From: Arthrobacter sp. ISL-65
Lineage (GTDB): Bacteria; Actinomycetota; Actinomycetes; Actinomycetales; Micrococcaceae
Assembly: GCF_018613795.1 (NCBI RefSeq)
Contig: NZ_JAGGPN010000019.1
Span: forward strand, 62,001 to 126,000
Reading direction: 5' to 3'
Length of the DNA stretch: 64,000 nt
Both the position numbers and the translations under genes were made by a program. The first letter of the stretch is position 1. Every line of letters starts with the position of its first letter. The notes beneath the pieces were generated by a model. That model did no database searches and had not been told where the DNA came from. It worked only from the letters and a program-made list of their open reading frames with translations. Shown piece after piece: positions 1 through 64,000 of the stretch.

Positions 1-2536
1 CGAGGATGATGGGCCACTTCTTCGCGAGCCCCCGGGACTGCAGTTCCGCGAGGTTCTCCTTCATCACCACGGTGGATTTCACCAACAGCCCGGACATGCC
101 GATCACGTCGGCGTCGTGCTCCTCGGCCGCGGCGATGATGTCCGCGATCGGCTGCTTGATGCCGATGTTGATCACCTTGTAGCCGTTGTTGGTGAGGATG
201 ATGTCCACCAGGTTCTTGCCGATGTCGTGCACGTCGCCGCGCACGGTGGCGATCACCATGGTGCCCTTGCCCGACGCGTCCGACTTCTCCATGTGCGGCT
301 CGAGCAGCGCGACCGCGTTCTTCATGACCTCGGCGGACTGCAGCACGAACGGCAGCTGCATCTCGCCGGCGCCGAAGCGCTCACCCACAACCTTCATGCC
401 CTCGAGCAGCTGGTCGTTGATGATGGCCAGCGGGGTCATTCCCTCGCTGCGTGCGAGGTCGAGGTCCTCTTCGAGGCCCTTGCCCTCGCCGTCGATGATG
501 CGCCGCTGCAGGCGTTCCCCGGTGGGCAGCGCGGCGAGTTCCGCGGCGCGCTGATCCTTGAGCGCCGCGGTGTCGACGCCGGCGAACATGTCCAGCATGC
601 TCGCCAGCGGGTCGTACGTGACATTGCCGTCGTCGTCGTACTCGCGGCGGTCCCAGACGAGGTCCAGCGCCACCTGGCGCTGCTCCTCCGGCAGTGACGC
701 GAGCGGCACGATCTTGGCGGCGTCGATGATGCCGCTGGACAGGCCTGCCTGCACGGCCTCGTGCAGGAACACCGAGTTCAGGGCGATGCGCGCTGCCGGG
801 TTCAGGCCAAAGGACACGTTGGAGACGCCGAGCGTGGTGTGGATCCCGGGGTACTTAGTGGTGATCTGGCGGATGGCCTCGATAGTTTCGATGCCGTCCC
901 GGCGGGTCTCTTCCTGGCCGGTGGCGATGGGGAAGGTCAGGCAGTCCACGATGATGTCTTCTACCCGCATCCCCCATTCACCCACCAGGGCCTCGACGAG
1001 GCGCGAGGCAATCGCCACCTTGCCATCGGTGGTGCGTGCCTGGCCGTGCTCGTCGATGGTCAGGGCGATCACGGCGGTGCCGTGTTCCTTCACGAGCGGC
1101 ATGATGCGCGCGAAACGGCTGTCCGGGCCGTCGCCGTCCTCGTAATTGACGGAGTTGATGACGGGGCGCCCGCCGATGTGTTCGAGCCCGGCTTGCAGCA
1201 CGGGCGGTTCGGTGGAGTCGATGACCAGCGGGAGCGTGGAGGCCGAAGCGAAACGCGAGACGACTTCCTTGATGTCGGCCACGCCGTCGCGCCCCACGTA
1301 GTCAATGCACACATCGAGCAGGTGCGCGCCGACGCGGATTTGCTCGCGGGCGATATCGACGCAGTCATCCCAGCGCTCTTCGAGCATCGCCTGGCGGAAC
1401 GCCTTGGAACCGTTGGCGTTGGTGCGCTCACCGATGGCGAGGTACGAGGATTCCTGGTCGAAATTCACGTGCTGGTAGAGGGAGGCGATGCCGGCTTCCC
1501 GTTCGGTGGGAACGCGGCCGCCGTCTGCTCCACGCCCGCCGCTGGTGACGGCGGCGCTGCTGCGGAAGGGCGCAAGGCGTTCGACGACGGCGGCCATGTG
1601 TTCCGGCGTCGTACCGCAACATCCGCCCACGAGGCCCAGGCCGAATTCCCGCACAAACTGCTCGTGCGAGGTGGCGAGTTCGGAAGGCGACAGCGGGTAG
1701 TGCGCACCGTCGGCGGTGAGGACCGGCAGGCCTGCATTGGGCATGCAGGCGATCGCCACGGAGGACTGCTTGGACAGGTGCCGCAGGTGCTCGCTCATCT
1801 CATCCGGCCCGGTGGCACAGTTCAGGCCGATGGCGTCGACGCCGAGTGGCTCAAGCGCGGTGAGCGCCGCGCCGATCTCGGATCCCATCAGCATGGTTCC
1901 GGTGGTCTCGACAGTCACCTCGACGAAGATCGGGAGCCGGACGCCGCGGGCCACGATCGCCTGCTTGCAGCCGTTGACCGCGGCTTTGGTCTGCAGGAGG
2001 TCCTGGCTCGTCTCGATGAGGAAGGCATCCGCTCCGCCGGCGATGAGGCCCTCGGCCTGCAGGGCGAAGGTCTGCTTGAGGTAGTCGTAGCTGGTGTGCC
2101 CGAGGCTGGGGAGCTTGGTGCCAGGCCCCATCGAGCCCAGGACCCACCGCATCCGTCCGTCTGCGGCTTCCGCGGCCTCCGCACGCTCGCGGGCGATCTC
2201 TGCGCCCTTCCGGGCGAGCTCTTCAATGCGGTCGTCGATGCCGTAGTCGGAGAGATTTGACCAGTTCGCACCGAAGGTGTTGGTTTCGACGGCATCGATT
2301 CCCACCGCATAGTACGCGTCGTGGATGTCCCCGATGACATCCGGACGCGTGTCATTGAGGATCTCGTTGCAGCCTTCCAGCCCCTGGAAATCGCTCTCGA
2401 GCGACAGTTCCCGGTCCTGCAGCATGGTGCCCATCGCCCCATCGGCAATGACGACCCGGTGGTTCACTGCATCCAGAAGCGACTGGGAGCGAACGGGACG
2501 GGGGACGGAGTCTATATCAAGCGCAAAACGAGGCAT
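1..2536 (-). CDS. metH: Cobalamin-dependent methionine synthase, 3' part outside window
   Basis: Transfers the methyl group of methyltetrahydrofolate through cobalamin to homocysteine, giving methionine in the cytoplasm. Reading the minus strand from the ATG at 2536 gives an open frame to the window edge, about 845 residues. The N-terminal homocysteine-binding domain begins with MPRFALDID and carries the zinc-binding Cys pair in GLVGGCCGTTPEH. A pterin-binding domain follows (LAIGERTNANGSKAF). The cobalamin module has a helical cap and then the B12-ligand motif GDVHDIGKNLV, whose His is the lower cobalt ligand. The C-terminal reactivation domain, if present, lies beyond base 1. I see no strong Shine-Dalgarno before the ATG. 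Only about 70 nt separate it from the divergent dehydratase promoter, and no cobalamin riboswitch fits there. Identity is very secure. Confidence 0.96.
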   Translation of the reverse strand, partial: MPRFALDIDSVPRPVRSQSLLDAVNHRVVIADGAMGTMLQDRELSLESDFQGLEGCNEILNDTRPDVIGDIHDAYYAVGIDAVETNTFGANWSNLSDYGIDDRIEELARKGAEIARERAEAAEAADGRMRWVLGSMGPGTKLPSLGHTSYDYLKQTFALQAEGLIAGGADAFLIETSQDLLQTKAAVNGCKQAIVARGVRLPIFVEVTVETTGTMLMGSEIGAALTALEPLGVDAIGLNCATGPDEMSEHLRHLSKQSSVAIACMPNAGLPVLTADGAHYPLSPSELATSHEQFVREFGLGLVGGCCGTTPEHMAAVVERLAPFRSSAAVTSGGRGADGGRVPTEREAGIASLYQHVNFDQESSYLAIGERTNANGSKAFRQAMLEERWDDCVDIAREQIRVGAHLLDVCIDYVGRDGVADIKEVVSRFASASTLPLVIDSTEPPVLQAGLEHIGGRPVINSVNYEDGDGPDSRFARIMPLVKEHGTAVIALTIDEHGQARTTDGKVAIASRLVEALVGEWGMRVEDIIVDCLTFPIATGQEETRRDGIETIEAIRQITTKYPGIHTTLGVSNVSFGLNPAARIALNSVFLHEAVQAGLSSGIIDAAKIVPLASLPEEQRQVALDLVWDRREYDDDGNVTYDPLASMLDMFAGVDTAALKDQRAAELAALPTGERLQRRIIDGEGKGLEEDLDLARSEGMTPLAIINDQLLEGMKVVGERFGAGEMQLPFVLQSAEVMKNAVALLEPHMEKSDASGKGTMVIATVRGDVHDIGKNLVDIILTNNGYKVINIGIKQPIADIIAAAEEHDADVIGMSGLLVKSTVVMKENLAELQSRGLAKKWPIIL

Positions 2537-2607
2537 GTAAACAGACTACGGCCGGGGCCCGTAACAGTGCGCCGTATTTCCATGTGCTACGACGGCGGGT
2601 GGACCCA

Positions 2608-2636
2608 CTACTTGTAATACAAGTAGGCTACTTGTA
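2608..2636. promoter_or_regulatory. GntR/FadR-type operator over the dehydratase promoter
   Basis: A perfect 19-bp palindrome with 9-bp arms around one central A occupies 2608-2626 (CTACTTGTAATACAAGTAG). A third half-site, CTACTTGTA, repeats at 2628-2636. The core TTGTAATACAA fits the known FCD/FadR subfamily consensus TNGTNNNACNA exactly. The site overlaps both promoter elements, so binding should block transcription. The FCD-GntR gene at 3821 is the obvious candidate ligand-responsive repressor. That pairing is inference. Confidence 0.8.
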
Positions 2637-2640
2637 TCCT
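2612..2640 (+). promoter_or_regulatory. Predicted sigma-70 type promoter
   Basis: A -35 element TTGTAA (2612-2617), a 17-nt spacer and a -10 element TATCCT (2635-2640) precede the ATG at 2683 by about 42 nt. The -35 lies inside the palindromic operator and the -10 overlaps the third half-site. Transcription start is not determined. Confidence 0.6.
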
Positions 2641-2682
2641 GAGTGTGCGGGCGATGTTGCCCCCATTTCCCAAGGAGAACCC

Positions 2683-3810
2683 ATGAGTACCGTCGATCTC
2701 ATCCGGCACATCAAATTGTCCACTGCACGCCTTCCGCTGGCCGTCCCGATCAGCGATGCCAAGGTGTTCACGGGCCGTCAGAAGCCCATGACTGAGGTCG
2801 TTTTCCTCTTCGCTGAGATCACCACGGAACAGGGCCACACCGGCCTCGGCTTCAGCTATTCCAAGCGAGCCGGCGGCCCCGCCCAGTACGCCCACGCGAA
2901 GGAAGTTGCCGAAGGGATCATCGGCGAGGACCCCAACGACATCGGCAAGCTCTACACCAAGCTGCTCTGGGCCGGCGCCTCCGTGGGCCGCTCGGGTGTC
3001 GCCACCCAGGCCCTCGCCGCCATCGACATTGCGCTGTACGACCTCAAGGCCAAGCGCGCCGGCCTGCCCCTGGCCAAGCTGCTGGGCTCCTACCGCGACT
3101 CCGTCCAGACCTACAACACCTCCGGCGGCTTCCTAAACGCCACCCTCGACGAGGTGAAGGCCCGCGCCACGCAGTCCGTCGAAGAGGGCATCGGCGGCAT
3201 CAAGATCAAGGTCGGACTCCCGGACAGCAAGGAAGACCTGCGCCGCGTGGCGGGCATCCGCGAACACATCGGCTGGGACGTGCCCCTCATGGTTGACGCC
3301 AACCAGCAGTGGGACCGCGCCACCGCACTCCGTATGGGCCGCCAGCTCGAAGAATTCAACCTCATCTGGATCGAAGAGCCGCTGGACGCTTACGACTTCG
3401 AGGGCCACGCCCACCTCGCCCAGGTCCTGGACACCCCCATCGCCACCGGCGAAATGCTCGCCTCCGTGGCCGAGCACAAGGGCCTCATCGCCGCCAACGG
3501 CTGCGACATCATCCAGCCCGACGCCCCGCGCGTCGGCGGCATCACCCAGTTCCTCCGCCTGGCTGCCCTCGCGGACGAACGCGGCCTGGGCCTGGCACCG
3601 CACTTCGCGATGGAAATCCACCTGCACCTGGCCGCCGCCTACCCGCGCGAACCATGGGTGGAGCACTTCGACTGGCTGGACCCGCTGTTCAACGAGCGCC
3701 TCGAAACGAAGGACGGCCGCATGATCGTTCCGGACCGCCCGGGCCTCGGCGTCAGCCTCAGCGATCAGGCCCGCGCGTGGACCACCGAGACCGTGGAATT
3801 CGGCGCGTAA
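2683..3810 (+). CDS. Enolase-superfamily sugar-acid dehydratase, L-talarate/galactarate dehydratase-like
   Basis: A 375-aa mandelate racemase/muconate-lactonizing family member, predicted to dehydrate an aldarate such as galactarate or L-talarate to a 5-keto-4-deoxy acid. The ATG at 2683 was chosen because AAGGAG lies 6 nt upstream, giving the normal family length. The catalytic pair of lysines is visible as GIKIKVG (K174, K176). Metal ligands are D205 (MVDANQQW), E231/E232 (IEEPL) and E257 (TGEM), and the catalytic base is H307 in APHFAMEIHLHL. The stretches DTPIATGEML, QPDAPRVGGIT and EPWVEHFDWLDPLFNE are like those of the characterised Salmonella TalrD/GalrD, so this subfamily is favoured over glucarate or mandelate branches. 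A GntR regulator starts 10 nt after the stop. The MFS sugar-acid transporter nearby at 5625 is a plausible importer. Confidence 0.85.
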   Translation: MSTVDLIRHIKLSTARLPLAVPISDAKVFTGRQKPMTEVVFLFAEITTEQGHTGLGFSYSKRAGGPAQYAHAKEVAEGIIGEDPNDIGKLYTKLLWAGASVGRSGVATQALAAIDIALYDLKAKRAGLPLAKLLGSYRDSVQTYNTSGGFLNATLDEVKARATQSVEEGIGGIKIKVGLPDSKEDLRRVAGIREHIGWDVPLMVDANQQWDRATALRMGRQLEEFNLIWIEEPLDAYDFEGHAHLAQVLDTPIATGEMLASVAEHKGLIAANGCDIIQPDAPRVGGITQFLRLAALADERGLGLAPHFAMEIHLHLAAAYPREPWVEHFDWLDPLFNERLETKDGRMIVPDRPGLGVSLSDQARAWTTETVEFGA

Positions 3811-3820
3811 CCTAGAATCC

Positions 3821-4516
3821 ATGAGCCGGAACCTGACCGCGGACCTCGCCGCCGATCTTCGCACCCGCATCGTCGACGGCGTCATTCAGCCCGGTGAGAA
3901 GCTTCCGAGCGAGAACACCCTCATCGGCGAGTTCGGCGTCAGCCGGACCGTCGTCCGGTCCGCGCTCACGCGGCTCCAGGCAGAGGGTCTCGTGGAAACC
4001 GAACGTGGGCGGGGCAGCTTTGCGCTGACCCCGCCCCCGGCGGGTCCGACGTCGGGCCAGCCCACCAGGGCTGTGGTCACCGCCGAGGACCGGCTGCACC
4101 TGCTGGAATTCCGAATCGGAGTCGAAACCGAAGCGGCCGCGCTAGCGGCCGGAAACCGCACAGAGCGGCAGCTGAACGCCATGCGGCAGGCGCTGTCCGA
4201 GTTCACGGACAGCGGCGAGCACCCTGCCCACGCGATGAAGGCTGACTTTGAGTTTCACAAGGCCGTTGCGGCAGCGTCGGGAAACCCCTTCTATACGGAC
4301 TGTCTTGCCTCCCTCGGCCAGACCATGATCGCCATGCCGCGCACCCGGCTGATGACCGGCGTTGAGCATTACATACGGGACCACTTCGAACAGGTTGTGC
4401 ACGAACACGGGTCCATCTTTGCCGCCATAGCGGAAAGCGACGGAGCAGGGGCCTCCGCAGCGATGCGCAATCACCTGGCCAACTCGCGGCGCAGGCTCCG
4501 GGCCGGACGCGAATAG
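3821..4516 (+). CDS. FCD-domain GntR family transcriptional regulator
   Basis: A 231-aa cytoplasmic repressor/activator of the FadR subfamily. Residues 1-70 form the winged helix-turn-helix (PGEKLPSENTLIGEFGVSR, then VETERGRGSF). Residues about 90-225 form the all-helical FCD ligand domain, with the typical metal-ligand His pattern (ADFEFHKAVA, later HEHGSIFAAI and MRNHL). It begins 10 nt after the dehydratase stop, so the two are co-transcribed and the regulator probably controls its own operon through the palindrome at 2608-2626. The inducer is unknown but is likely the aldarate substrate or its product. Confidence 0.9.
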   Translation: MSRNLTADLAADLRTRIVDGVIQPGEKLPSENTLIGEFGVSRTVVRSALTRLQAEGLVETERGRGSFALTPPPAGPTSGQPTRAVVTAEDRLHLLEFRIGVETEAAALAAGNRTERQLNAMRQALSEFTDSGEHPAHAMKADFEFHKAVAAASGNPFYTDCLASLGQTMIAMPRTRLMTGVEHYIRDHFEQVVHEHGSIFAAIAESDGAGASAAMRNHLANSRRRLRAGRE

Positions 4517-4557
4517 GCGCCCCGGATCACGGCCCGCTGGGCGCGAGCTAAGCAGGT

Positions 4558-5259
4558 CTAAGCAGGCGCCTCAATGAGATCTAGAAGCCTCAGAACCGCG
4601 GGGTTGGCCGTCTCCTCGTTCCATGCGAGCTCCAGTTCCACGCGGTTCAGCTCCTGCACGCCGTTCCGCCCGTCGATCTCGTGGAATTCCACGCCCGCCG
4701 GGGCAAAAGCCATGGCCGAGGCGGGAACAAGCGTCATTCCCAGGCCGGCCTGAACGAAGGCCAGGAGCGCCGGGACCTGGCTGGCGTACTGGGTGATGTT
4801 GGCGTGCGCGCCCGCGCTGGCGAACAGCCGGAGCACCAGGTCGTGGAAGTAGCGGGCCTCCTTGGTGGAGTACATGAGCAGCGGCAGCCTGTCCAGGTAT
4901 CCGAGCGGCAGCGGCTCACCCTTGCGCCCCGCCATGTTGCCCAGCAGAGAACTGCCTTCGGGCAGCGCCACCACCAGACGGTCCTGCATCAGTGGCCGCG
5001 ACACCACCCCGGGCCGGGCGACGATGGGGCGCAGCAGGCCGATATCCACGTTCCCCTTCACGAGCCCGTCCATCTGGTCCGTTGAAACCAGCTCCCGGAG
5101 CACAAAGGACACCCTCGGCATGTTCTCCGCTGCACGGCGCAGCATCAGCGGCAGCGCACTGTGCCCGGCTATCGCCGTGTAACCCACCGTGATGGTCCCG
5201 GCCTGGCCGGACGAGACGCGACGGACGTCCAGGTCCGTCTTGATACACAGGGCCGACAT
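4558..5259 (-). pseudogene. LysR-family regulator lacking its DNA-binding domain
   Basis: From ATG 5259 the 233-aa product is only a LysR periplasmic-binding-like effector domain: GTITVGYTAIAGHSALP opens the fold, and a second subdomain and the usual end follow (LAWNEETANPAVLRLLDLI). LysR proteins are normally about 300 aa, with a helix-turn-helix in the first 60. Upstream in this frame there are only 15 unrelated codons and then a stop at about 5304. The N-terminal 70-80 residues are therefore missing, not just mis-started. The break is next to other gene debris (5263-5472), which fits one deletion. A DNA-binding-free protein could still be translated, but regulation by it is unlikely. It is convergent with the GntR gene, 41 nt away. 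Confidence 0.75.
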
Positions 5260-5262
5260 GGC

Positions 5263-5332
5263 CGGGACTGACCCTCGCCAACCTGCGTTCCTATGTCACC
5301 ACAGGTTCTGTCCTGACGGCGGTGCAGGCATG
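5263..5332 (+). pseudogene. C-terminal remnant of an unidentified gene ahead of the Usp remnant
   Basis: The plus strand reads LTLANLRSYVTTGSVLTAVQA and then a TGA at 5331-5333 that overlaps the next ATG as ATGA, the arrangement of a coupled operon. The ending resembles the C-terminus of NAD-dependent 2-hydroxyacid dehydrogenases, but the match is short and weak. The rest of the gene is absent; the open frame runs straight into the truncated LysR on the other strand. Confidence 0.35.
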
Positions 5333-5472
5333 AGCGTGGCCGTGGGATACGTTGCCACCCAGGAAGGCCGGGCGCAGCGGACCTGATGATGGACGCCTCG
5401 TACGAGGAGGACATCGAGCTGATTGTGATCGGGGTCCGGCGCCGCTACCAGGTGGGAAAGCTCGGGCAGTAG
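5330..5472 (+). pseudogene. Internally deleted universal stress protein (UspA family) remnant
   Basis: The ATG at 5330 opens a typical Usp N-terminus (MSVAVGYVATQEGRAQ) that stops at 5384-5386. In another frame, from about 5374, the sequence resumes with ADLMMDASYEEDIELIVIGVRR and then RYQVGKL, which is the nucleotide-binding C-terminal motif of UspA proteins, and ends at 5472. About 100 middle codons and the final GS-containing strand are missing. The two ends are out of frame, so no functional product is expected. Confidence 0.7.
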
Positions 5473-5624
5473 TTCCCTGCGGGTATCACGCCATGCAATA
5501 TGCGTGTTGGACGGGCATGAAACCTACTGCTTACAGTTAATACGGTGCTGTGGCGAGGACCACAACGGCCTGCCCCGTAGTCCCCACAGCGTGATCTTGC
5601 TGCTCTATCAAAGAGGATTCCCCC

Positions 5625-6980
5625 ATGCAGTCTGTAGACACCGCTGTCACGGATCTGGCTTCGGCCATGAAGAAGTTTTTCCGGCGCGTGCTGCCCATCA
5701 TGCTGGTCATGCTCGTGTGCAACCAGCTGAACAGGTCCAACATCGGCTACGCCCAGGACCATCTGCAGGCTGACGTCGGTATCGGTGCAGCGGCCTACGG
5801 CTTCGGCGCCGGGCTGTTCTTCATCGCGTATGCCATATTCGAGCTTCCGAGCAACGTGATGATGGAGAAGTACGGCGCCAAGATCTGGCTGACCCGGATC
5901 ATGATCAGCTGGGGCATTGTGTCCTTCCTGATGGCGTTCGTTCAGAACGAGACAATGTTCTACGTTCTGCGGTTCCTGCTGGGTGCCGCGGAAGCCGGCT
6001 TCTTCCCGGCCGTCATCTTCTACTTCGCACGCTGGGTGCCCGCCGGCCAGCGCGGCAAGGCGACCGCCGTTTTCATCGCCGGATCCTCGGTGGCAGCCGC
6101 CCTGTCCGGCCCCATCGCCGGCCTGCTCCTGAGCCTGCACGACGTCCTGGGCCTGCGCGGCTGGCAGTGGCTATTCGGGTTCGAGGGAGTGCTCTCGGTC
6201 GTCGTCGGCATCACCGTGTTCTTCTTCCTCGATGCAAAGATCCAGGACGCCAAGTGGCTCACCGCCGTCGAGAAGTCGGCTCTGACCGCAACGATCGCCC
6301 AGGAGGACGCCCAGCATGCCAAGGCCGACGGCGGCAAGGTCAACCGCTGGAAGATGCTCCTGAACCCGCAGATTCTCCTGCTGTGCGGCATCTACTTCTC
6401 GGTGCAGCTTTCCATCTACGCGAACACGTTCTGGCTGCCCACCATCGTCAAGCAGATCCCCGGCACCACGGACCTAAGCGTCGGCTTCCTCTCCTCCATC
6501 CCCTGGTTGTGCGCCGTTTTCGCCATGTACTTCGCGGCCAAGTGGCAGGACAAGGCAAAATCCAAGCGCCCGCTGCTGGTCGCCGCACTCCTCGTGGCCG
6601 CCGTCGGCACGCTCGCAGCAGCCCTCGCCTCCCCGGTCCTCGCCCTGGTGTTCCTCGCCGTCGCAGCCATGGGCTTCAAGAGCGCATCACCGCTGTTCTG
6701 GACCATCCCGCAGTCGACCCTGCACCCGCTGGTCCTGGCCCCCGCCATCGCCATCATCAACTCCCTGGGCAACCTCGGCGGTTTCGTGGCACCGTTCGGG
6801 TTCGGCATCATCAAGGAGCAGACCGGAAGCGTGGTCCCTGGCCTTTTCGCCCTGGCGGCGGCATCGACGGTGGCAGCAATTCTGGTGTACTTCCTCAAGG
6901 AGCGGAAACCAGCCTCAGACGTTGCTGAGAAGGCATCGGCGCCGGGCGCAGCAGGGCTGGAGCCGTCAACAGCGAGGTAG
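5625..6980 (+). CDS. MFS transporter, anion:cation symporter family (sugar-acid/tartrate type)
   Basis: A 451-aa inner-membrane carrier with about 12 hydrophobic helices. The first signature is NQLNRSNIGYAQ in TM1, followed by the loop-2 region IFELPSNVMMEKYGAKIW. The LGAAEAGFFPAVIFYFARWVP stretch is typical of the anion:cation symporter subgroup that includes D-galactonate, glucarate and tartrate carriers. The start ATG at 5625 is preceded by AGAGGA. It follows the deletion scar and ends before a strong terminator. With the talarate/galactarate dehydratase gene 2 kb upstream, an aldarate or related hydroxy acid is the likely substrate. This is inference from neighbourhood. Confidence 0.85.
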   Translation: MQSVDTAVTDLASAMKKFFRRVLPIMLVMLVCNQLNRSNIGYAQDHLQADVGIGAAAYGFGAGLFFIAYAIFELPSNVMMEKYGAKIWLTRIMISWGIVSFLMAFVQNETMFYVLRFLLGAAEAGFFPAVIFYFARWVPAGQRGKATAVFIAGSSVAAALSGPIAGLLLSLHDVLGLRGWQWLFGFEGVLSVVVGITVFFFLDAKIQDAKWLTAVEKSALTATIAQEDAQHAKADGGKVNRWKMLLNPQILLLCGIYFSVQLSIYANTFWLPTIVKQIPGTTDLSVGFLSSIPWLCAVFAMYFAAKWQDKAKSKRPLLVAALLVAAVGTLAAALASPVLALVFLAVAAMGFKSASPLFWTIPQSTLHPLVLAPAIAIINSLGNLGGFVAPFGFGIIKEQTGSVVPGLFALAAASTVAAILVYFLKERKPASDVAEKASAPGAAGLEPSTAR

Positions 6981-7012
6981 GCCGTCCAGCGTTACCAGTC
7001 AGTGTCCTGAGC

Positions 7013-7058
7013 CCTCGGGGCGGGTGTCGGAATTCCGGCACCCGCCCCGAGGCGTTTT
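7013..7058 (+). terminator. Rho-independent terminator of the MFS gene
   Basis: An 18-bp stem (7013-7030 with 7035-7052, one mismatch) with an AATT loop is followed by CGTTTT. Confidence 0.85.
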
Positions 7059-7168
7059 AAGAGAGAGTAAGCTGCACTCGAAGACGGGGACCGCAAGCGC
7101 GGCATCGGAACTCGCCAAGCTCGTCAACGCCGCGCTGGCTGCCCGTTAACAGCCGCTGAAACAAGAAA

Positions 7169-7201
7169 GAACCCCGGGAAATCATTGATTTCCCGGGGTT
7201 C
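7169..7201 (-). terminator. Terminator of tRNA-Leu
   Basis: A perfect 16-bp inverted repeat (7169-7184 and 7186-7201) lies just downstream of the minus-strand tRNA and is followed in that direction by a T-rich stretch (TTTCTTGTTTC). Confidence 0.85.
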
Positions 7202-7208
7202 TGATGCG

Positions 7209-7291
7209 TGCGCGAGGGGGGATTTGAACCCCCACGCCCTTTCGGACACTGGCACCTGAAGCCAGCGCGTCTGCCGTTCCGCCACTCGCGC
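7209..7291 (-). tRNA. tRNA-Leu (CAG)
   Basis: The minus strand folds into a class II tRNA. The acceptor GCGCGAG pairs with CTCGCGC, a 5-bp CTGGC/GCCAG anticodon stem carries the loop TTCAGGT (anticodon CAG), and there is a short variable arm and a GGTTCAAATCC T-loop. The discriminator is A and CCA is not encoded. No gene lies between 7292 and 7683 (392 nt). I see only a small GC hairpin at 7586-7602 followed by a T-rich stretch, and no convincing promoter. Confidence 0.95.
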
Positions 7292-7683
7292 GCAACTTCT
7301 TCCACTCAGCCCAACCGGAATCCGGTTGTGCACCTCGTGAAAGCAGCGAGATCAAGCATAACGGACATTCCCCGCAAATTCCTAATCGGGGCTTCGCAGC
7401 CGCCTTGCAGCATGATTCTCCCGGCAGTGCCACGGTTGCGAAGGCCCCCAATGCCACCACGGAGGCAAGGTTCCAACCTGTGATCGCTCCCACATCCGCT
7501 GGGGAAACGTGAACGAATCGGGCTCCCGGCGCGTTGTGGATTAAGGTCTTTCGCAGACGTGGCAAGTAGTATCGGATACATAGGGGCCCGCTTCCGGCGG
7601 GCACGGTGTTTTGTTGTGACCGCATCGCCAGAATGAGTTCCACGGGACGTGCTGTCCCTCAGCAGCAAGGAAAGGAGAGGACC

Positions 7684-8433
7684 ATGGGTTTGCTGGACAA
7701 GGTCGAACGCGGCATTGAAAAGGCCGTCCGCGGCGTCTTCTCCACCGGCTCCAAAGCCCAGGTTGAGCCCGTGGAAATCGCGAGCCGCCTCCGCCGCGAA
7801 GTGGACCACAAGGCCATCACCATCGCCGCCGGACGCACCTTGGTGCCCAACATCTTCGACGTGCTCCTGAGTGACGAGGATTTTCAGCGCGCCCAGGAAT
7901 GGGGAACTCCCCTGGCCGAGGAACTCTGCGACGTCGTGATCAACCATGTCCGCAGCCAGGGCTACATCCTCCAGGGGCCCGTCCGCATTTCTTTCCGCCG
8001 GGACGAATCCCACCGGGCCGGCGACTTCGAGATAACCTCCAAAACCGAGAAGTCCTCCGGTTCAGCGCCGGCCGCGCCGGCTGCTCCGCGGGCTAACGTG
8101 CCGGCAGCGCCAAGCCGCCAGCCAGTCCGCCTGCAGCCTGTCCTGGATATCGACGGACAGCGCTATTCACTCAATGCGCCCTCAGTCGTCCTGGGCCGTT
8201 CATCAGAGGCTGACATCCTGGTGGACGACACCGGAGTCTCCCGCCGGCATCTGGAAATCCAGACCCACGGCGGCACCACCACCGCCGTCGACCTGGGCTC
8301 CACCAACGGCAGTTACGTCAATGGACACAAAGTGGCCGGCAGCATGGAGCTCACCGACGGCTCCACCATCACGATGGGACGGACCAAAATCATCTTCCGC
8401 CTCCTGCCCGCCAACAGTGGCGGCCGCCAATGA
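7684..8433 (+). CDS. fhaA: FhaA, DUF3662/FHA domain protein
   Basis: A 249-aa cytoplasmic adaptor that reads Ser/Thr phosphorylation in the cell-wall kinase network. The ATG at 7684 follows AAGGAAAGGAGAGG. The N-terminal DUF3662 domain spans residues 1 to about 110. A flexible Ala/Pro linker (SAPAAPAAPRANVPAAPS) follows, then a C-terminal FHA domain (about 150-240) with the phosphothreonine-binding residues visible as VLGRSSEADI, SRRHLEI and GSTNGSYVNG. In Mycobacterium, FhaA binds the phosphorylated pseudokinase attached to MurJ; a homologous pseudokinase is encoded at 52559-54298 here. It is first in the operon, and its stop overlaps fhaB by 4 nt. Confidence 0.95.
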   Translation: MGLLDKVERGIEKAVRGVFSTGSKAQVEPVEIASRLRREVDHKAITIAAGRTLVPNIFDVLLSDEDFQRAQEWGTPLAEELCDVVINHVRSQGYILQGPVRISFRRDESHRAGDFEITSKTEKSSGSAPAAPAAPRANVPAAPSRQPVRLQPVLDIDGQRYSLNAPSVVLGRSSEADILVDDTGVSRRHLEIQTHGGTTTAVDLGSTNGSYVNGHKVAGSMELTDGSTITMGRTKIIFRLLPANSGGRQ

Positions 8434-8912
8434 GCGAACTGACTATCACAGCCCTGCGCTTTGGGTTCCTGCTTCTTCTCTGGGTTCTCATCTTCAGCAT
8501 CGTCTCCGCCATGCGGCGCGATCTCATGATTGGACGCAAGGCGGCCACCGGCGCCCCCACGGCACGACAGGTGCGGAAGAACCCGGAACTCGCCGAACCG
8601 GCCCCCGCGCCGGCAAAGCAGCAGGCCCGCCAGTTGCTCGTCACCGAAGGCCCGCTCAAGGGCCGCACGGTCCCACTGGCTGCCAGCCCCATCCTGCTGG
8701 GACGCGCGCAGGAGGCCACACTGGTACTCGAGGATGACTACGCTTCCGGCAGGCACGCCCGGCTCTTTCCGCAGGGAAGCCGCTGGTTCATCGAAGACCT
8801 CGGCTCCACCAACGGCACCTATCTGGCCGACCAGCAGCTCACCAGGGCCCTGCCCGTGGACCTTGGTGTACCCGTGAGAATCGGCAAGACGGTCATTGAA
8901 TTGAGGCCGTAG
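8430..8912 (+). CDS. fhaB: FhaB (FipA), membrane-anchored FHA domain protein
   Basis: A 160-aa protein with one N-terminal membrane helix (residues about 8-27, ALRFGFLLLLWVLIFSIV), a linker, and an FHA domain from about residue 65 to the end (LLGRAQEATL, SGRHARL, GSTNGTYLAD). In Mycobacterium the orthologue links FtsZ and FtsQ and is phosphorylated by PknA. Start and the fhaA stop share ATGA, implying coupled translation. Confidence 0.94.
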   Translation: MSELTITALRFGFLLLLWVLIFSIVSAMRRDLMIGRKAATGAPTARQVRKNPELAEPAPAPAKQQARQLLVTEGPLKGRTVPLAASPILLGRAQEATLVLEDDYASGRHARLFPQGSRWFIEDLGSTNGTYLADQQLTRALPVDLGVPVRIGKTVIELRP

Positions 8913-8914
8913 AC

Positions 8915-10735
8915 ATGGCCGCTCCGGACATGCCCGCGGGCGAGGTGCCAGCCTCGCCTCGGCCCCTTATCCTGCGCTATGCGGCGCGTTCCGACGTCGG
9001 CCGCATCCGCGCGAAGAACGACGACTCCGCCTACGTGGGGCGGCACCTGGCCGTCGTGGCGGACGGCATGGGCGGCCACGCCGGCGGCGATGTTGCTTCC
9101 GCCGCCACTGTCCTGGACATGATCCACCTGGACACCGACGACTACGATGACGACGCCGGCACCGTGCTGGCCGACGAGATCCAGACCGCCAACTCGCTGC
9201 TCTCGGAACTCGTTCACATCAATCCCAAGCTGGCGGGCATGGGCACCACCGTGACCGCCCTGCTGCTGGCCGAGGGCAAGCTCCATTTCGCCCACATCGG
9301 CGACTCCCGCGCCTACCGCCTGCGCGACGGCGAGTTCGAACAGATCAGCATCGACCACACGTTCGTCCAGCGCCTCATCGACGAGGGCCGGCTGCGCCCC
9401 GAAGAAGCGGAAACCCATCCGCACAAGAACGTCCTGATGCGCGTCCTCGGTGACGTCGATGCGAGCCCCGAACTGGACCTCGCCACCATCGATGTGCAGC
9501 CCGGAGAGCGCTGGCTGCTCTGCTCCGACGGTTTGAATTACGTTGCGGGCCATGTCGTGGAGCGCACCGTGCGGGAAACGCCGGATCTGAGCGAATGCGT
9601 CGAGACGCTCGTTGACCTCACCCTGGAGGCGGGCGCGCCGGACAACGTCACCGTTGTCATGGTGGAAATCGTGGAGGAAACGCCCGACGACGTCAGCACG
9701 GCCGCCGTCGAAATCGTCCCTGACGCCGGACAACCGGAAGCGATTACCGGGACGAAGGCTGCGGCCCCGGCAGAGCCATCCGCTGCCCCGGGTTCCGTAG
9801 CCGCCGATTCGGGGCCAAGTGATTCGAAGCCTGGATCCACATTTCCTCCCGCCCCGCCGGCCGCGGTTCCCGCAGCAGATCCCGCGTCCGGCAGCTCCGG
9901 GCCTGATCGGACATCCGAGCCCGACGCCACGGGTGACGGCGCCGGCAACCCGCCGTCGAACGAGCCGTCCACCAGCACCGATCCCCACCTGGGTGAACAC
10001 CTGTCCGCGGAGGTACTGCGCGAGGAGCTGTCCTCCCGGCCCCACATCCTCGTCGGCGCCGCCGTCGCTGCTGCCGAGACCGGTTCCATCCCCACCATTG
10101 CTGGCCGCACCGTCGCGCGCCGCGCGGCAACCGTCCTGACGCACAAGTCAGACCACGCCCGCGAGGTGGCCGAGGAATTCATGCCCGTGAGGCGTCCACG
10201 CCGCTGGCTCACCCTGGGAATTGCGGGCGCCGCACTCCTGGTCCTCGCCGTCGGGCTTTGGCTCGGTTACGCCTGGACCCAGACGCGCTACTACATCGGT
10301 GAATTCGATCAGCGGGTGGCCATCTTCAACGGCGTCTCCCAGCGCCTCGGCCCCGTCCAGCTCTCTACCCTGGAAGCGGTCACGGACATCCGGATGGATT
10401 CGCTGCCCCAGTTCTCGCAGCAGCGGGTCCGCCAGACCGTCCCCGCGCGGGATCTGTACGATGCCCAGCGGATCGTCAAGAACCTTGAGCGCACGGGAAG
10501 CACCGCACCCTCGGATGAGTGCCTGACTCCATCTCCGACTGCCACCGCCTCGGCCTCGGCCTCGGCCTCGCGGAAGGCTACGGCATCAGCCACGGCCAAG
10601 GCCTCCGCCACCCCGAAGCCATCAGCCACGCCCCCGAAGGCGAGCACAACCGCCAAGTCGACGGCAACGCCAACTGCAACAGCCGGAGCCTCGGCCGTAC
10701 CCACCCCAACCGCAACCTGTGAGGGGGGCCAATGA
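8915..10735 (+). CDS. pstP: PstP, membrane PP2C-type Ser/Thr protein phosphatase
   Basis: A 606-aa protein that removes phosphate from PknA, PknB and their substrates. The PPM catalytic domain fills residues about 12-245 with all metal-binding motifs: KNDDSAYVG, VADGMGGHAGGD, HIGDSRAYRLRDG, LLCSDGL and PDNVTVVMVE. A long Pro/Ala/Ser-rich linker follows, then one membrane helix at about 430-452 (ITLGIAGAALLVLAVG-type), a short extracellular domain and a repetitive Ser/Thr/Ala/Lys/Pro tail of about 80 residues. The linker and tail make it longer than the roughly 510 aa of mycobacterial PstP. It starts 2 nt after the fhaB stop and overlaps rodA by 4 nt. Confidence 0.95.
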   Translation: MAAPDMPAGEVPASPRPLILRYAARSDVGRIRAKNDDSAYVGRHLAVVADGMGGHAGGDVASAATVLDMIHLDTDDYDDDAGTVLADEIQTANSLLSELVHINPKLAGMGTTVTALLLAEGKLHFAHIGDSRAYRLRDGEFEQISIDHTFVQRLIDEGRLRPEEAETHPHKNVLMRVLGDVDASPELDLATIDVQPGERWLLCSDGLNYVAGHVVERTVRETPDLSECVETLVDLTLEAGAPDNVTVVMVEIVEETPDDVSTAAVEIVPDAGQPEAITGTKAAAPAEPSAAPGSVAADSGPSDSKPGSTFPPAPPAAVPAADPASGSSGPDRTSEPDATGDGAGNPPSNEPSTSTDPHLGEHLSAEVLREELSSRPHILVGAAVAAAETGSIPTIAGRTVARRAATVLTHKSDHAREVAEEFMPVRRPRRWLTLGIAGAALLVLAVGLWLGYAWTQTRYYIGEFDQRVAIFNGVSQRLGPVQLSTLEAVTDIRMDSLPQFSQQRVRQTVPARDLYDAQRIVKNLERTGSTAPSDECLTPSPTATASASASASRKATASATAKASATPKPSATPPKASTTAKSTATPTATAGASAVPTPTATCEGGQ

Positions 10736-12186
10736 GCCACGCCGACACCATGCCCAAACCCCGGCGCAACGTGGAACTGCTGTTGCTCGTACTCGCCCTG
10801 TCGGTCAGCATCGGCGCCAATGCACTGATCAGCATCGACGAACAGACCTCACTGGACACGGACTTCTGGTTCCAGTCCAGCCTGCTCGCTGTCGCGTCCC
10901 TGGTGTTCCATGTGGTCCTCCGGCTCCGGGCTAAGTATGCCGATCCGGTAATACTTCCGCTGGTCGTTACCCTGAACGGCCTCGGCTTGGCGATGATCCA
11001 CCGGCTCGACGCTCCGGGGGAAGACACCGGCAACAATCAGCTGCGCTGGACCGTCATCGCCATGGCCGTTGCCATCGCCGTGATCTGGTTCCTCAAGGAC
11101 CACCGTGTCCTGCGCCGCTTCACCTACATTTCCCTGGCCGTCAGCGCCCTGCTCCTGATACTTCCGCTGGTCCCCGGCATCTCCGCAGGCGAAATCCTCG
11201 GCGCCCGGGTCTGGATTCGCCTCGGTCCGATGACGTTTCAGCCTGGTGAGGTCGCCAAGATCACCCTCGCCATATTCTTTGCCGGGTATCTTTCCTCGAA
11301 CCGCGACCTCATCATGCTGGCCGGCCGCAAGATCGGCCCCATGCAGTTCCCCCGGTTCAAGGACATGGGTCCCATGATCACGGCCTGGCTCGTGAGCATC
11401 GGCGTGCTGATCTTCCAGCGCGACCTCGGGTCGTCCGTGCTGTTCTTCGGCCTGTTCATCGTGATGATCTACGTGGCCACCAGCCGCATCAGCTGGGTGG
11501 TCATCGGCCTCACCCTGATCCTCGGCGGCGGCTTCGTGGCGTCCAAGGTCTTCTCGCACGTTGGCCTGCGCATCGACAGCTGGCTCAATGCCTTCACGGA
11601 GGAAGTTTTCGGCCGTTCCCCCGGCGGCAGCGGCCAGATCGTCGAAGGCCTGTTCGGCATGGCCAGCGGCGGACTCGTGGGCACCGGCCTCGGACAGGGC
11701 CGGCCCAATCTGGTGCCGTTCGCCAACAGCGACATGATCATCGCCTCCTTCGGCGAGGAGCTGGGCCTGATCGGCCTCTTCGCCATCGTGATGATGTACC
11801 TGCTGCTCTTCACCCGCGGTTTCCGTGCGGCCCTCGGCACCCGCGACGCCTTCGGCAAGCTCCTCGCCTGCGGCCTGTCCTTCGCGGTGGCCCTGCAGTG
11901 CTTCGTGGTGATCGGCGGCGTCACGCGGCTGATTCCGCTGACCGGCCTCACCACGCCGTTCCTGGCCGCTGGTGGCTCCTCGCTGCTGGCCAACTGGATC
12001 ATCGTTGGCCTGCTGCTGATGATCTCGCACACGGCCCGCGGCCCGGTGGACACCTCACCAATGCAGCCCGGCCGCACACCTGAGGCGCAGAAGCCGGTGC
12101 CGGTGACAGCCGCAGGAAGCCGGCAGGACCGGAACACCACACAGACTCTCCCAGACGCTCCCACCGAGGCGGTGAAACACCTGTGA
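10732..12186 (+). CDS. rodA: RodA/FtsW family SEDS peptidoglycan glycosyltransferase
   Basis: A 484-aa polytopic membrane enzyme (10-12 helices) that polymerises lipid II glycan strands with its partner PBP encoded next. The conserved SEDS catalytic Asp is about D230 in FQRDLGSSVLFF. Other family blocks are RIDSWLNAF, GLVGTGLGQGRPNLVPFANSD and the terminal GGVTRLIPLTGLTTPFLAAGG. The ATG overlaps the pstP stop (ATGA) and its stop overlaps the pbpA GTG. The Arg/Thr-rich cytoplasmic tail is a possible kinase target (inference). Confidence 0.95.
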   Translation: MSHADTMPKPRRNVELLLLVLALSVSIGANALISIDEQTSLDTDFWFQSSLLAVASLVFHVVLRLRAKYADPVILPLVVTLNGLGLAMIHRLDAPGEDTGNNQLRWTVIAMAVAIAVIWFLKDHRVLRRFTYISLAVSALLLILPLVPGISAGEILGARVWIRLGPMTFQPGEVAKITLAIFFAGYLSSNRDLIMLAGRKIGPMQFPRFKDMGPMITAWLVSIGVLIFQRDLGSSVLFFGLFIVMIYVATSRISWVVIGLTLILGGGFVASKVFSHVGLRIDSWLNAFTEEVFGRSPGGSGQIVEGLFGMASGGLVGTGLGQGRPNLVPFANSDMIIASFGEELGLIGLFAIVMMYLLLFTRGFRAALGTRDAFGKLLACGLSFAVALQCFVVIGGVTRLIPLTGLTTPFLAAGGSSLLANWIIVGLLLMISHTARGPVDTSPMQPGRTPEAQKPVPVTAAGSRQDRNTTQTLPDAPTEAVKHL

Positions 12187-13637
12187 ACCAGGCCATTCGA
12201 CATTCATGGATCGCCGCGATCGCCATGTTCGCCCTGATTTTCGGTGCGATCAGCTACGTCCAGGTGGTGGGTGCGGACGAGCTCAAGGCCAATCCGTGGA
12301 ACAGGCGAGCCATACTGCAGAACTACTGCAATGACCGGGGGGCGATCCTCGTGGGTGGCTCCGCCATCGCCGAATCCGTCCCGGGCAATGAATCCTGCAA
12401 GTTCCAGCGCCGGTACAACCAGCCTGACCTGTACGCGGGGCTGACGGGATACTTCTCCCGGAGCTACGGGGTCACCGGCCTCGAAAGCGCCATGGATGCC
12501 CAGCTGGCCGGAAGTTCGGACCAGCTGTTCTTCGACCGGATCGGGCAGCTCTTCCTGGGCAACCAGCCCAAGGGCGCGTCCGTCGAGCTGACCATTGACC
12601 CCAAGATCCAGAAGCTGGCGTACGACCTCATCCCGGACGGCCAGCGGGGGTCGATCGTCGTGACCGATCCCAAGACGGGCAACATCCTCGCCATGGTCAG
12701 CAAACCGTCCTATGATCCCAACCTCATCGCCACCCAGGACGTCGCCAAGGAGCAGGCCGCTTACAACGAGGCCATCAAGGTCCCGGGCGTCAATCTGAAC
12801 CCCTCGGTCAGCGGCCCCACGGGCGCCCTGCTGGCACCGGGCTCGGTTTTCAAGCTGGTGGACACGGCAGCAGCCCTGAAGTCGGGCAAGTACAACGCCG
12901 ACAGCGTGCTGCCCAACCCGGCCCAGATGAGCTTCCCGGGCATCCAGTACCAGCTGCCCAACTACGCCGGCGGCAACTGCTACACCCGGAACACAGCGAG
13001 CTTCGCGTTCGCGCTGCAGCAGTCATGCAACACGCCCTTCGCCAGTATTGCCCGCGATCTCGGGGAAAACGCGATAGCCCAGCAGGCCAGCAAGTTCGGC
13101 TTCAATTCAGACCTCGGCGACCAGCTCAAGCTGGATTACGCCCCCAGCGTCTTCCCCTCGGACCTCGACGACGCCGGATTGGCGCAGTCCGCCATCGGCC
13201 AGCGCGACGTCCGTGCGACGCCGCTCCAGATCGCGCTGATGACCTCGGCCATTGCCAACAGCGGAGTGCAGATGGCGCCGAACCTGATCAAGGCCGTACG
13301 TTCCCCGGACCTCCGTGTGATCGACGAACCGAAGCCGGCGGCTTTGCGAACCTCGACGACGCCGGAGATCGCCGGACAGATCACCGACTGGATGACCAGC
13401 GTGGTCAGCGAGGGCATCGGCTCCGGCGCCGCCGTCCCCGGCGTCGAGGTCGCCGGCAAGACCGGCACCGCCGAGCTCGGGAACGGCCTGAACAACTCTT
13501 GGTTTACGGGGTTCGCCCCGGCTAACGATCCGCAAGTGTCCGTCACCGTCGTCATGCAGGGTGTGGACATCAGCACCGGAGCACAGCTAACCAGTCCGAA
13601 CGCAAAGAAGATTTTTGAGGCGGTGTTGAATAAGTGA
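12183..13637 (+). CDS. pbpA: PbpA, class B penicillin-binding protein (transpeptidase)
   Basis: A 484-aa bitopic protein with an uncleaved N-terminal membrane helix ([19 protein letters not shown]) and an extracellular transpeptidase domain that cross-links peptidoglycan. The acyl-serine motif is PGSVFKL (Ser near residue 222), the second motif QQSCN (Ser near 281), and the third AGKTGTAEL (Lys near 425). It starts with GTG overlapping the rodA stop. The pair is the elongation/septation SEDS-bPBP unit of actinobacteria. Its stop overlaps pknA as GTGA. Confidence 0.95.
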
Positions 13638-15502
13638 GGCCTACATCGGGAATCACCCTCGGCGGCAGATTCCAGTTGACCACGCGTATCGCGATCGGCG
13701 GCATGGGTGAAGTCTGGAAGGCCAAGGACCAGATCCTGGGCCGGATCGTGGCCATCAAGGTGCTCAAAGAGGAGTACACGGGCGACCCCGGCTTCCTCCA
13801 GCGGTTCCGCGCCGAAGCCCGCCACACCGCGCTCCTCAACCACGTGGGCATCGCCAACGTCTTCGACTACGGCGAGGAGGAAGGCTCCGCCTACCTGGTG
13901 ATGGAGCTGGTCCCCGGGCAGCCGCTGAGCAGCATCATCGAGCACGAGCAGGTGCTCTCACCGGACCGGACGCTGTCCATCATGGCGCAGACGGCGCGGG
14001 CACTGTCCGTGGCCCACGCCCAGGGCCTGGTGCACCGTGACATCAAGCCCGGAAACCTGCTCATCACCCCGGACGGGCGGGTCAAGGTCACCGACTTCGG
14101 CATCGCGCGCCTGGCGGACCAGGTGCCGCTGACCCAGACCGGCCAGGTCATGGGCACCGCCCAGTACCTCGCCCCCGAACAGGCCACCGGCCAGACCGCA
14201 ACCGGCGCCTCGGACATCTACTCGCTCGGCGTCATCGGCTACGAGTGCCTCAGCGGGCACCGGCCGTTCTCCGGCGAATCCCAGATTGCCATCGCCCTGG
14301 CCCAGGTCAACGATGCGCCGCCGCCCCTGCCTGAGTCGCTGTCCAAGCCGGTCCGGGCGCTACTAATGTCCATGCTGGCCAAGGATCCGAAGAACCGCCC
14401 GGCCAACGCCATCAAACTGGCCGAGGCAGCCGAGGCCATCCGCAACGGTGACATCCCGGCAGCCCACGCCGCCGTCCCCGGCATGCTCCTGTACGAAGGG
14501 GGCACCGGCGCCATGACGGCCCCGGTGAATATCGCCACGGCACCAACCGGCGTGATCGGCTCGGAGAAGAGCCCGGCGGCGGCCACCTCCGCGCTGCCCG
14601 TGCTCGGCGCGGCAGCCGCGGGAGCTGCCGCTGGCGGAGCCGCGGCTGCGGCCGCCGGGAACCCCACCGATGCGGCCCCCACGCGGGCGGGGAGCACGCT
14701 GTCGCGTGCCGATGCCCTGGCCGCCGAGCGCAGTTGGGACCAAGAAGAGGACCAGTACGCAGCACCGTACGACGGCGAACCCGCCGATGAGCCCGAGCGG
14801 CGGAAGCGCAGCCCGTGGACCTGGCCGCTGATCGCCCTGATCCTGCTGGTGCTGTTCGTCGTCGCCGGCATCCTTCTGAGCCAGGGCGGCTTCCTGTTCC
14901 CGGGCCAGAGCCCTGCCGCCACCACGTCGAGCACACCCAGCCGCAGTGTGAGCACCAGTTCCACCCCCACGCCCACCCAGACGTCGGAGACGCCGACGCC
15001 CACACCGACACCGACGCCGAAGCCGACGCAGTCCACTCCCGCGGCCATCAACGTCATTCCGGACGCGTACCTCGGCAAGCAGTACAGCGAGGTCCGCGCC
15101 GAACTGATCGCGCTCGGGCTCAAGGTCAACGGCGATGAAGTCTTCAACGCCGCCACACCAGGCACTGTCACGGACCTCAACCCGTCCGGCCCGCTGCAGG
15201 CCGGCGACACCGTAAAGGTCACGTATTCCAAGGGACCGAAGCAGATCGCCGTCCCGGACATCAGCACGGGCAGCAGCGAGTCCGAAGTCCAGTCAGCCAT
15301 CGAAAAAGCCGGTCTGCGCTGGCAAAAGGGTGCCGACGAGCCCGGCGATCCCGGCCAGGACGCCGGAACCTTCGTCCGTTCCGAGCCCCAAAGCGGCCGG
15401 GAGGTCGACGCCGGCACTGTCGTGACTTACCACCTGTCCGAGGCGCTGATCCCCACCCCCTCGTCCACGCCCACGCCAAGCGGCTCGCCGACCGGACCAT
15501 AA
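13634..15502 (+). CDS. pknA: PknA-type Ser/Thr protein kinase with two PASTA domains
   Basis: A 622-aa membrane kinase controlling cell shape and division. The kinase domain runs from residues about 8 to 270: the ATP-binding loop [14 protein letters not shown], catalytic Lys in VAIKVL (about 42), HRDIKPGN (about 135), DFGIARL (about 154) and the APEQ segment. A low-complexity Ala linker, one membrane helix (about 395-417), a Thr/Pro-rich stalk and two extracellular PASTA repeats (about 472-537 and 538-610) follow. Mycobacterial PknA is about 430 aa and lacks PASTA domains, so this copy differs in being able to bind peptidoglycan fragments itself. The name follows gene position between pbpA and pknB. 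Confidence 0.92.
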
Positions 15503-15505
15503 GCC

Positions 15506-17449
15506 GTGACCACGCCGCGAACTCCGTCACACCGGGAAGACAACATCCCGGTGACCAGTCAGCGCGTCCTGAACGGACGCTATGAACTCGGGGAACTCAT
15601 CGGCCGCGGGGGCATGGCCGATGTGCACCGTGGCCTGGACACCCGGCTGGGCCGGACGGTCGCCATCAAGCTGCTCCGCCCGGACCTGGCCCGGGACCCC
15701 CAGTTCCAGGCCAGGTTCAAGCGCGAGGCCCAGGCCGTCGCAGCCCTGAACCATCCGTCGATCGTGGCCATCTACGACACGGGCGAACACACCGTGCCGG
15801 GCGACGCGCATGACCAGGTCCGCGTTCCCTACATCGTCATGGAGTTCGTGGCGGGCAAGACTCTCCGGGACCTGATCAGGGCCGGTGACATCACCATTGA
15901 CCAGGCCGTGGAGTACACCCTGGGTGTCCTGTCTGCACTGGAATACAGCCACAAGGCCGGCATCGTGCACCGGGACATTAAACCTGCGAATGTGATGTAC
16001 TGCGCGAACTCGGACATGGTCAAGGTCATGGACTTCGGCATTGCCCGCGCGGTGGCCGATTCCTCCGCGACCATGACCCAGACCCAGGCGGTGGTGGGCA
16101 CCGCCCAGTACCTGTCGCCGGAGCAGGCGCGCGGCGAAGCAGTGGACGCCCGCAGCGACCTGTATTCGGCAGGCTGCCTGCTGTACGAAACTATGACCGG
16201 CCGCCCGCCCTTCGTGGGTGAAAGCCCCGTATCTGTGGCGTACCAGCATGTCCGCGAGAAGCCGGAACCACCCAGCAACTTCAACCATCAGATCTCCGGA
16301 GCGCTGGACAGCGTGCTGGAAAAGGCGCTGCAGAAGAACCGTGCGGACCGTTTCCAGGACGCCGCGGCCTTCCGCCGTGCGCTGCGGGCCGCTAACAACG
16401 GGATCGCCGTTCCGGCATTGTCGCCAAGCGAAGCGCCGACGGACCCCAATGACATTCCTGAGCCGCACCGCACGCCGCCCACCGAAGCGTTTTCCATGAC
16501 CGGAGCCAGCTTCCTCGACGACGCTCCCGTGGGCCGCCTGCGCCGTACCCGGGACATGGACGATGATGCGTCCGTGCTGCCGGCCGATGCCGCGGCGGTC
16601 TACGAGACGGCCGAGCACGATGAACTTCCGCTGGGCCTGCCCCGCGAACGGCAGCGATCGGGCTTACAGAAGTCCCGCCGTCGGGCCTGGATTACGACAT
16701 TCGTGCTCTTCACGCTCCTGGTGCTGGCCGGCGGCGGCCTGTGGTTCTACAACTTCCTCAACCAGCCGCCTGCCGAACCGGCACGCGTCGCGATTCCCTC
16801 GGTCGAGAAGCTTTCCGAATCAGAGGCGCTGCAGACGCTCTACGACGCGAAGCTGCGGCCACAGATCAAGCGGGTGCAGCACGACGCGATCGCCAAGGGC
16901 ACCGCCATTGGCACCGCGCCGCCGGCGGGATCGTCGCTGGAACCGGACTCGGAAATAGTCCTGAACATCTCTTCAGGCCCCAGTGCCGTCAAGATCCCGG
17001 AGACGCTGCCGGGACGGACGGAAGCGGCAGCCCGGGACATCCTGCGTCAGGCGGGACTGGTGGGCGCGCCGTCCACCACCATGGCCAACAGCGCCACTGT
17101 TCCGGCGGGCCTGGTGATCACCACCAAGCCGGCGCCGGGTCAGCAGGTGGCGGTGGGGAGCACCGTTGAGATCCTGGTGTCCACAGGCAAGGTGGTCATG
17201 CCGGAGCTTCGCGGCATGACCCGTGCCGAGGCCGAGGCAGCGCTCAAGGAGCTCGGCCTGGTTGCCGTCATCAGTGAGGCGGAGAACTCCCAGGTCCAGC
17301 CGGGCAAGGTGACCGGCCAGAGCGATCCGATCAACTCGCTCGTGGAGCAGGGCAAGGCCATCACCGTGACGGTGGCCAGGGCCCCGGCTCCGGCGCCCGC
17401 ACCCACCCCGACGCCGACCCCGACGCCGAGCCCCACCAAGGGCAAGTAG
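15506..17449 (+). CDS. pknB: PknB-type Ser/Thr protein kinase with three PASTA domains
   Basis: A 647-aa membrane kinase that senses muropeptides or lipid II. The GTG at 15506, 3 nt after pknA, is used; a later GTG at 15551 is also possible since neither has a clear Shine-Dalgarno. Kinase motifs are GRGGMADVHRG, AIKLLRPD, HRDIKPANVMY, MDFGIARA and the activation-loop threonines in ATMTQTQAVVGTAQYLSPEQ. The membrane helix is near 393-416. Three PASTA repeats follow at about 427-493, 494-560 and 562-630, then a Pro/Thr tail. Mycobacterial PknB has four. It is last in the operon and ends before a strong convergent terminator. Confidence 0.95.
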   Translation: MTTPRTPSHREDNIPVTSQRVLNGRYELGELIGRGGMADVHRGLDTRLGRTVAIKLLRPDLARDPQFQARFKREAQAVAALNHPSIVAIYDTGEHTVPGDAHDQVRVPYIVMEFVAGKTLRDLIRAGDITIDQAVEYTLGVLSALEYSHKAGIVHRDIKPANVMYCANSDMVKVMDFGIARAVADSSATMTQTQAVVGTAQYLSPEQARGEAVDARSDLYSAGCLLYETMTGRPPFVGESPVSVAYQHVREKPEPPSNFNHQISGALDSVLEKALQKNRADRFQDAAAFRRALRAANNGIAVPALSPSEAPTDPNDIPEPHRTPPTEAFSMTGASFLDDAPVGRLRRTRDMDDDASVLPADAAAVYETAEHDELPLGLPRERQRSGLQKSRRRAWITTFVLFTLLVLAGGGLWFYNFLNQPPAEPARVAIPSVEKLSESEALQTLYDAKLRPQIKRVQHDAIAKGTAIGTAPPAGSSLEPDSEIVLNISSGPSAVKIPETLPGRTEAAARDILRQAGLVGAPSTTMANSATVPAGLVITTKPAPGQQVAVGSTVEILVSTGKVVMPELRGMTRAEAEAALKELGLVAVISEAENSQVQPGKVTGQSDPINSLVEQGKAITVTVARAPAPAPAPTPTPTPTPSPTKGK

Positions 17450-17468
17450 AGCCCTCCGCGTGAATCAG

Positions 17469-17505
17469 TAAAGGACCAGACAGCCGCAAGCTGTCTGGTC
17501 CTTTA
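17469..17505. terminator. Bidirectional terminator between pknB and pabA
   Basis: A perfect 16-bp stem (17469-17484 with 17490-17505) and a CGCAA loop lie between two convergent genes. The stem ends in TTTA on one strand and AAAG/TTTA on the other, so it can serve both directions. Confidence 0.85.
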
Positions 17506-17528
17506 CTTCGCTCTGGTGCCGGCCCCGG

Positions 17529-18170
17529 CTAGTGCTGGATAAGGGGGCTGAGCTTGGCTGCCCGTTCGGCCGCACCCTTCACGCCAAGCGACTCGAGCCA
17601 GTTGCCAAGCATCTGGTAGCCGCCCTCGGTCAGCACGGACTCGGGGTGGAACTGGACACCGCACAGCGGCGCGGTGCGGTGCTGCAGCCCCATGATGACG
17701 CCGCTGGCGGTTTCCGCCGTGATCTCCAGGATCTCCGGAATCGTGTCCCGGACGGCAGCCAGGGAGTGGTAGCGCGTGGCCGTCACGGGGGACGGCAGCC
17801 CGGCAAAAACGCTGGCCCCGTCGTGCTGGACCAGGGAGGTCTTGCCGTGCATGAGCTCCGGGGCATGGGTCACCGTTCCGCCGTACGCCTCCGCAAGTGC
17901 CTGGTGCCCGAGGCAGACGCCAAACATCGGCTTCGTTTTCTCCCCGCACCAACGGATCAGCTCGATGCAGACCCCCGCTTCGGACGGCGAACCCGGGCCG
18001 GGCGAGATGAGTATGCCGTCGCGCGTTTCCGCCATTTCGATCGCCTCGGCGAGGGTCACATCATCATTGCGGACCACTGTTGTCTCGGCGCCCAGCTCCT
18101 GGAGGTAGCCCACCAGGGTGTAGACGAAGCTGTCGTAGTTGTCCACGACGAGAATCTTTGCTGTACTCAT
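17529..18170 (-). CDS. pabA: Glutamine amidotransferase of anthranilate/4-amino-4-deoxychorismate synthase
   Basis: A 213-aa class I GATase that supplies ammonia from glutamine for folate (PabA) or tryptophan (TrpG) synthesis. The triad is C86 in GVCLGHQ, H175 and E177 in FHPES; NYDSFVYTL and ISPGPGSPSEAG complete the fold. The paralogues cannot be separated by sequence alone; the same gene beside pknB in mycobacteria is called trpG or pabA. It is the last gene of a three-gene minus-strand unit, and its ATG overlaps the stop of the 56-aa gene. Confidence 0.9.
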   Translation of the reverse strand: MSTAKILVVDNYDSFVYTLVGYLQELGAETTVVRNDDVTLAEAIEMAETRDGILISPGPGSPSEAGVCIELIRWCGEKTKPMFGVCLGHQALAEAYGGTVTHAPELMHGKTSLVQHDGASVFAGLPSPVTATRYHSLAAVRDTIPEILEITAETASGVIMGLQHRTAPLCGVQFHPESVLTEGGYQMLGNWLESLGVKGAAERAAKLSPLIQH

Positions 18171-18337
18171 GGGTTTCTTGGCGCACCAATCGTTGAGTCG
18201 GTGAATTGGGTGAACTGGGACATCCAGGGGAAAAGGAACTCGACCATCAGGAACACGGCGCCGGCAGCCAGCAGCACCGACGTGAGGACACGGAGCCAGA
18301 GCGGGCCGGGGAGATGACGGAAAATCCAGCCGTACAT
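18167..18337 (-). CDS. Small membrane protein between sortase and pabA
   Basis: A 56-aa ORF starting MYGWIFRHLPGPLWLRVL with one membrane helix (about residues 16-35, then EFLFPWM), ending GAPRNP. Its TGA overlaps the pabA ATG, and it starts 2 nt after the sortase stop, so it is tightly embedded in the operon. Similar small proteins occur next to sortase/pabA in other actinobacteria, from memory. Function is unknown; the position suggests a partner of the sortase. Support is the overlap and the membrane profile. Confidence 0.75.
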   Translation of the reverse strand: MYGWIFRHLPGPLWLRVLTSVLLAAGAVFLMVEFLFPWMSQFTQFTDSTIGAPRNP

Positions 18338-18339
18338 GC

Positions 18340-19140
18340 CTAGCCTTCTCCTCGTGCGCGTGCCACCTGGGCTGCGATCTCGGCGGGCGGCCCCGCCGAC
18401 GCCGGCTGCCAGCGGTCCAGCACCGAGTAAGCGATGATCCGTTCCTCGGAGCCGAAGCGAGGATTGCAGCTGGTCATGGTGAGAAGGCTTTCGGTGGGGC
18501 GCACTCCGGGCTGGTTGGGCACCGGGAGGAGGACCTCGGCTTCGCTCGGCAGAACAATGCGGTTGTTGCGGAAGACATAGACGTAGTAACCGTCCCGCGT
18601 CTGGACATAAATCTTGTCCCCGGGAACCAGCGTGTGGATATTGTCCAGCACGGCGCCGTGCGTCTGCCGGTGGCCCGCCACGGCGAAGTTACCCACGGCG
18701 CCGGGCATGGAGGTGTTGCCGTAGTGGCCGAGGCCCAGGGTGTCCAGGACGTCCGCGCTGGTGCCCTCGACAATGGGCCGGGTGTAGTTCTCCCCGAACC
18801 GGGGGATGAACATAATCCCGATGGTTCCGCCGTGCCCGGGGGCTTCTCCCACCACTGGCGCTCCGTAGTCCTTCGGGCCGGAAGCGGCCGTGCCGCCCGT
18901 CGCGGCAGGTGTGGGCGCGGGGGCCACCGGACCACCCAGGTCCCTGGCAAAGTCCTTGACCGCGGCGGTTTGCTTGGCATCGGACTCCACGTTGGTCCAC
19001 CAAAGCTGCCACGCGACAAACAGGAGCAGCACTATGCCGGCGGTGATGAGCAGCTCGCCGAAGATCTGGACGGCCTTCCGCAGGATTACGACGCCGGTCA
19101 CCGGCTTGGCGGTTGCCGCCACCTTCTCCTGCAGTACCAC
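18340..19140 (-). CDS. Class E sortase
   Basis: A membrane transpeptidase of about 266 aa that would attach sorting-signal proteins to peptidoglycan. The GTG at 19140 is chosen because GGAGGAGAT precedes it; an upstream ATG at 19170 is less likely. One N-terminal membrane helix (LLITAGIVLLLFVAWQLWW) precedes a Pro/Ala linker and the catalytic domain. Catalytic residues are His in FAVAGHRQTHG, Cys in LLTMTSCNPRF (class E has this TXTC-type motif) and the later Arg in SEERIIAYS. Genes for substrate proteins are not in the window. Confidence 0.9.
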   Translation of the reverse strand: MVLQEKVAATAKPVTGVVILRKAVQIFGELLITAGIVLLLFVAWQLWWTNVESDAKQTAAVKDFARDLGGPVAPAPTPAATGGTAASGPKDYGAPVVGEAPGHGGTIGIMFIPRFGENYTRPIVEGTSADVLDTLGLGHYGNTSMPGAVGNFAVAGHRQTHGAVLDNIHTLVPGDKIYVQTRDGYYVYVFRNNRIVLPSEAEVLLPVPNQPGVRPTESLLTMTSCNPRFGSEERIIAYSVLDRWQPASAGPPAEIAAQVARARGEG

Positions 19141-19312
19141 GCGATCTCCTCCAAGGCGGTTGCGGGGCACCGGCGCGGACTGAACTACAGCTAGAATTGG
19201 CTGCTAGTAAGACTTCAGACCTGACCAAGAGTGTGCAGACCGCCGGCTATCCCCTTCCAGCAGGATATCAAGCCCCGGTCCATCCTCTTGATTCAGCCGC
19301 CAAGGAGGACAT

Positions 19313-19564
19313 GTGCCCGAGTCAAAGCCACGTAAGAAGACTGCCCGCCCGGCCGAGCCCGTTTCCACCGAGGCTTACAAGCCGAACCCCGTCTGGTTCA
19401 AGCCGGTCATGTTCGGCCTGATGATCATAGGGTTGCTCTGGATCATCACCTTCTACATCAGCGAGGGCCAGCTGCCTGTGCAGGCATGGGAGTCCTGGAA
19501 CATCCTGGCCGGGTTTGGCATTGCGATCGTCGGCTTCCTGATGACCACGCGCTGGCGCTCCTGA
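19313..19564 (+). CDS. crgA: CrgA, cell division regulator
   Basis: An 83-aa protein with two membrane helices (WFKPVMFGLMIIGLLWIITFY and ILAGFGIAIVGFLMTT) joined by a short extracellular loop, the UPF0233/CrgA layout. The GTG at 19313 follows AAGGAGGA. CrgA coordinates septal proteins (FtsZ ring, FtsI/FtsQ) in mycobacteria and inhibits septation in Streptomyces. It is divergent from the sortase operon, and its placement next to pknAB is conserved in actinobacteria. Confidence 0.93.
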   Translation: MPESKPRKKTARPAEPVSTEAYKPNPVWFKPVMFGLMIIGLLWIITFYISEGQLPVQAWESWNILAGFGIAIVGFLMTTRWRS

Positions 19565-19574
19565 ACCGACGCCC

Positions 19575-20171
19575 ATGACCGCAGAAGGCATCATCATCGG
19601 CGAGGATGGCCTGGCACGTCCGCTGTGGGCCTCCACGGATCCTCTTCTGCGCGAGTATTACGACACTGAGTGGGGCCTGCCCGTCCGGGACGAGCAGGGC
19701 CTTTACGAGCGCATCAGCCTCGAAGCTTTCCAGGCGGGCCTGTCCTGGGCCACGATCCTGCGCAAACGCCCCGCCTTCCGTGCGGCCTTCGACAACTTCC
19801 ATCCCGAAACCGTGGCCGCCTTCACCGAGGCCGACGTCGAGCGCCTCCTTCAGGATCCCGGCATCGTGCGCAACCGTCTTAAGATCCGTGCCGCTATCAC
19901 CAATGCCCGGGCCACCATCGCGCTGCGGGACGAGGGCGGCCTCGTTGACTTTGTCTGGACGTTCCAGCCAATCTCGACCCCTGCCCCCGTCACATACGCC
20001 GACGTGCCCACCACGTCCCCCGAGTCCATCGCCCTCTCCAAGGCGCTGCGGAAGAAGGGCTTCGCCTTCGTGGGGCCCACCACCATGTTCGCCCTGATGG
20101 AAGCCATCGGCATGGTGGACACGCACCTGGTGAACAGCCACCGCAGGGGAACCTCCGGCGTCTGGGCCTGA
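19575..20171 (+). CDS. tag: DNA-3-methyladenine glycosylase I family protein
   Basis: 198 aa; family members excise 3-methyladenine from alkylated DNA. The conserved core is clear: YYDTEWGLPVRDEQGLYERI, LEAFQAGLSWATIL, KRPAFRAAF, LLQDPGIVRNRLKI and SKALRKKGFAFVGPTT. The zinc-snap ligands of the E. coli enzyme (Cys4, His17, His175, Cys179) are mostly missing: the N-terminal Cys is absent, the His aligns with Tyr (EYYDTEW), and the terminal Cys aligns with Ser in THLVNSHRR. The catalytic Glu region is kept. Activity without zinc is uncertain. It starts 11 nt after crgA. Confidence 0.85.
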   Translation: MTAEGIIIGEDGLARPLWASTDPLLREYYDTEWGLPVRDEQGLYERISLEAFQAGLSWATILRKRPAFRAAFDNFHPETVAAFTEADVERLLQDPGIVRNRLKIRAAITNARATIALRDEGGLVDFVWTFQPISTPAPVTYADVPTTSPESIALSKALRKKGFAFVGPTTMFALMEAIGMVDTHLVNSHRRGTSGVWA

Positions 20172-20262
20172 CTGCTGCTGCGCTGCCAGCGCTGCCGGCT
20201 CAGGACCGCTGCAGGGCGCAGGACCGGCCCCTGAATCCGCCGGTCCACACATGTTGGTAAAG

Positions 20263-20394
20263 ATATCCACAGTGTTGATAACTCCGCCGACCGCAGCCCA
20301 GGGAAAAGACACTGAGCGCCCGGCTGGCGGCGCCAAGATGGCCAAACTTGCATTTTCCAAGTTATTAACAGTTGTGGAAATGACTGTGGAAAAC
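20263..20394. other. DnaA-box-like cluster, left part
   Basis: The 231-nt gap between the tag-like gene and the ahpD-like gene holds ATATCCACA (20263-20271), TGTTGATAA (20273-20281), TTATTAACA (20362-20370) facing TGTGGAAAT (20373-20381), and TGTGGAAAA (20386-20394). Each differs by one or two bases from TTATCCACA or its complement. This appears to be an outlier of the denser cluster beyond ahpD. Confidence 0.5.
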
Positions 20395-20402
20395 CCTGGT
20401 CT

Positions 20403-20870
20403 TCAGCCCTCTTGAGGCCGGACAGGATGCTGGCTGGTGATAGACACGCGGTTGAAGGCGTTCATCGCGATGGCCAGCCAGCTCACGGCTGAGTACTGCT
20501 CGTCGGTGAGGTGCTCCCGCGCGTAGGCGTCCTCCAGCTCGCGCGTGCGCGCGTCCGGGAGAACCGTGATGCTCTCGGCCAAGGCCAGCGCCGCACGCTC
20601 GTGGTCCTCAAACACCGCGGTGTCCCGCCAGGCGGGCAAGACGGCCAGGCCCTGCGTGGATTCACCGCCCTTGACGGCATCAGCGACGTGCATGTCGAGG
20701 CAATACGCGCAGCCGTTGATCTGCGATATGCGGACGTTGAGCAGTTCAACGAGCTTCGAGTCCATGCCAGCCTCCAGCATTGCTTCCTTGGCCTTCAGCC
20801 CCAAGCCGTTAAGCGCCCGCCACGCTGCCGGGTGGTGCTTGTCCAGAAAGATGTGGCTGTGGGTACTCAC
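20403..20870 (-). CDS. AhpD-like carboxymuconolactone decarboxylase family protein
   Basis: A 155-aa all-helical protein. The redox motif C54-x-x-C57 with H61 (NGCAYCLDMH) is that of AhpD-type alkylhydroperoxidases, which reduce peroxides using a thiol donor. The rest (LNVRISQINGC, EHLTDEQYSAVSWLAIAMNAFNR) is typical for the family. The partner AhpC is not nearby. It lies between two DnaA-box-containing gaps and has no co-transcribed neighbour. Confidence 0.85.
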   Translation of the reverse strand: MSTHSHIFLDKHHPAAWRALNGLGLKAKEAMLEAGMDSKLVELLNVRISQINGCAYCLDMHVADAVKGGESTQGLAVLPAWRDTAVFEDHERAALALAESITVLPDARTRELEDAYAREHLTDEQYSAVSWLAIAMNAFNRVSITSQHPVRPQEG

Positions 20871-20955
20871 GTCAGTGCTCCTTGCGGTCGGACGGGTTCA
20901 CCCCCGCGGCTGTCAGTCAGAGACTACAGGGGGCGTGCTGCGGGCAGGCGGAAGG

Positions 20956-21359
20956 TTATCCACTTAGCAACAGGCGACTACCCACAAGTTATCCACAGTT
21001 GGGGAAAACTTGTGGGCATCGTCAGCGTAATCGCCAGCATGTAGGCGTTGTGGAGCTTCTAAACCTATGACTTACACCTCTGCGCGTTATTAACAGTGTG
21101 AATAACCCTGTTGAAAGGACGCTTGCTAATTCCCTTCACGGACGTTCAGGTGCCTGTTTATGCCCAGGACACCCCACTGCGGCGAGGTTTGGGTGAAGTT
21201 GTCCACTTAACCACAGCAGTAGGCGTCCCAGTTATCCACAAGTGTGGAAGAAAACGTCCACGCGGACCAGAGGCAGGCCGGAAGGCCGGGATTCAGGGGG
21301 CTGGCCTGTGACTTACATCCGTGTAAGTTATTAACAGTGTGGATAACCGCTGTGGAAAA
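20956..21359. other. DnaA-box-rich non-coding region (oriC-like or titration locus)
   Basis: The gap 20871-21404 carries no gene. It holds three perfect DnaA boxes: TTATCCACA at 20989-20997 and 21231-21239, and TGTGGATAA at 21338-21346. One-mismatch boxes lie at 20956-20964 (TTATCCACT), 21097-21105 (TGTGAATAA), 21206-21214 (TTAACCACA) and 21351-21359 (TGTGGAAAA). TTGTCCACT at 21198-21206 differs by one base from the high-GC consensus TTGTCCACA. Two copies of a convergent pair, TTATTAACA-G-TGTGRATAA, occur at 21087-21105 and 21328-21346. Confidence 0.65.
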
Positions 21360-21361
21360 CT
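21066..21361. repeat. Imperfect direct repeat of about 50 bp
   Basis: Segments 21066-21115 and 21308-21361 share TGACTTACA, a variable 10-12 nt, and then GTTATTAACAGTGTG followed by ATAACC and CTGT(T/G)GAAA. A third, shorter copy of GTTATTAACAGT lies at 20361-20372. Spacing between the two long copies is about 240 bp. Confidence 0.7.
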
Positions 21362-21400
21362 CACCGGCTGTGTGTGTACCGAGCCGCGGCCAGCGGACAC

Positions 21401-21434
21401 AAAAAATGCCCCCGCTTCGGAAAGCAGGGGCATT
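21401..21434 (-). terminator. Terminator of the rhomboid gene
   Basis: On the minus strand the sequence forms an AATGCCCC-based stem (21405-21434) followed by TTTTTT (complement of 21401-21406), 38 nt after the rhomboid stop. Confidence 0.9.
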
Positions 21435-21471
21435 GCGGGGAGGAACCGTACCAGAAGGCCGTAAGAAGCGG

Positions 21472-22353
21472 TCAGGATGCCACGAGCACCCGGTACCAGG
21501 AAGCCACGGCCAGCAGGACCAGAGCCAGCGCCAGCCCTCCGGCCTGCAGGATGTTGCGCCGCGGGCCGCGGGGCGCGTAGGCAATGGCGGCTGCGCACAG
21601 GGCACCGGTGATAAGGCCGCCCAGGTGGGCCTGCCAGGCGATCTGCGGCACCATGAAGCCGATGACGCCGTTGATGGCGATGAGTACCCAGAGCTGTCTC
21701 GTCTCACCGCCCCGGTGGCGCTGCACCACGAGCATGGCGCCGAACAGCCCGAAGATCGCGCCGGAAGCACCGACCAGGCCCACGGGCCCGCCCTCAGGCA
21801 GGATCGGTGTCATAAGCAGGTATCCGACCGACCCGCCTATGGCGGACAGCAGGTACACAGCAAGAAAGCGGATGCGCCCCAGCAGCGGTTCCAGCGCCTG
21901 ACCAAAAATCCACAGCGTGTACATGTTCAGGACGATGTGGAGCAGGAAGCCCTGGGAGTGCAGAAAAGCGGATGTGAGCATGCGCCATGGTTGGAACACC
22001 CCGTACTCAGGCGTTGCGTAAACCGACGCGTAGGCGAGCGTACGGAACACCGCGTTTCCGGGAAGCACCCACTGCAGAACAAACAGGAGGGCACACACCG
22101 CGATGATCGCGAACGTCACTACAGGCTTGCCGGACGCAACGGCGCCGCCGTAGACGGTCCGTGCTGTCGGCGTCGTACGTTTTGCTTCGTTGACGCAGTC
22201 AACGCATTGGAATCCGACGGCGGCCGCGCGCTGGCACTCGGGGCATGCCGGCCGCCCGCAACGCTGGCAGCTGACATACGAGGGCCGGTCAGGGTGCCGG
22301 GGGCACACCGGTGCCTGCGCTGACGGCTCCGCCGCCGGAGTTCCGTAGCTCAT
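21472..22353 (-). CDS. Rhomboid family intramembrane serine protease
   Basis: A 293-aa membrane protease. The N-terminal 55 residues form a B-box-like zinc ribbon with repeated CxxC pairs (SCQRCGRPACPEC, FQCVDC). Six or seven membrane helices follow. The catalytic Ser is S197 in GLVGASGAIFGLFG and the His is H243 in QAHLGGLITG; the upstream HIVLNMYTLW carries the usual His/Asn. Four nt separate its start from the cyclophilin stop, so the two are one operon. Substrates are unknown. Confidence 0.93.
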   Translation of the reverse strand: MSYGTPAAEPSAQAPVCPRHPDRPSYVSCQRCGRPACPECQRAAAVGFQCVDCVNEAKRTTPTARTVYGGAVASGKPVVTFAIIAVCALLFVLQWVLPGNAVFRTLAYASVYATPEYGVFQPWRMLTSAFLHSQGFLLHIVLNMYTLWIFGQALEPLLGRIRFLAVYLLSAIGGSVGYLLMTPILPEGGPVGLVGASGAIFGLFGAMLVVQRHRGGETRQLWVLIAINGVIGFMVPQIAWQAHLGGLITGALCAAAIAYAPRGPRRNILQAGGLALALVLLAVASWYRVLVAS

Positions 22354-22357
22354 GTGG

Positions 22358-22903
22358 CTAGAGCTGCTCGATGTCGATGCTGTGGATGGTTACATCTTCA
22401 ACCGGGCGGTCGCCCATGCCGGTGCGGACACCTTCAATGGCGTCCACAACCTTTTTGGATTCCTCATCGGCAACTTCGCCGAAGATGCTGTGCTTGCCCT
22501 GCAGCCAGTCGGTGGGGATGGTGGTGATGAAGAACTGTGAACCGTTGGTTCCCTGGCCCATCTGGATGCCGGCGTTGGCCATGGCCAGCTTGTACGGTGC
22601 GCTGAAGCTCAGCTCGGGGTGGATCTCGTCGTCGAAGCGGTAGCCCGGTCCGCCGGTGCCGCGGCCCAGCGGGTCGCCGGCCTGGATCATGAAATCCTTG
22701 ATGATCCGGTGGAAGATGGTGCCGTCGTAGAGCGGCGTGCCGGTCTTGTCCTCGCCGGTCTCAGGGTGGGTCCAGGCCTGTTCGCCGGTGGCCAGTCCCA
22801 CGAAGTTCTTAACGGTCTTGGGCGCGTGGTTGCCGAAGAGGTTCACAACGATGTCGCCGAGGCTGGTGTGGATGGTTGCTTTTGCAGTTGCTGAGGCAGT
22901 CAT
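22358..22903 (-). CDS. ppiA: Cyclophilin-type peptidyl-prolyl cis-trans isomerase
   Basis: 181 aa, cytoplasmic (no signal peptide); speeds X-Pro isomerisation during folding. The catalytic core is IFHRIIKDFMIQAGDPLGRG, followed by GTNGSQFFITT, WLQGKHSIFGEV and the C-terminal strand. It is first gene of a two-gene unit with rhomboid and is divergent from the DUF5324-like gene. The same cyclophilin-rhomboid pair lies near the origin in many actinobacteria. Confidence 0.94.
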   Translation of the reverse strand: MTASATAKATIHTSLGDIVVNLFGNHAPKTVKNFVGLATGEQAWTHPETGEDKTGTPLYDGTIFHRIIKDFMIQAGDPLGRGTGGPGYRFDDEIHPELSFSAPYKLAMANAGIQMGQGTNGSQFFITTIPTDWLQGKHSIFGEVADEESKKVVDAIEGVRTGMGDRPVEDVTIHSIDIEQL

Positions 22904-23059
22904 AGGGCCATTCTTTCACGGCGGGTCAACGCGAACCGGGGCTGTTAAGACAGTTCCGCGCTGGGTGAAATCCACCGTGAATCCGCCGGAACGATAGCAG
23001 CCCGGCTATTCGTGCACGTAGGCTAACAACAGAACCGTCACATTAATCGGGAGGTAGTT

Positions 23060-24070
23060 GTGAAGAAATCGGATCGTATTGCCCGCGAACTGGAGTTGTC
23101 GGTCAGTTCTGCAGTCGAGAACGCAAAGGACCGTGTGGAGGCAGCGGTGGACTGGGCAGTTCCCCGCCTGCAGCAAGGCCTCGATACCGCTTCCCCCAAG
23201 ATCCAGGAGGGGCTCAAGGTGGCGGCCCACAACCTTGCCGACGGCGTCGCCACGGTGACGCCCCGGATCCAGGGCGGCCTGGCGACGCTCGCACCCAAGA
23301 TCCACGACGTTGTGGAGGGTGCCACGCCGCGCATGCACGAGGCCCTGGACCGGGCAACGCCCGTCATCACCCAGGCCCGCGACCGCGTGGTGGTGGAATA
23401 CCTTCCCCGGTTCTCCGATCAGATCGGAACCGCATCCGAGGCCGTCCACCGGACCCTTGAGGGCACACCGGCACGCATCGACGCGGTGGCCCAGCGACTC
23501 GGCGACGTTGGCATCATCCACACCATCCAGGAACAGGCGAATCTGGCTGGCGGGCACCTGAAGTCGGCCGCGTCCGAGGCAGGCCGGGCGGTGACCGGCA
23601 AGGCCGTGGTGGTGGAGCCGGAGAAGCCGAAGAAGCGCGGCCTCCTGATTGTCGGTGTAATCGCCGCGGCGGTGGCCGCCGGCGTTGCGGCGTGGAAGGC
23701 TTCGAAGCCGGTCGAGGACCCGTGGAAGACCCCCGCGCCCGTAACGCCCGCACCGTCGACCTCGGAGATCACCACCCCCGCGGCGTCCGCCACCGGTGTT
23801 GGATCGGCTGCCGGTGTTGGCTCGGCCGCGGAGACGCCGGCACCGGTTCCGGCCGCCCCGGCTGGCGGCTCTGCTTCCGCGCCGGCCGATACACCGCTCG
23901 ATGCTGCCTTTGCACTGGCCGCCGAGGACGAAGCCGACGCTTCTGCCGACAAGGCAAAGCATGTTGCCGAGGACTCGGATTCCGACGCCGGTGACGTTGC
24001 CACCGATGCCAAGGCCGCGGTGAAGAACATCGAATCCAACATCGAGAACGGTGCAGACAAGAAGGCTTAG
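23060..24070 (+). CDS. DUF5324-like membrane protein with amphipathic repeats
   Basis: 336 aa. The GTG at 23060 is preceded by GGGAGGT. Residues 1-150 are apolipoprotein-like amphipathic helices with a repeating pattern (AVPRLQQGLDTASPKIQEGL, VTPRIQGGLATLAPKI, ATPRMHEALDRATPVI), about 16-20 residues per unit. A basic patch (EPEKPKKRG) precedes one membrane helix (about 193-213), and an Ala/Pro/Glu-rich tail follows. The order suggests a cytoplasmic helical bundle tethered to the membrane. Function is unknown; a role in envelope or membrane organisation is only a guess. Confidence 0.75.
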   Translation: MKKSDRIARELELSVSSAVENAKDRVEAAVDWAVPRLQQGLDTASPKIQEGLKVAAHNLADGVATVTPRIQGGLATLAPKIHDVVEGATPRMHEALDRATPVITQARDRVVVEYLPRFSDQIGTASEAVHRTLEGTPARIDAVAQRLGDVGIIHTIQEQANLAGGHLKSAASEAGRAVTGKAVVVEPEKPKKRGLLIVGVIAAAVAAGVAAWKASKPVEDPWKTPAPVTPAPSTSEITTPAASATGVGSAAGVGSAAETPAPVPAAPAGGSASAPADTPLDAAFALAAEDEADASADKAKHVAEDSDSDAGDVATDAKAAVKNIESNIENGADKKA

Positions 24071-24094
24071 CCATTGCCCCTAGGAGGGCAGTAA

Positions 24095-24128
24095 CAGGAG
24101 GGGTTCCGCAACCGCGGGACCCCTCCTG
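24095..24128 (+). terminator. Probable terminator after the DUF5324-like gene
   Basis: A 15-bp stem (24095-24109 with 24114-24128, one G-T wobble) lies 24 nt after the stop. It has no strong T-tract, so efficiency is uncertain. Confidence 0.6.
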
Positions 24129-24184
24129 CTGTCTGCGGGATTATCTGTACGCCTCGTCGTGCCTAAAAGACAGGTGCCGCCGTC

Positions 24185-25084
24185 ATGGAAAGCATCGGTG
24201 CTAAGTTTGAGGGGATGTCACCCGATAGATCCGCAGAAGATGCCTTGACTGACACTGAGCCGCGCGTATCGATTGTTATCCCGGCCTACAACGAGGAAAG
24301 TGTCATCCGGCAGTGCCTCATCGCCGCGGTATACCAGTCGGTTCCGGCGCACGAGATCATTGTGGTGGACAACATGTCCAAGGACCGCACAGCGTCGATC
24401 GTCACGCAGATGCAGCAGGAGTACCCGGAGAGTCCCATCATCCTGCTCCGCCAGGACAGGGAGCAGGGACTTATCCCCACCCGCAATTTCGGGCTGGACA
24501 ACGCCACCGGGGACATCTTGGGCCGGATCGACGCCGACTCGGTGGTGGAGCCTGACTGGGTGGAGCAGGTGCAGAAGGCCTTCGAGGACCTGTCCACATC
24601 GGCCGCCACCGGGCCCGTGGTCTATTACGACATGCCGATGCGCCGCTTCGGCCTCAAAGCCGACGACAAGATGCGCCAGCTGATGCTGAAGCTGGCCAAG
24701 CACCAGTACCACTTCCTGTTCGGGTCCAACATGGCCCTCCGCCGTTCTGCCTGGGAGACCATCCGCGACGAAGCCTGCCGGGACGAAAGGGACGAGATGC
24801 ACGAGGACATCGACCTGTCCCTGCATCTGGCTGATCACGATCTCAAGGTCCAGTACTGGCCGCAGATGGTCTCCGGGATGTCGGCCCGCCGGCTCGAGGA
24901 TTCACCCCGCGACTACCGGTACTACGTGACGCGCTTCGACCGCACCTACAAGGCACATAACGTGAAGAAGATGGCCCTCAAGGCGCCGATGGTGGTGTTC
25001 TTCTCCGTGTATTTCCCCGCCAAGCTCCTGCGCGCCATCCACACCGTCAACACCAGCCAGCCTGTCCGCCGCGGCGGCCAGTAG
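24185..25084 (+). CDS. Family 2 glycosyltransferase
   Basis: A 299-aa GT-A enzyme. VSIVIPAYNEESVIRQCL opens the nucleotide-binding fold, and GRIDADSVVEPDW carries the DxD metal/sugar-nucleotide motif near residues 116-118. DEMHEDIDLSLHL supplies the catalytic acid region. A C-terminal hydrophobic patch (KAPMVVFFSVYFPAKLL) may contact the membrane. Start ATG 24185 or 24215 are both possible; neither has a strong Shine-Dalgarno. Acceptor and sugar are not predictable. It stands alone between a terminator and a convergent transporter. Confidence 0.88.
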   Translation: MESIGAKFEGMSPDRSAEDALTDTEPRVSIVIPAYNEESVIRQCLIAAVYQSVPAHEIIVVDNMSKDRTASIVTQMQQEYPESPIILLRQDREQGLIPTRNFGLDNATGDILGRIDADSVVEPDWVEQVQKAFEDLSTSAATGPVVYYDMPMRRFGLKADDKMRQLMLKLAKHQYHFLFGSNMALRRSAWETIRDEACRDERDEMHEDIDLSLHLADHDLKVQYWPQMVSGMSARRLEDSPRDYRYYVTRFDRTYKAHNVKKMALKAPMVVFFSVYFPAKLLRAIHTVNTSQPVRRGGQ

Positions 25085-25115
25085 CGCCCTGAAAACCAGC
25101 CGGAAAGGGCCGTCC

Positions 25116-26039
25116 TTAGTCAGCCCCTAGTTCGGCCAGTGGGCGTTCCTCCGGCGGCTTGCCCCGTCCGGCTTTCCCGTTCCACTGTCCGGCCACCACG
25201 ACGGCGAGGCCCACGAGGATGAGCGCCAGCCCGGCGTAGGTGCCCGCAGGCAGCGTCTCATCCAGGAACACGGCGGCCAGCAGGGCCGCGCCGGGTATTT
25301 CAAGCAGGATGATCATGGACACCAGCAGCGGGCTCATGGTGGCCAGCAAATGGTTGAATGCCGTATGCCCCACGAGCTGGGCGCACACCGTGATCGCCAA
25401 AATGCCCAGCCAGCCGCCCGCGTCGAACCCGGAGAGGGGCTGGTTGGTGAAGATCGCCAGCACCGCCACCAGGACTGCGCACATGCCGTAGCAGAGGGCT
25501 GTGTAGGTTCCAGTGGTCATGCTCTGGCGTGCCCGTCCGCCGGCCAGCGTGTAGATTCCTGCGAGAAGTCCGCCGGCCATGGCCAGGAGGTCGCCCAGCA
25601 GGGCGTCCGGGGAGGTCCCCAAGTCAAAACCCGTGATGGCCACTACGCCGCCGAAGGAGATGCCCAGGCCCACCAGGACCTGCCAGCGGTGCCGCACGCC
25701 GCGGAAGAGCTGAATGATGGCGATCCAGGCGGACTGGAGGCAGACGAGCGCCGTAGCGGCAGCCACGGAGGTCAGCTGCAGGGACGTAATGAAGCAGGCG
25801 AAGTGAAGAGCCAGGGCCACAGCCGCAACGAGCGACCAGCGGAACTCATATGGTGTGATGCGGCCGAACTGGCGCGGTTCCCGGACCAACGTAGGAGTGG
25901 CCATGATGGCTGCCGCGATGGCATTGCGCCAGAAGGCGATGGCGAGGGCCGTGACTGTGGTGGCGCCGAGCGTGGCGGCGATGAGCGGTCCTGACGAAGC
26001 CACGCCCAGGACGCCCAAGGCCGCAATGAAAAGATTCAC
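25116..26039 (-). CDS. EamA/DMT superfamily transporter
   Basis: A 307-aa membrane protein with about 10 hydrophobic helices arranged as two EamA repeats (FWRNAIAAAIMATPTL in the first half; GHTAFNHLLATMSPLLVSMI and EIPGAALLAAVFLDETLP in the second). Start GTG at 26039. Family members export amino acids or metabolites. The substrate is unknown. No operon partner is visible. Confidence 0.88.
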   Translation of the reverse strand: MNLFIAALGVLGVASSGPLIAATLGATTVTALAIAFWRNAIAAAIMATPTLVREPRQFGRITPYEFRWSLVAAVALALHFACFITSLQLTSVAAATALVCLQSAWIAIIQLFRGVRHRWQVLVGLGISFGGVVAITGFDLGTSPDALLGDLLAMAGGLLAGIYTLAGGRARQSMTTGTYTALCYGMCAVLVAVLAIFTNQPLSGFDAGGWLGILAITVCAQLVGHTAFNHLLATMSPLLVSMIILLEIPGAALLAAVFLDETLPAGTYAGLALILVGLAVVVAGQWNGKAGRGKPPEERPLAELGAD

Positions 26040-26110
26040 TGTTCCACAGTAGTGTGCCCCGACTGGTTGAGCCCGTCGAACCCCGGGACAGACCTCTAGC
26101 AGGGCAAAGC

Positions 26111-26144
26111 AAAAGGTCCCGGCCGTTTCCGACCGGGACCTTTC
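26111..26144 (-). terminator. Terminator of tRNA-Ala
   Basis: AAAGGTCCCGG pairs with CCGGGACCTTT across a 10-nt loop just downstream of the minus-strand tRNA, followed by a short T-run. Confidence 0.8.
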
Positions 26145-26150
26145 TTATGG

Positions 26151-26223
26151 TGGAGGCACGGGGACTCGAACCCCGAACCCCCTGCTTGCAAAGCAGGTGC
26201 GCTACCAATTGCGCCATGCCCCC
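26151..26223 (-). tRNA. tRNA-Ala (UGC)
   Basis: The minus strand starts GGGGGCA and pairs with TGCCTCC. The anticodon stem CCTGC/GCAGG holds the loop TTTGCAA (anticodon TGC), and the T-loop is GGTTCGAGTCC. Discriminator A, no encoded CCA. The identity set (G3-U70 pair, GGGGC acceptor) fits alanine. Confidence 0.95.
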
Positions 26224-26294
26224 ATAAGAAGCAACCCGTCAATCATACCCTAGTTCCGGAGCCTGGCTGACCAGCCTCCGAACCGGGATCCGGG

Positions 26295-26414
26295 CTATTC
26301 AACCTTGTCGGTTGAATCGCTCCAGACTGTTTTCCGGGCTTCGGATTCCTGCACCTTTTTCTTGTAGAGGAGGGCGCCTGCGATTGCAGCTGCAATAACC
26401 AGCAACTTCTTCAC
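26295..26414 (-). CDS. DLW-39 family mini-protein
   Basis: A 39-aa ORF (GTG at 26414) reading MKKLLVIAAAIAGALLYKKK, then VQESEARKTVWSDSTDKVE. It has one short membrane helix followed by a charged tail. Its size, its location between tRNA-Ile and tRNA-Ala, and the Trp-containing tail match the actinobacterial DLW-39 family, named for a DLW motif. Here the motif reads TVW instead of DLW. Function is unknown. Confidence 0.8.
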   Translation of the reverse strand: MKKLLVIAAAIAGALLYKKKVQESEARKTVWSDSTDKVE

Positions 26415-26484
26415 ATGCACCCCGTTCCGGCTTGATTCCTACGGAATCCGGCCTAAACCTCGACTTGAACCTGTGCAGGTTCCG

Positions 26485-26558
26485 TGGGCGTACCAGGACT
26501 TGAACCTGGGACCTCTTCGTTATCAGCGAAGCGCTCTAACCGCCTGAGCTATACGCCC
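26485..26558 (-). tRNA. tRNA-Ile (GAU)
   Basis: The minus strand pairs GGGCGTA with TACGCCC. The anticodon stem CTTCG/CGAAG holds CTGATAA (anticodon GAT), D-arm AGCTCAGGCGGTTAGAGC and T-loop GGTTCAAGTCC. Discriminator A. An Ile/Ala tRNA pair downstream of gyrA is standard near actinobacterial origins. Confidence 0.95.
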
Positions 26559-26657
26559 CGATGCCTCATCGGGCCGAGACATGACTCTACAGCACATCCC
26601 GGCCCGATCTCAAATCGAGGCATTTCAACGGGGTTTTTCCGCGGAAATACGGGGTTT

Positions 26658-27310
26658 TTAGTCGTCGGTGAGGGTCACGCCGATGCCGCCGACAAGCGTC
26701 GCCGAGATGTTGTACAGCACGGCCGACAGCATGGACAGGGCGGTCAGCAGCACCACATTCACGACGGCGATGATCGTCGCGAAGGACGCCACCTGGCCGA
26801 GCGACGCGACCTTCTTCAGTTCGAAGCCGCCGCCCTCGGAACCGGCGAGGGTTCCGAGCAGGCTGTCCACCTGGTCGAAGATGCCGGTCAGGTCCAGCAC
26901 GGTCCACAGCACGATGGCGGCCACTACCGTGACGATACCGAGCGCGACGGACAGCAGGAATGCCATTTTCAGAACGGACCAGGGGTCAACTTTGCTGACC
27001 AGCAGCCGGGCGCGGCGCACCTTGGCCTTCGGAGCCGGCTTGATCAGCCCTTGCGCACCGGGCGCACCCTGCGGGGCCTGGGGCCGCTGTCCGGGGGCTG
27101 CCGGGCGCTGTGCCGGCGCGGCCGGCCTCTGGCCCTGTCCTGCGGGTGCCGGGCGCTGCCCCGCACCTGCCGGGCGCTGCCCCGGAAGGCCCGACGGCGT
27201 GGCCGGGCTCTGCTGGGGACGCACCGGGGCATTCACCCGGGGAGCGGACCCCGGCTGACGCATCCCGCCGGGACCGTTACTGCTCGGCTTGGGAAATGAG
27301 TCGGAATTGC

Positions 27311-27314
<4 letters not shown>
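26658..27314 (-). CDS. DUF3566 transmembrane protein
   Basis: 218 aa. The first 100 residues are Pro/Gln/Ala/Gly-rich, with repeats of the form PGQRPAxPGQRP. The DUF3566 domain follows ([20 protein letters not shown], then a membrane helix, a loop and a second membrane helix [19 protein letters not shown]). Its GTG overlaps the gyrA stop (GTGA), so it is translated with gyrase. In mycobacteria the gene after gyrA (Rv0007) is of this family; a link to cell-wall growth has been suggested but I cannot confirm it. Confidence 0.88.
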
Positions 27315-30046
<2,732 letters not shown>

Positions 30047-30104
30047 AGTCTGTATTTTCCGTTTCAGGTATATGTCGGTTCTGGAATATCAGGCGGAGCA
30101 GCCG

Positions 30105-32276
<2,172 letters not shown>

Positions 32277-32638
32277 TCACTGTAGCGCCAGCTACTTGGT
32301 CGATCTGCGGAACCGCTCCCGCCCATGAAAAAGCGCGGGAAAACGGACTCAGTCAACGTTTCACCCGCGCCCAGTTATCTAGGGGAATTCTATCGTGAAA
32401 CGCCGCTGTTTCCCGCATTGGCGGGGCGCGGACGCGCCCCAATGTGCCCCTCGCAGGCCATTGGCTCCGCCTGCAAGGCTCCAGCAGGCCACGTTTTGGG
32501 CTCCTATACGGCCGACGGCGGTTTGAGCGCCCTGTACGCCGTTTGCGGTTTGTTCACGGAAGGCACAACCGGCGGGAGCTGCACCGGCCGGTTCGGCCAG
32601 CGCTGTCCGTTGCCGTACCGGCTGGTTTGGCCTCCCGG

Positions 32639-33196
32639 CTACCCGTAGGTGTCCCGCGGTCCGCGGCCGTTGACGGTACGTCCGCCCTTGCGCCAGCTCG
32701 GTGCCGCCGGGCCCAGCACCTGGATGCTGGTGACAACCCCGTCGCCGAGTTCGGTGCGGAACTTTTCGAGCAGGCTCATGCTGAGCAGCCGGAGCTGCGT
32801 CGCCCAGGCGGTGGAGTCGCACCGGACATGGAGGGTGGTGTCTGTGAAGCTTTCCGGGGTGCAGTGGGCAGCGATTTCCGGGCCCACAAGCGTCGCCCAC
32901 TCGGCCATGACCGAGCCCACGGCTACCGGCGAGGTCCAGCCGCGCTCGGCGACCAGCCGGCCCACGACTTTTCCCAGCCCCAGGGGATCGCGTCCGGTGG
33001 AGTGGAACTGGCTGAAACCCCGCGTTCCCCCCGGCGCGGTTCGTGGCTTTTGACTGGCGCCTGCCCGCGGCGCCTTCCGGCGGACCTCTCCACGTGCGGC
33101 CGCTGCCTCACGCATCCTGTTCAGCGCCGCCTGGGCGGCATCGATTTCATCGGGATCGCGGCCGGGCTGCAGGCCGCCGTCCTTATCCCTGTTCAT
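32639..33196 (-). CDS. dciA: DUF721 (DciA-type) protein
   Basis: 185 aa. The N-terminal 75 residues are Arg/Ala/Gly-rich and disordered. The DUF721 domain follows (EWATLVGPEIAAHCTPESF, LHVRCDSTAWATQLRLLS, FRTELGDGVVTSIQVLGP). DciA helps load the replicative helicase in bacteria without DnaC, fitting the origin location. Its ATG overlaps the 3' end of recF by 14 nt. Family identity is clear; the functional name rests on characterised relatives. Confidence 0.87.
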   Translation of the reverse strand: MNRDKDGGLQPGRDPDEIDAAQAALNRMREAAAARGEVRRKAPRAGASQKPRTAPGGTRGFSQFHSTGRDPLGLGKVVGRLVAERGWTSPVAVGSVMAEWATLVGPEIAAHCTPESFTDTTLHVRCDSTAWATQLRLLSMSLLEKFRTELGDGVVTSIQVLGPAAPSWRKGGRTVNGRGPRDTYG

Positions 33197-34385
33197 CGAT
33201 TCCTCCCGGGATTACCTTCACCCGCCGGCCCGCAAGCTCGTCTGGAATATCGGCGTCGACGGCGGCGGTCACCAGCACCTGCTCGGCGCCGGCAACTATT
33301 GCGGCCAGTTTACGCCGCCGGTGGACATCAAGTTCGGCGAAGACGTCGTCCAGGATGAGGATCGGCGCAGAGCCTCCGGTGCGGGCGTCGTCGAGCATGA
33401 CGTAGTAGGACGCCAGCCGCAGGGAAAGGCACATGGACCATGTTTCACCGTGCGAGGCGTAACCCTTGGCGGGCGCCTGCCCGAGTACGAGTTCCAGCTC
33501 GTCCCGGTGCGGACCCACCAGTGAGATGCCCCGTTCGCGTTCTTTGCGGCGGGACGCCGCAAAGGCCTGTACGTAGCGTTCCGCAAGCTCATCCACGGAC
33601 AGCATGCGCAGATCCTCGGCCGGGTTTCCCGGCCCGGGTGGTGCCGTCGAAGCACTGGCCGGTTCGCCGTCGTCGTCCATCATGGTCTGGAGTGTGGAGC
33701 GGTAGACCGCGTCCGCGGTCTTGGAACCGTCGGTGAGCTGGGCGTAGGCGCTGTTGAGGTGGGGCCGGAGCCGCTCGACGAGTTCCAGCCTCGCGTAGAG
33801 CAGTTCCGCCCCGGCGCGTGCCATGTGTTGGTCCCAGACATCGAGGGTGGCTTCGTGGCCGGCTGTGAATTTTCCGGCCCGTGCCGACTTCAGCAGTGCG
33901 TTGCGCTGTTTGAGCACGCGGTCGTAATCGCTGCGGGTGGCGGCGTGCCGGGGAATCAGGCTCACCAGGAGCTCATCCAGGAAGCGGCGCCGGTTCGACG
34001 GATCGCCCTTCACGAGCGCCAGGTCCTCCGGAGCGAACAGGACGGTGTGGCAGATGCCCAGCAGGTCGCGCGCACGGACCGGGTTGCTGCGGTTGATGCG
34101 TCCCCGGTTGGCCCTGCCGCCGTTGATTTCCAGCTCCAGGATGGTGGACTGTTCCCCCCGTACCAACTTGGCTCGGATCAGGGCGCGGTCGGTTCCGAAA
34201 CGGAGCAAGGGGCCGTCGGCACTGACCCGGTGCGAACTGAGGGTGGCCAGGTAGCCGATGGCTTCCATCAGGTTGGTCTTGCCGATTCCGTTGGAGCCGA
34301 CCAGGACCGTGACGCCCGGGTCAAACCGGAGATCCACTTGGGCGTAACTGCGGAAGTCAGTCAGGGACAGGTGTTCTAGGTACAC
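33183..34385 (-). CDS. recF: DNA replication and repair protein RecF
   Basis: A 400-aa SMC-like ATPase that loads RecA at gaps. Walker A is GSNGIGKTNLMEAI near the N-terminus, the signature region LVGPHRDELEL follows the middle domain, and Walker B is ILILDDVFAELD. It starts with GTG (VYLEHLSLTDFRSY) and sits between gnd and dciA in the common actinobacterial order. Confidence 0.96.
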   Translation of the reverse strand: MYLEHLSLTDFRSYAQVDLRFDPGVTVLVGSNGIGKTNLMEAIGYLATLSSHRVSADGPLLRFGTDRALIRAKLVRGEQSTILELEINGGRANRGRINRSNPVRARDLLGICHTVLFAPEDLALVKGDPSNRRRFLDELLVSLIPRHAATRSDYDRVLKQRNALLKSARAGKFTAGHEATLDVWDQHMARAGAELLYARLELVERLRPHLNSAYAQLTDGSKTADAVYRSTLQTMMDDDGEPASASTAPPGPGNPAEDLRMLSVDELAERYVQAFAASRRKERERGISLVGPHRDELELVLGQAPAKGYASHGETWSMCLSLRLASYYVMLDDARTGGSAPILILDDVFAELDVHRRRKLAAIVAGAEQVLVTAAVDADIPDELAGRRVKVIPGGIDEQG

Positions 34386-34445
34386 GCGATCTTCAAATTC
34401 TCGGGAACCGTCGGTCCGGAAGCCGCACGGAGCCCGGACACGGAG

Positions 34446-35330
34446 TTACTTGGCCGGACGGGTCGCATGGCCGCCGAACTGGTGCCGCAGCGCGGACACC
34501 ATCTTCATGGCCGGCGAGTTGTCCTCGCGCGAGGCGAAGCGGGCAAACAGCGCGGCGGTAATGGCGGGGGCCGGAACCGCATTGGCAATGGCCTCTTCCA
34601 CGGTCCAGCGGCCCTCACCGGAGTCCTCGACGTAGTCGTCGATGGAGGCGAGTCCGGGATCCTCGTCCAGCGCCTTCACCATGAGGTCCAGCAGCCAGGA
34701 CCGGACAACCGTTCCCTTTTGCCACGCGCGGAACGTTCCGGGGAGATCGGTGACGATGTCCTTGGCCGCGAGGAGTTCATAGCCTTCGGCGTAGGCCTGC
34801 ATCAGGCCGTATTCGATGCCGTTGTGCACCATCTTCGCGTAGTGGCCCGCGCCGACGCCGCCCACATGGACAAAGCTGTCCGCGCGGTCGCCTTCCGGGC
34901 GGAGGGCGTCGAAGACCGGCAAGGCGAGTTCAATGTCTTCTGCCTCTCCGCCGGCCATGAGGCCGTAACCGTTCTGCAGGCCCCAGACTCCGCCGGATAC
35001 GCCGCAGTCGGCGAAGCGGATACCCTTTTCGGCCAGGGCCGCGGCGTGCTTCTGGTCCTCGCTGAAGCGGGAGTTGCCGCCGTCGATCACCATGTCACCG
35101 GGCTGCAGCTTCGCACCGAGCTCGGTTATGACAGCATCGGTGATTTCACCGGACGGAACCATGACCCAGATCAGGCGCGGCGCAGGAAGTGCGGCGATGA
35201 GCTCGTCCGTGGAGGCGACATCGGTAACCTCGGGGTTGCGGTCGAAGCCAGTGACATCGATCCCGCCCTTGCGCAGCCGTTCGCGCATGTTGAAACCCAT
35301 TTTTCCAAGGCCGATCAGTCCGATATGCAC
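34446..35330 (-). CDS. gnd: 6-phosphogluconate dehydrogenase (decarboxylating), short type
   Basis: 294 aa; oxidises 6-phosphogluconate to ribulose 5-phosphate and CO2 in the pentose phosphate pathway. GTG at 35330 is chosen so the protein starts with the Rossmann strand HIGLIGLGKMGFNM. The substrate motif is CGVSGGVWGLQNGYGLMAGG, and the catalytic Lys/Asn are in HYAKMVHNGIEYG. The 294-residue length marks the short GndA-like group, often NAD-dependent, as opposed to the 470-aa form. An insertion between dnaN and recF is usual in actinobacteria. Confidence 0.94.
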   Translation of the reverse strand: MHIGLIGLGKMGFNMRERLRKGGIDVTGFDRNPEVTDVASTDELIAALPAPRLIWVMVPSGEITDAVITELGAKLQPGDMVIDGGNSRFSEDQKHAAALAEKGIRFADCGVSGGVWGLQNGYGLMAGGEAEDIELALPVFDALRPEGDRADSFVHVGGVGAGHYAKMVHNGIEYGLMQAYAEGYELLAAKDIVTDLPGTFRAWQKGTVVRSWLLDLMVKALDEDPGLASIDDYVEDSGEGRWTVEEAIANAVPAPAITAALFARFASREDNSPAMKMVSALRHQFGGHATRPAK

Positions 35331-35374
35331 GGTGTGAACTCTTTTCTGCGCGGATGGGTAGGGATTCAGGATCA

Positions 35375-35438
35375 CCAACTAGGTAGCAGCTCGGGGCGTT
35401 CTGCGGGTTCAGAGGCCCCTCAGCTGCTACTCAGTTGG
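35375..35438 (-). other. Long imperfect hairpin between dnaN and gnd
   Basis: CCAACT (35375) pairs with AGTTGG (35433-35438), GTAGCAGCT (35383-35391) with AGCTGCTAC (35422-35430), and GGGGC (35393-35397) with GCCCC (35415-35419), giving about 20 bp with two small internal bulges. No T-tract follows on the minus strand, so it may be an mRNA-processing or attenuation structure and not a simple terminator. Confidence 0.6.
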
Positions 35439-35447
35439 GCGAGTGGC

Positions 35448-36572
35448 TTAGTTGGGCAGGCGCACCGGCATCACGAGGTAGCGGTAGTCGTCCTGGTCCT
35501 CACCGTCGATGTCGTTCTGCGCGGTGATCATGGCGGGCTTCGGCGCCGTGGTGAAGGAGAAGCGCACAAACTTGGTTTCGATCACGCTGAGGCCTTCAAC
35601 CAGGTAGTGCGGGTTGAACGCCACCGTGATGTCCTCGCCGGACAGCTGAGCTTCAAGCTCTTCAGATGCCTGCGCGTCCTCGCCGGTGCCGGCGTCTAGG
35701 TGCAGTTGGCCCTGCGTAAACGCGAGCCGGACCGGAGTGTTGCGTTCCGCAACCAGGGAGACGCGGCGGACGGCCTCCACAAGCTCCTGGGTCTGCACGG
35801 TGGCGTGAATCGGCGTGGAATCCGGGAACAGCGAGCGGATTTTGGGGTAATCGCCGTCGACCAGCAGGGACGTGGTGGTGCGGCCGCCGCTTTCAAAGCC
35901 GATGAGCCGGCTGTCGTCCTCGGCGATGGCCAGGTTGATGTCACCGCTGCCACCCAAAGTCTTGGCAACCTCGTTCAGGGTCTTGGCCTTGACCAGGGCG
36001 CTGGTGGAGATGCCAGGCGTGACGGGCTTCCACGGAACCTCACGCATGGCGAGCCGGTAGCGGTCCGTGGCCAGGAGGGTGATGAGGTCATCCTCGATCT
36101 CCATCCGCACGCCGGTGAGGATGGGAAGAGTGTCATCCTTGCTGGCCGCGATGATCACCTGGGACACAGCCTGGGCGAAGGCATCGCCGGCAACAGTGCC
36201 AGTGATGGTGGGTAGCGCAGGCAGCGGCGGGTATTCGGCCTCGGGCATGGTTGCCAGATGGAAGCTGCTTCGCCGGCAGGTGAGTGTGACCTTGTTGCCG
36301 TCGGTTTCGATGTCCACCGGTGCCGACGGAAGGCTGCGGCAGATGTCCGCGAGTAGGCGGCCGGAAACCAGGATGGTGCCTTCGTCCCTGATGTCGGCAG
36401 GAATCTCAAGCCTCGCTGAGGTCTCGTAATCGAAGCTGGACAGGCTTACGGTCCCGGATTCAGCCTTGAGCAGGAGGCCGGAGAGCACGGGCACTGGCGG
36501 CCGCGGAGACAACGACCGGGCTGTCCATGTGACGGCTTCTGCCAGGACGTCCCGTTCGACTCTGAACTTCAC
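35448..36572 (-). CDS. dnaN: DNA polymerase III beta sliding clamp
   Basis: 374 aa; the ring that tethers the replicative polymerase. GTG at 36572 gives the standard N-terminus VKFRVERDVLAEAVTWTARS. Three clamp domains follow, with typical blocks PVPVLSGLLLKAESG, LPILTGVRMEIEDD, LVDGDYPKIRSLFP and the C-terminal YLVMPVRLPN. It follows dnaA across the oriC gap in the same direction. Confidence 0.97.
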   Translation of the reverse strand: MKFRVERDVLAEAVTWTARSLSPRPPVPVLSGLLLKAESGTVSLSSFDYETSARLEIPADIRDEGTILVSGRLLADICRSLPSAPVDIETDGNKVTLTCRRSSFHLATMPEAEYPPLPALPTITGTVAGDAFAQAVSQVIIAASKDDTLPILTGVRMEIEDDLITLLATDRYRLAMREVPWKPVTPGISTSALVKAKTLNEVAKTLGGSGDINLAIAEDDSRLIGFESGGRTTTSLLVDGDYPKIRSLFPDSTPIHATVQTQELVEAVRRVSLVAERNTPVRLAFTQGQLHLDAGTGEDAQASEELEAQLSGEDITVAFNPHYLVEGLSVIETKFVRFSFTTAPKPAMITAQNDIDGEDQDDYRYLVMPVRLPN

Positions 36573-36825
36573 GGAAGGGTGCCGCCTTTCATTGCTGCTG
36601 CCATTTTCTGAACGGGAACTCGCAAGGAGCCCACAAGACCGGTGCCCCCAAAGTCCCTGAACCTGCATGGTCCGTGCATGGCCGACCGCAAACAGACCCA
36701 GGGATGGGAGCGCTGCAGACAGCTTAGCCGGAACAACAGGGATTTCCCCATCCCCGCCAGTGCTGCCGGCTCAGCCGGCTGCCCGCGGCCGATGCTTTGG
36801 CCGGTGCGGTGGAGGTCCCTGAACG

Positions 36826-37078
36826 AGATTGTTATTTGAGGGATTTCAATTTTTTGGGATTAGTAGTGTTAATAACTGCTGTGGAAACTGTGGATAACCC
36901 GGTTTCACGGCTCGGATCCGCGGTTGAGCCCTGTTCATGGACTGTGGGTTCGGCACGTTTTAAACAGGGTGTGGATGGGGACAACTTATTTGGCCTGTTT
37001 GGTGATCCACAGGCGCCTTAAGGGTTTTAAGCCCATTAACCGCGGTTGTCCCCTTAACTGTCCACAGGGTTATCCACA
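36826..37078. other. oriC: oriC candidate: AT-rich stretch and DnaA boxes between dnaA and dnaN
   Basis: The 537-nt gap 36573-37109 has no gene. Bases 36826-36876 are strikingly AT-rich for this genome (a TTATTTGAGGG, CAATTTTTTGGG stretch), a candidate unwinding element. Next to it are TGTGGAAAC (36880-36888) and a perfect TGTGGATAA (36889-36897). Further on lie TGATCCACA (37003-37011), CTGTCCACA (37058-37066) and a perfect TTATCCACA (37070-37078); the last two start exactly 12 bp apart. GTTAATAAC at 36868-36876 is the complement of the GTTATTAAC motif of the 20-21 kb cluster. Confidence 0.75.
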
Positions 37079-37109
37079 CGCCCCTGTTAATAAGGTTAAG
37101 AACCTTGGA

Positions 37110-38531
37110 TCAGGAGTCGCGCTGCTGCTGCTTGATCCGGTTGGTGAGCTCGGTGACCTGGTTGTAAATCACACGCCGCTCGGCCATAAGTTCACGGATC
37201 TTGCGGTCGGCGTGGATCACGGTGGTGTGGTCCCGGCCGCCGAGCTCCTGGCCGATCTTGGGCAGCGACATGTCAGTCAGCTCGCGGCACAGGTACATGG
37301 CGATCTGGCGTGCGGTCACCAGGGTCCGGGTCCGCGACTTGCTGCACAGCTCCTCCATGCTGAGCTTGAAGTATTCAGCCGTCTGCTGCAGGATCTGGCC
37401 CGACGTGATTTCCTGGGCGCCATCGTCGGTGATGAGGTCCTTGAGCACCATCTCCGCGAGGGCCACGTCCACCGGCTGGCGGTTGAGGCTGGCGAACGCC
37501 GTCACACGGATGAGGGCGCCTTCGAGTTCGCGGATGTTGCTGGCGATCTTCGAAGCGATGTACTCCAGGGCGTCGTCCGGGGCGGACAGGCCTTCGCTGA
37601 GGGCCTTCTTCCGGAGGATGGCGATGCGTGTTTCCAGTTCGGGTGGCTGGATGTCCGTCAGCAAGCCCCATTCGAAGCGGGACTTCATCCGGTCCTCGAA
37701 GCCTGCAAGCAGCTTGGGTGGCTGGTCAGAGGTGATGACCACCTGCTTGTTGTTGTTGTGCAGCGAGTTGAACGTGTGGAAGAACTCCTCCAGCGTCCGG
37801 TCCTTGCCGGCCAGGAACTGGATGTCGTCGATCAACAGGACGTCGACGTTGCGGTACGTCGTCTTGAAGCTGGCGCCTTCATCGTCACGGATCGAGTTGA
37901 TGAAGTCGTTGGTGAATTCCTCGGAGTTGACGTACCGGACGCGGATGCCGCTGTAGAGGCGCCGGGCGTAATGGCCGATGGCATGCAGCAGGTGGGTCTT
38001 GCCCAGGCCCGAGTCGCCGTAGATGAACAGCGGGTTGTAGGCCTTGGCCGGGGCTTCGGCCACGGCGACGGCCGCAGCATGGGCAAACCTGTTGGAGGAA
38101 CCGATGACGAAGGTGTCGAAAACGTACTTGGGGTTAAGCCTGCCGAACTCGTGTGAAGTGCTCGGCAGCATTGGCTGCGGCTTCTGCTCCACCGAGGGAT
38201 CGTTTGCGAGGGAAAGCTCGACGGCGGGTTCGGGCTCCACGTGGATGGGCACCAGATCGGTGTCGACGTCGATCGCGCAGCGGATGTCGTCAGAGAAGAC
38301 GTTGCGGAGCGCGTCATCGAGAGCGTCCTTGACCTGGGTCTGGAGCACTTCCCTCGTCAGTTCGTTGGGCACGGCAACGAGAAGGGTGGAACCGATGAGG
38401 CCCTGGGCCTGCGCGAGGATGACAAAGCCGCGTTGCCGGGGCGAGACGCGGTCGTCCTGTTCGAGAAGATTCACCACGCGCCGCCAGGAACTTCCGACAG
38501 TGTTGGCGTGGTTGGCTTCGTCTACTGTCAT
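37110..38531 (-). CDS. dnaA: Chromosomal replication initiator DnaA
   Basis: 473 aa. ATG at 38531 is selected because GAGGA precedes it by about 9 nt and the protein then begins [16 protein letters not shown]. Domain I is short. Domain III is AAA+ with Walker [14 protein letters not shown] and Walker [14 protein letters not shown], plus sensor motifs. Domain IV has the DnaA-box-binding signature [15 protein letters not shown]. DnaA boxes flank the gene on both sides, so autoregulation is likely. Confidence 0.98.
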
Positions 38532-38607
38532 CAAATTCGGTTCCTCAAAGCTTGCTGCCTGCATTACATGCAGCCGCAAGCCCGAAAACCAGGGTGCTGG
38601 CCCGGCT

Positions 38608-38778
38608 TAATCCACAGGGTTATGCACAGTCCGTGGATAATCGGCTACTGAGACACTCTAGGGGATGAAAAGCCTAGAAGATAGCTGGGAAGTCCCTTGT
38701 GGATAATTACACCGTTGTGGTTCGAAAACGGCGATTGTGGGCCGCTTCATCCACAGGTTCGGCACACGGTTAGCCACA
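38608..38778. other. DnaA-box cluster upstream of dnaA
   Basis: The 472-nt gap between dnaA and rpmH (38532-39003) contains TAATCCACA (38608-38616), TTATGCACA (38620-38628, again 12 bp on), CGTGGATAA (38632-38640), a perfect TGTGGATAA (38698-38706), TCATCCACA (38747-38755) and TTAGCCACA (38770-38778). It includes the divergent dnaA and rpmH promoters and probably contributes to origin function or autorepression. I could not place the promoters confidently. Confidence 0.7.
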
Positions 38779-39003
38779 GCTGGGGAAACACGCCGGATGC
38801 CCTGCTGGTTTGACTCCCGGCGGCGTTTTGCCCTACCGTTGTGGAGTCCTTTGTGCCTGCTTTCTGAACCCATTTTGGACTTCCGGACGCTTCGCGTGTT
38901 CCGGGAAATCCAGGGGAAGCAGACACATACAAAACTTAGCGTCGGCCAGTTCTTCCCCTTACTGATCGGGTGGGCGCACCTTTGATCCACTGGAGTAACT
39001 AAC

Positions 39004-39141
39004 GTGAGCAAGCGGACTTTTCAGCCGAATAACCGCCGTCGGGCCAAGAAGCACGGCTTCCGCCTTCGTATGCGCACCCGTGCCGGCCGTGCCATTCTGG
39101 CCGCCCGTCGTGGCAAGGGCCGCACCGAACTGTCGGCCTAA
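39004..39141 (+). CDS. rpmH: 50S ribosomal protein L34
   Basis: 45 aa, [19 protein letters not shown] with the strongly basic C-terminus [12 protein letters not shown] start at 39004 after GGAG. L34 beside dnaA, followed by rnpA, is nearly universal. Confidence 0.97.
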
Positions 39142-39181
39142 ATACTGACTTGTCGGTCTTCTTCCTTCTGCGAGATTAGCG

Positions 39182-39607
39182 GTGCTTGCCACCCGGAACC
39201 GCCTGAGGACTTCAACCGATTTTTCAACAACTGTACGTTCCGGCGTCCGCAATGGACGCCGGAACGTAGTGTTATATACGGCAACTATTGGAGCCGACGA
39301 ACCAAGCCGCATCGGCTTCATTGTTTCCAAAGCTGTCGGGAACGCTGTTGCCAGGAACCTCGTTAAGAGGAGACTTAGAGAAGCCGGCGCTGTCTCGCTG
39401 CACGAGTACGGCACCGGGTTCGCTATTGTGGTGCGTGCTTTGCCTGCCTCCGCAACAGCCAGCTGGGATGAACTCCTGGCTGATTACAACGCTGCCTTGG
39501 CTAACACCATGAGGCGGCTGGCTGGCCGCCACCCGGGGGTGACCGGAACGAGGCCGGCCGGAACGCGACCGGACGGAACAACACAGGAGGGGACACAGCG
39601 TGCTTGA
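39182..39607 (+). CDS. rnpA: Ribonuclease P protein component
   Basis: 141 aa with GTG start; the protein cofactor of RNase P, which matures tRNA 5' ends. The RNA-binding signature is NAVARNLVKRRLREAG. The C-terminal 25 residues are a Thr/Gly/Arg tail (GTRPAGTRPDGTTQEG) beyond the usual domain. It overlaps yidD by 8 nt. Confidence 0.95.
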   Translation: MLATRNRLRTSTDFSTTVRSGVRNGRRNVVLYTATIGADEPSRIGFIVSKAVGNAVARNLVKRRLREAGAVSLHEYGTGFAIVVRALPASATASWDELLADYNAALANTMRRLAGRHPGVTGTRPAGTRPDGTTQEGTQRA

Positions 39608-39995
39608 CCCGAGTGCCGCCGTCGTCCGTTCCCCCAAGTCCGCAGCAGCGGCTGCGGGCAGCTTCATCTGGAACCTGCCCCGCAATATCCTCATTCTTCT
39701 GCTCCTGGCCTACCGCAAGGTGATTTCTCCCTTGTACGGCCAGGTTTGCCGCTTTTTTCCCTCCTGCTCGGCTTATGCGCTTGAAGCAGTCACCGTCCAC
39801 GGTGCCGTCAAGGGCAGCTGGCTCGCGGCCAGGCGTCTGGCACGCTGCCACCCGTGGAACGCCGGTGGCGTGGACCATGTCCCCGCCGGCCACCGGGAAT
39901 GGCCTGAAAACCAGACCCCCACAATTGTTGTGCTGAACAACCCGGACAAGTACCTGGATGCTCAGACTGATGAAGAAGGCCGCGCTGCGGCCTGA
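39600..39995 (+). CDS. yidD: Membrane protein insertion efficiency factor YidD
   Basis: 131 aa. The DUF37 core is LLLAYRKVISPLYGQVCRFFPSCSAYALEAV, with the CRFFPSCS Cys pair, followed by RRLARCHPWNAGGVDHVP. It helps YidC insert membrane proteins. It starts with GTG inside the end of rnpA, and yidC begins 16 nt after it. Confidence 0.95.
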   Translation: MLDPSAAVVRSPKSAAAAAGSFIWNLPRNILILLLLAYRKVISPLYGQVCRFFPSCSAYALEAVTVHGAVKGSWLAARRLARCHPWNAGGVDHVPAGHREWPENQTPTIVVLNNPDKYLDAQTDEEGRAAA

Positions 39996-40011
39996 CGAAT
40001 AGGGATATCGT

Positions 40012-40992
40012 ATGGACTTCTTTGAAACAATCATGTTTCCGTTCAAGTGGCTTGTGTCCATCATCATGGTGGGTTTCCACGAGGGCCTGACTGCCATCGG
40101 GCTGCCTGCGGCCTCCGGCTGGACCTGGACACTGTCCATCATCGGCCTGGTGCTGGTGATCCGTGCCGCACTGATTCCCGTGTTCGTGAAGCAGATCAAG
40201 GCTCAGCGCGGCATGCAGCTACTGCAGCCGGACCTGAAGAAGCTGCAGGAAAAGTACAAGGGCAAGACCGACCAGCTCTCCCGCCAGGCCATGGCGCAGG
40301 AGCAGATGGCCATGTACAAGAAGCACGGCACCAACCCGTTCTCGGCCTGCCTGCCCATGCTGATCCAGATGCCGTTCTTCTTCGCGCTGTTCCAGGTGCT
40401 GTCCGGCGTCGCGAACGCCAGCTCCAGCGGCCAGGGCATTGGCGCCATGAGCGCGAACCAGGTCCAGCAGTTCGACAAGTCCAGCATCTTCGGCGCTCCG
40501 CTGTCCGCGACCCTGCTCCACGGCACGCCCCCGGGCGGCAACGAGGTCGCTGTGTGGATCCTCTCGATCATCATGATCCTGGCCATGACGGCCTCGCAGT
40601 TCATCACGCAGAAGCAGATCATGGCGAAGAACATGTCCGAAGAGGCCATGGCCAGCCCGTTCATGCGCCAGCAGAAGATGATGCTCTACATCCTGCCGAT
40701 CGTGTTCGGTGTGGGCGGCATCAACTTCCCCATCGGTGTCCTCATCTACTGGACCACCACCAACCTGTGGACCATGGGCCAGCAGTTCTTTGTCATCCGC
40801 CGCATGCCGACGCCGGGATCCCCCGCCGCCAAGGCTCTCGCCGAGCGCCGTGCCGCCAAGGGCCTTCCAGCCCTTCCTATCCTGGGCGGCAAGAAGGCCG
40901 ACGTCGAAGGTGAAGCAGCTGCCGCCGCCGCGGTTGCGCAGGCCCGGGCGCAGCGCATTCAGCCACAACGTAAGAACAGGAAGAAGAAGTAA
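40012..40992 (+). CDS. yidC: Membrane protein insertase YidC
   Basis: A 326-aa Oxa1-type insertase with five helices: the first near residue 10, then IIGLVLVIRAALIPVFVKQIKAQ with the hydrophilic-groove Arg, the conserved cytoplasmic hairpin (MYKKHGTNPFSACLPMLIQMPFFFALF), and a basic tail (QPQRKNRKKK) that can bind the ribosome. Its stop overlaps the jag ATG by one base. Confidence 0.96.
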   Translation: MDFFETIMFPFKWLVSIIMVGFHEGLTAIGLPAASGWTWTLSIIGLVLVIRAALIPVFVKQIKAQRGMQLLQPDLKKLQEKYKGKTDQLSRQAMAQEQMAMYKKHGTNPFSACLPMLIQMPFFFALFQVLSGVANASSSGQGIGAMSANQVQQFDKSSIFGAPLSATLLHGTPPGGNEVAVWILSIIMILAMTASQFITQKQIMAKNMSEEAMASPFMRQQKMMLYILPIVFGVGGINFPIGVLIYWTTTNLWTMGQQFFVIRRMPTPGSPAAKALAERRAAKGLPALPILGGKKADVEGEAAAAAAVAQARAQRIQPQRKNRKKK

Positions 40993-41555
40993 TGTCTGTT
41001 GAGAGCTCTGAACACGCACTTTCCGCTGAAGCCGGCGAAGACCAGGACTCCGTTGCCTCTACCGCAAACGCGGGCAAGGGCACGACGGCAAGCCGCCTGG
41101 AAGAAGAGGGCGATGTAGCCGCCGACTACCTTGAGGAACTGCTCGACATCGCCGACATCGACGGCGACATTGACATCGAGGTCCGCAACGGACGCACCTA
41201 CATCTCGATCGTGGCCGAGGAAGAGTCCGCGGGGCTGGAAAGCCTCGTTGGTCAGGACGGCGAGGTCCTGGAAGCCCTTCAGGAACTGACCCGTCTGTCC
41301 GTTCTTTCCGCGACGGAAAACCGCTCACGCCTGGTGCTTGACATCAACGGCTACCGGAAGGAACGGGCAGGTCACCTGCAGAAGATCGCTGAGGACGCCG
41401 TTGCCAGCGTCAAGGAAACAGGCGAGCCCGTAGCGCTGGAGCCCATGAGCGCCTACGAGCGGAAGATCGTCCACGACGCCGTCGCCGACCTTGGATTCGT
41501 CAGCGAGTCCGAGGGCGAGGGTGCAGGCCGGCACATCGTCGTTTCCGCCGACTGA
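40992..41555 (+). CDS. jag: Jag/KhpB RNA-binding protein (KH-R3H)
   Basis: 187 aa. An acidic N-terminal third, a KH-like region (YLEELLDIADIDGDIDIEV, VGQDGEVLEALQELTRL with the GxxG-type turn) and a C-terminal R3H domain (PMSAYERKIVHDAVADL). It is an RNA-binding regulator linked to cell envelope growth in other bacteria. It is coupled to yidC. Confidence 0.93.
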   Translation: MSVESSEHALSAEAGEDQDSVASTANAGKGTTASRLEEEGDVAADYLEELLDIADIDGDIDIEVRNGRTYISIVAEEESAGLESLVGQDGEVLEALQELTRLSVLSATENRSRLVLDINGYRKERAGHLQKIAEDAVASVKETGEPVALEPMSAYERKIVHDAVADLGFVSESEGEGAGRHIVVSAD

Positions 41556-41574
41556 ATCGTTGGCTGACTTACTG

Positions 41575-42225
41575 ATGGTTGCAATTACGGCAGCGGAGCG
41601 CCAGGCTGCGGAGAAGATCTTCGGCGACCGCTTCGGCCTGGCGGAACGGTATGTCGAACACCTGGCGACGTCAGGCACCGAGCGCGGGCTTATCGGACCG
41701 CGGGAAATCCCCAGGCTCTGGGGACGCCACGTCCTGAACTGCGCGGTGATCGAGAGTGAAATTCCCCGGGGCAGCCACGTGGCCGACGTCGGGAGTGGCG
41801 CCGGACTCCCGGGCCTTTGCCTTGCTATCGCCCGCCCTGACCTTGAACTGACGCTCATCGAACCGCTGGAGCGCCGGGTGATCTGGCTTCAGGAAGTGGT
41901 TGACGATCTCGGTTTGAGTAATGTCACCGTCATGCGCACGCGTGCCGAACTTGCCGTTGGGATGGTGACGGCCGACGTCGTGACCGCCCGGGCAGTGTCC
42001 GCACTGAGCAATCTTGCAGGCCTCACCATTCCGCTGCTCGGCGGCGAGGGTGAAGTCGTGGCCATCAAGGGTCGCAGTGCCGCCGATGAGATCGACAAGG
42101 CGGCTAAGGTCATTCGCAAGCTTGGCGGCGTGGAGACGTCGGTGGTCACAGTAGGCCAAGACCTGCTCGAGGAGCCCACCACGGTGGTGCGCATCGTAGT
42201 TAAGAAGACCCAAAAGAGGGCCTAG
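41575..42225 (+). CDS. rsmG: 16S rRNA (guanine-N7) methyltransferase RsmG/GidB
   Basis: 216 aa from ATG 41575; methylates G527 of 16S rRNA using SAM, and its loss gives low-level streptomycin resistance. The SAM motif is VADVGSGAGLPGLCLAIARP, then LIEPLERRVIWLQEV, and VTARAVSALSNL follows. An earlier in-frame start would overlap jag; ATG 41575 is the simplest choice. Confidence 0.94.
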   Translation: MVAITAAERQAAEKIFGDRFGLAERYVEHLATSGTERGLIGPREIPRLWGRHVLNCAVIESEIPRGSHVADVGSGAGLPGLCLAIARPDLELTLIEPLERRVIWLQEVVDDLGLSNVTVMRTRAELAVGMVTADVVTARAVSALSNLAGLTIPLLGGEGEVVAIKGRSAADEIDKAAKVIRKLGGVETSVVTVGQDLLEEPTTVVRIVVKKTQKRA

Positions 42226-42310
42226 CCCCGCAAGGTGCCGCGGGTCCTTGGGGTGTAGCGGTTAGGCTAGAGAACGGCAGTGAAAGCCGAACGAGAGTGA
42301 GTGTGTCCCA

Positions 42311-43363
42311 GTGACCAGTAGCGAAACCTCCACGCAGCGGATTCCCCCGTTCGTGTCTCTGGGGTCGGCGCGTGCCTTTGGCGCATCACCGGTCGCTACG
42401 ACAGTAAATCAGTCCAATCCGGTTGCAGGCACGAGCGCGGCCAAGGTTTCACGTGAAACTGCCGCCCGGGGCAACGTCTTGGACACGCTGGATGATTCGA
42501 GCCCCATCGCCCGGGAACTCGCGCACGAGAACAGGAGGCGGGAACGCCTCCTCGGCCGCAACCTGCCGAAGCCGGAGAAGACACGGATCTTCACGGTTTC
42601 AAACCAAAAGGGTGGAGTGGGAAAGACCACAACCACCGTCAACATCGCTGCAGCGCTGGCGGCGGCGGGCTTGAACGTCCTGGTCATCGACATCGACCCG
42701 CAGGGCAACGCGTCCACGGCACTGGGCATTGAGCACCATGCCGACGTCGACAGCATCTACGATGTCCTGATCAACGATCTGCCTCTGGAAGACGTAGTCG
42801 CACCGTGCCCGGACATCAGCAACCTCATCTGCGCCCCGGCCACCATCCACTTGGCCGGCGCCGAGATCGAACTCGTTTCCCTGGTGGCACGGGAGCAGCG
42901 CCTCCGCCGCGCCATCGACGTCTATGCCAAGTCCCGGCAGAAGAAGGGCGAGCAGCGGCTCGACTACATCTTCATTGACTGCCCGCCCAGCCTGGGCCTG
43001 CTGACGGTCAATGCCTTCTGTGCGGCCGGCGAAGTACTCATCCCCATTCAGTGCGAATACTACGCACTCGAGGGACTGAGCCAGCTGCTGAAGAACATTG
43101 AGATGATCCAGAAGCACTTGAATGCAGAACTGGAAGTTTCCACGATCCTCCTCACCATGTACGACGGGCGCACCAACCTGGCCGCCCAGGTGGCAGCTGA
43201 AGTCAGGCAGCACTTTCCGGAGCAGGTCCTTGGCGCCGTCGTTCCGCGCTCTGTGCGGATCTCCGAAGCGCCGAGTTACCAGCAGACCGTCATGACCTAC
43301 GATCCATCCTCCAGCGGCGCGTTGTCCTACCTGGAAGCCGCAGCGGAAATCGCTGAGCGTTAG
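42311..43363 (+). CDS. parA: Chromosome-partitioning ATPase ParA
   Basis: 350 aa with GTG start. The ParA/Soj ATPase begins near residue 95: deviant Walker [41 protein letters not shown] and the nucleoid-binding C-terminal half. The first 90 residues are an extra low-complexity extension (mycobacterial ParA is also extended). A perfect parS site is embedded in the coding sequence at 42446-42459, within this extension. The gene is separated from parB by 67 nt with a hairpin. Confidence 0.96.
42446..42459. other. parS site (inside parA)
   Basis: Perfect GTTTCACGTGAAAC palindrome in the N-terminal extension of parA. Confidence 0.92.
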
Positions 43364-43388
43364 AATTTTCCAAACACAGCAACAGCCG

Positions 43389-43409
43389 GAGCCCGGCATA
43401 GCCGGGCTC
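43389..43409 (+). other. Perfect hairpin between parA and parB
   Basis: GAGCCCGGC, a 3-nt ATA loop and GCCGGGCTC, followed by TTCC. It lies 22 nt upstream of the parB ATG and could attenuate or tune parB expression relative to parA. Confidence 0.65.
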
Positions 43410-43430
43410 TTCCGATGGAGGGAATCATCC

Positions 43431-44750
43431 ATGAGCGATAAGCGACGCGGGCTCGGTCGCGGTCTTGGCGCACTCATTCCAAGTTCCGCGTCCGCAAGCG
43501 CTTCGGGTAACGGAGCAGCTCCGTCGCGCCCTGTGGATCTCTTCTTCCCGGAGGCGCGCAAGACGGCTGAACCCGTCCCGGCCGTTGAGCCGGACAAGTC
43601 TGACCTCGACGAAACGGCTGCACGCCGCTCCGGTCGGAAGGCTTCGGCGGAGTCTCCGGCTGAAGCGGAGGCTGCCGCAGGCAGCGAGGGTGCTTCGGAT
43701 GCGGTAAAGCCCTCCCCTGCCAAGTCCACGGCGAAGACTGCTGCTTCCCGGAGCGGTGCTTCGGAAGCCCGCGCGGGTTCCGCCAAGAATGCTGAGGAGT
43801 CCGAAGCCGTTCGCCCGGACACGTCTGCGGCGGATGAGCCTAAGAACGGTTCCGCTTCTGCCCAGTCTGCCGCTGCCGGGGGCAACGCAGAATCCGCTAC
43901 TGTCGCGGACAACGGCGTTGACCTCGTCGAGGTTCCAGGCGTGCGTTTTGCCGAGATTCCTGTCACGGACATCCATCCAAACCGCAAACAGCCCCGTTCC
44001 GTCTTCGATGAGGACGACATGGCGGAGCTTGTTCACTCTGTTCGTGAAATAGGCGTCCTCCAGCCAATTGTGGTGCGTACTTCAACCGAAAAAGGTGGAG
44101 AACCGTACGAGCTGGTGATGGGTGAGCGCCGGTGGCGTGCCGTACAGGCTGCTGGACTCTCCACGATTCCGGCGATTGTTCGTGATACGACGGATGATGA
44201 CCTGCTCCGTGACGCGCTGCTGGAGAACCTGCACCGCAGTCAGCTCAATCCGCTCGAAGAAGCTGCCGCGTACCAGCAGCTGCTTGAGGACTTTGGCACG
44301 ACGCACGAGCAGCTGGCTGACCGCATCGGTCGCTCCCGCCCTCAGGTGTCCAACACCCTGCGGCTCCTGAAGCTTCCGCCGCTGGTGCAGCGTCGTGTCG
44401 CAGCAAATGTGCTCTCGGCCGGCCACGCCAGGGCTCTCCTCTCGCTGCCGGATGCGGCGTCCATGGAACGCCTGGCGCAGAAGATTGTGGCTGAGGGCAT
44501 GTCGGTACGCGCCACCGAGGAAGCAGTCACGCTGCACCGTGAACCCGCGACGCCAGCGAAGAACAACATTCCTCGCCCGGGCGCACGTCACGAACGGCTG
44601 GATTACTTGGCGTCCTCGCTCTCGGACAGGCTCGACACCAACGTGAAGATCTCGCTTGGCGCTCGTAAGGGACGTGTGAGTATCGAGTTTGCGAGCGTTG
44701 AGGACCTGAACCGCATAATGGATGTCTTAGCGCCGGGCGCCGAAAACTAA
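43431..44750 (+). CDS. parB: Chromosome-partitioning protein ParB (CTPase, parS-binding)
   Basis: 439 aa. ATG at 43431 follows GGAGGGAA. The first 30 residues hold the ParA-stimulating motif ([14 protein letters not shown]). A long Ala/Ser/Glu-rich linker extends to about residue 160, then the conserved core follows: [14 protein letters not shown], the CTP-binding [25 protein letters not shown], and the HTH region ([20 protein letters not shown]). The C-terminal dimerisation domain ends the protein. Its targets are the parS palindromes just downstream. Confidence 0.96.
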
Positions 44751-44767
44751 AGAATAAGCCAACGATC

Positions 44768-44797
44768 AGGGCCCGTTCTTAAGAACGGGCCCTTTGC
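44768..44797 (+). terminator. Rho-independent terminator of parB
   Basis: A perfect 13-bp stem without loop spacer (AGGGCCCGTTCTT/AAGAACGGGCCCT, 44768-44793) lies 18 nt after the parB stop and is followed by TTGCTGTT. Confidence 0.9.
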
Positions 44798-45424
44798 TGT
44801 TCCTGCGCGCGATGGATGCCGACAGTCAATTTACGGCTTCCAAGTGATCGTGCCGTTACTGTGATGACGGCACAGCAGGGTGGCTGTGAGCAGGGCGCGG
44901 CGCTACTGAGGGTGCTGCAATCCGTACTCGCTTGGATACTTTTGACTCCTGGGGCTCTAGACGGAGCCGGCTCACTGGTTGCGGAGTCTTGCCTGGCAGC
45001 AGCGTCCAGCGCTTCCCATGGCCGTGGAGCGACGCATGCGGGGCAGTCAGACCCGGGCTTGAGCGTCCGCAGCTGCAAACTTCGGCGAGGAAAATCACTC
45101 CAGACCTTGTGCCTACCGGCAAATACCCCTGGTCCCTTATCTCGGGTGGGCCGGGCGGGACGCGCCTATGACGATAGTTTGCGTGGCGGAGCGTGCTGCA
45201 GGGCAAGGTCGGGTGGGGCGGCCATTCTTCGCGTGCTGTGGCGCGCGGTTCGACAGTCAGTGACCATTTCTGACAGTGACGGACGTGTTTGATGACCCGC
45301 ATATGTAGACCTGAAGCGCGTATTGGACTTGCAGATCGCCTGGGCCCCGCCCACCATGACTCTGACCCAAGCTCGGGACGTTCACTACGCGATTGGACCA
45401 GCGCAACCCTCGCGATCCGGGGCT

Positions 45425-45438
45425 GTTTCACGTGAAAC
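45425..45438. other. parS site
   Basis: GTTTCACGTGAAAC with T and A flanks, so the full 16-bp consensus TGTTTCACGTGAAACA is perfect at 45424-45439. Confidence 0.95.
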
Positions 45439-45871
45439 AGGCGAGTTGTCCGATGCAGATCCGACCAGGCTCACATCAGCTACCGCTGGGTTGTACGGGC
45501 TTTGTTCTGTTCTGTTATCTTCCCTCAATATTCTCGGCGCTTCCCGTGACTCGCGCGCCGAAGGCTAAGTCGGCAGGGGCCGGTCTGTTCCATGCCTCGC
45601 GCTTCGGTGGAACGGTAACTGCTTTCGCCCCTGCGCGCCCGCAGCCTCGGCTCACTGGGTAGTCGCGGCTGCAGTATCCCGACATCCGCTCCCGGGGCGT
45701 TTGGACTTGGAGCGACCGGTGTGGCCGCAGGCTGCACCGGCCGTGTTCTGGCCAGTGGGGCGGACCCGGCCTTCAGCAGCATACTCTTTGACGCGCCGTT
45801 CTTGATGGCCCATATGGACGAGGCCCCCATTGGACGCGTCTCGAGGCTGTCGGCAGCTGGGTGCTCCTTGC

Positions 45872-45885
45872 GTTTCACGTGAAAC
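45872..45885. other. parS site
   Basis: Perfect 14-bp GTTTCACGTGAAAC, flanked by C and A. Confidence 0.94.
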
Positions 45886-46559
45886 ATACCGCTGACCGGT
45901 ACGTTTCGCGTGTGCCAAGATGTTGGGGCGGATGATTCGTTCTGTCCACGGGGATGTAGAGATGGCTGTCGGCTGCTCCGTCCGCGGGTTCGGGACGTTC
46001 TAGCGCTTTCTGCTCTGGTGCGGTACCCTACTGCGGCGGAAGCGTGGCGCGGCACGCTATGTAAGCACCCGCTGGGCCACGGTGTCTACCTCAGAATGAG
46101 CGCACCGCATGCGTTCCCCGGGCGCTTCGGCGGCTCATGGCCAAGCCAGGCAGGTATGGACTACAGGAGTTCGGCAGGTGGAATAGACCTGGACATCACG
46201 TACGCCTCGAGACAAAACATGACAGCGTGCTGTGCAGAGGACTTCTTGAAGAGACAGTAGCGGACCTGCGGCCTGGGCGGCGGACACGACTCACCGCGCG
46301 GACTGTCATCCTATGTTCAGCGGGACCAAGGCGCAGGTGACGACGGAGGCCGCGCGGGCACGAGCTATCAGTTCAGGGGCCAACGGTCGCAGACCCCGAT
46401 ATGGTCGGTTCCAACTCCCCTGCGGCTGGGAGTGGGGTGCGTGGAGCTATCGCATCCGGCGGCACCTCGATGCGGCGCCTCTCCTGCAAGAAGTTCCTAG
46501 CCGCGTGAGGGGCATCGCATGTCGAACACTGGGTGTTGGACTAGCTCTGCGGTGGCGCC

Positions 46560-46572
46560 GTTTCACGTGAAC
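46560..46572. other. Damaged parS site (one A lost)
   Basis: Reads GTTTCACGTGAACA: the left half is intact, the right half lacks one A. It probably binds ParB weakly or not at all. Confidence 0.7.
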
Positions 46573-47004
46573 ATGACCCCCTCTGCGTCGACGTGAGGTG
46601 GTCCAACGCGTCTCGCCCTGGGATTGAGTGTGGGAGCCCTTTCCAACGTGCCATTGATGCTTCCGAAAGCCGCAGTACCGAGCCGCGCGGGCAGACTAGA
46701 TGCCGGTGCCGAAGCGGCGCCGGTGCGATTGGCTTGGGGTCTTCGCCGCGATCTTCAACGTCGGAGGACGGGGGCGCCGCCCGGAACGACACACACCACT
46801 AGGTAAAACTCCGCGATCGCACGCTAGCGGTGATCCGGAATGCAATGCGTGTAAGCGCCGCCGCCTCTTATGCAGCAGGCGGCTCAAAGCCGGGTGGCAC
46901 AAATTAGGAATCACCTGGTCGCATCCACATGCGAGCCGGGCCTGACGACCAACCGACGACGGCAGTATTGGTGCTGCACATCCTGTCTGCGAGGTGGTGA
47001 TAGA

Positions 47005-47052
47005 CCGGTGGATAACCCTGTGGATAACCCTGTGGGTAACGCTGGGGATATG
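47005..47052 (-). repeat. Tandem 12-bp DnaA-box repeat, array 1
   Basis: Four contiguous 12-mers: CCGGTGGATAAC, CCTGTGGATAAC, CCTGTGGGTAAC, GCTGGGGATATG. Unit 2 contains a perfect minus-strand DnaA box (47019-47027); units 1 and 3 are one mismatch away. All point the same way. Confidence 0.85.
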
Positions 47053-47135
47053 GGGCTGCGGAAGTGGCGAGGGACCACCCGTTCGGCGGCCCTGTGATGG
47101 CCTTAGTGTTCTGTGCGGTCGGGCTTCCCGTATTT

Positions 47136-47149
47136 GTTTCACGTGAAAC
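47136..47149. other. parS site
   Basis: Perfect 14-bp GTTTCACGTGAAAC, flanked by T and G, 84 bp after DnaA-box array 1. Confidence 0.94.
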
Positions 47150-47383
47150 GCCACGTTGCCAGACGGCGGCTGTCACGGTGCAGTCAGGTGCCTCAGTTGC
47201 GGCACGCCTTGGAGCATTAAAAAGGTTTCCTAAAAGGTGATTCTCGGCACAATTACCAAGGAACCTTGAAGGTTGCATCGCGTCACGCCGGGAGGCTACG
47301 CCGACTCGCCCGCCGAACGGCGCGGGCGTGAGGTGTGAGATCGCTCATGGAGCTGACCGTATGCCCACAGTGCGGCCGAGATG

Positions 47384-47431
47384 CCTGTGGATAAGCATGT
47401 GGATTCACCTGTGGATAAGACTGTGAATAAA
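47384..47431 (-). repeat. Tandem 12-bp DnaA-box repeat, array 2
   Basis: Four contiguous 12-mers: CCTGTGGATAAG, CATGTGGATTCA, CCTGTGGATAAG, ACTGTGAATAAA. Units 1 and 3 hold perfect boxes (47386-47394 and 47410-47418). Same period, orientation and unit sequence as array 1, 380 bp away. Confidence 0.85.
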
Positions 47432-48810
47432 GTCACCGTGAGGCCCAGTGAATACACATATGACAGGGGGCCCAATCGCTTTGCGCGGAGTCACCGTCCC
47501 CTATCGCGACAGCGATCAGAATGGATAGTGAAGTTGGGCCACGGCTCGAGCTGGGCGACCTTGGTCCCGCGACTGTGCCTACCCGGATGACGCCAAGGTT
47601 CGTCGGACCTGACCCATCACCTGGGAGGGCACGAATGGAAAATCATCGCTGCATCGGAGAGCAGGAGTTGGCCTCATGACTGACGCCTCTCGATCCGCGG
47701 GCGCCAGATAATGGCCTGAGGCTCTCGACGCATAGACATCCGTACAGCACGTGTTGCCGCGAGGACCAGGGTGCGATTGCGATGCGTTCGATGCGCGTCT
47801 CCACGGAGGCCGCGCCTGCGCGTTATCTTTGCACTCCTAGGACAGTGGTGTTGTGCGCCCCGCCGAAGGTTTTGTGGTTCTAGGCCAGCGTCGGTTTGTT
47901 GTGATGATGGCTAGGGCCGGATCGTGAAATGGGTCCTCGGCGAAGCTGGCGCCGCGCGGCGGAATCCCTTAGACCGGGTGGGAAGCTGGTGCGGACCTAA
48001 CGTTTCGGCGGGGCCGTGGGCCGTATTCCCTCCGCCTCGTAAGGTGCTTCATCACCGGGCAATGACCCGACGTCGCAATCTCCGACTTCCATCGGGCTGA
48101 GCACGGCGTCGACTCCGCATACCGCATTCCCCTCTGAGAGGGAAGGCCGAGGACCGGGAGGAGCTGAGACCGCCCTGGGTTCGCGAGGGAGCTGTCGATA
48201 GACCAGGAGCAGTGGACCAGAAACTGGAGTGGAAGCTACGAGGAGGCCGGAAGGGTACCGAGGCGAATAGCTCAAACGGGTTACACGACAAGACCTCGTC
48301 TCGTATGGAGACGCCGCCCAGTCTAGTGACGTATTCCGCACTGCTCGTCCCCCCATTCCCCCACTGGTCCGGAAACGAAGGCCGTTGGGACATGGGGCGG
48401 TCCCATCTTGTGTTGGGTCTACTTGGCGGATCCAGCTGTGGCTGGCGGTATCCGGGCAGCCGGGCTTGGACTATGCCATCATGTGGCGCGGACAGAGCCC
48501 TGGTCGCATGAAGCCCGATGGTGGCACCTGGCCCGCAGCATTGGCCTTCTGGCACTCGGGCTGGCTGTCCTGGCTTCGTCGGAACGGCCGTCCGTGACGC
48601 GCCAAAAGGAGATCTCGCGCTACGGTGCGCCAGACTTCCGCTCATGTGATTGGTGCTCAAAGGGGGGTCCGCTTGTCGTCTTGCGATCCGATCGCCGGCG
48701 ATCCCCCGGCTCGATCGGACACTGCGGTCATGATGCGCCACACTACTCAGGGATTGTTGCCAGGCAGTGGCGCTTCCCTGCGGCGGCCAATCTGAACTGG
48801 TGCGCGCGGT

Positions 48811-48824
48811 GTTTCACGTGAAAC
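48811..48824. other. parS site
   Basis: Perfect 14-bp GTTTCACGTGAAAC, flanked by T and T; only 56 bp from the next site. Confidence 0.94.
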
Positions 48825-48866
48825 TATTGGGGTTGCTCCCCTGCCGAGGCTAGCGGGATCAGTGTC

Positions 48867-48880
48867 GTTTCACGTGAAAC
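48867..48880. other. parS site
   Basis: Perfect 14-bp GTTTCACGTGAAAC, flanked by C and A. Confidence 0.94.
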
Positions 48881-49889
48881 ATTGGCTTCGGCTTCTCGCA
48901 GAAGGTTTTTCCAGGGTGCCTCATATTGCGCAGCGTCAGGCATGGAGCCGTCGGGAGGCGACTGTCAGTTCCTGGGGCGCTGATGTAGAGCAACGCTTTG
49001 ATGGGAATCTGCCTCTCGAACGCCCTGATTTGGGCTTGCAGCTGCCGTGGGCCGAGTGATAGGAGAAGGCACACGCGGAGTACACCCAAACCCTGCGGCT
49101 ACAGGGTCCGCGCCCGGCCACCTTTACAAGTGTGCAGCAGGGAAATCAGGGTCGTGATGTGAGTCCCCATTTGTACCTACTCGCTGAGAACGCACGGAAA
49201 GCCACGGCTAACACCTCTTAAACTGTGTCCGCCACTCGGGGATAAGATCAGGCCTGGAGTTGCTCTAGGTTTCAGGTCTTTGCAGCTTGAATCGAGAAGA
49301 ACAACCTTCCCATTCTCAGTGCGGGGGCGGCGCCGCTCAGCGCTGGTATCGGCAATCGGCGATCGGCGTCCGAGACATGCGACCGCAGCCAGTGGCTGGC
49401 CCCGCGTTTGGGTCCGCTTGCGGGAACCTCGGAACTGGTGCCGTCTGGGTCTGCTTTGTATCAGGCCGTGGGTCTGTCTGCAACCGCAGCCGTACTCATA
49501 AGGTATATATGGGTGCTCCCGTCCACAGCCCGCGTCGTGGGTTCGGGGTGCTCATAGGCTGGCTCACCGGAGGGCTAGAAGTGCTTGTATGTGTGGATTC
49601 GGTGAGCACGTAGTGCTGGCACCCATCTGGGCCAGTAGTTCGTCGTGCGGTGCGGGGCCGCGAGATGCTGCAAAAGCGGGGAGCCCCCACGGTACGACAT
49701 CCATGTCGTCATATGTCTGCTCGACCTCCAGTGGCGCAAGACCCTGAGGGAGGGGTACGCGGTGGAGTGGGCTCGCCGTTGGCGAGGCGATTGAGCTAGT
49801 CCAGGGGTAGTTTTCGTAGCAGGCCGTCTCGTTTTTCGGTGATCTCGGTTCTGCGCATCCAGATGCCTCGACTGGTTAGGGTCGTTCAT

Positions 49890-49903
49890 GTTTCACGTGA
49901 AAC
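49890..49903. other. parS site
   Basis: Perfect 14-bp GTTTCACGTGAAAC, flanked by T and G. Confidence 0.94.
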
Positions 49904-50435
49904 GTATCCGGCTCAGAGCGCTCCCAACACCACCCTGCCCTCCAGGCACCAGTTTCTGCGGTTGGGTGCAAAAATATGTCCAGGGGCTCCTTGCTTCATT
50001 TGTTAAACCACCCCTAACCATTTCGATACGCGAAGCGCAACGACGGCGACCTGCTCGCTCGTCGGAATCCGCACAACGTTGCCTAGCAACTATTCCCCTA
50101 CATGAACAGTGCGCCAGCATCCAGGTGGCGACTGACCATGACCTTGAGTATTGAACGGGCCGCTGCGGGGCCCTACGTTCCAGGCTTACATCTACCGCTT
50201 CGGCAAAGGTGGCAGTTCCCTTTGGTGGCTACTTCCGCGACCTTCAAGCTTGTAGCGAACCAGGCCACCACACTGGGCGTGGTGGTGAAGCGGTCAAAAG
50301 TCGTCCGCTGATCGTGCGCCAAAGCGGAATTGGAGTGTCCCGTTCGTCGGCAATGCTAGAGGACGACGGGCGAAGAGCCATGATCACCGGCTCGCGACCC
50401 GGTTCCGCATTGTCCGATGGCTGGGTCCACTGATC

Positions 50436-50449
50436 GTTTCACGTGAAAC
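50436..50449. other. parS site
   Basis: Perfect 14-bp GTTTCACGTGAAAC, flanked by C and A; last site before trxA. Confidence 0.94.
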
Positions 50450-50901
50450 ATCCTTGTCTGCGGTCCACAGCTCCCACAACCGCAGCCCAAAAGGGTCCGG
50501 GCCGGATTCTCGCATCTTGCCCGAGGCGACGTGCGTATCCTCAATTCGAAGGCGCTGTCCGCGATGCGTCACGCTTGCTGGCGGTGCTCCGCCCATACGG
50601 CCCCTATGCCCCACCCCCGTGTGTGACTGGACGATTCTGGGAGAGTAGACCGAGCATTCGCATCCCAATCGAGTTTCCTTCGGCACCACGGCCCCCGGGT
50701 GGGGGTGAGTGGGCTATGTGGCAAGGTGGAGTAACGCTGGAATGACAGAGAAAGAGGACGAATCGGCATTCCACGCAGCATATGAGTCACGGTTCGTCCC
50801 AGCTGCCGCTCGCTCACATCGAGCCTGTGTGCATTATCCCAGCGGATGTCGTCCGGACCGTTAAGTACGTGCCGTCGTCGCTGAGGTTTACCCGCAGAAC
50901 G

Positions 50902-50942
50902 AAAGGTGACCATCACTCCTCTCGGAGTGATGGCCACCTTTC
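50902..50942 (-). terminator. Terminator of trxA
   Basis: AAAGGTG (50902-50908) and CACCTTT (50936-50942) flank an inner ATCACTCC/GGAGTGAT stem; on the minus strand the hairpin ends in a T-rich stretch. Confidence 0.8.
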
Positions 50943-50995
50943 TGGCGCCTGTTGCCGGCGTTGCCTGTCAGGATTCCCGTCCAGGCATGCTGGGA

Positions 50996-51322
50996 CTAGG
51001 ACAGAACGTCCGCGAATTCCTTCTCGAAGAACTGCTTCGGCTTGGCACCAATGACCGTGCTCTTCACTTCGCCGCCCTGGAACAGGTACACGGCAGGAAT
51101 GGAGGTGATGCCGTACTCGGCGGCGATGGCAGGGTTGTCATCAACATTCACCTTAACGACGTTGACCTTCTCGCCGTACTCCACCGAGATCTCATCCAGG
51201 ATGGGACCCAGCTTCCGGCACGGACCGCACCATTCGGCCCAGAAGTCAACGATTACCGGCTTGTCAGCTGCGAGTACGTCGCTGCTGAAACTTGCGTCTG
51301 TTACGTCTTTTGCGTTGCTCAT
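50996..51322 (-). CDS. trxA: Thioredoxin
   Basis: A 108-aa cytoplasmic disulfide reductase with the active site WCGPC at residues 31-35 in FWAEWCGPCRKLGP and the cis-Pro in SIPAVYLF. ATG at 51322 gives the standard length. It lies 38 nt downstream of trxB in the same direction. Confidence 0.97.
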   Translation of the reverse strand: MSNAKDVTDASFSSDVLAADKPVIVDFWAEWCGPCRKLGPILDEISVEYGEKVNVVKVNVDDNPAIAAEYGITSIPAVYLFQGGEVKSTVIGAKPKQFFEKEFADVLS

Positions 51323-51360
51323 AACCCTTGTCTCTCTCTTTCGATGCTTTTCAGCGCCGG

Positions 51361-52317
51361 TCAGGCGTGAAGGTCTGCGAGGTAGTGCTCGACGTCGATC
51401 GCTGCGACACAGCCGGAGCCGGATGCGGTGATCGCCTGGCGGTAGGTCGGGTCCACGACGTCGCCGGCGGCGAAGACGCCCTTGATGCTGGTGCGGGAGC
51501 TGCGGCCCTCGACGGCAATGGTCCCGGCGTCCGTGATCTCCAGGCTCTCCTTGACGAGCTCGGTGCGAGGATCGTTGCCGATTGCCACAAAGACGCCGGT
51601 CACGGCAAGTTCGGACTCGGTGCCGTCGACCAGGTTCTTCAGTTTCAGGCCGGTGACCTTGCCTTCGCCGAGGACGTCCTCGACGGCGGTGTTCCACACG
51701 AAGTTAATCTTCTCGTGGGCCTGTGCGCGGTCACCCATGATCTTGGAGGCCTTCAGGGTGTCGCGGCGGTGGACCACTGTTACGGACTTGGCGAACTTGG
51801 TGAGGAAGAGCGCTTCTTCCATGGCCGAGTCGCCGCCACCGATCACTGCGATGTCCTGGTCCTTGAAGAAGAAACCGTCGCAGGTTGCACACCAGCTCAC
51901 ACCATGGCCGGAGAGCCTCTTTTCATTGGCCAGGCCGAGCTCGCGGTACGCCGAGCCGGTGGACAGAATGATGGCACGGGCGCGGAAGGTCTCCCCCGTT
52001 GCGATGGTGACAGTTTTGATGTCACCGTCGAGATCCAAGGCGGTGACGTCCTCGAACTGGATTTCGGTGCCGAAGCGCGCAGCCTGCTTTTCAAAGTTTT
52101 CCATGAGATCCGGGCCCATGATGCCCTCGGGGAAGCCAGGGTAGTTCTCGACATCGGTGGTGTTCATGAGCTCACCGCCCGCGGTGACGGAGCCAGCCAG
52201 AAGCAGCGGCTTCAGGTTGGCGCGGGCCGTGTACACGGCGGCTGTGTAGCCTGCGGGGCCGGAGCCGACGATGATGACATCACGTACTTCTGACGCGCTG
52301 TTTTCTGCGGTGCTCAC
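51361..52317 (-). CDS. trxB: Thioredoxin reductase (NADPH)
   Basis: 318 aa; FAD enzyme that reduces TrxA with NADPH. GTG at 52317 gives a start just before the FAD motif IIVGSGPAGYTAAVYTARA. The redox pair is CATC in SWCATCDGFFF, the NADPH motif is GGGDSAMEEALFL and the final FAD motif is GVFAAGDVVDP. The longer reading upstream lacks family similarity. Confidence 0.97.
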   Translation of the reverse strand: MSTAENSASEVRDVIIVGSGPAGYTAAVYTARANLKPLLLAGSVTAGGELMNTTDVENYPGFPEGIMGPDLMENFEKQAARFGTEIQFEDVTALDLDGDIKTVTIATGETFRARAIILSTGSAYRELGLANEKRLSGHGVSWCATCDGFFFKDQDIAVIGGGDSAMEEALFLTKFAKSVTVVHRRDTLKASKIMGDRAQAHEKINFVWNTAVEDVLGEGKVTGLKLKNLVDGTESELAVTGVFVAIGNDPRTELVKESLEITDAGTIAVEGRSSRTSIKGVFAAGDVVDPTYRQAITASGSGCVAAIDVEHYLADLHA

Positions 52318-52558
52318 TGAACGGTGAACCTCTTCCTTTGTCGATGCGCCAGCCTTCCGGCCGGCCACATGGCACAACTGATTGGCAGTGTGGAATATTC
52401 CAAACGTGTGTGGAGGCAGGCGGGAACGCCCGTGCCTGCACGGAAACACCGCCACGGGACTTTCCACAAGGGTACCGCCTCCGGCTACCCAAGGCATGCC
52501 GGTTACGCCCCGGAGGAACGTCACCGCTGAAAGGTAGTGTCCCTATTGGGCAGGTGCT

Positions 52559-54298
52559 CTACTGGACCTTGATCTCCGCGAGCCGCAGGCCGTAGCCAAA
52601 GCGGGTCTTCGGGGCTGCGAGCTTGGGCAGGTTCTTGATCGAGACGATGACGTACTGGGCAGTCACCGGTTCGGCCAGAGGCATGGTGAGGTCAGGCGAG
52701 GTGAAGCTGTTGGTGCCCACCTGCTTTGCACCGTCCAGCGAGGGGCGGTCGTTGGTGTAGACCGTGATGCTTCCGCCAGACGCACCCAACTGGTTCAGGG
52801 TGATCGAGGAGACCTTGGAAGGGCTCTTGAGCTTGACCACCAGCGGGACACCCTCGGGAGCAAGACCGCCCCAGTCCTCGGTGGCAAACTCCATGTCTGA
52901 CCAGTAGCTCGCCGCGTTTCCGTCGGACGCCTTGCCGAGGTCGCCGTCGTACGTCGAAGCGAAATCAAAGTTACCCTGGCGGGTGATCCCCTCGATGGCC
53001 GGCGGCCCTGCCGCCGGAGCGGTGCTTGGGGCCGGCGTACCGGTACTCGGCTGGGCCGCAGCCGACGGCGGTGCGGTGGCTCCGGGGGTTGCTTCCGTTT
53101 GCGGTGCACCCTTGAAGAGGCTGCCGAGGTTGGTCACGGCAAAGATGAGTCCGACGATCAGGACGGCCGCGAGAAGGCCGCCAACGAGCCAACGCATGGA
53201 ACGCGGCTCCTTCTGGGGCTCGTCGTCTTCATGGTCGTAATAGTCGGCTGCGGGAGCAGCGCCGGTGTGGGCGACCGCAGGGAAATTGCCCGCACGGCGG
53301 TCCGGCTCGTGCGCGTCGCTGCCCTCGTCGTCATACTCGTCTTCGGGGACGTAGTCATAGTCGTTCTCGGACCACAGCGACACCTTGGATGAGCTGCGGC
53401 CGTCACCGGCAGCCCCCGCGGAAGCTGCGGCTGCCGCACCTGCACCGGCGGCTCCACGTGCGGCGTTTCCGGAGCGGTTGTTTTCGCGTTGCAGGAGTGC
53501 CTGCTCAACGTTGTCGTGCTGGACGAACTCCTGGACGACGTCCTGCTCATAGCCCTTATCCGGCTGAATCGGGTGCGGCGCAGTGGTCTCCGGGACGCCC
53601 TGCCGGTTTCCGCGCGAACCAGCCGCACCTGCGGCTGCACCTGCGGCGGCCGCAGGCGCGGCACCCGCTGCCGGACCCGCGACGGGGCGGGCTGCCGGAA
53701 GCGGCGGCACGACGGGAGCCTTCCGGACCGGCGCTGTGGGGGCCTGCGGCGCAGGAGCGTGCTGGCCAAGTCCCTGCGGAGCCATGGCCCCGTGGGTGGA
53801 CCGGCTGGCGGCGGGGCTCGGCGCGCTGGCAGGGTACTGCCCGCCCGGTCCGGACTGGCCTCCGCTGTAGTTGATGTACCCGGCTTCGACCTCGTCGTCT
53901 TCGTCGTAGGTTTCGGGTTCGTGGGAGCGCGCCTGCCCGAAGATCTCGCTGCCCAGGGTGTCCGTAAAGAAGGGCTCCACGTAGGGCGGGTTGGAAGCAA
54001 CCACCAGGTCCAGCAGGTCAGCGGCGGAGGTGTGGTTGGTGATCAGGTAGGTCGTGGCGTCGCTGACACCAAGGTCCAAAATCTGCATGTTCCCGGGGCG
54101 CTCCCCCGTGGCCACTTCACGGGCACTCTGGGCCACCTGGTCGGCGTTGTACGGGCCGGCCACCAGGATGCTGACCGAACGGTTCAGCACCTGGTCCACA
54201 CCGTCCAGCACCAGATCCTGGTCATGCGAGCTCAGCACTGTGGCCGTGACCTTGTAGCGGCCGCCAAGTACTGATCCGACATCGATCGGGTGGGACAC
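52559..54298 (-). CDS. Membrane pseudokinase with extracellular discoidin-like domain (MurJ partner)
   Basis: 579 aa. Residues 1-110 resemble a protein-kinase N-lobe (VLGGRYKVTATVLSSHDQDL, LNRSVSILVAG) but lack the glycine loop, HRD and DFG motifs, so no catalysis is expected. A long Ala/Pro/acidic linker follows, then a membrane helix (WLVGGLLAAVLIVGLIFAV, about 371-389) and an extracellular domain that reads like an F5/8 C (discoidin) fold (DGNAASYWSDM, APEGVPLVVKLKSPSKVSSI, YVIVSIKNLPKL). The same arrangement is the C-terminal part of mycobacterial MviN/Rv3910, where it is fused to MurJ and docks FhaA. Here it is a separate gene 171 nt after murJ. Confidence 0.8.
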   Translation of the reverse strand: MSHPIDVGSVLGGRYKVTATVLSSHDQDLVLDGVDQVLNRSVSILVAGPYNADQVAQSAREVATGERPGNMQILDLGVSDATTYLITNHTSAADLLDLVVASNPPYVEPFFTDTLGSEIFGQARSHEPETYDEDDEVEAGYINYSGGQSGPGGQYPASAPSPAASRSTHGAMAPQGLGQHAPAPQAPTAPVRKAPVVPPLPAARPVAGPAAGAAPAAAAGAAAGAAGSRGNRQGVPETTAPHPIQPDKGYEQDVVQEFVQHDNVEQALLQRENNRSGNAARGAAGAGAAAAASAGAAGDGRSSSKVSLWSENDYDYVPEDEYDDEGSDAHEPDRRAGNFPAVAHTGAAPAADYYDHEDDEPQKEPRSMRWLVGGLLAAVLIVGLIFAVTNLGSLFKGAPQTEATPGATAPPSAAAQPSTGTPAPSTAPAAGPPAIEGITRQGNFDFASTYDGDLGKASDGNAASYWSDMEFATEDWGGLAPEGVPLVVKLKSPSKVSSITLNQLGASGGSITVYTNDRPSLDGAKQVGTNSFTSPDLTMPLAEPVTAQYVIVSIKNLPKLAAPKTRFGYGLRLAEIKVQ

Positions 54299-54469
54299 GT
54301 GTTCCTCCTAGCCTGTCCGGGAAATGCTTCTGGCCCTGGCGATGCATCGCCTTGAAAGGCCTCCGGCGCGCCGGCGGACCCGTGGTCTGCAACTACCTTT
54401 GTTCCCCTCGATCCTAGCCGATGCTGTGCAGCGGCCGCGGAAGACGGGGCTGGCCGACTCCCTCCCGGG

Positions 54470-56632
54470 TTACTTTTTCTTCCTCCGCCGTGACGGGAAG
54501 TGGGGGTTCTGGCCGGGTCTTCCCTGGTAGGTCCTGCGGCCTGGAAGCGGGATCTCCCCGCGCAGGGCGTTCCTACGGGCCGTCCCGGGGACGTCCTCCT
54601 CAGGAAGGTAAGCCGCTGCGTCGTAATCTTCCGGTTCCCGGTGGGGCGCGGGCCCGGCGCGGAAGGAGGCAGAATCGAACTCGCCGGAAATCCGGGGAAT
54701 CAGGCCGGTGTCCGAAGAGACCGTGGCGCGTTCCGGCGTCGGACGCCGCCGTGCAGCAGTGCCAGCGGATGCTCCGGCAGCCGAAGCCCCGGCGGTAGCC
54801 GCGGCAGCGGGAGCCGCCGCCGGTGCGCCGGAGCCCCCGCCAGAACCGCGGCCCAGCCGCCCAAGCAGCGGCCGCAGCAGGTCGCGCAGCTCGGTGACCC
54901 GGAACAGCTTCAGCAGCAGCAAGTACACGGCCAGCATGACAGGCCCGACGACGACGATGGTCGCCAGTGCGGCGGGCCGGCTGCTCCAGGCGAAGCCCAC
55001 CGGGCTGTAGCTGCCCATAAGCCACAACGCGCCCACACCGGCAATGGCCGAGCCGAGGGCGGCGTAGCCCATGCGGATGTATGAGTTGATGATCCGCGGA
55101 CCGTCCAGGTGCCCCAGCAGGCGGCGCAGGAAGATGGCGGAGACGACCACTGAGAGGATGTTCCCTGCGGTATAAAGGACGGCGATGGCGAAAATGATCT
55201 GGTCGAACGGCAGGAACTGAATGAAGAACGCGGCCACCACATTCACCAGGGCCAGCACCAGCTGGATGTAGAAGGGCGTGCGGGCGTCCTCGTTGGCGTA
55301 AAAGACCCGGGACATCATGAAGTTGGCGCTCATGAACGGGGTGCTCAGCGCCAGGATGGTGAGCGTCTGCGCCAGCATCACGCCGTCCGTGCGGGCACCG
55401 CCGGAGAAGAACATGCCCAGCGGCCCCGCGAGTGCGAACAGCGCCAGCGCACCGAACACCGTTGCAACCGCCATGGTCCGCAGCCCCTGCGACAGGGCTT
55501 CACGGAGCTCCGCACGGTTGCCGTCCTGCGAGGCGCGGGTCATCCGGTTGAACAGCACCGTTGCCAGGGAGAGCGCGATGATCGAGTGCGGGAGCAGGTA
55601 CAGCTGGCTGGCCACTTCCAGGACCGCGTTACCCGGAAGCATGTCACCTGCGGGGTCGCCGGCCTCCTGCAGCCGGAGCCGCTCGGCTCCGGGGATGGTG
55701 GCGATGCGCATGACGTACAGGAACGCGAGCTGCCCGGCAGCTGCGGTCAGGAGCGTCCAAACGCTCAGTCTCGCGGCATGGCCCAGCCCCACCCCGCGCC
55801 AGCCAAAACGCGGGCGCAGCCCCAGCTTCAGCCGGAATACCGGGATCAGGAGGATGGCCGTCTGGGAGAGGACGCCGATAGTGGAGAACCCGGCGACGAA
55901 GAACGTCTGGGACGCGCCCCAGTTGTCCAGCGAATGCGGGTTGACATTGTTGGCACCGAAGATCCAGATGAACATGCCAAGGCCGGCAATGGCCACGATG
56001 TTGTTCATGATGGGTGCCCACATAGCCGGGCCGAAGGCCCCGTTGGCGTTGAGGACCTGCGTCAGCAGCGCGTACAGGCCATAGAAGAAAATTTGCGGCA
56101 GGCACCAGAAGGCGAAGGTAACAGCCAGTGCCTTTTGCTGCGGCGAGTAGCCCTGCGTGGTGAGTTCGATGACCGCCGGCGCCAACAGCGTGACCAGCAG
56201 GGTCAGGGACAGAAGCACGAGAACTGCCAGCGTGAGCAGCCTGCTGATGTAGTCCGCTCCCCTGTCCGGAGCCCTGCTGGCTTTGATGATCTGCGGGACC
56301 AGCACGGCATTGAACACCCCGCCGGCCACGAGCAGGAAGATCAGGTTGGGCAGGTTGTTGGCGTTGATGAACGTGTCATTAACAGTCGAGCCCAGGCCCA
56401 GCGCCGCGCCGAGCATCCAGGTCTTGCCGAATCCCAGCACACGGGACACCAGCGTCCCGGCAGCCATGATGGCGCTGGAACGGGCCTCGCCGGGCTGCGC
56501 GGCACTGGAGGCTGCCTCGCTGGCAGGCGCTACACCGGGCGGTGTTTCGCCCGGCTGCGCGGGCTGGTCGGAGGACGGATTGGCTGCTGACATCGTCTTC
56601 ATCGTCTCACCCGGGCGCTGATATTGCGGCAC
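54470..56632 (-). CDS. murJ: Lipid II flippase MurJ (MviN)
   Basis: A 720-aa polytopic membrane protein of the MOP superfamily. The N-terminal helix region (GTLVSRVLGFGKTWMLGAAL) and the remaining 13-14 helices are clear; central charged residues are in the first bundle. It moves lipid II to the outside for RodA/PbpA. An N-terminal extension of about 50 residues and a disordered C-terminal tail of about 150 (Ala/Gly/Arg-rich, ending in RRRKKK) are added. Start codon is uncertain: GTG at 56632 or a downstream ATG. It follows the NUDIX gene by about 33 nt. Confidence 0.94.
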   Translation of the reverse strand: MPQYQRPGETMKTMSAANPSSDQPAQPGETPPGVAPASEAASSAAQPGEARSSAIMAAGTLVSRVLGFGKTWMLGAALGLGSTVNDTFINANNLPNLIFLLVAGGVFNAVLVPQIIKASRAPDRGADYISRLLTLAVLVLLSLTLLVTLLAPAVIELTTQGYSPQQKALAVTFAFWCLPQIFFYGLYALLTQVLNANGAFGPAMWAPIMNNIVAIAGLGMFIWIFGANNVNPHSLDNWGASQTFFVAGFSTIGVLSQTAILLIPVFRLKLGLRPRFGWRGVGLGHAARLSVWTLLTAAAGQLAFLYVMRIATIPGAERLRLQEAGDPAGDMLPGNAVLEVASQLYLLPHSIIALSLATVLFNRMTRASQDGNRAELREALSQGLRTMAVATVFGALALFALAGPLGMFFSGGARTDGVMLAQTLTILALSTPFMSANFMMSRVFYANEDARTPFYIQLVLALVNVVAAFFIQFLPFDQIIFAIAVLYTAGNILSVVVSAIFLRRLLGHLDGPRIINSYIRMGYAALGSAIAGVGALWLMGSYSPVGFAWSSRPAALATIVVVGPVMLAVYLLLLKLFRVTELRDLLRPLLGRLGRGSGGGSGAPAAAPAAAATAGASAAGASAGTAARRRPTPERATVSSDTGLIPRISGEFDSASFRAGPAPHREPEDYDAAAYLPEEDVPGTARRNALRGEIPLPGRRTYQGRPGQNPHFPSRRRKKK

Positions 56633-56665
56633 GCACGGGGGTACCCGGCAGGCATTGCCGGACGG

Positions 56666-57214
56666 TCAGAGGTGCTCGGGAAGGACTTCGCGTGCCAGGT
56701 CGGCGATGCGGCGTTCATTGGGGAACGAAAGCTTGCGCGCAAGCTCGTGGATGGGAACCCAGGCAACATCAACCGCTTCCTTGTCAGGATCGTTTTCGAT
56801 GGTGAGTTCGCCGCCGGTGGCGCGCAGCAGGTAGTGGTGCACTGTCTTATGCACGCGGTGCCCGCTGACGGTAAACCAATAATCGATGCTGCCCAGCGGG
56901 GCCAGAATGTCACCGTCGATGCCGGTTTCCTCCGCAATCTCACGGACCGCGGCTTCCTCGTTATTCTCCCGGCCCTCGGGGTGGCCCTTGGGCAGGCACC
57001 ACTCCAGCCGTCCGCCCCTGTTAAGGCGGGCAATAATCGCTACCCTCAGTTCGTCGTCGGACGTGTCCACTACGACGCCTCCGGCAGAGACCTCCTCAAC
57101 GGTGGGGAGCGAGGCCGGGGCCGAGTGCGGTGCAGGAGCGACGTGGGCACCGATTGCCGACGGCAACGGTGGGTTCGTCCTCCTGCCGGGAGCGCTCGGT
57201 ACTGGATGGGCCAT
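56666..57214 (-). CDS. NUDIX hydrolase
   Basis: 182 aa from ATG 57214. The Nudix box is complete: CLPKGHPEGRE, then REIAEETGI, with the catalytic Glu residues in place. The 40 N-terminal residues are Pro/Ala-rich. Related proteins beside murJ/pcnA are found in actinobacterial origin regions. Substrate (nucleoside diphosphate derivative) is unknown. It is first in the leftward unit NUDIX-murJ-pseudokinase and divergent from pcnA. Confidence 0.9.
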   Translation of the reverse strand: MAHPVPSAPGRRTNPPLPSAIGAHVAPAPHSAPASLPTVEEVSAGGVVVDTSDDELRVAIIARLNRGGRLEWCLPKGHPEGRENNEEAAVREIAEETGIDGDILAPLGSIDYWFTVSGHRVHKTVHHYLLRATGGELTIENDPDKEAVDVAWVPIHELARKLSFPNERRIADLAREVLPEHL

Positions 57215-57361
57215 GCAGTCCACTCTAACGACTCTTGCCCCGGCGTGATGACCGGGACATGGCTTCCAGGTGGACTGCGTGTTACGGGCTTTGCCGGCTT
57301 CGTCGCACAATGACGGGATTTGGTGCGGTAGGGCTTGGTTTTCTGACAAGCTTAAGTAACT

Positions 57362-58900
57362 ATGGCGCACGCACATCAAAAGACTGATCTTCACACCGTT
57401 GACTTCCAGGTGGACCCGGTGGTCCTGGAGCTCGGTCAGCGGTTCGTGGACGCCGGTCATGAGCTGTCGCTCGTCGGTGGCCCGGTCCGGGACCTCTTCC
57501 TGGGCCGCGCCTCCCCCGACCTCGATTTCACGACGGATGCGACGCCGGACCAGACCGTGGCGCTCATTAAGAAGTGGGCGGACAACTTCTGGGAGATCGG
57601 CCGCGCCTTCGGAACGATCGGCATGCGCAAGGCCGGCTTCCAGATCGAAATCACCACCTACCGCGCCGAGGCCTACGACCCCGAGTCCCGGAAGCCGGTA
57701 GTGGCCTTCGGTTCTTCCCTCACGGACGACCTGCTGCGCCGTGACTTCACCATCAACGCCATGGCCCTGCGGCTGCCCGCGCTGGAACTGGTGGATCCCT
57801 TCGGCGGAGTCCGCGACCTGCACGCCTCCGTGCTGGCCACCCCGGGCGCTCCCGAGGCATCCTTCTCCGACGATCCCCTGCGGATGATGCGGGCCGCGCG
57901 GTTTGCGTCCCAGCTGGGAGTGTCCGTGCGGGACGACGTCCGCGTTGCCATGACCCGGATGGCCGAGCGCATCAGCATTATCTCGGCCGAGCGCGTCCGC
58001 GATGAGCTGGTCAAACTCGTCTGCGGGCGGCACCCGCGCGTGGGCATCGACCTGCTGGTCGATACCGGCCTCGCCGAGTTCGTGTTGCCCGAGGTGTCCG
58101 CGCTCCGGCTCGAAGCAGACGAACACCACCGCCACAAGGACGTCTACCAGCACTCCCTCCAGGTCCTGGAGCAGGCGGCCGCCCTGGAGACTGGTTCCGA
58201 CGGCGCGGTCCCCGGCCCGGACTTTGTCCTGCGGTTTGCGGCACTGATGCACGACGTCGGGAAGCCGGCTACGCGCCGGTTCGAACCGGGCGGCGCGGTC
58301 AGCTTCCGCCACCACGACATGGTGGGATCCAAACTGACGACGAAGCGGATGAAGACGCTGCGCTTCGATAACGACACCATCAAGGCGGTGGCCCGCCTCG
58401 TGGAACTGCACATGCGCTTCTACGGCTACGGCGACGCCGGCTGGACCGACTCGGCTGTGCGCCGCTACGTGACCGACGCGGGGCCCCTGCTGGAGCGCCT
58501 GCACCGCCTCACTCGCTCAGACGTCACCACGCGCAACCAGCGCAAAGCCGAGCGGCTGTCCTTTGCCTACGATGACCTCGAATCCCGGATTGCGGCCCTC
58601 CGCGAGCAGGAATCCCTGGACGCGGTCCGTCCGGACCTGAACGGCGCCGAGATCATGGCCCTGTTGGACCTCAAGCCCGGGCCCGTCGTGGGCAGGGCGT
58701 ACAAGTTCCTGCTGGAGGAACGGATGGAAAACGGCCCGCTCGACCCCGCCGACGCCGAGTCCCGGCTCAGGGCCTGGTGGGCTGAGCAGCCCGAAGCCGA
58801 TGCTCCTGCTGCATCTGAGTCTCCCGACGATCCCGCTACTTCTGTGTCTCCCGGCTCTCCCGCCGACGTCGAATCTTCCCTAACCGAGGAGTCCAAGTGA
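57362..58900 (+). CDS. pcnA: CCA tRNA nucleotidyltransferase with HD domain
   Basis: 512 aa. The nucleotidyltransferase domain has GGPVRDLFLGRASPDLDF with the metal-binding Asp pair, RRDFTINAMA and DPLRMMRAARFASQLG. The HD phosphohydrolase block is LMHDVGKPATR. The C-terminal 35 residues are Pro/Ser/Asp-rich. It adds or repairs CCA at tRNA 3' ends, consistent with the three tRNAs in this window lacking encoded CCA. GTG of the next gene overlaps its stop. Confidence 0.95.
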   Translation: MAHAHQKTDLHTVDFQVDPVVLELGQRFVDAGHELSLVGGPVRDLFLGRASPDLDFTTDATPDQTVALIKKWADNFWEIGRAFGTIGMRKAGFQIEITTYRAEAYDPESRKPVVAFGSSLTDDLLRRDFTINAMALRLPALELVDPFGGVRDLHASVLATPGAPEASFSDDPLRMMRAARFASQLGVSVRDDVRVAMTRMAERISIISAERVRDELVKLVCGRHPRVGIDLLVDTGLAEFVLPEVSALRLEADEHHRHKDVYQHSLQVLEQAAALETGSDGAVPGPDFVLRFAALMHDVGKPATRRFEPGGAVSFRHHDMVGSKLTTKRMKTLRFDNDTIKAVARLVELHMRFYGYGDAGWTDSAVRRYVTDAGPLLERLHRLTRSDVTTRNQRKAERLSFAYDDLESRIAALREQESLDAVRPDLNGAEIMALLDLKPGPVVGRAYKFLLEERMENGPLDPADAESRLRAWWAEQPEADAPAASESPDDPATSVSPGSPADVESSLTEESK

Positions 58901-59478
58901 ACGCCGCCAACATCGCCCGACCCCAGCTCTGGATCCTGCGGCACGGCGAAACCGAGTGGTCCAAGAGCGGCCAATACACCGGGCTGACGGACCTGCCCCT
59001 GACGGTGGAGGGCGAGCAGCAGGCGGTCGAGGCGCGGAGGATCCTGGACAGCGTTGATTTCGACCTGGTCCTGACCTCTCCGCTGCGCCGGGCCCGGCGC
59101 ACCGCGGAACTGGCCGGTTTTCCGGATGCCGTCCACGAACCGCTGGCCGTGGAATGGGATTACGGCGACTATGAGGGCATCAGCTCGGACCTGATCCGCA
59201 AGGACAATCCCGACTACCTGATCTGGACGCACGGGGTTCCCAACGGCGAAAAGCTGCATGATGTGGCTGCCCGGGCAGACAAGATCGTGGCCCGGGTCCT
59301 GGAGTCAGGGCTGGACAACGTCCTGATTGTGGCCCACGGCCACTTTTCCCGCATCCTCACCGCCCGCTGGCTGGAACTGGAACCTGAAGAAGGCCGGCAC
59401 TTCATTCTGGGAACAGCAAAAGTCTGCACCCTGGGCTGGGACAAAAGGACGCCTGCCATTGTCCGCTGGGGCCTGTAA
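58897..59478 (+). CDS. Histidine phosphatase family protein
   Basis: 193 aa. The catalytic His is in LWILRHGETEWS; the second His is in VLIVAHGHFSRIL, and supporting Arg/Glu in LTSPLRRARRTAELAGF and EPLAVEWDYGDYEG. The family includes phosphoglycerate-mutase-like phosphatases; substrate unknown. It begins with GTG overlapping pcnA by 4 nt, so it is probably co-expressed. Confidence 0.92.
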   Translation: MNAANIARPQLWILRHGETEWSKSGQYTGLTDLPLTVEGEQQAVEARRILDSVDFDLVLTSPLRRARRTAELAGFPDAVHEPLAVEWDYGDYEGISSDLIRKDNPDYLIWTHGVPNGEKLHDVAARADKIVARVLESGLDNVLIVAHGHFSRILTARWLELEPEEGRHFILGTAKVCTLGWDKRTPAIVRWGL

Positions 59479-59644
59479 AAAATTTCCTTTGAATCTATTT
59501 TTCGAACTTCCGGAAAATAAGTAGTCAACCAGATCATTCTTGGTGTACTTTTATTCCTGACCCCAGAGCGATCTGCCAGGGTCATGGCGCACGGTGTCCG
59601 GCAAGTCAGCCGGCACCGGCAGAGCAGAAAAGGAGGTTGGGAAA

Positions 59645-59740
59645 ATGATTACTTTGACTAGCGGATGGAAGATGACCATCACCGCGTTCCCGGCCTTCGT
59701 TGCTGACCCGCGCCCTCTTCACGGACTCGCCCGAGCCTAA
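59645..59740 (+). CDS. Possible 31-aa peptide with strong Shine-Dalgarno
   Basis: MITLTSGWKMTITAFPAF, then VADPRPLHGLARA. An AAAAGGAGG sequence ends 9-10 nt before the ATG. It follows an AT-rich stretch (59480-59560), unusual in this genome and suggestive of a promoter region. No known family. It could be a leader peptide for the unit at 60061. Protein-level evidence is lacking. Confidence 0.4.
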   Translation: MITLTSGWKMTITAFPAFVADPRPLHGLARA

Positions 59741-60060
59741 TTCTGACAGCCCTGCCGGTCTTCCACATGTGATGGGAGAGCAGGCGGGCCAGTGGCAGAC
59801 AATTCTGCCACTTCCTCAGAAACCCGGCGGTCTGCCGTAGCGGAACCACGCGGTTGCGCAGCTTCCCCATAGTTCGGAACCCTGCTTCCTGTTGGGCTTG
59901 CCGCGCTGCCGTTTCGTGGGCCAATTGCCGCTTTTTCGGATCACATTTCCTTGCCGGGCATTTCTTTGCCTTTTTACGGCCATTTCTTGGCATCCTCGAA
60001 TGGCTCTAATTTCCGCGCCCGGATTCTTTTCATCACTTTCTGAAAGGAGGTGAAAAAATT

Positions 60061-60234
60061 ATGCTCCGCAAGCTCCAGGAGGTTTTCTCCGACCGCGATC
60101 CCAGCGGTGATGCCGGCCTTTCCAGCCCCGATGCCACAACGGTCCAGCAATCACAGTTCGACGGCCAGCTGCTGGACCAGAAACGGGAGGACGTCTACGT
60201 GCTCATGCACCAGCAGATGAGCGGCATGCGCTGA
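60061..60234 (+). CDS. Possible 57-aa hypothetical protein with strong Shine-Dalgarno
   Basis: Starts MLRKLQEVFSDRDPSGDAG and ends MHQQMSGMR, charged and Gln-rich with no membrane helix. AAAGGAGGTG precedes the ATG by 8 nt, one of the best ribosome-binding sites in the window. A terminator follows at 60322. The space between it and the first peptide (59741-60060) holds no gene that I can support. Function unknown. Confidence 0.5.
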   Translation: MLRKLQEVFSDRDPSGDAGLSSPDATTVQQSQFDGQLLDQKREDVYVLMHQQMSGMR

Positions 60235-60321
60235 ACCGCAGGCCCTTCGCAGTTCTTGCTCCGCGCCTTCGATCCAAAGAGGAGGATCCGGTGGGCCACA
60301 TCGGTCAGCAGTTTCCACAGG

Positions 60322-60357
60322 GAGCCCGCGCGGCTACGCGCGGGCTCTCGCCTTTTA
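60322..60357 (+). terminator. Terminator after the small ORFs
   Basis: Perfect 11-bp GC stem (60322-60332 with 60337-60347), GCTA loop, then TCGCCTTTT. It lies upstream of the GT87-like gene start, so that start should be after it. Confidence 0.85.
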
Positions 60358-60377
60358 ACGTGGGTAAGCTCGAGACC

Positions 60378-61847
60378 ATGCAGGAGACACAGCCGCCGCC
60401 CGATCGAAAGCTCGCGCGCCTGGTGGTGCCGAGCCGCAGCGACCGGCTCCTGCGCAATTTCACCGAGCTAATCGGCGGGCCCCTGGGCCAGCGGTCTGCC
60501 CCGGGGGTGGTCGCGCCCGGCTTCTTCACAGTGGAACGCGTGCTGATCATCCTGACCGTGCTCGCCGCCCTCGCTGCCATCGCCGTCAAGGACTACTGCC
60601 GGGTGAATGGCTGGGAGACGCCGTCGCAGTTCTACGCGACCTGCTATTCGGACTTCCCGGAGCTGTTCCGCAACCGGGGCCTGGGCGATGGAGCCTTTCC
60701 GTTTTTCACTCCGGATGTCCTTTTCGAGTATCCGGTCCTGATGGGCCTGATTGCCGGCATCACGGCCCGCCTGGTGCCGGGCGAGGGAGTCACCGACTCC
60801 CGGATTCTCGGTTACTTCGATGTCAACGCGACCCTGATTGCCGCCGTCTGGATTGTCACCGTGCTGGCCACGGCCCGTATGGCCCGCCGACGGCCCTGGG
60901 ACGCAGCCATGGTGGCCCTCGCACCGGGCATCGTCCTGGCCGGAGTGATCAACTGGGACATGTGGGCCGTGGCCATGCTGGCCCTCGGCATGTACTTCCT
61001 GTCCCGGGAGAAGCTGGTCCTGGCCGGCCTCCTGATCGGCCTGGGCACTGCCACCAAGCTCTATCCCGTCCTGGTTTTCGGCGCCATTTTCCTGCTGGCC
61101 CTGCGCACCGGGAAGATCCGTGCCTTCCTTATCCCGGCAGCATCTGCCGCCGCGGCGTGGCTCGCCGTCAATCTGCCCATTGCCGCGCGGGACCCGGCCG
61201 GCTGGAAGTACTTCTTCGAGTTCACGCAGGACCGTCCCGCCGGCTACAGCTCGCCTTGGTTTGCGTACAACCTGGTCGCCGGGCGGGTGCGCTGGACGCT
61301 CCTCACTCCGGAGGCCATCAACACGCTGGCCCTCAACGTGTTCGTGCTGGCCTGCGTCCTCATTGCGGTCCTGGCGCTCACCGCCCCGCAGCGGCCACGG
61401 ATTGCGCAGCTGACCTTCCTGATCGTGGCGGCATTCATCCTCACCAACAAGGTCTACTCGCCCCAGTTCGTCCTTTGGCTGGTGCCGCTGCTGGCCCTCG
61501 CCCGGCCGAAGTGGCGGGATTTCCTGATCTGGCAAGGCATCGAGGGGCTGCACTGGGCGGCCATCTGGATGTATCTTGGCCAAGTGACCAGCGGCGGCGT
61601 CTCACAGCACAACATCGACATGCCGTACTACGTCCTGGCCGTCGCTGCCCATATGCTTGCAACTGCATATCTCATGCTGCGGGTCGCCTGGGACATCTGG
61701 GACCCCCGCTACGATCCCATCCGGCGGCACGCCATGGACGATCCACACGGCGGTCCCTTCGACAACGCCCCGGACAGCCTGCGGATCGACCTGCTCCGGC
61801 CCTCCGCGTCCCTGGTCCCGTGGCGGACGGTCGCCCGAGATGCCTGA
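60378..61847 (+). CDS. GT87/DUF2029-like polytopic membrane glycosyltransferase
   Basis: 489 aa from ATG 60378, chosen because the terminator hairpin at 60322-60347 excludes an earlier start. About 10-12 hydrophobic helices. The loop after the first helix contains DYCRVNGWETPSQFYATCYSDFPELF, and later NWDMWAVAMLALGMYFLSRE and GTATKLYPVL resemble polyprenyl-phosphate-sugar-using transferases (family as in mycobacterial Rv0051). The sugar and acceptor are unknown. The stop overlaps the next ATG by 8 nt. Confidence 0.75.
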   Translation: MQETQPPPDRKLARLVVPSRSDRLLRNFTELIGGPLGQRSAPGVVAPGFFTVERVLIILTVLAALAAIAVKDYCRVNGWETPSQFYATCYSDFPELFRNRGLGDGAFPFFTPDVLFEYPVLMGLIAGITARLVPGEGVTDSRILGYFDVNATLIAAVWIVTVLATARMARRRPWDAAMVALAPGIVLAGVINWDMWAVAMLALGMYFLSREKLVLAGLLIGLGTATKLYPVLVFGAIFLLALRTGKIRAFLIPAASAAAAWLAVNLPIAARDPAGWKYFFEFTQDRPAGYSSPWFAYNLVAGRVRWTLLTPEAINTLALNVFVLACVLIAVLALTAPQRPRIAQLTFLIVAAFILTNKVYSPQFVLWLVPLLALARPKWRDFLIWQGIEGLHWAAIWMYLGQVTSGGVSQHNIDMPYYVLAVAAHMLATAYLMLRVAWDIWDPRYDPIRRHAMDDPHGGPFDNAPDSLRIDLLRPSASLVPWRTVARDA

Positions 61848-63279
61848 CGTCGCCGTCGTTGGTTCCGGACCTAATGGCCTCGCCGCCGCCGTCGTCATGG
61901 CGCGGGCGGGACTCAAGGTGCACGTATATGAGGCCGCGGACCAGCTCGGCGGGGGATCCCGGACGTCCCAAGTCATTGAGGAGAGGCACTGGCACGATGT
62001 CTGCTCGGCCGTTCACCCCATGGCACTGGCCTCGCCCTTTTTCCGGGCGTTCGAACTGCCGCGGCGGGTGGACCTTCAGCTTCCGCCGGTGCAGTTTGGG
62101 TCCCCGCTGGACGGTGGCAGGTCGGCCCTGGCGTACCGGTCGCTCGACCGGACCGCCGACGAGCTGGGCCGGGACGGCCGGGCCTACCGCAGGCTCATCG
62201 CTCCGCTGGTGCGGCACATTGACGGCATTGTACAAACCACGTCGGACCAGTTGCTGAGGGTTCCCGGCCACCCGCTGGCCGCCGCCGTCCTGGGACTGCG
62301 GACCCTTGAGCAGGGATCGCCGACGTGGAATTTACGGTTCCGGGAGGATAGGGCACCTGCCCTGGTCAGCGGTGTGGCCGCCCACGTCGTGGGGCGCCTG
62401 CCGTCACTGTCCGGGGCGGGGGCCGGCTTATTGCTCAACGCTTTGGCGCACAGCGGGGGCTGGCCCATCCCGGTGGGCGGATCGTCTGCGATCGCCGAAG
62501 CGATGGCCACGGACGTCGAGGCCCATGGGGGCGTGCTGCAGACGGGTTTCCGCGTCACGTCGCTGGCGGAGCTGGAACCGGCGAAAGCAGTGCTGCTGGA
62601 CGTGGCGCCTCCTGCCCTCTCACGCATCGCAGGCAGCCGCCTGCCCGCCTCCTACCGGCGCGCGCTGGAGTCCTTCCGGTTCGGCAACGGCGCGTGCAAG
62701 GTGGACTTCATTCTGTCCGGGCCCGTGCCGTGGACCGCTGCAGGATTGGCAGGGGCCGGAACGGTGCACGTGGGCGGCACACGGGCGGAGATGACCGAAG
62801 CGGAGAACGCCGTGTCCCAGGGCCGGCACCCGGAGCGGCCCTACGTCCTGGTCTCGCAGCCATCCGTGGTTGACCCAAGCCGCGCGCCGGAGGGCAGGCA
62901 CATCCTCTGGACCTACTGCCATGTGCCAGCGGGGTCCACGGTGGACATGGGCCAGGCCGTCATGGACCAGCTGGAGCGCTTCGCACCCGGGTTCCGTGAC
63001 CTGGTGGTGCGGCACAAGGTCACGACGGCGGCCGAACTGGCCGCCTACAACGAGAACTACGTGGGCGGCGACTTCAGCGCCGGCCTCCTGGACCCCCGCG
63101 GCCTGATCCAGCGGCCGGTCGTCTCCCCCGTTCCATGGCGAACTCCCGCGCGTGGTGTATATCTGTGCTCCTCCTCGACGCCGCCCGGACCCGGCGTCAC
63201 CGGCATGTCCGGGTTCCACGCGGCGAAACACGCGCTCAAGGACATATTTGGATTGGACGTCCCGGTCCTCGGCGTGTAG
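61840..63279 (+). CDS. FAD-dependent oxidoreductase, phytoene-dehydrogenase-like
   Basis: 479 aa. The dinucleotide motif is VAVVGSGPNGLAAAVVMARAG at the very N-terminus, followed by the Glu of LKVHVYEAADQLGGGSRT. The C-terminal FAD motif is PARGVYLCSSSTPPGPGVTGMSG. These proteins are related to CrtI-like desaturases and are often annotated NAD(P)/FAD oxidoreductase; the substrate here is not known. Translation is coupled to the GT87-like gene. Confidence 0.85.
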   Translation: MPDVAVVGSGPNGLAAAVVMARAGLKVHVYEAADQLGGGSRTSQVIEERHWHDVCSAVHPMALASPFFRAFELPRRVDLQLPPVQFGSPLDGGRSALAYRSLDRTADELGRDGRAYRRLIAPLVRHIDGIVQTTSDQLLRVPGHPLAAAVLGLRTLEQGSPTWNLRFREDRAPALVSGVAAHVVGRLPSLSGAGAGLLLNALAHSGGWPIPVGGSSAIAEAMATDVEAHGGVLQTGFRVTSLAELEPAKAVLLDVAPPALSRIAGSRLPASYRRALESFRFGNGACKVDFILSGPVPWTAAGLAGAGTVHVGGTRAEMTEAENAVSQGRHPERPYVLVSQPSVVDPSRAPEGRHILWTYCHVPAGSTVDMGQAVMDQLERFAPGFRDLVVRHKVTTAAELAAYNENYVGGDFSAGLLDPRGLIQRPVVSPVPWRTPARGVYLCSSSTPPGPGVTGMSGFHAAKHALKDIFGLDVPVLGV

Positions 63280-63437
63280 CCGGCGCTCCTCCCTTGGGCG
63301 CGAACGGAGACTTGAGCCCCGCTGACAGCGGGCGCACGGGGCCGCAAATGACCGTGTTCATGCGCTGAAGCGGGGCGGGGTTGCGGCGCAACTGTGGCGT
63401 GGCTGGCACGGGGCAGCCGCCGGGGGATAATAACGCA

Positions 63438-64000
63438 GTGGGGAACACTAAAAAACTTGCACTTGTCCTTGCCGGTCTCATACTCAGCGGCTCACTGGTG
63501 GCCTGCGACGACGGCCGCGGCGGCGCGGAAGCCGCGGCGAAGCAACTGGCCTCCGCCGTCGCCGGCCTCGACCTCCGCCCGGTTGCCTTTGACGGCCGCG
63601 ACTCAGCAGTGGCCAACGACCAGCTCAACCAGGTCTTCAAGGCGCTGGCGCCGGCCAAGCCCTCCGTCGAAGCGGGCGAGCTGGCGCTCGACGGGGACAC
63701 CGCCCGGATCCCGCTGAACTACAGCTGGAAGATTTCCACCGGCGAGTGGAAGTACACCGTCTCGGCCGACCTGCGGAAATCCGGCGACAAGTGGCTTACT
63801 GTCTGGTCGCCCGGGCTACTGGTCCCGAACCTGGCCGAAGGGGAGATTCTCAGCAAGGCCACCCAATCGTCCCCGCGCGCCGACATTCTCGGTGCCGGCA
63901 ACCAGAAGCTCGTTACGCTGCGCGCTGTGATTAAAGTTGGCATCGACAAGCCCCAGCTGCGCGGCGCCGATGCCGCAGATTCAGCCACCAAGCTCGCCAA
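63438..64000 (+). CDS. Lipoprotein penicillin-binding protein, N-terminal part (NTF2-like domain)
   Basis: GTG at 63438 opens a frame to the window end, 187 residues. A lipoprotein signal peptide MGNTKKLALVLAGLILSG ends in lipobox SLVAC (lipid-modified Cys about residue 23). The rest (NDQLNQVFKALAP, GDTARIPLNYSWKIS, WKYTVSADLRKSG, WSPGLLVPNLAEGEIL) matches the MecA_N NTF2-like domain and the start of a PBP dimerisation domain of class B PBPs. The transpeptidase domain is outside the window. GGGGG lies upstream. Confidence 0.8.
   Translation, partial: MGNTKKLALVLAGLILSGSLVACDDGRGGAEAAAKQLASAVAGLDLRPVAFDGRDSAVANDQLNQVFKALAPAKPSVEAGELALDGDTARIPLNYSWKISTGEWKYTVSADLRKSGDKWLTVWSPGLLVPNLAEGEILSKATQSSPRADILGAGNQKLVTLRAVIKVGIDKPQLRGADAADSATKLA

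Follow-up and report, generated by a model that had tools for sequence, protein, structure and literature searches.

A gene-free, parS-rich putative centromere with embedded DnaA-box-like arrays near the replication origin of an Arthrobacter chromosome

In this work, we focused on about 6 kb of gene-free DNA located between parB and trxA, near the replication origin of Arthrobacter sp. ISL-65. We showed that this gap holds seven of the eight parS sites of the assembly and one damaged copy, together with two small arrays of likely DnaA-binding sites on either side of one parS. Related species keep this layout while the rest of the sequence changes freely, which makes a link between initiation of replication and chromosome segregation testable. 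We interpret the locus as a non-coding chromosomal centromere with an embedded DnaA/ParB module, protein binding, transcriptional silence and function being inferred.

The region was first described from a sequence-only reading of a 64,000-nucleotide stretch (hereafter the window), which reported seven perfect 14-bp sites and one damaged copy in a domain without credible genes. This observation was confirmed: all seven perfect GTTTCACGTGAAAC sites and the damaged copy were found at the coordinates given in that reading, and an eighth perfect site was identified in parA. With up to 3 mismatches, 9 sites were found in the window against 1.64 expected, and 0 of 100 shuffles reached 9. The whole 5.26-Mb assembly (75 contigs) contains exactly 8 sites at ≤1 mismatch, all within 8 kb, in or beside parAB and within about 14 kb of dnaA, as expected for the parS cluster of a ParABS chromosomal centromere. 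Coordinates of the features are collected in the table below; genes were mostly named from their sequences.

Table. Features of the parB-trxA region (positions in the window)
Feature	Coordinates	Strand	Description
parA	42311..43363	+	open reading frame
parS in parA	42446..42459		perfect; one parS in this stretch (2.16-2.34 kb before the parB stop) in 41 of 41 congeneric loci
parB	43431..44750	+	open reading frame; a relative found in 101 of 101 congeneric genomes searched
parB-trxA gap	44751..50995		non-coding, 6,245 bp, from parB stop to trxA stop; putative centromere platform
Hairpin	44768..44793	+	terminator-like, after parB
parS	45425..45438		perfect
parS	45872..45885		perfect
parS	46560..46573		damaged (2 mismatches)
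Array A1	47007..47039	-	three DnaA-box-like sites at 12-bp spacing (1, 0, 1 mismatches to TTRTCCACA)
Core parS	47136..47149		perfect; 129 bp after the start of A1
Array A2	47386..47430	-	DnaA-box-like sites at 47386, 47398 (degenerate), 47410, 47422
parS	48811..48824		perfect
parS	48867..48880		perfect
parS	49890..49903		perfect
parS	50436..50449		perfect
Inverted repeat	50901..50942		19 bp, beside trxA, in an 83-bp stretch alignable to the congener L001
trxA	50996..51322	-	right border of the gap

To search for genes, codon scoring was applied to the 72 ORFs of ≥40 aa of the gap. The best coding score was -1.8, against 62 for trxA and 112 for jag (neither in the training set), whereas the best ORF of each of 50 shuffled gaps scored -1.1 on average and 8.0 at most. 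Ten of the longer ORFs had no Pfam match at E 0.1, and no Rfam match was found in the gap. No promoter-like match was found there either, against 1.5 expected, but this evidence is weak. The next longest stretch of the window without a scored ORF is 1,020 bp (38580-39599) and, judging by gene order, probably holds rpmH and rnpA; this coverage scan is imperfect, as it also missed trxA.

In order to determine whether the gap is a peculiarity of one strain, 41 congeneric loci (window included) and 40 loci from other genera were compared. L008 was excluded from the former (trxA out of range; it was later shown 16.7 kb along locus L117) and L056, L063, L069, L074 and L080 from the latter (trxA out of range). 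In the 40 remaining congeneric loci, the gap is 3.9-7.3 kb long and contains 5-11 parS. A named set of 80 loci, at least 14 of which are the same contigs as in the first set, was further examined; 71 had both ends in range (9 without trxA in range were dropped), with gaps of 3.9-8.8 kb. All these counts concern related species and are not independent. Decay of a gene set in this strain only, named beforehand as one outcome that would refute the sequence-only reading, was not observed. However, gap length varies twofold within the genus and from 70 bp to 6.8 kb across the family, and one congener (G047) carries about 14 kb with at least six gene-like ORFs inside the gap, so a strictly gene-free state is not indispensable. 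In G066, another genome of our sample, one of ten parS lies about 540 kb away.

The gap evolves like unconstrained non-coding DNA, except at specific sites. In the closest pair, 742 substitutions were counted in 5,498 aligned bases (13.5 %) and 48 of 53 indels were not multiples of three, but there was no substitution in nine shared parS and 0 of 48 in A2. By contrast, A1 had 5 substitutions in 48 bp, near the background rate. Between the window and L001, the gap aligned no better than shuffled sequence over its whole length (identity 0.747, shuffled 0.742), and BLASTN covered 212 bases only. Over the 40 gaps, the strongly over-represented words belong to parS and to the arrays.

The arrays are a second conserved part that the sequence-only reading had missed. 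They consist of DnaA-box-like sites at 12-bp spacing, the two arrays being 322-403 bp apart and on one strand, with a parS 116-141 bp after the first in 37 of 40 congeneric loci, although the surrounding sequence is largely unalignable. L028, L029 and L035 were left out of the alignment (no pair of perfect boxes) but kept in these counts. The two-array score was 38-50 of 54 in 71 of 71 named loci and 38 or more in 39 of 40 loci of the first set, whereas randomised gaps reached 31 (60 shuffles) and 33 (120 first-order randomisations); the remaining locus, L040, scored 34 and is not separable from randomised gaps. The arrays therefore qualify, beyond chance, as clusters of DnaA-box matches outside oriC, box identity resting on consensus only. 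The array search considered one strand only, but strand was verified separately with perfect boxes on both, and all 93 perfect boxes in these gaps are on one strand. A core parS (≤2 mismatches) was present in 60 of 71 named loci; it is missing in 3 of 40 loci of the first set and in 11 of 71 of the named set, among them 5 of 5 Paenarthrobacter, and two other genera (g7 and g19) have both arrays but no parS at that offset. The pattern GTGGATA-N100-130-parS was found in 161 of 206 congeneric genomes and is lacking in 45, the reversed pattern being found in 0 of the rows inspected. In the class, 3 of 394 genomes matched the A1-parS spacing and these three belong to this genus, but the pattern is strict and only three other members of the family were in that sample.

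The sequence-only reading had proposed a centromere-like loading platform for sliding ParB-CTP clamps and SMC, kept free of transcription; this interpretation is partly supported. The gene-free, parS-rich state shared by the congeneric loci examined, the nature of the over-represented words (predicted protein-binding sites) and the unconstrained evolution of the rest agree with it, whereas ParB-CTP sliding, SMC loading and absence of transcription remain inferences. Its statement that actinobacterial parS are usually scattered singly across genes is too general, since in Corynebacterium glutamicum 9 of 10 parS are intergenic within 35 kb (PMC7083940).

We consider it likely that the gap is the chromosome's centromere, i.e. 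a long non-coding stretch kept by selection for its DNA sites and probably for its length, with an embedded DnaA-box module. In this view, ParB would load at the parS sites, slide along the gap as clamps and recruit SMC, as inferred from ParB biology, while DnaA would assemble on two same-strand arrays flanking one ParB loading site. The most likely role of the module would be to tie the state of DnaA to the centromere: DnaA on A1/A2 would either modulate ParB loading and spreading at the core parS, so that segregation is licensed when DnaA-ATP is high, or be titrated and released there when the centromere is copied just after initiation. A direct DnaA-ParB coupling is only tentatively proposed. 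Our analysis established the sites, their conserved order, strand and spacing, non-coding evolution, constraint on parS and A2 and the absence of a skew flip, whereas ParB and DnaA binding, ParB spreading, ParA-driven segregation, silence and the direction of the coupling are inferred. Equally tentative is a bolder reading, that of a bacterial 'regional' centromere in which several kilobases of sequence-free spacer, kept long and mostly gene-free by selection, work as a ParB/SMC runway, with a DnaA-gated ParB entry site (array-parS-array) at its heart coupling initiation to segregation in most of a genus. How initiation of replication is tied to segregation is an open question outside a few model species. 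Here, the sequence itself offers a compact, conserved unit in which likely initiator sites and a centromere site are locked together inside DNA that evolution otherwise leaves free, in a soil bacterium where this can be tested; it also gives a natural test of whether a ParB platform needs gene-free length.

DnaA boxes near centromere sites have been described before. In Caulobacter crescentus, DnaA boxes occur in the parS region near the origin, where DnaA is reported to bind parS and trigger partitioning (Mera et al. 2014, cited in PMC6399470). Boxes likewise lie beside parS here, but two 12-bp-spaced same-strand arrays frame a parS at a nearly fixed distance inside 4-9 kb of non-coding DNA in another phylum, DnaA binding being predicted only. 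C. glutamicum also has ten parS in one cluster near oriC, nine of them intergenic, where ParB binds and SMC is enriched in a ParB-dependent way; that cluster is spread over 35 kb at 73 kb from oriC, and DnaA is not mentioned in the text of that paper (PMC7083940). The DnaA-box clusters of B. subtilis and S. coelicolor and E. coli datA also lie outside oriC, no parS in the cluster being mentioned in the text consulted (PMC5295017, PMC5742627). In rctA/parS2 of Vibrio cholerae chromosome II, an initiator-binding site is combined with a parS near the origin, but the initiator is RctB, not DnaA, and the replicon a secondary chromosome (PMC6399470). Literature searches, in which subscription journals were mostly missing, revealed no paper on DnaA-box arrays in an actinobacterial centromere.

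Among alternative explanations, it is possible that the two arrays are a DnaA titration or inactivation locus, like B. subtilis DnaA-box clusters or E. coli datA, sharing the gap with parS without working together with it. Another DnaA-box cluster lies at about 21 kb in the window and at the matching distance from parB in 13 of 13 congeners, clusters outside oriC repress untimely initiation in B. subtilis and S. coelicolor (PMC5742627), and g7, g19 and Paenarthrobacter have arrays without the parS at the fixed offset. The conserved offset between A1 and parS in 37 of 40 congeneric loci speaks against this reading.

A more doubtful possibility, which overlaps with the preferred one and does not exclude it, is an ordinary intergenic parS cluster that has drifted to a large size, in which length has no function and only the parS sites matter. 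The intergenic parS of C. glutamicum, the variation in gap length and the insertion tolerated in G047 are in line with it. However, the shortest of 40 congeneric gaps is 3.9 kb although the sequence has been replaced, the next longest stretch of the window without a scored ORF is only 1.0 kb, and the DnaA module is left unexplained.

That the gap is the remains of genes lost in this lineage is very unlikely. All-against-all comparison of gap ORFs, restricted to gaps over 300 bp (40 congeneric, 26 others), showed that seven of the 26 gaps from other genera carry a gene-sized ORF of about 395 codons beside trxA with relatives among them, but loss of that gene would explain about 1.2 kb. No ORF of the window's gap had a relative in the other gaps at E 1e-4 or scored above shuffled gaps, and indels ignore the frame in the closest pair. 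ORF hits shared between some other congeneric gaps lie largely in several frames and both strands around the DnaA core.

Finally, that the A1-parS-A2 module is the real or a second replication origin can practically be dismissed: although the arrays frame a stretch slightly richer in A+T (lowest GC per 50 bp averaging 0.43, range 0.34-0.50, against 0.47 for like windows elsewhere in the gap), GC skew is positive on both sides (0.032 left, 0.039 right; 35 and 34 of 40 loci positive), and the regions on both sides of dnaA are strongly conserved in 21 loci with DnaA boxes at like places, the oriC-like dnaN-dnaA one holding a 28-34 % GC stretch.

The region studied belongs to a 5.26-Mb assembly of 75 contigs, and the closest named relatives of its ParB come from Arthrobacter sp. 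AFG20 (90%) and Arthrobacter ipis IA7 (88%). With genes named from the reading of their ORFs, the order is gyrA, gyrB, recF, dnaN and dnaA to the left, then yidC, jag, rsmG, parA, parB, the parB-trxA gap, trxA and trxB. The sequence-only reading had described a gene-free domain holding seven perfect parS sites and one damaged copy, and this description proved correct: all eight lie in the gap, the damaged copy having two mismatches. Nine matches were found in the window with up to three mismatches, a number reached by 0 of 100 shuffles of the window. In the whole assembly, eight sites were found with at most one mismatch, i.e. the seven of the gap and one in parA.

Location of the features discussed
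Feature	Sequence	Coordinates	Description
parB-trxA gap	window	44751-50995	6,245 bp
Array A1	window	47007-47039	first array of predicted DnaA boxes
Array A2	window	47386-47430	second array of predicted DnaA boxes
Second DnaA-box cluster	window	20956-21360	8 boxes with at most one mismatch in 500 bp, beside a rhomboid-like gene
Insertion in the gap	locus L117 of congener G047 (G047:C1:676700-694500)	about 1100-15000	about 14 kb with at least six gene-like ORFs
parS repeat	locus L117 of congener G047	15869-16232	four parS at exactly 121-bp spacing
Distant parS	congener G066	G066:C1:4729684	one of ten parS, about 540 kb from the cluster

In order to assess whether the gap is devoid of genes, a codon model was trained on 16 genes of the window. 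The best of 72 gap ORFs scored -1.8, which is within what 50 shuffled gaps give (best ORF: mean -1.1, max 8.0), while four genes outside the training set scored 62 (trxA), 112 (jag), 125 (ppi) and 71 (rhomboid). Ten of the longer ORFs had no Pfam match at E 0.1, and a search against Rfam found nothing in the gap. In the closest pair of congeneric loci, L017 and L019, 48 of 53 indels are not multiples of three, and the most phased 300-bp window has 53% of its substitutions in one phase, whereas in parB 23 of 24 differences are in one codon position. A scan for sigma-70-like promoters returned none in the gap against 1.5 expected, which is weak evidence.

To compare the gap between related bacteria, we retrieved 40 congeneric loci and 40 loci from 31 other genera of the family. 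Including the window, 40 of 41 congeneric loci had both parB and trxA in range, and their gap is 3,865-7,297 bp long (mean 5,598) with 5-11 parS. In the other genera, 35 of 40 loci had both ends and the gap ranged from 70 to 6,849 bp. On a ParB tree rooted at its midpoint, genera near the root have gaps of 77-128 bp (genera coded g2, g4, g12, g14 and g21) or 608 bp (g16), and long gaps occur in more than one part of the tree. Six parS-bearing gaps of 2.4-6.8 kb without a perfect DnaA box were found in genera g22, g23, g31 and g32 (loci L061, L062, L070, L071, L075 and L077), and long parS gaps may have arisen more than once. Seven gaps of other genera (loci L045, L047, L048, L057, L071, L073 and L077) carry an ORF of about 395 codons on the - strand beside trxA, two of them (L071 and L077) also belonging to the former group. 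A second set of 80 loci (annotated as Arthrobacter, Pseudarthrobacter, Paenarthrobacter and a few others), at least 14 of them the same contigs, judged by length, as in the first set, gave 71 loci with both ends, with gaps of 3,931-8,762 bp and 5-11 parS.

Some exceptions were observed. In congener G047, parB and trxA are about 16.4 kb apart, as a stretch without parS, in which at least six ORFs score as genes, lies inside the gap, followed by the array-parS core and trxA. A gene-free state is therefore usual but not indispensable. The regularly spaced parS of the same locus suggest that parS sites can multiply by tandem duplication. In G066, a single parS lies far from the cluster. Additionally, a parS lies 22-68 bp after the parB stop in 31 of 41 congeneric loci and within 80 bp of it in 29 of 40 loci of other genera, but the window lacks it.

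We further examined how the gap evolves. Between the window and the congeneric locus L001, parB differs at 40% of four-fold sites and the gap aligns no better than a shuffled one (0.747 against 0.742), BLASTN covering only 212 bp, at the DnaA arrays and beside trxA. Between L017 and L019, the gap differs at 13.5% of aligned sites (742 of 5,498) and parB at 9% of four-fold sites. By contrast, the nine parS shared by this pair have no substitution in 126 bp and A2 has none in 48 bp, while A1 has 5 in 48 bp; a tenth parS of L017 is absent from L019. The sequence of the gap is thus free whereas parS and A2 are not, and A1 is not shown to be slower in this pair.

Word counts over 40 congeneric gaps revealed two strongly enriched families, i.e. 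parS and DnaA-box words such as GTTATCCACA, the latter having been overlooked in the sequence-only reading. The boxes form two arrays (A1 and A2) at 12-bp spacing, 322-403 bp apart, and all 93 perfect boxes in these gaps are on one strand. The arrays were located by their own score alone, and a parS with at most two mismatches was then found 116-141 bp after the start of A1 in 37 of 40 loci, perfect in 34. Array scores are 38-50 of 54 in 39 of 40 loci; the remaining locus, L040, scores 34, a value nearly reached by randomised gaps (maximum score 33 in 120 randomisations). In the second set, the score is 38-50 in 71 of 71 loci and the parS lies at 110-145 bp in 60 of 71, the 11 loci without it including all five Paenarthrobacter loci. 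A pattern search found GTGGATA-N100-130-parS in 161 of 206 congeneric genomes. In the class, 3 of 394 genomes matched a stricter form of the pattern, all three belonging to this genus. Genera g7 and g19 (four loci) have two arrays 392-454 bp apart; g19 has a parS about 370 bp after the first array, while g7 has none between the arrays.

The interpretation given in the sequence-only reading, i.e. a stretch kept for its DNA function as a loading platform for sliding ParB clamps and SMC, free of transcription, was partly supported. Comparison between loci supports a DNA function well, and the DnaA module turns a parS platform into a composite element, but transcriptional silence, ParB sliding, SMC loading and the binding of ParB and DnaA to these sites are inferred rather than shown by the sequence. 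In this view, ParB would load at the parS sites and spread. B. subtilis ParB spreads over kilobases and bypasses roadblocks by dimer recruitment in vitro (PMC9242446), and in C. glutamicum ParB binds a parS cluster where SMC is enriched (PMC7083940). In Caulobacter, DnaA binds parS and enables partitioning (PMC6399470); this DnaA-bound centromere is the closest known system, from which the present element differs in layout and phylum. From these reports we tentatively infer a DnaA-modulated ParB entry site within a long ParB runway. Plain DnaA titration by the arrays remains about as likely, each reading being no more than a possibility: DnaA-box clusters repress untimely initiation in B. subtilis and S. 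coelicolor according to PMC5742627, although the B. subtilis clusters were found to be of little weight in PMC5295017.

The core is not an origin of replication, as GC skew is positive both to its left (mean 0.032, 35 of 40 loci) and to its right (0.039, 34 of 40), with no sign change, and the lowest GC content per 50 bp between A1 and A2 averages 43% (range 34-50%). The regions on both sides of dnaA are highly conserved in 21 loci, with DnaA boxes at like places and an AT-rich stretch of 28-34% GC per 50 bp between dnaN and dnaA. Finally, the second DnaA-box cluster of the window has counterparts in its congeners, 13 of 13 having 8-13 boxes per 500 bp at the matching distance from parB. Together with the gap core, it places DnaA-box clusters on both sides of oriC, at about -16 and +10 kb.
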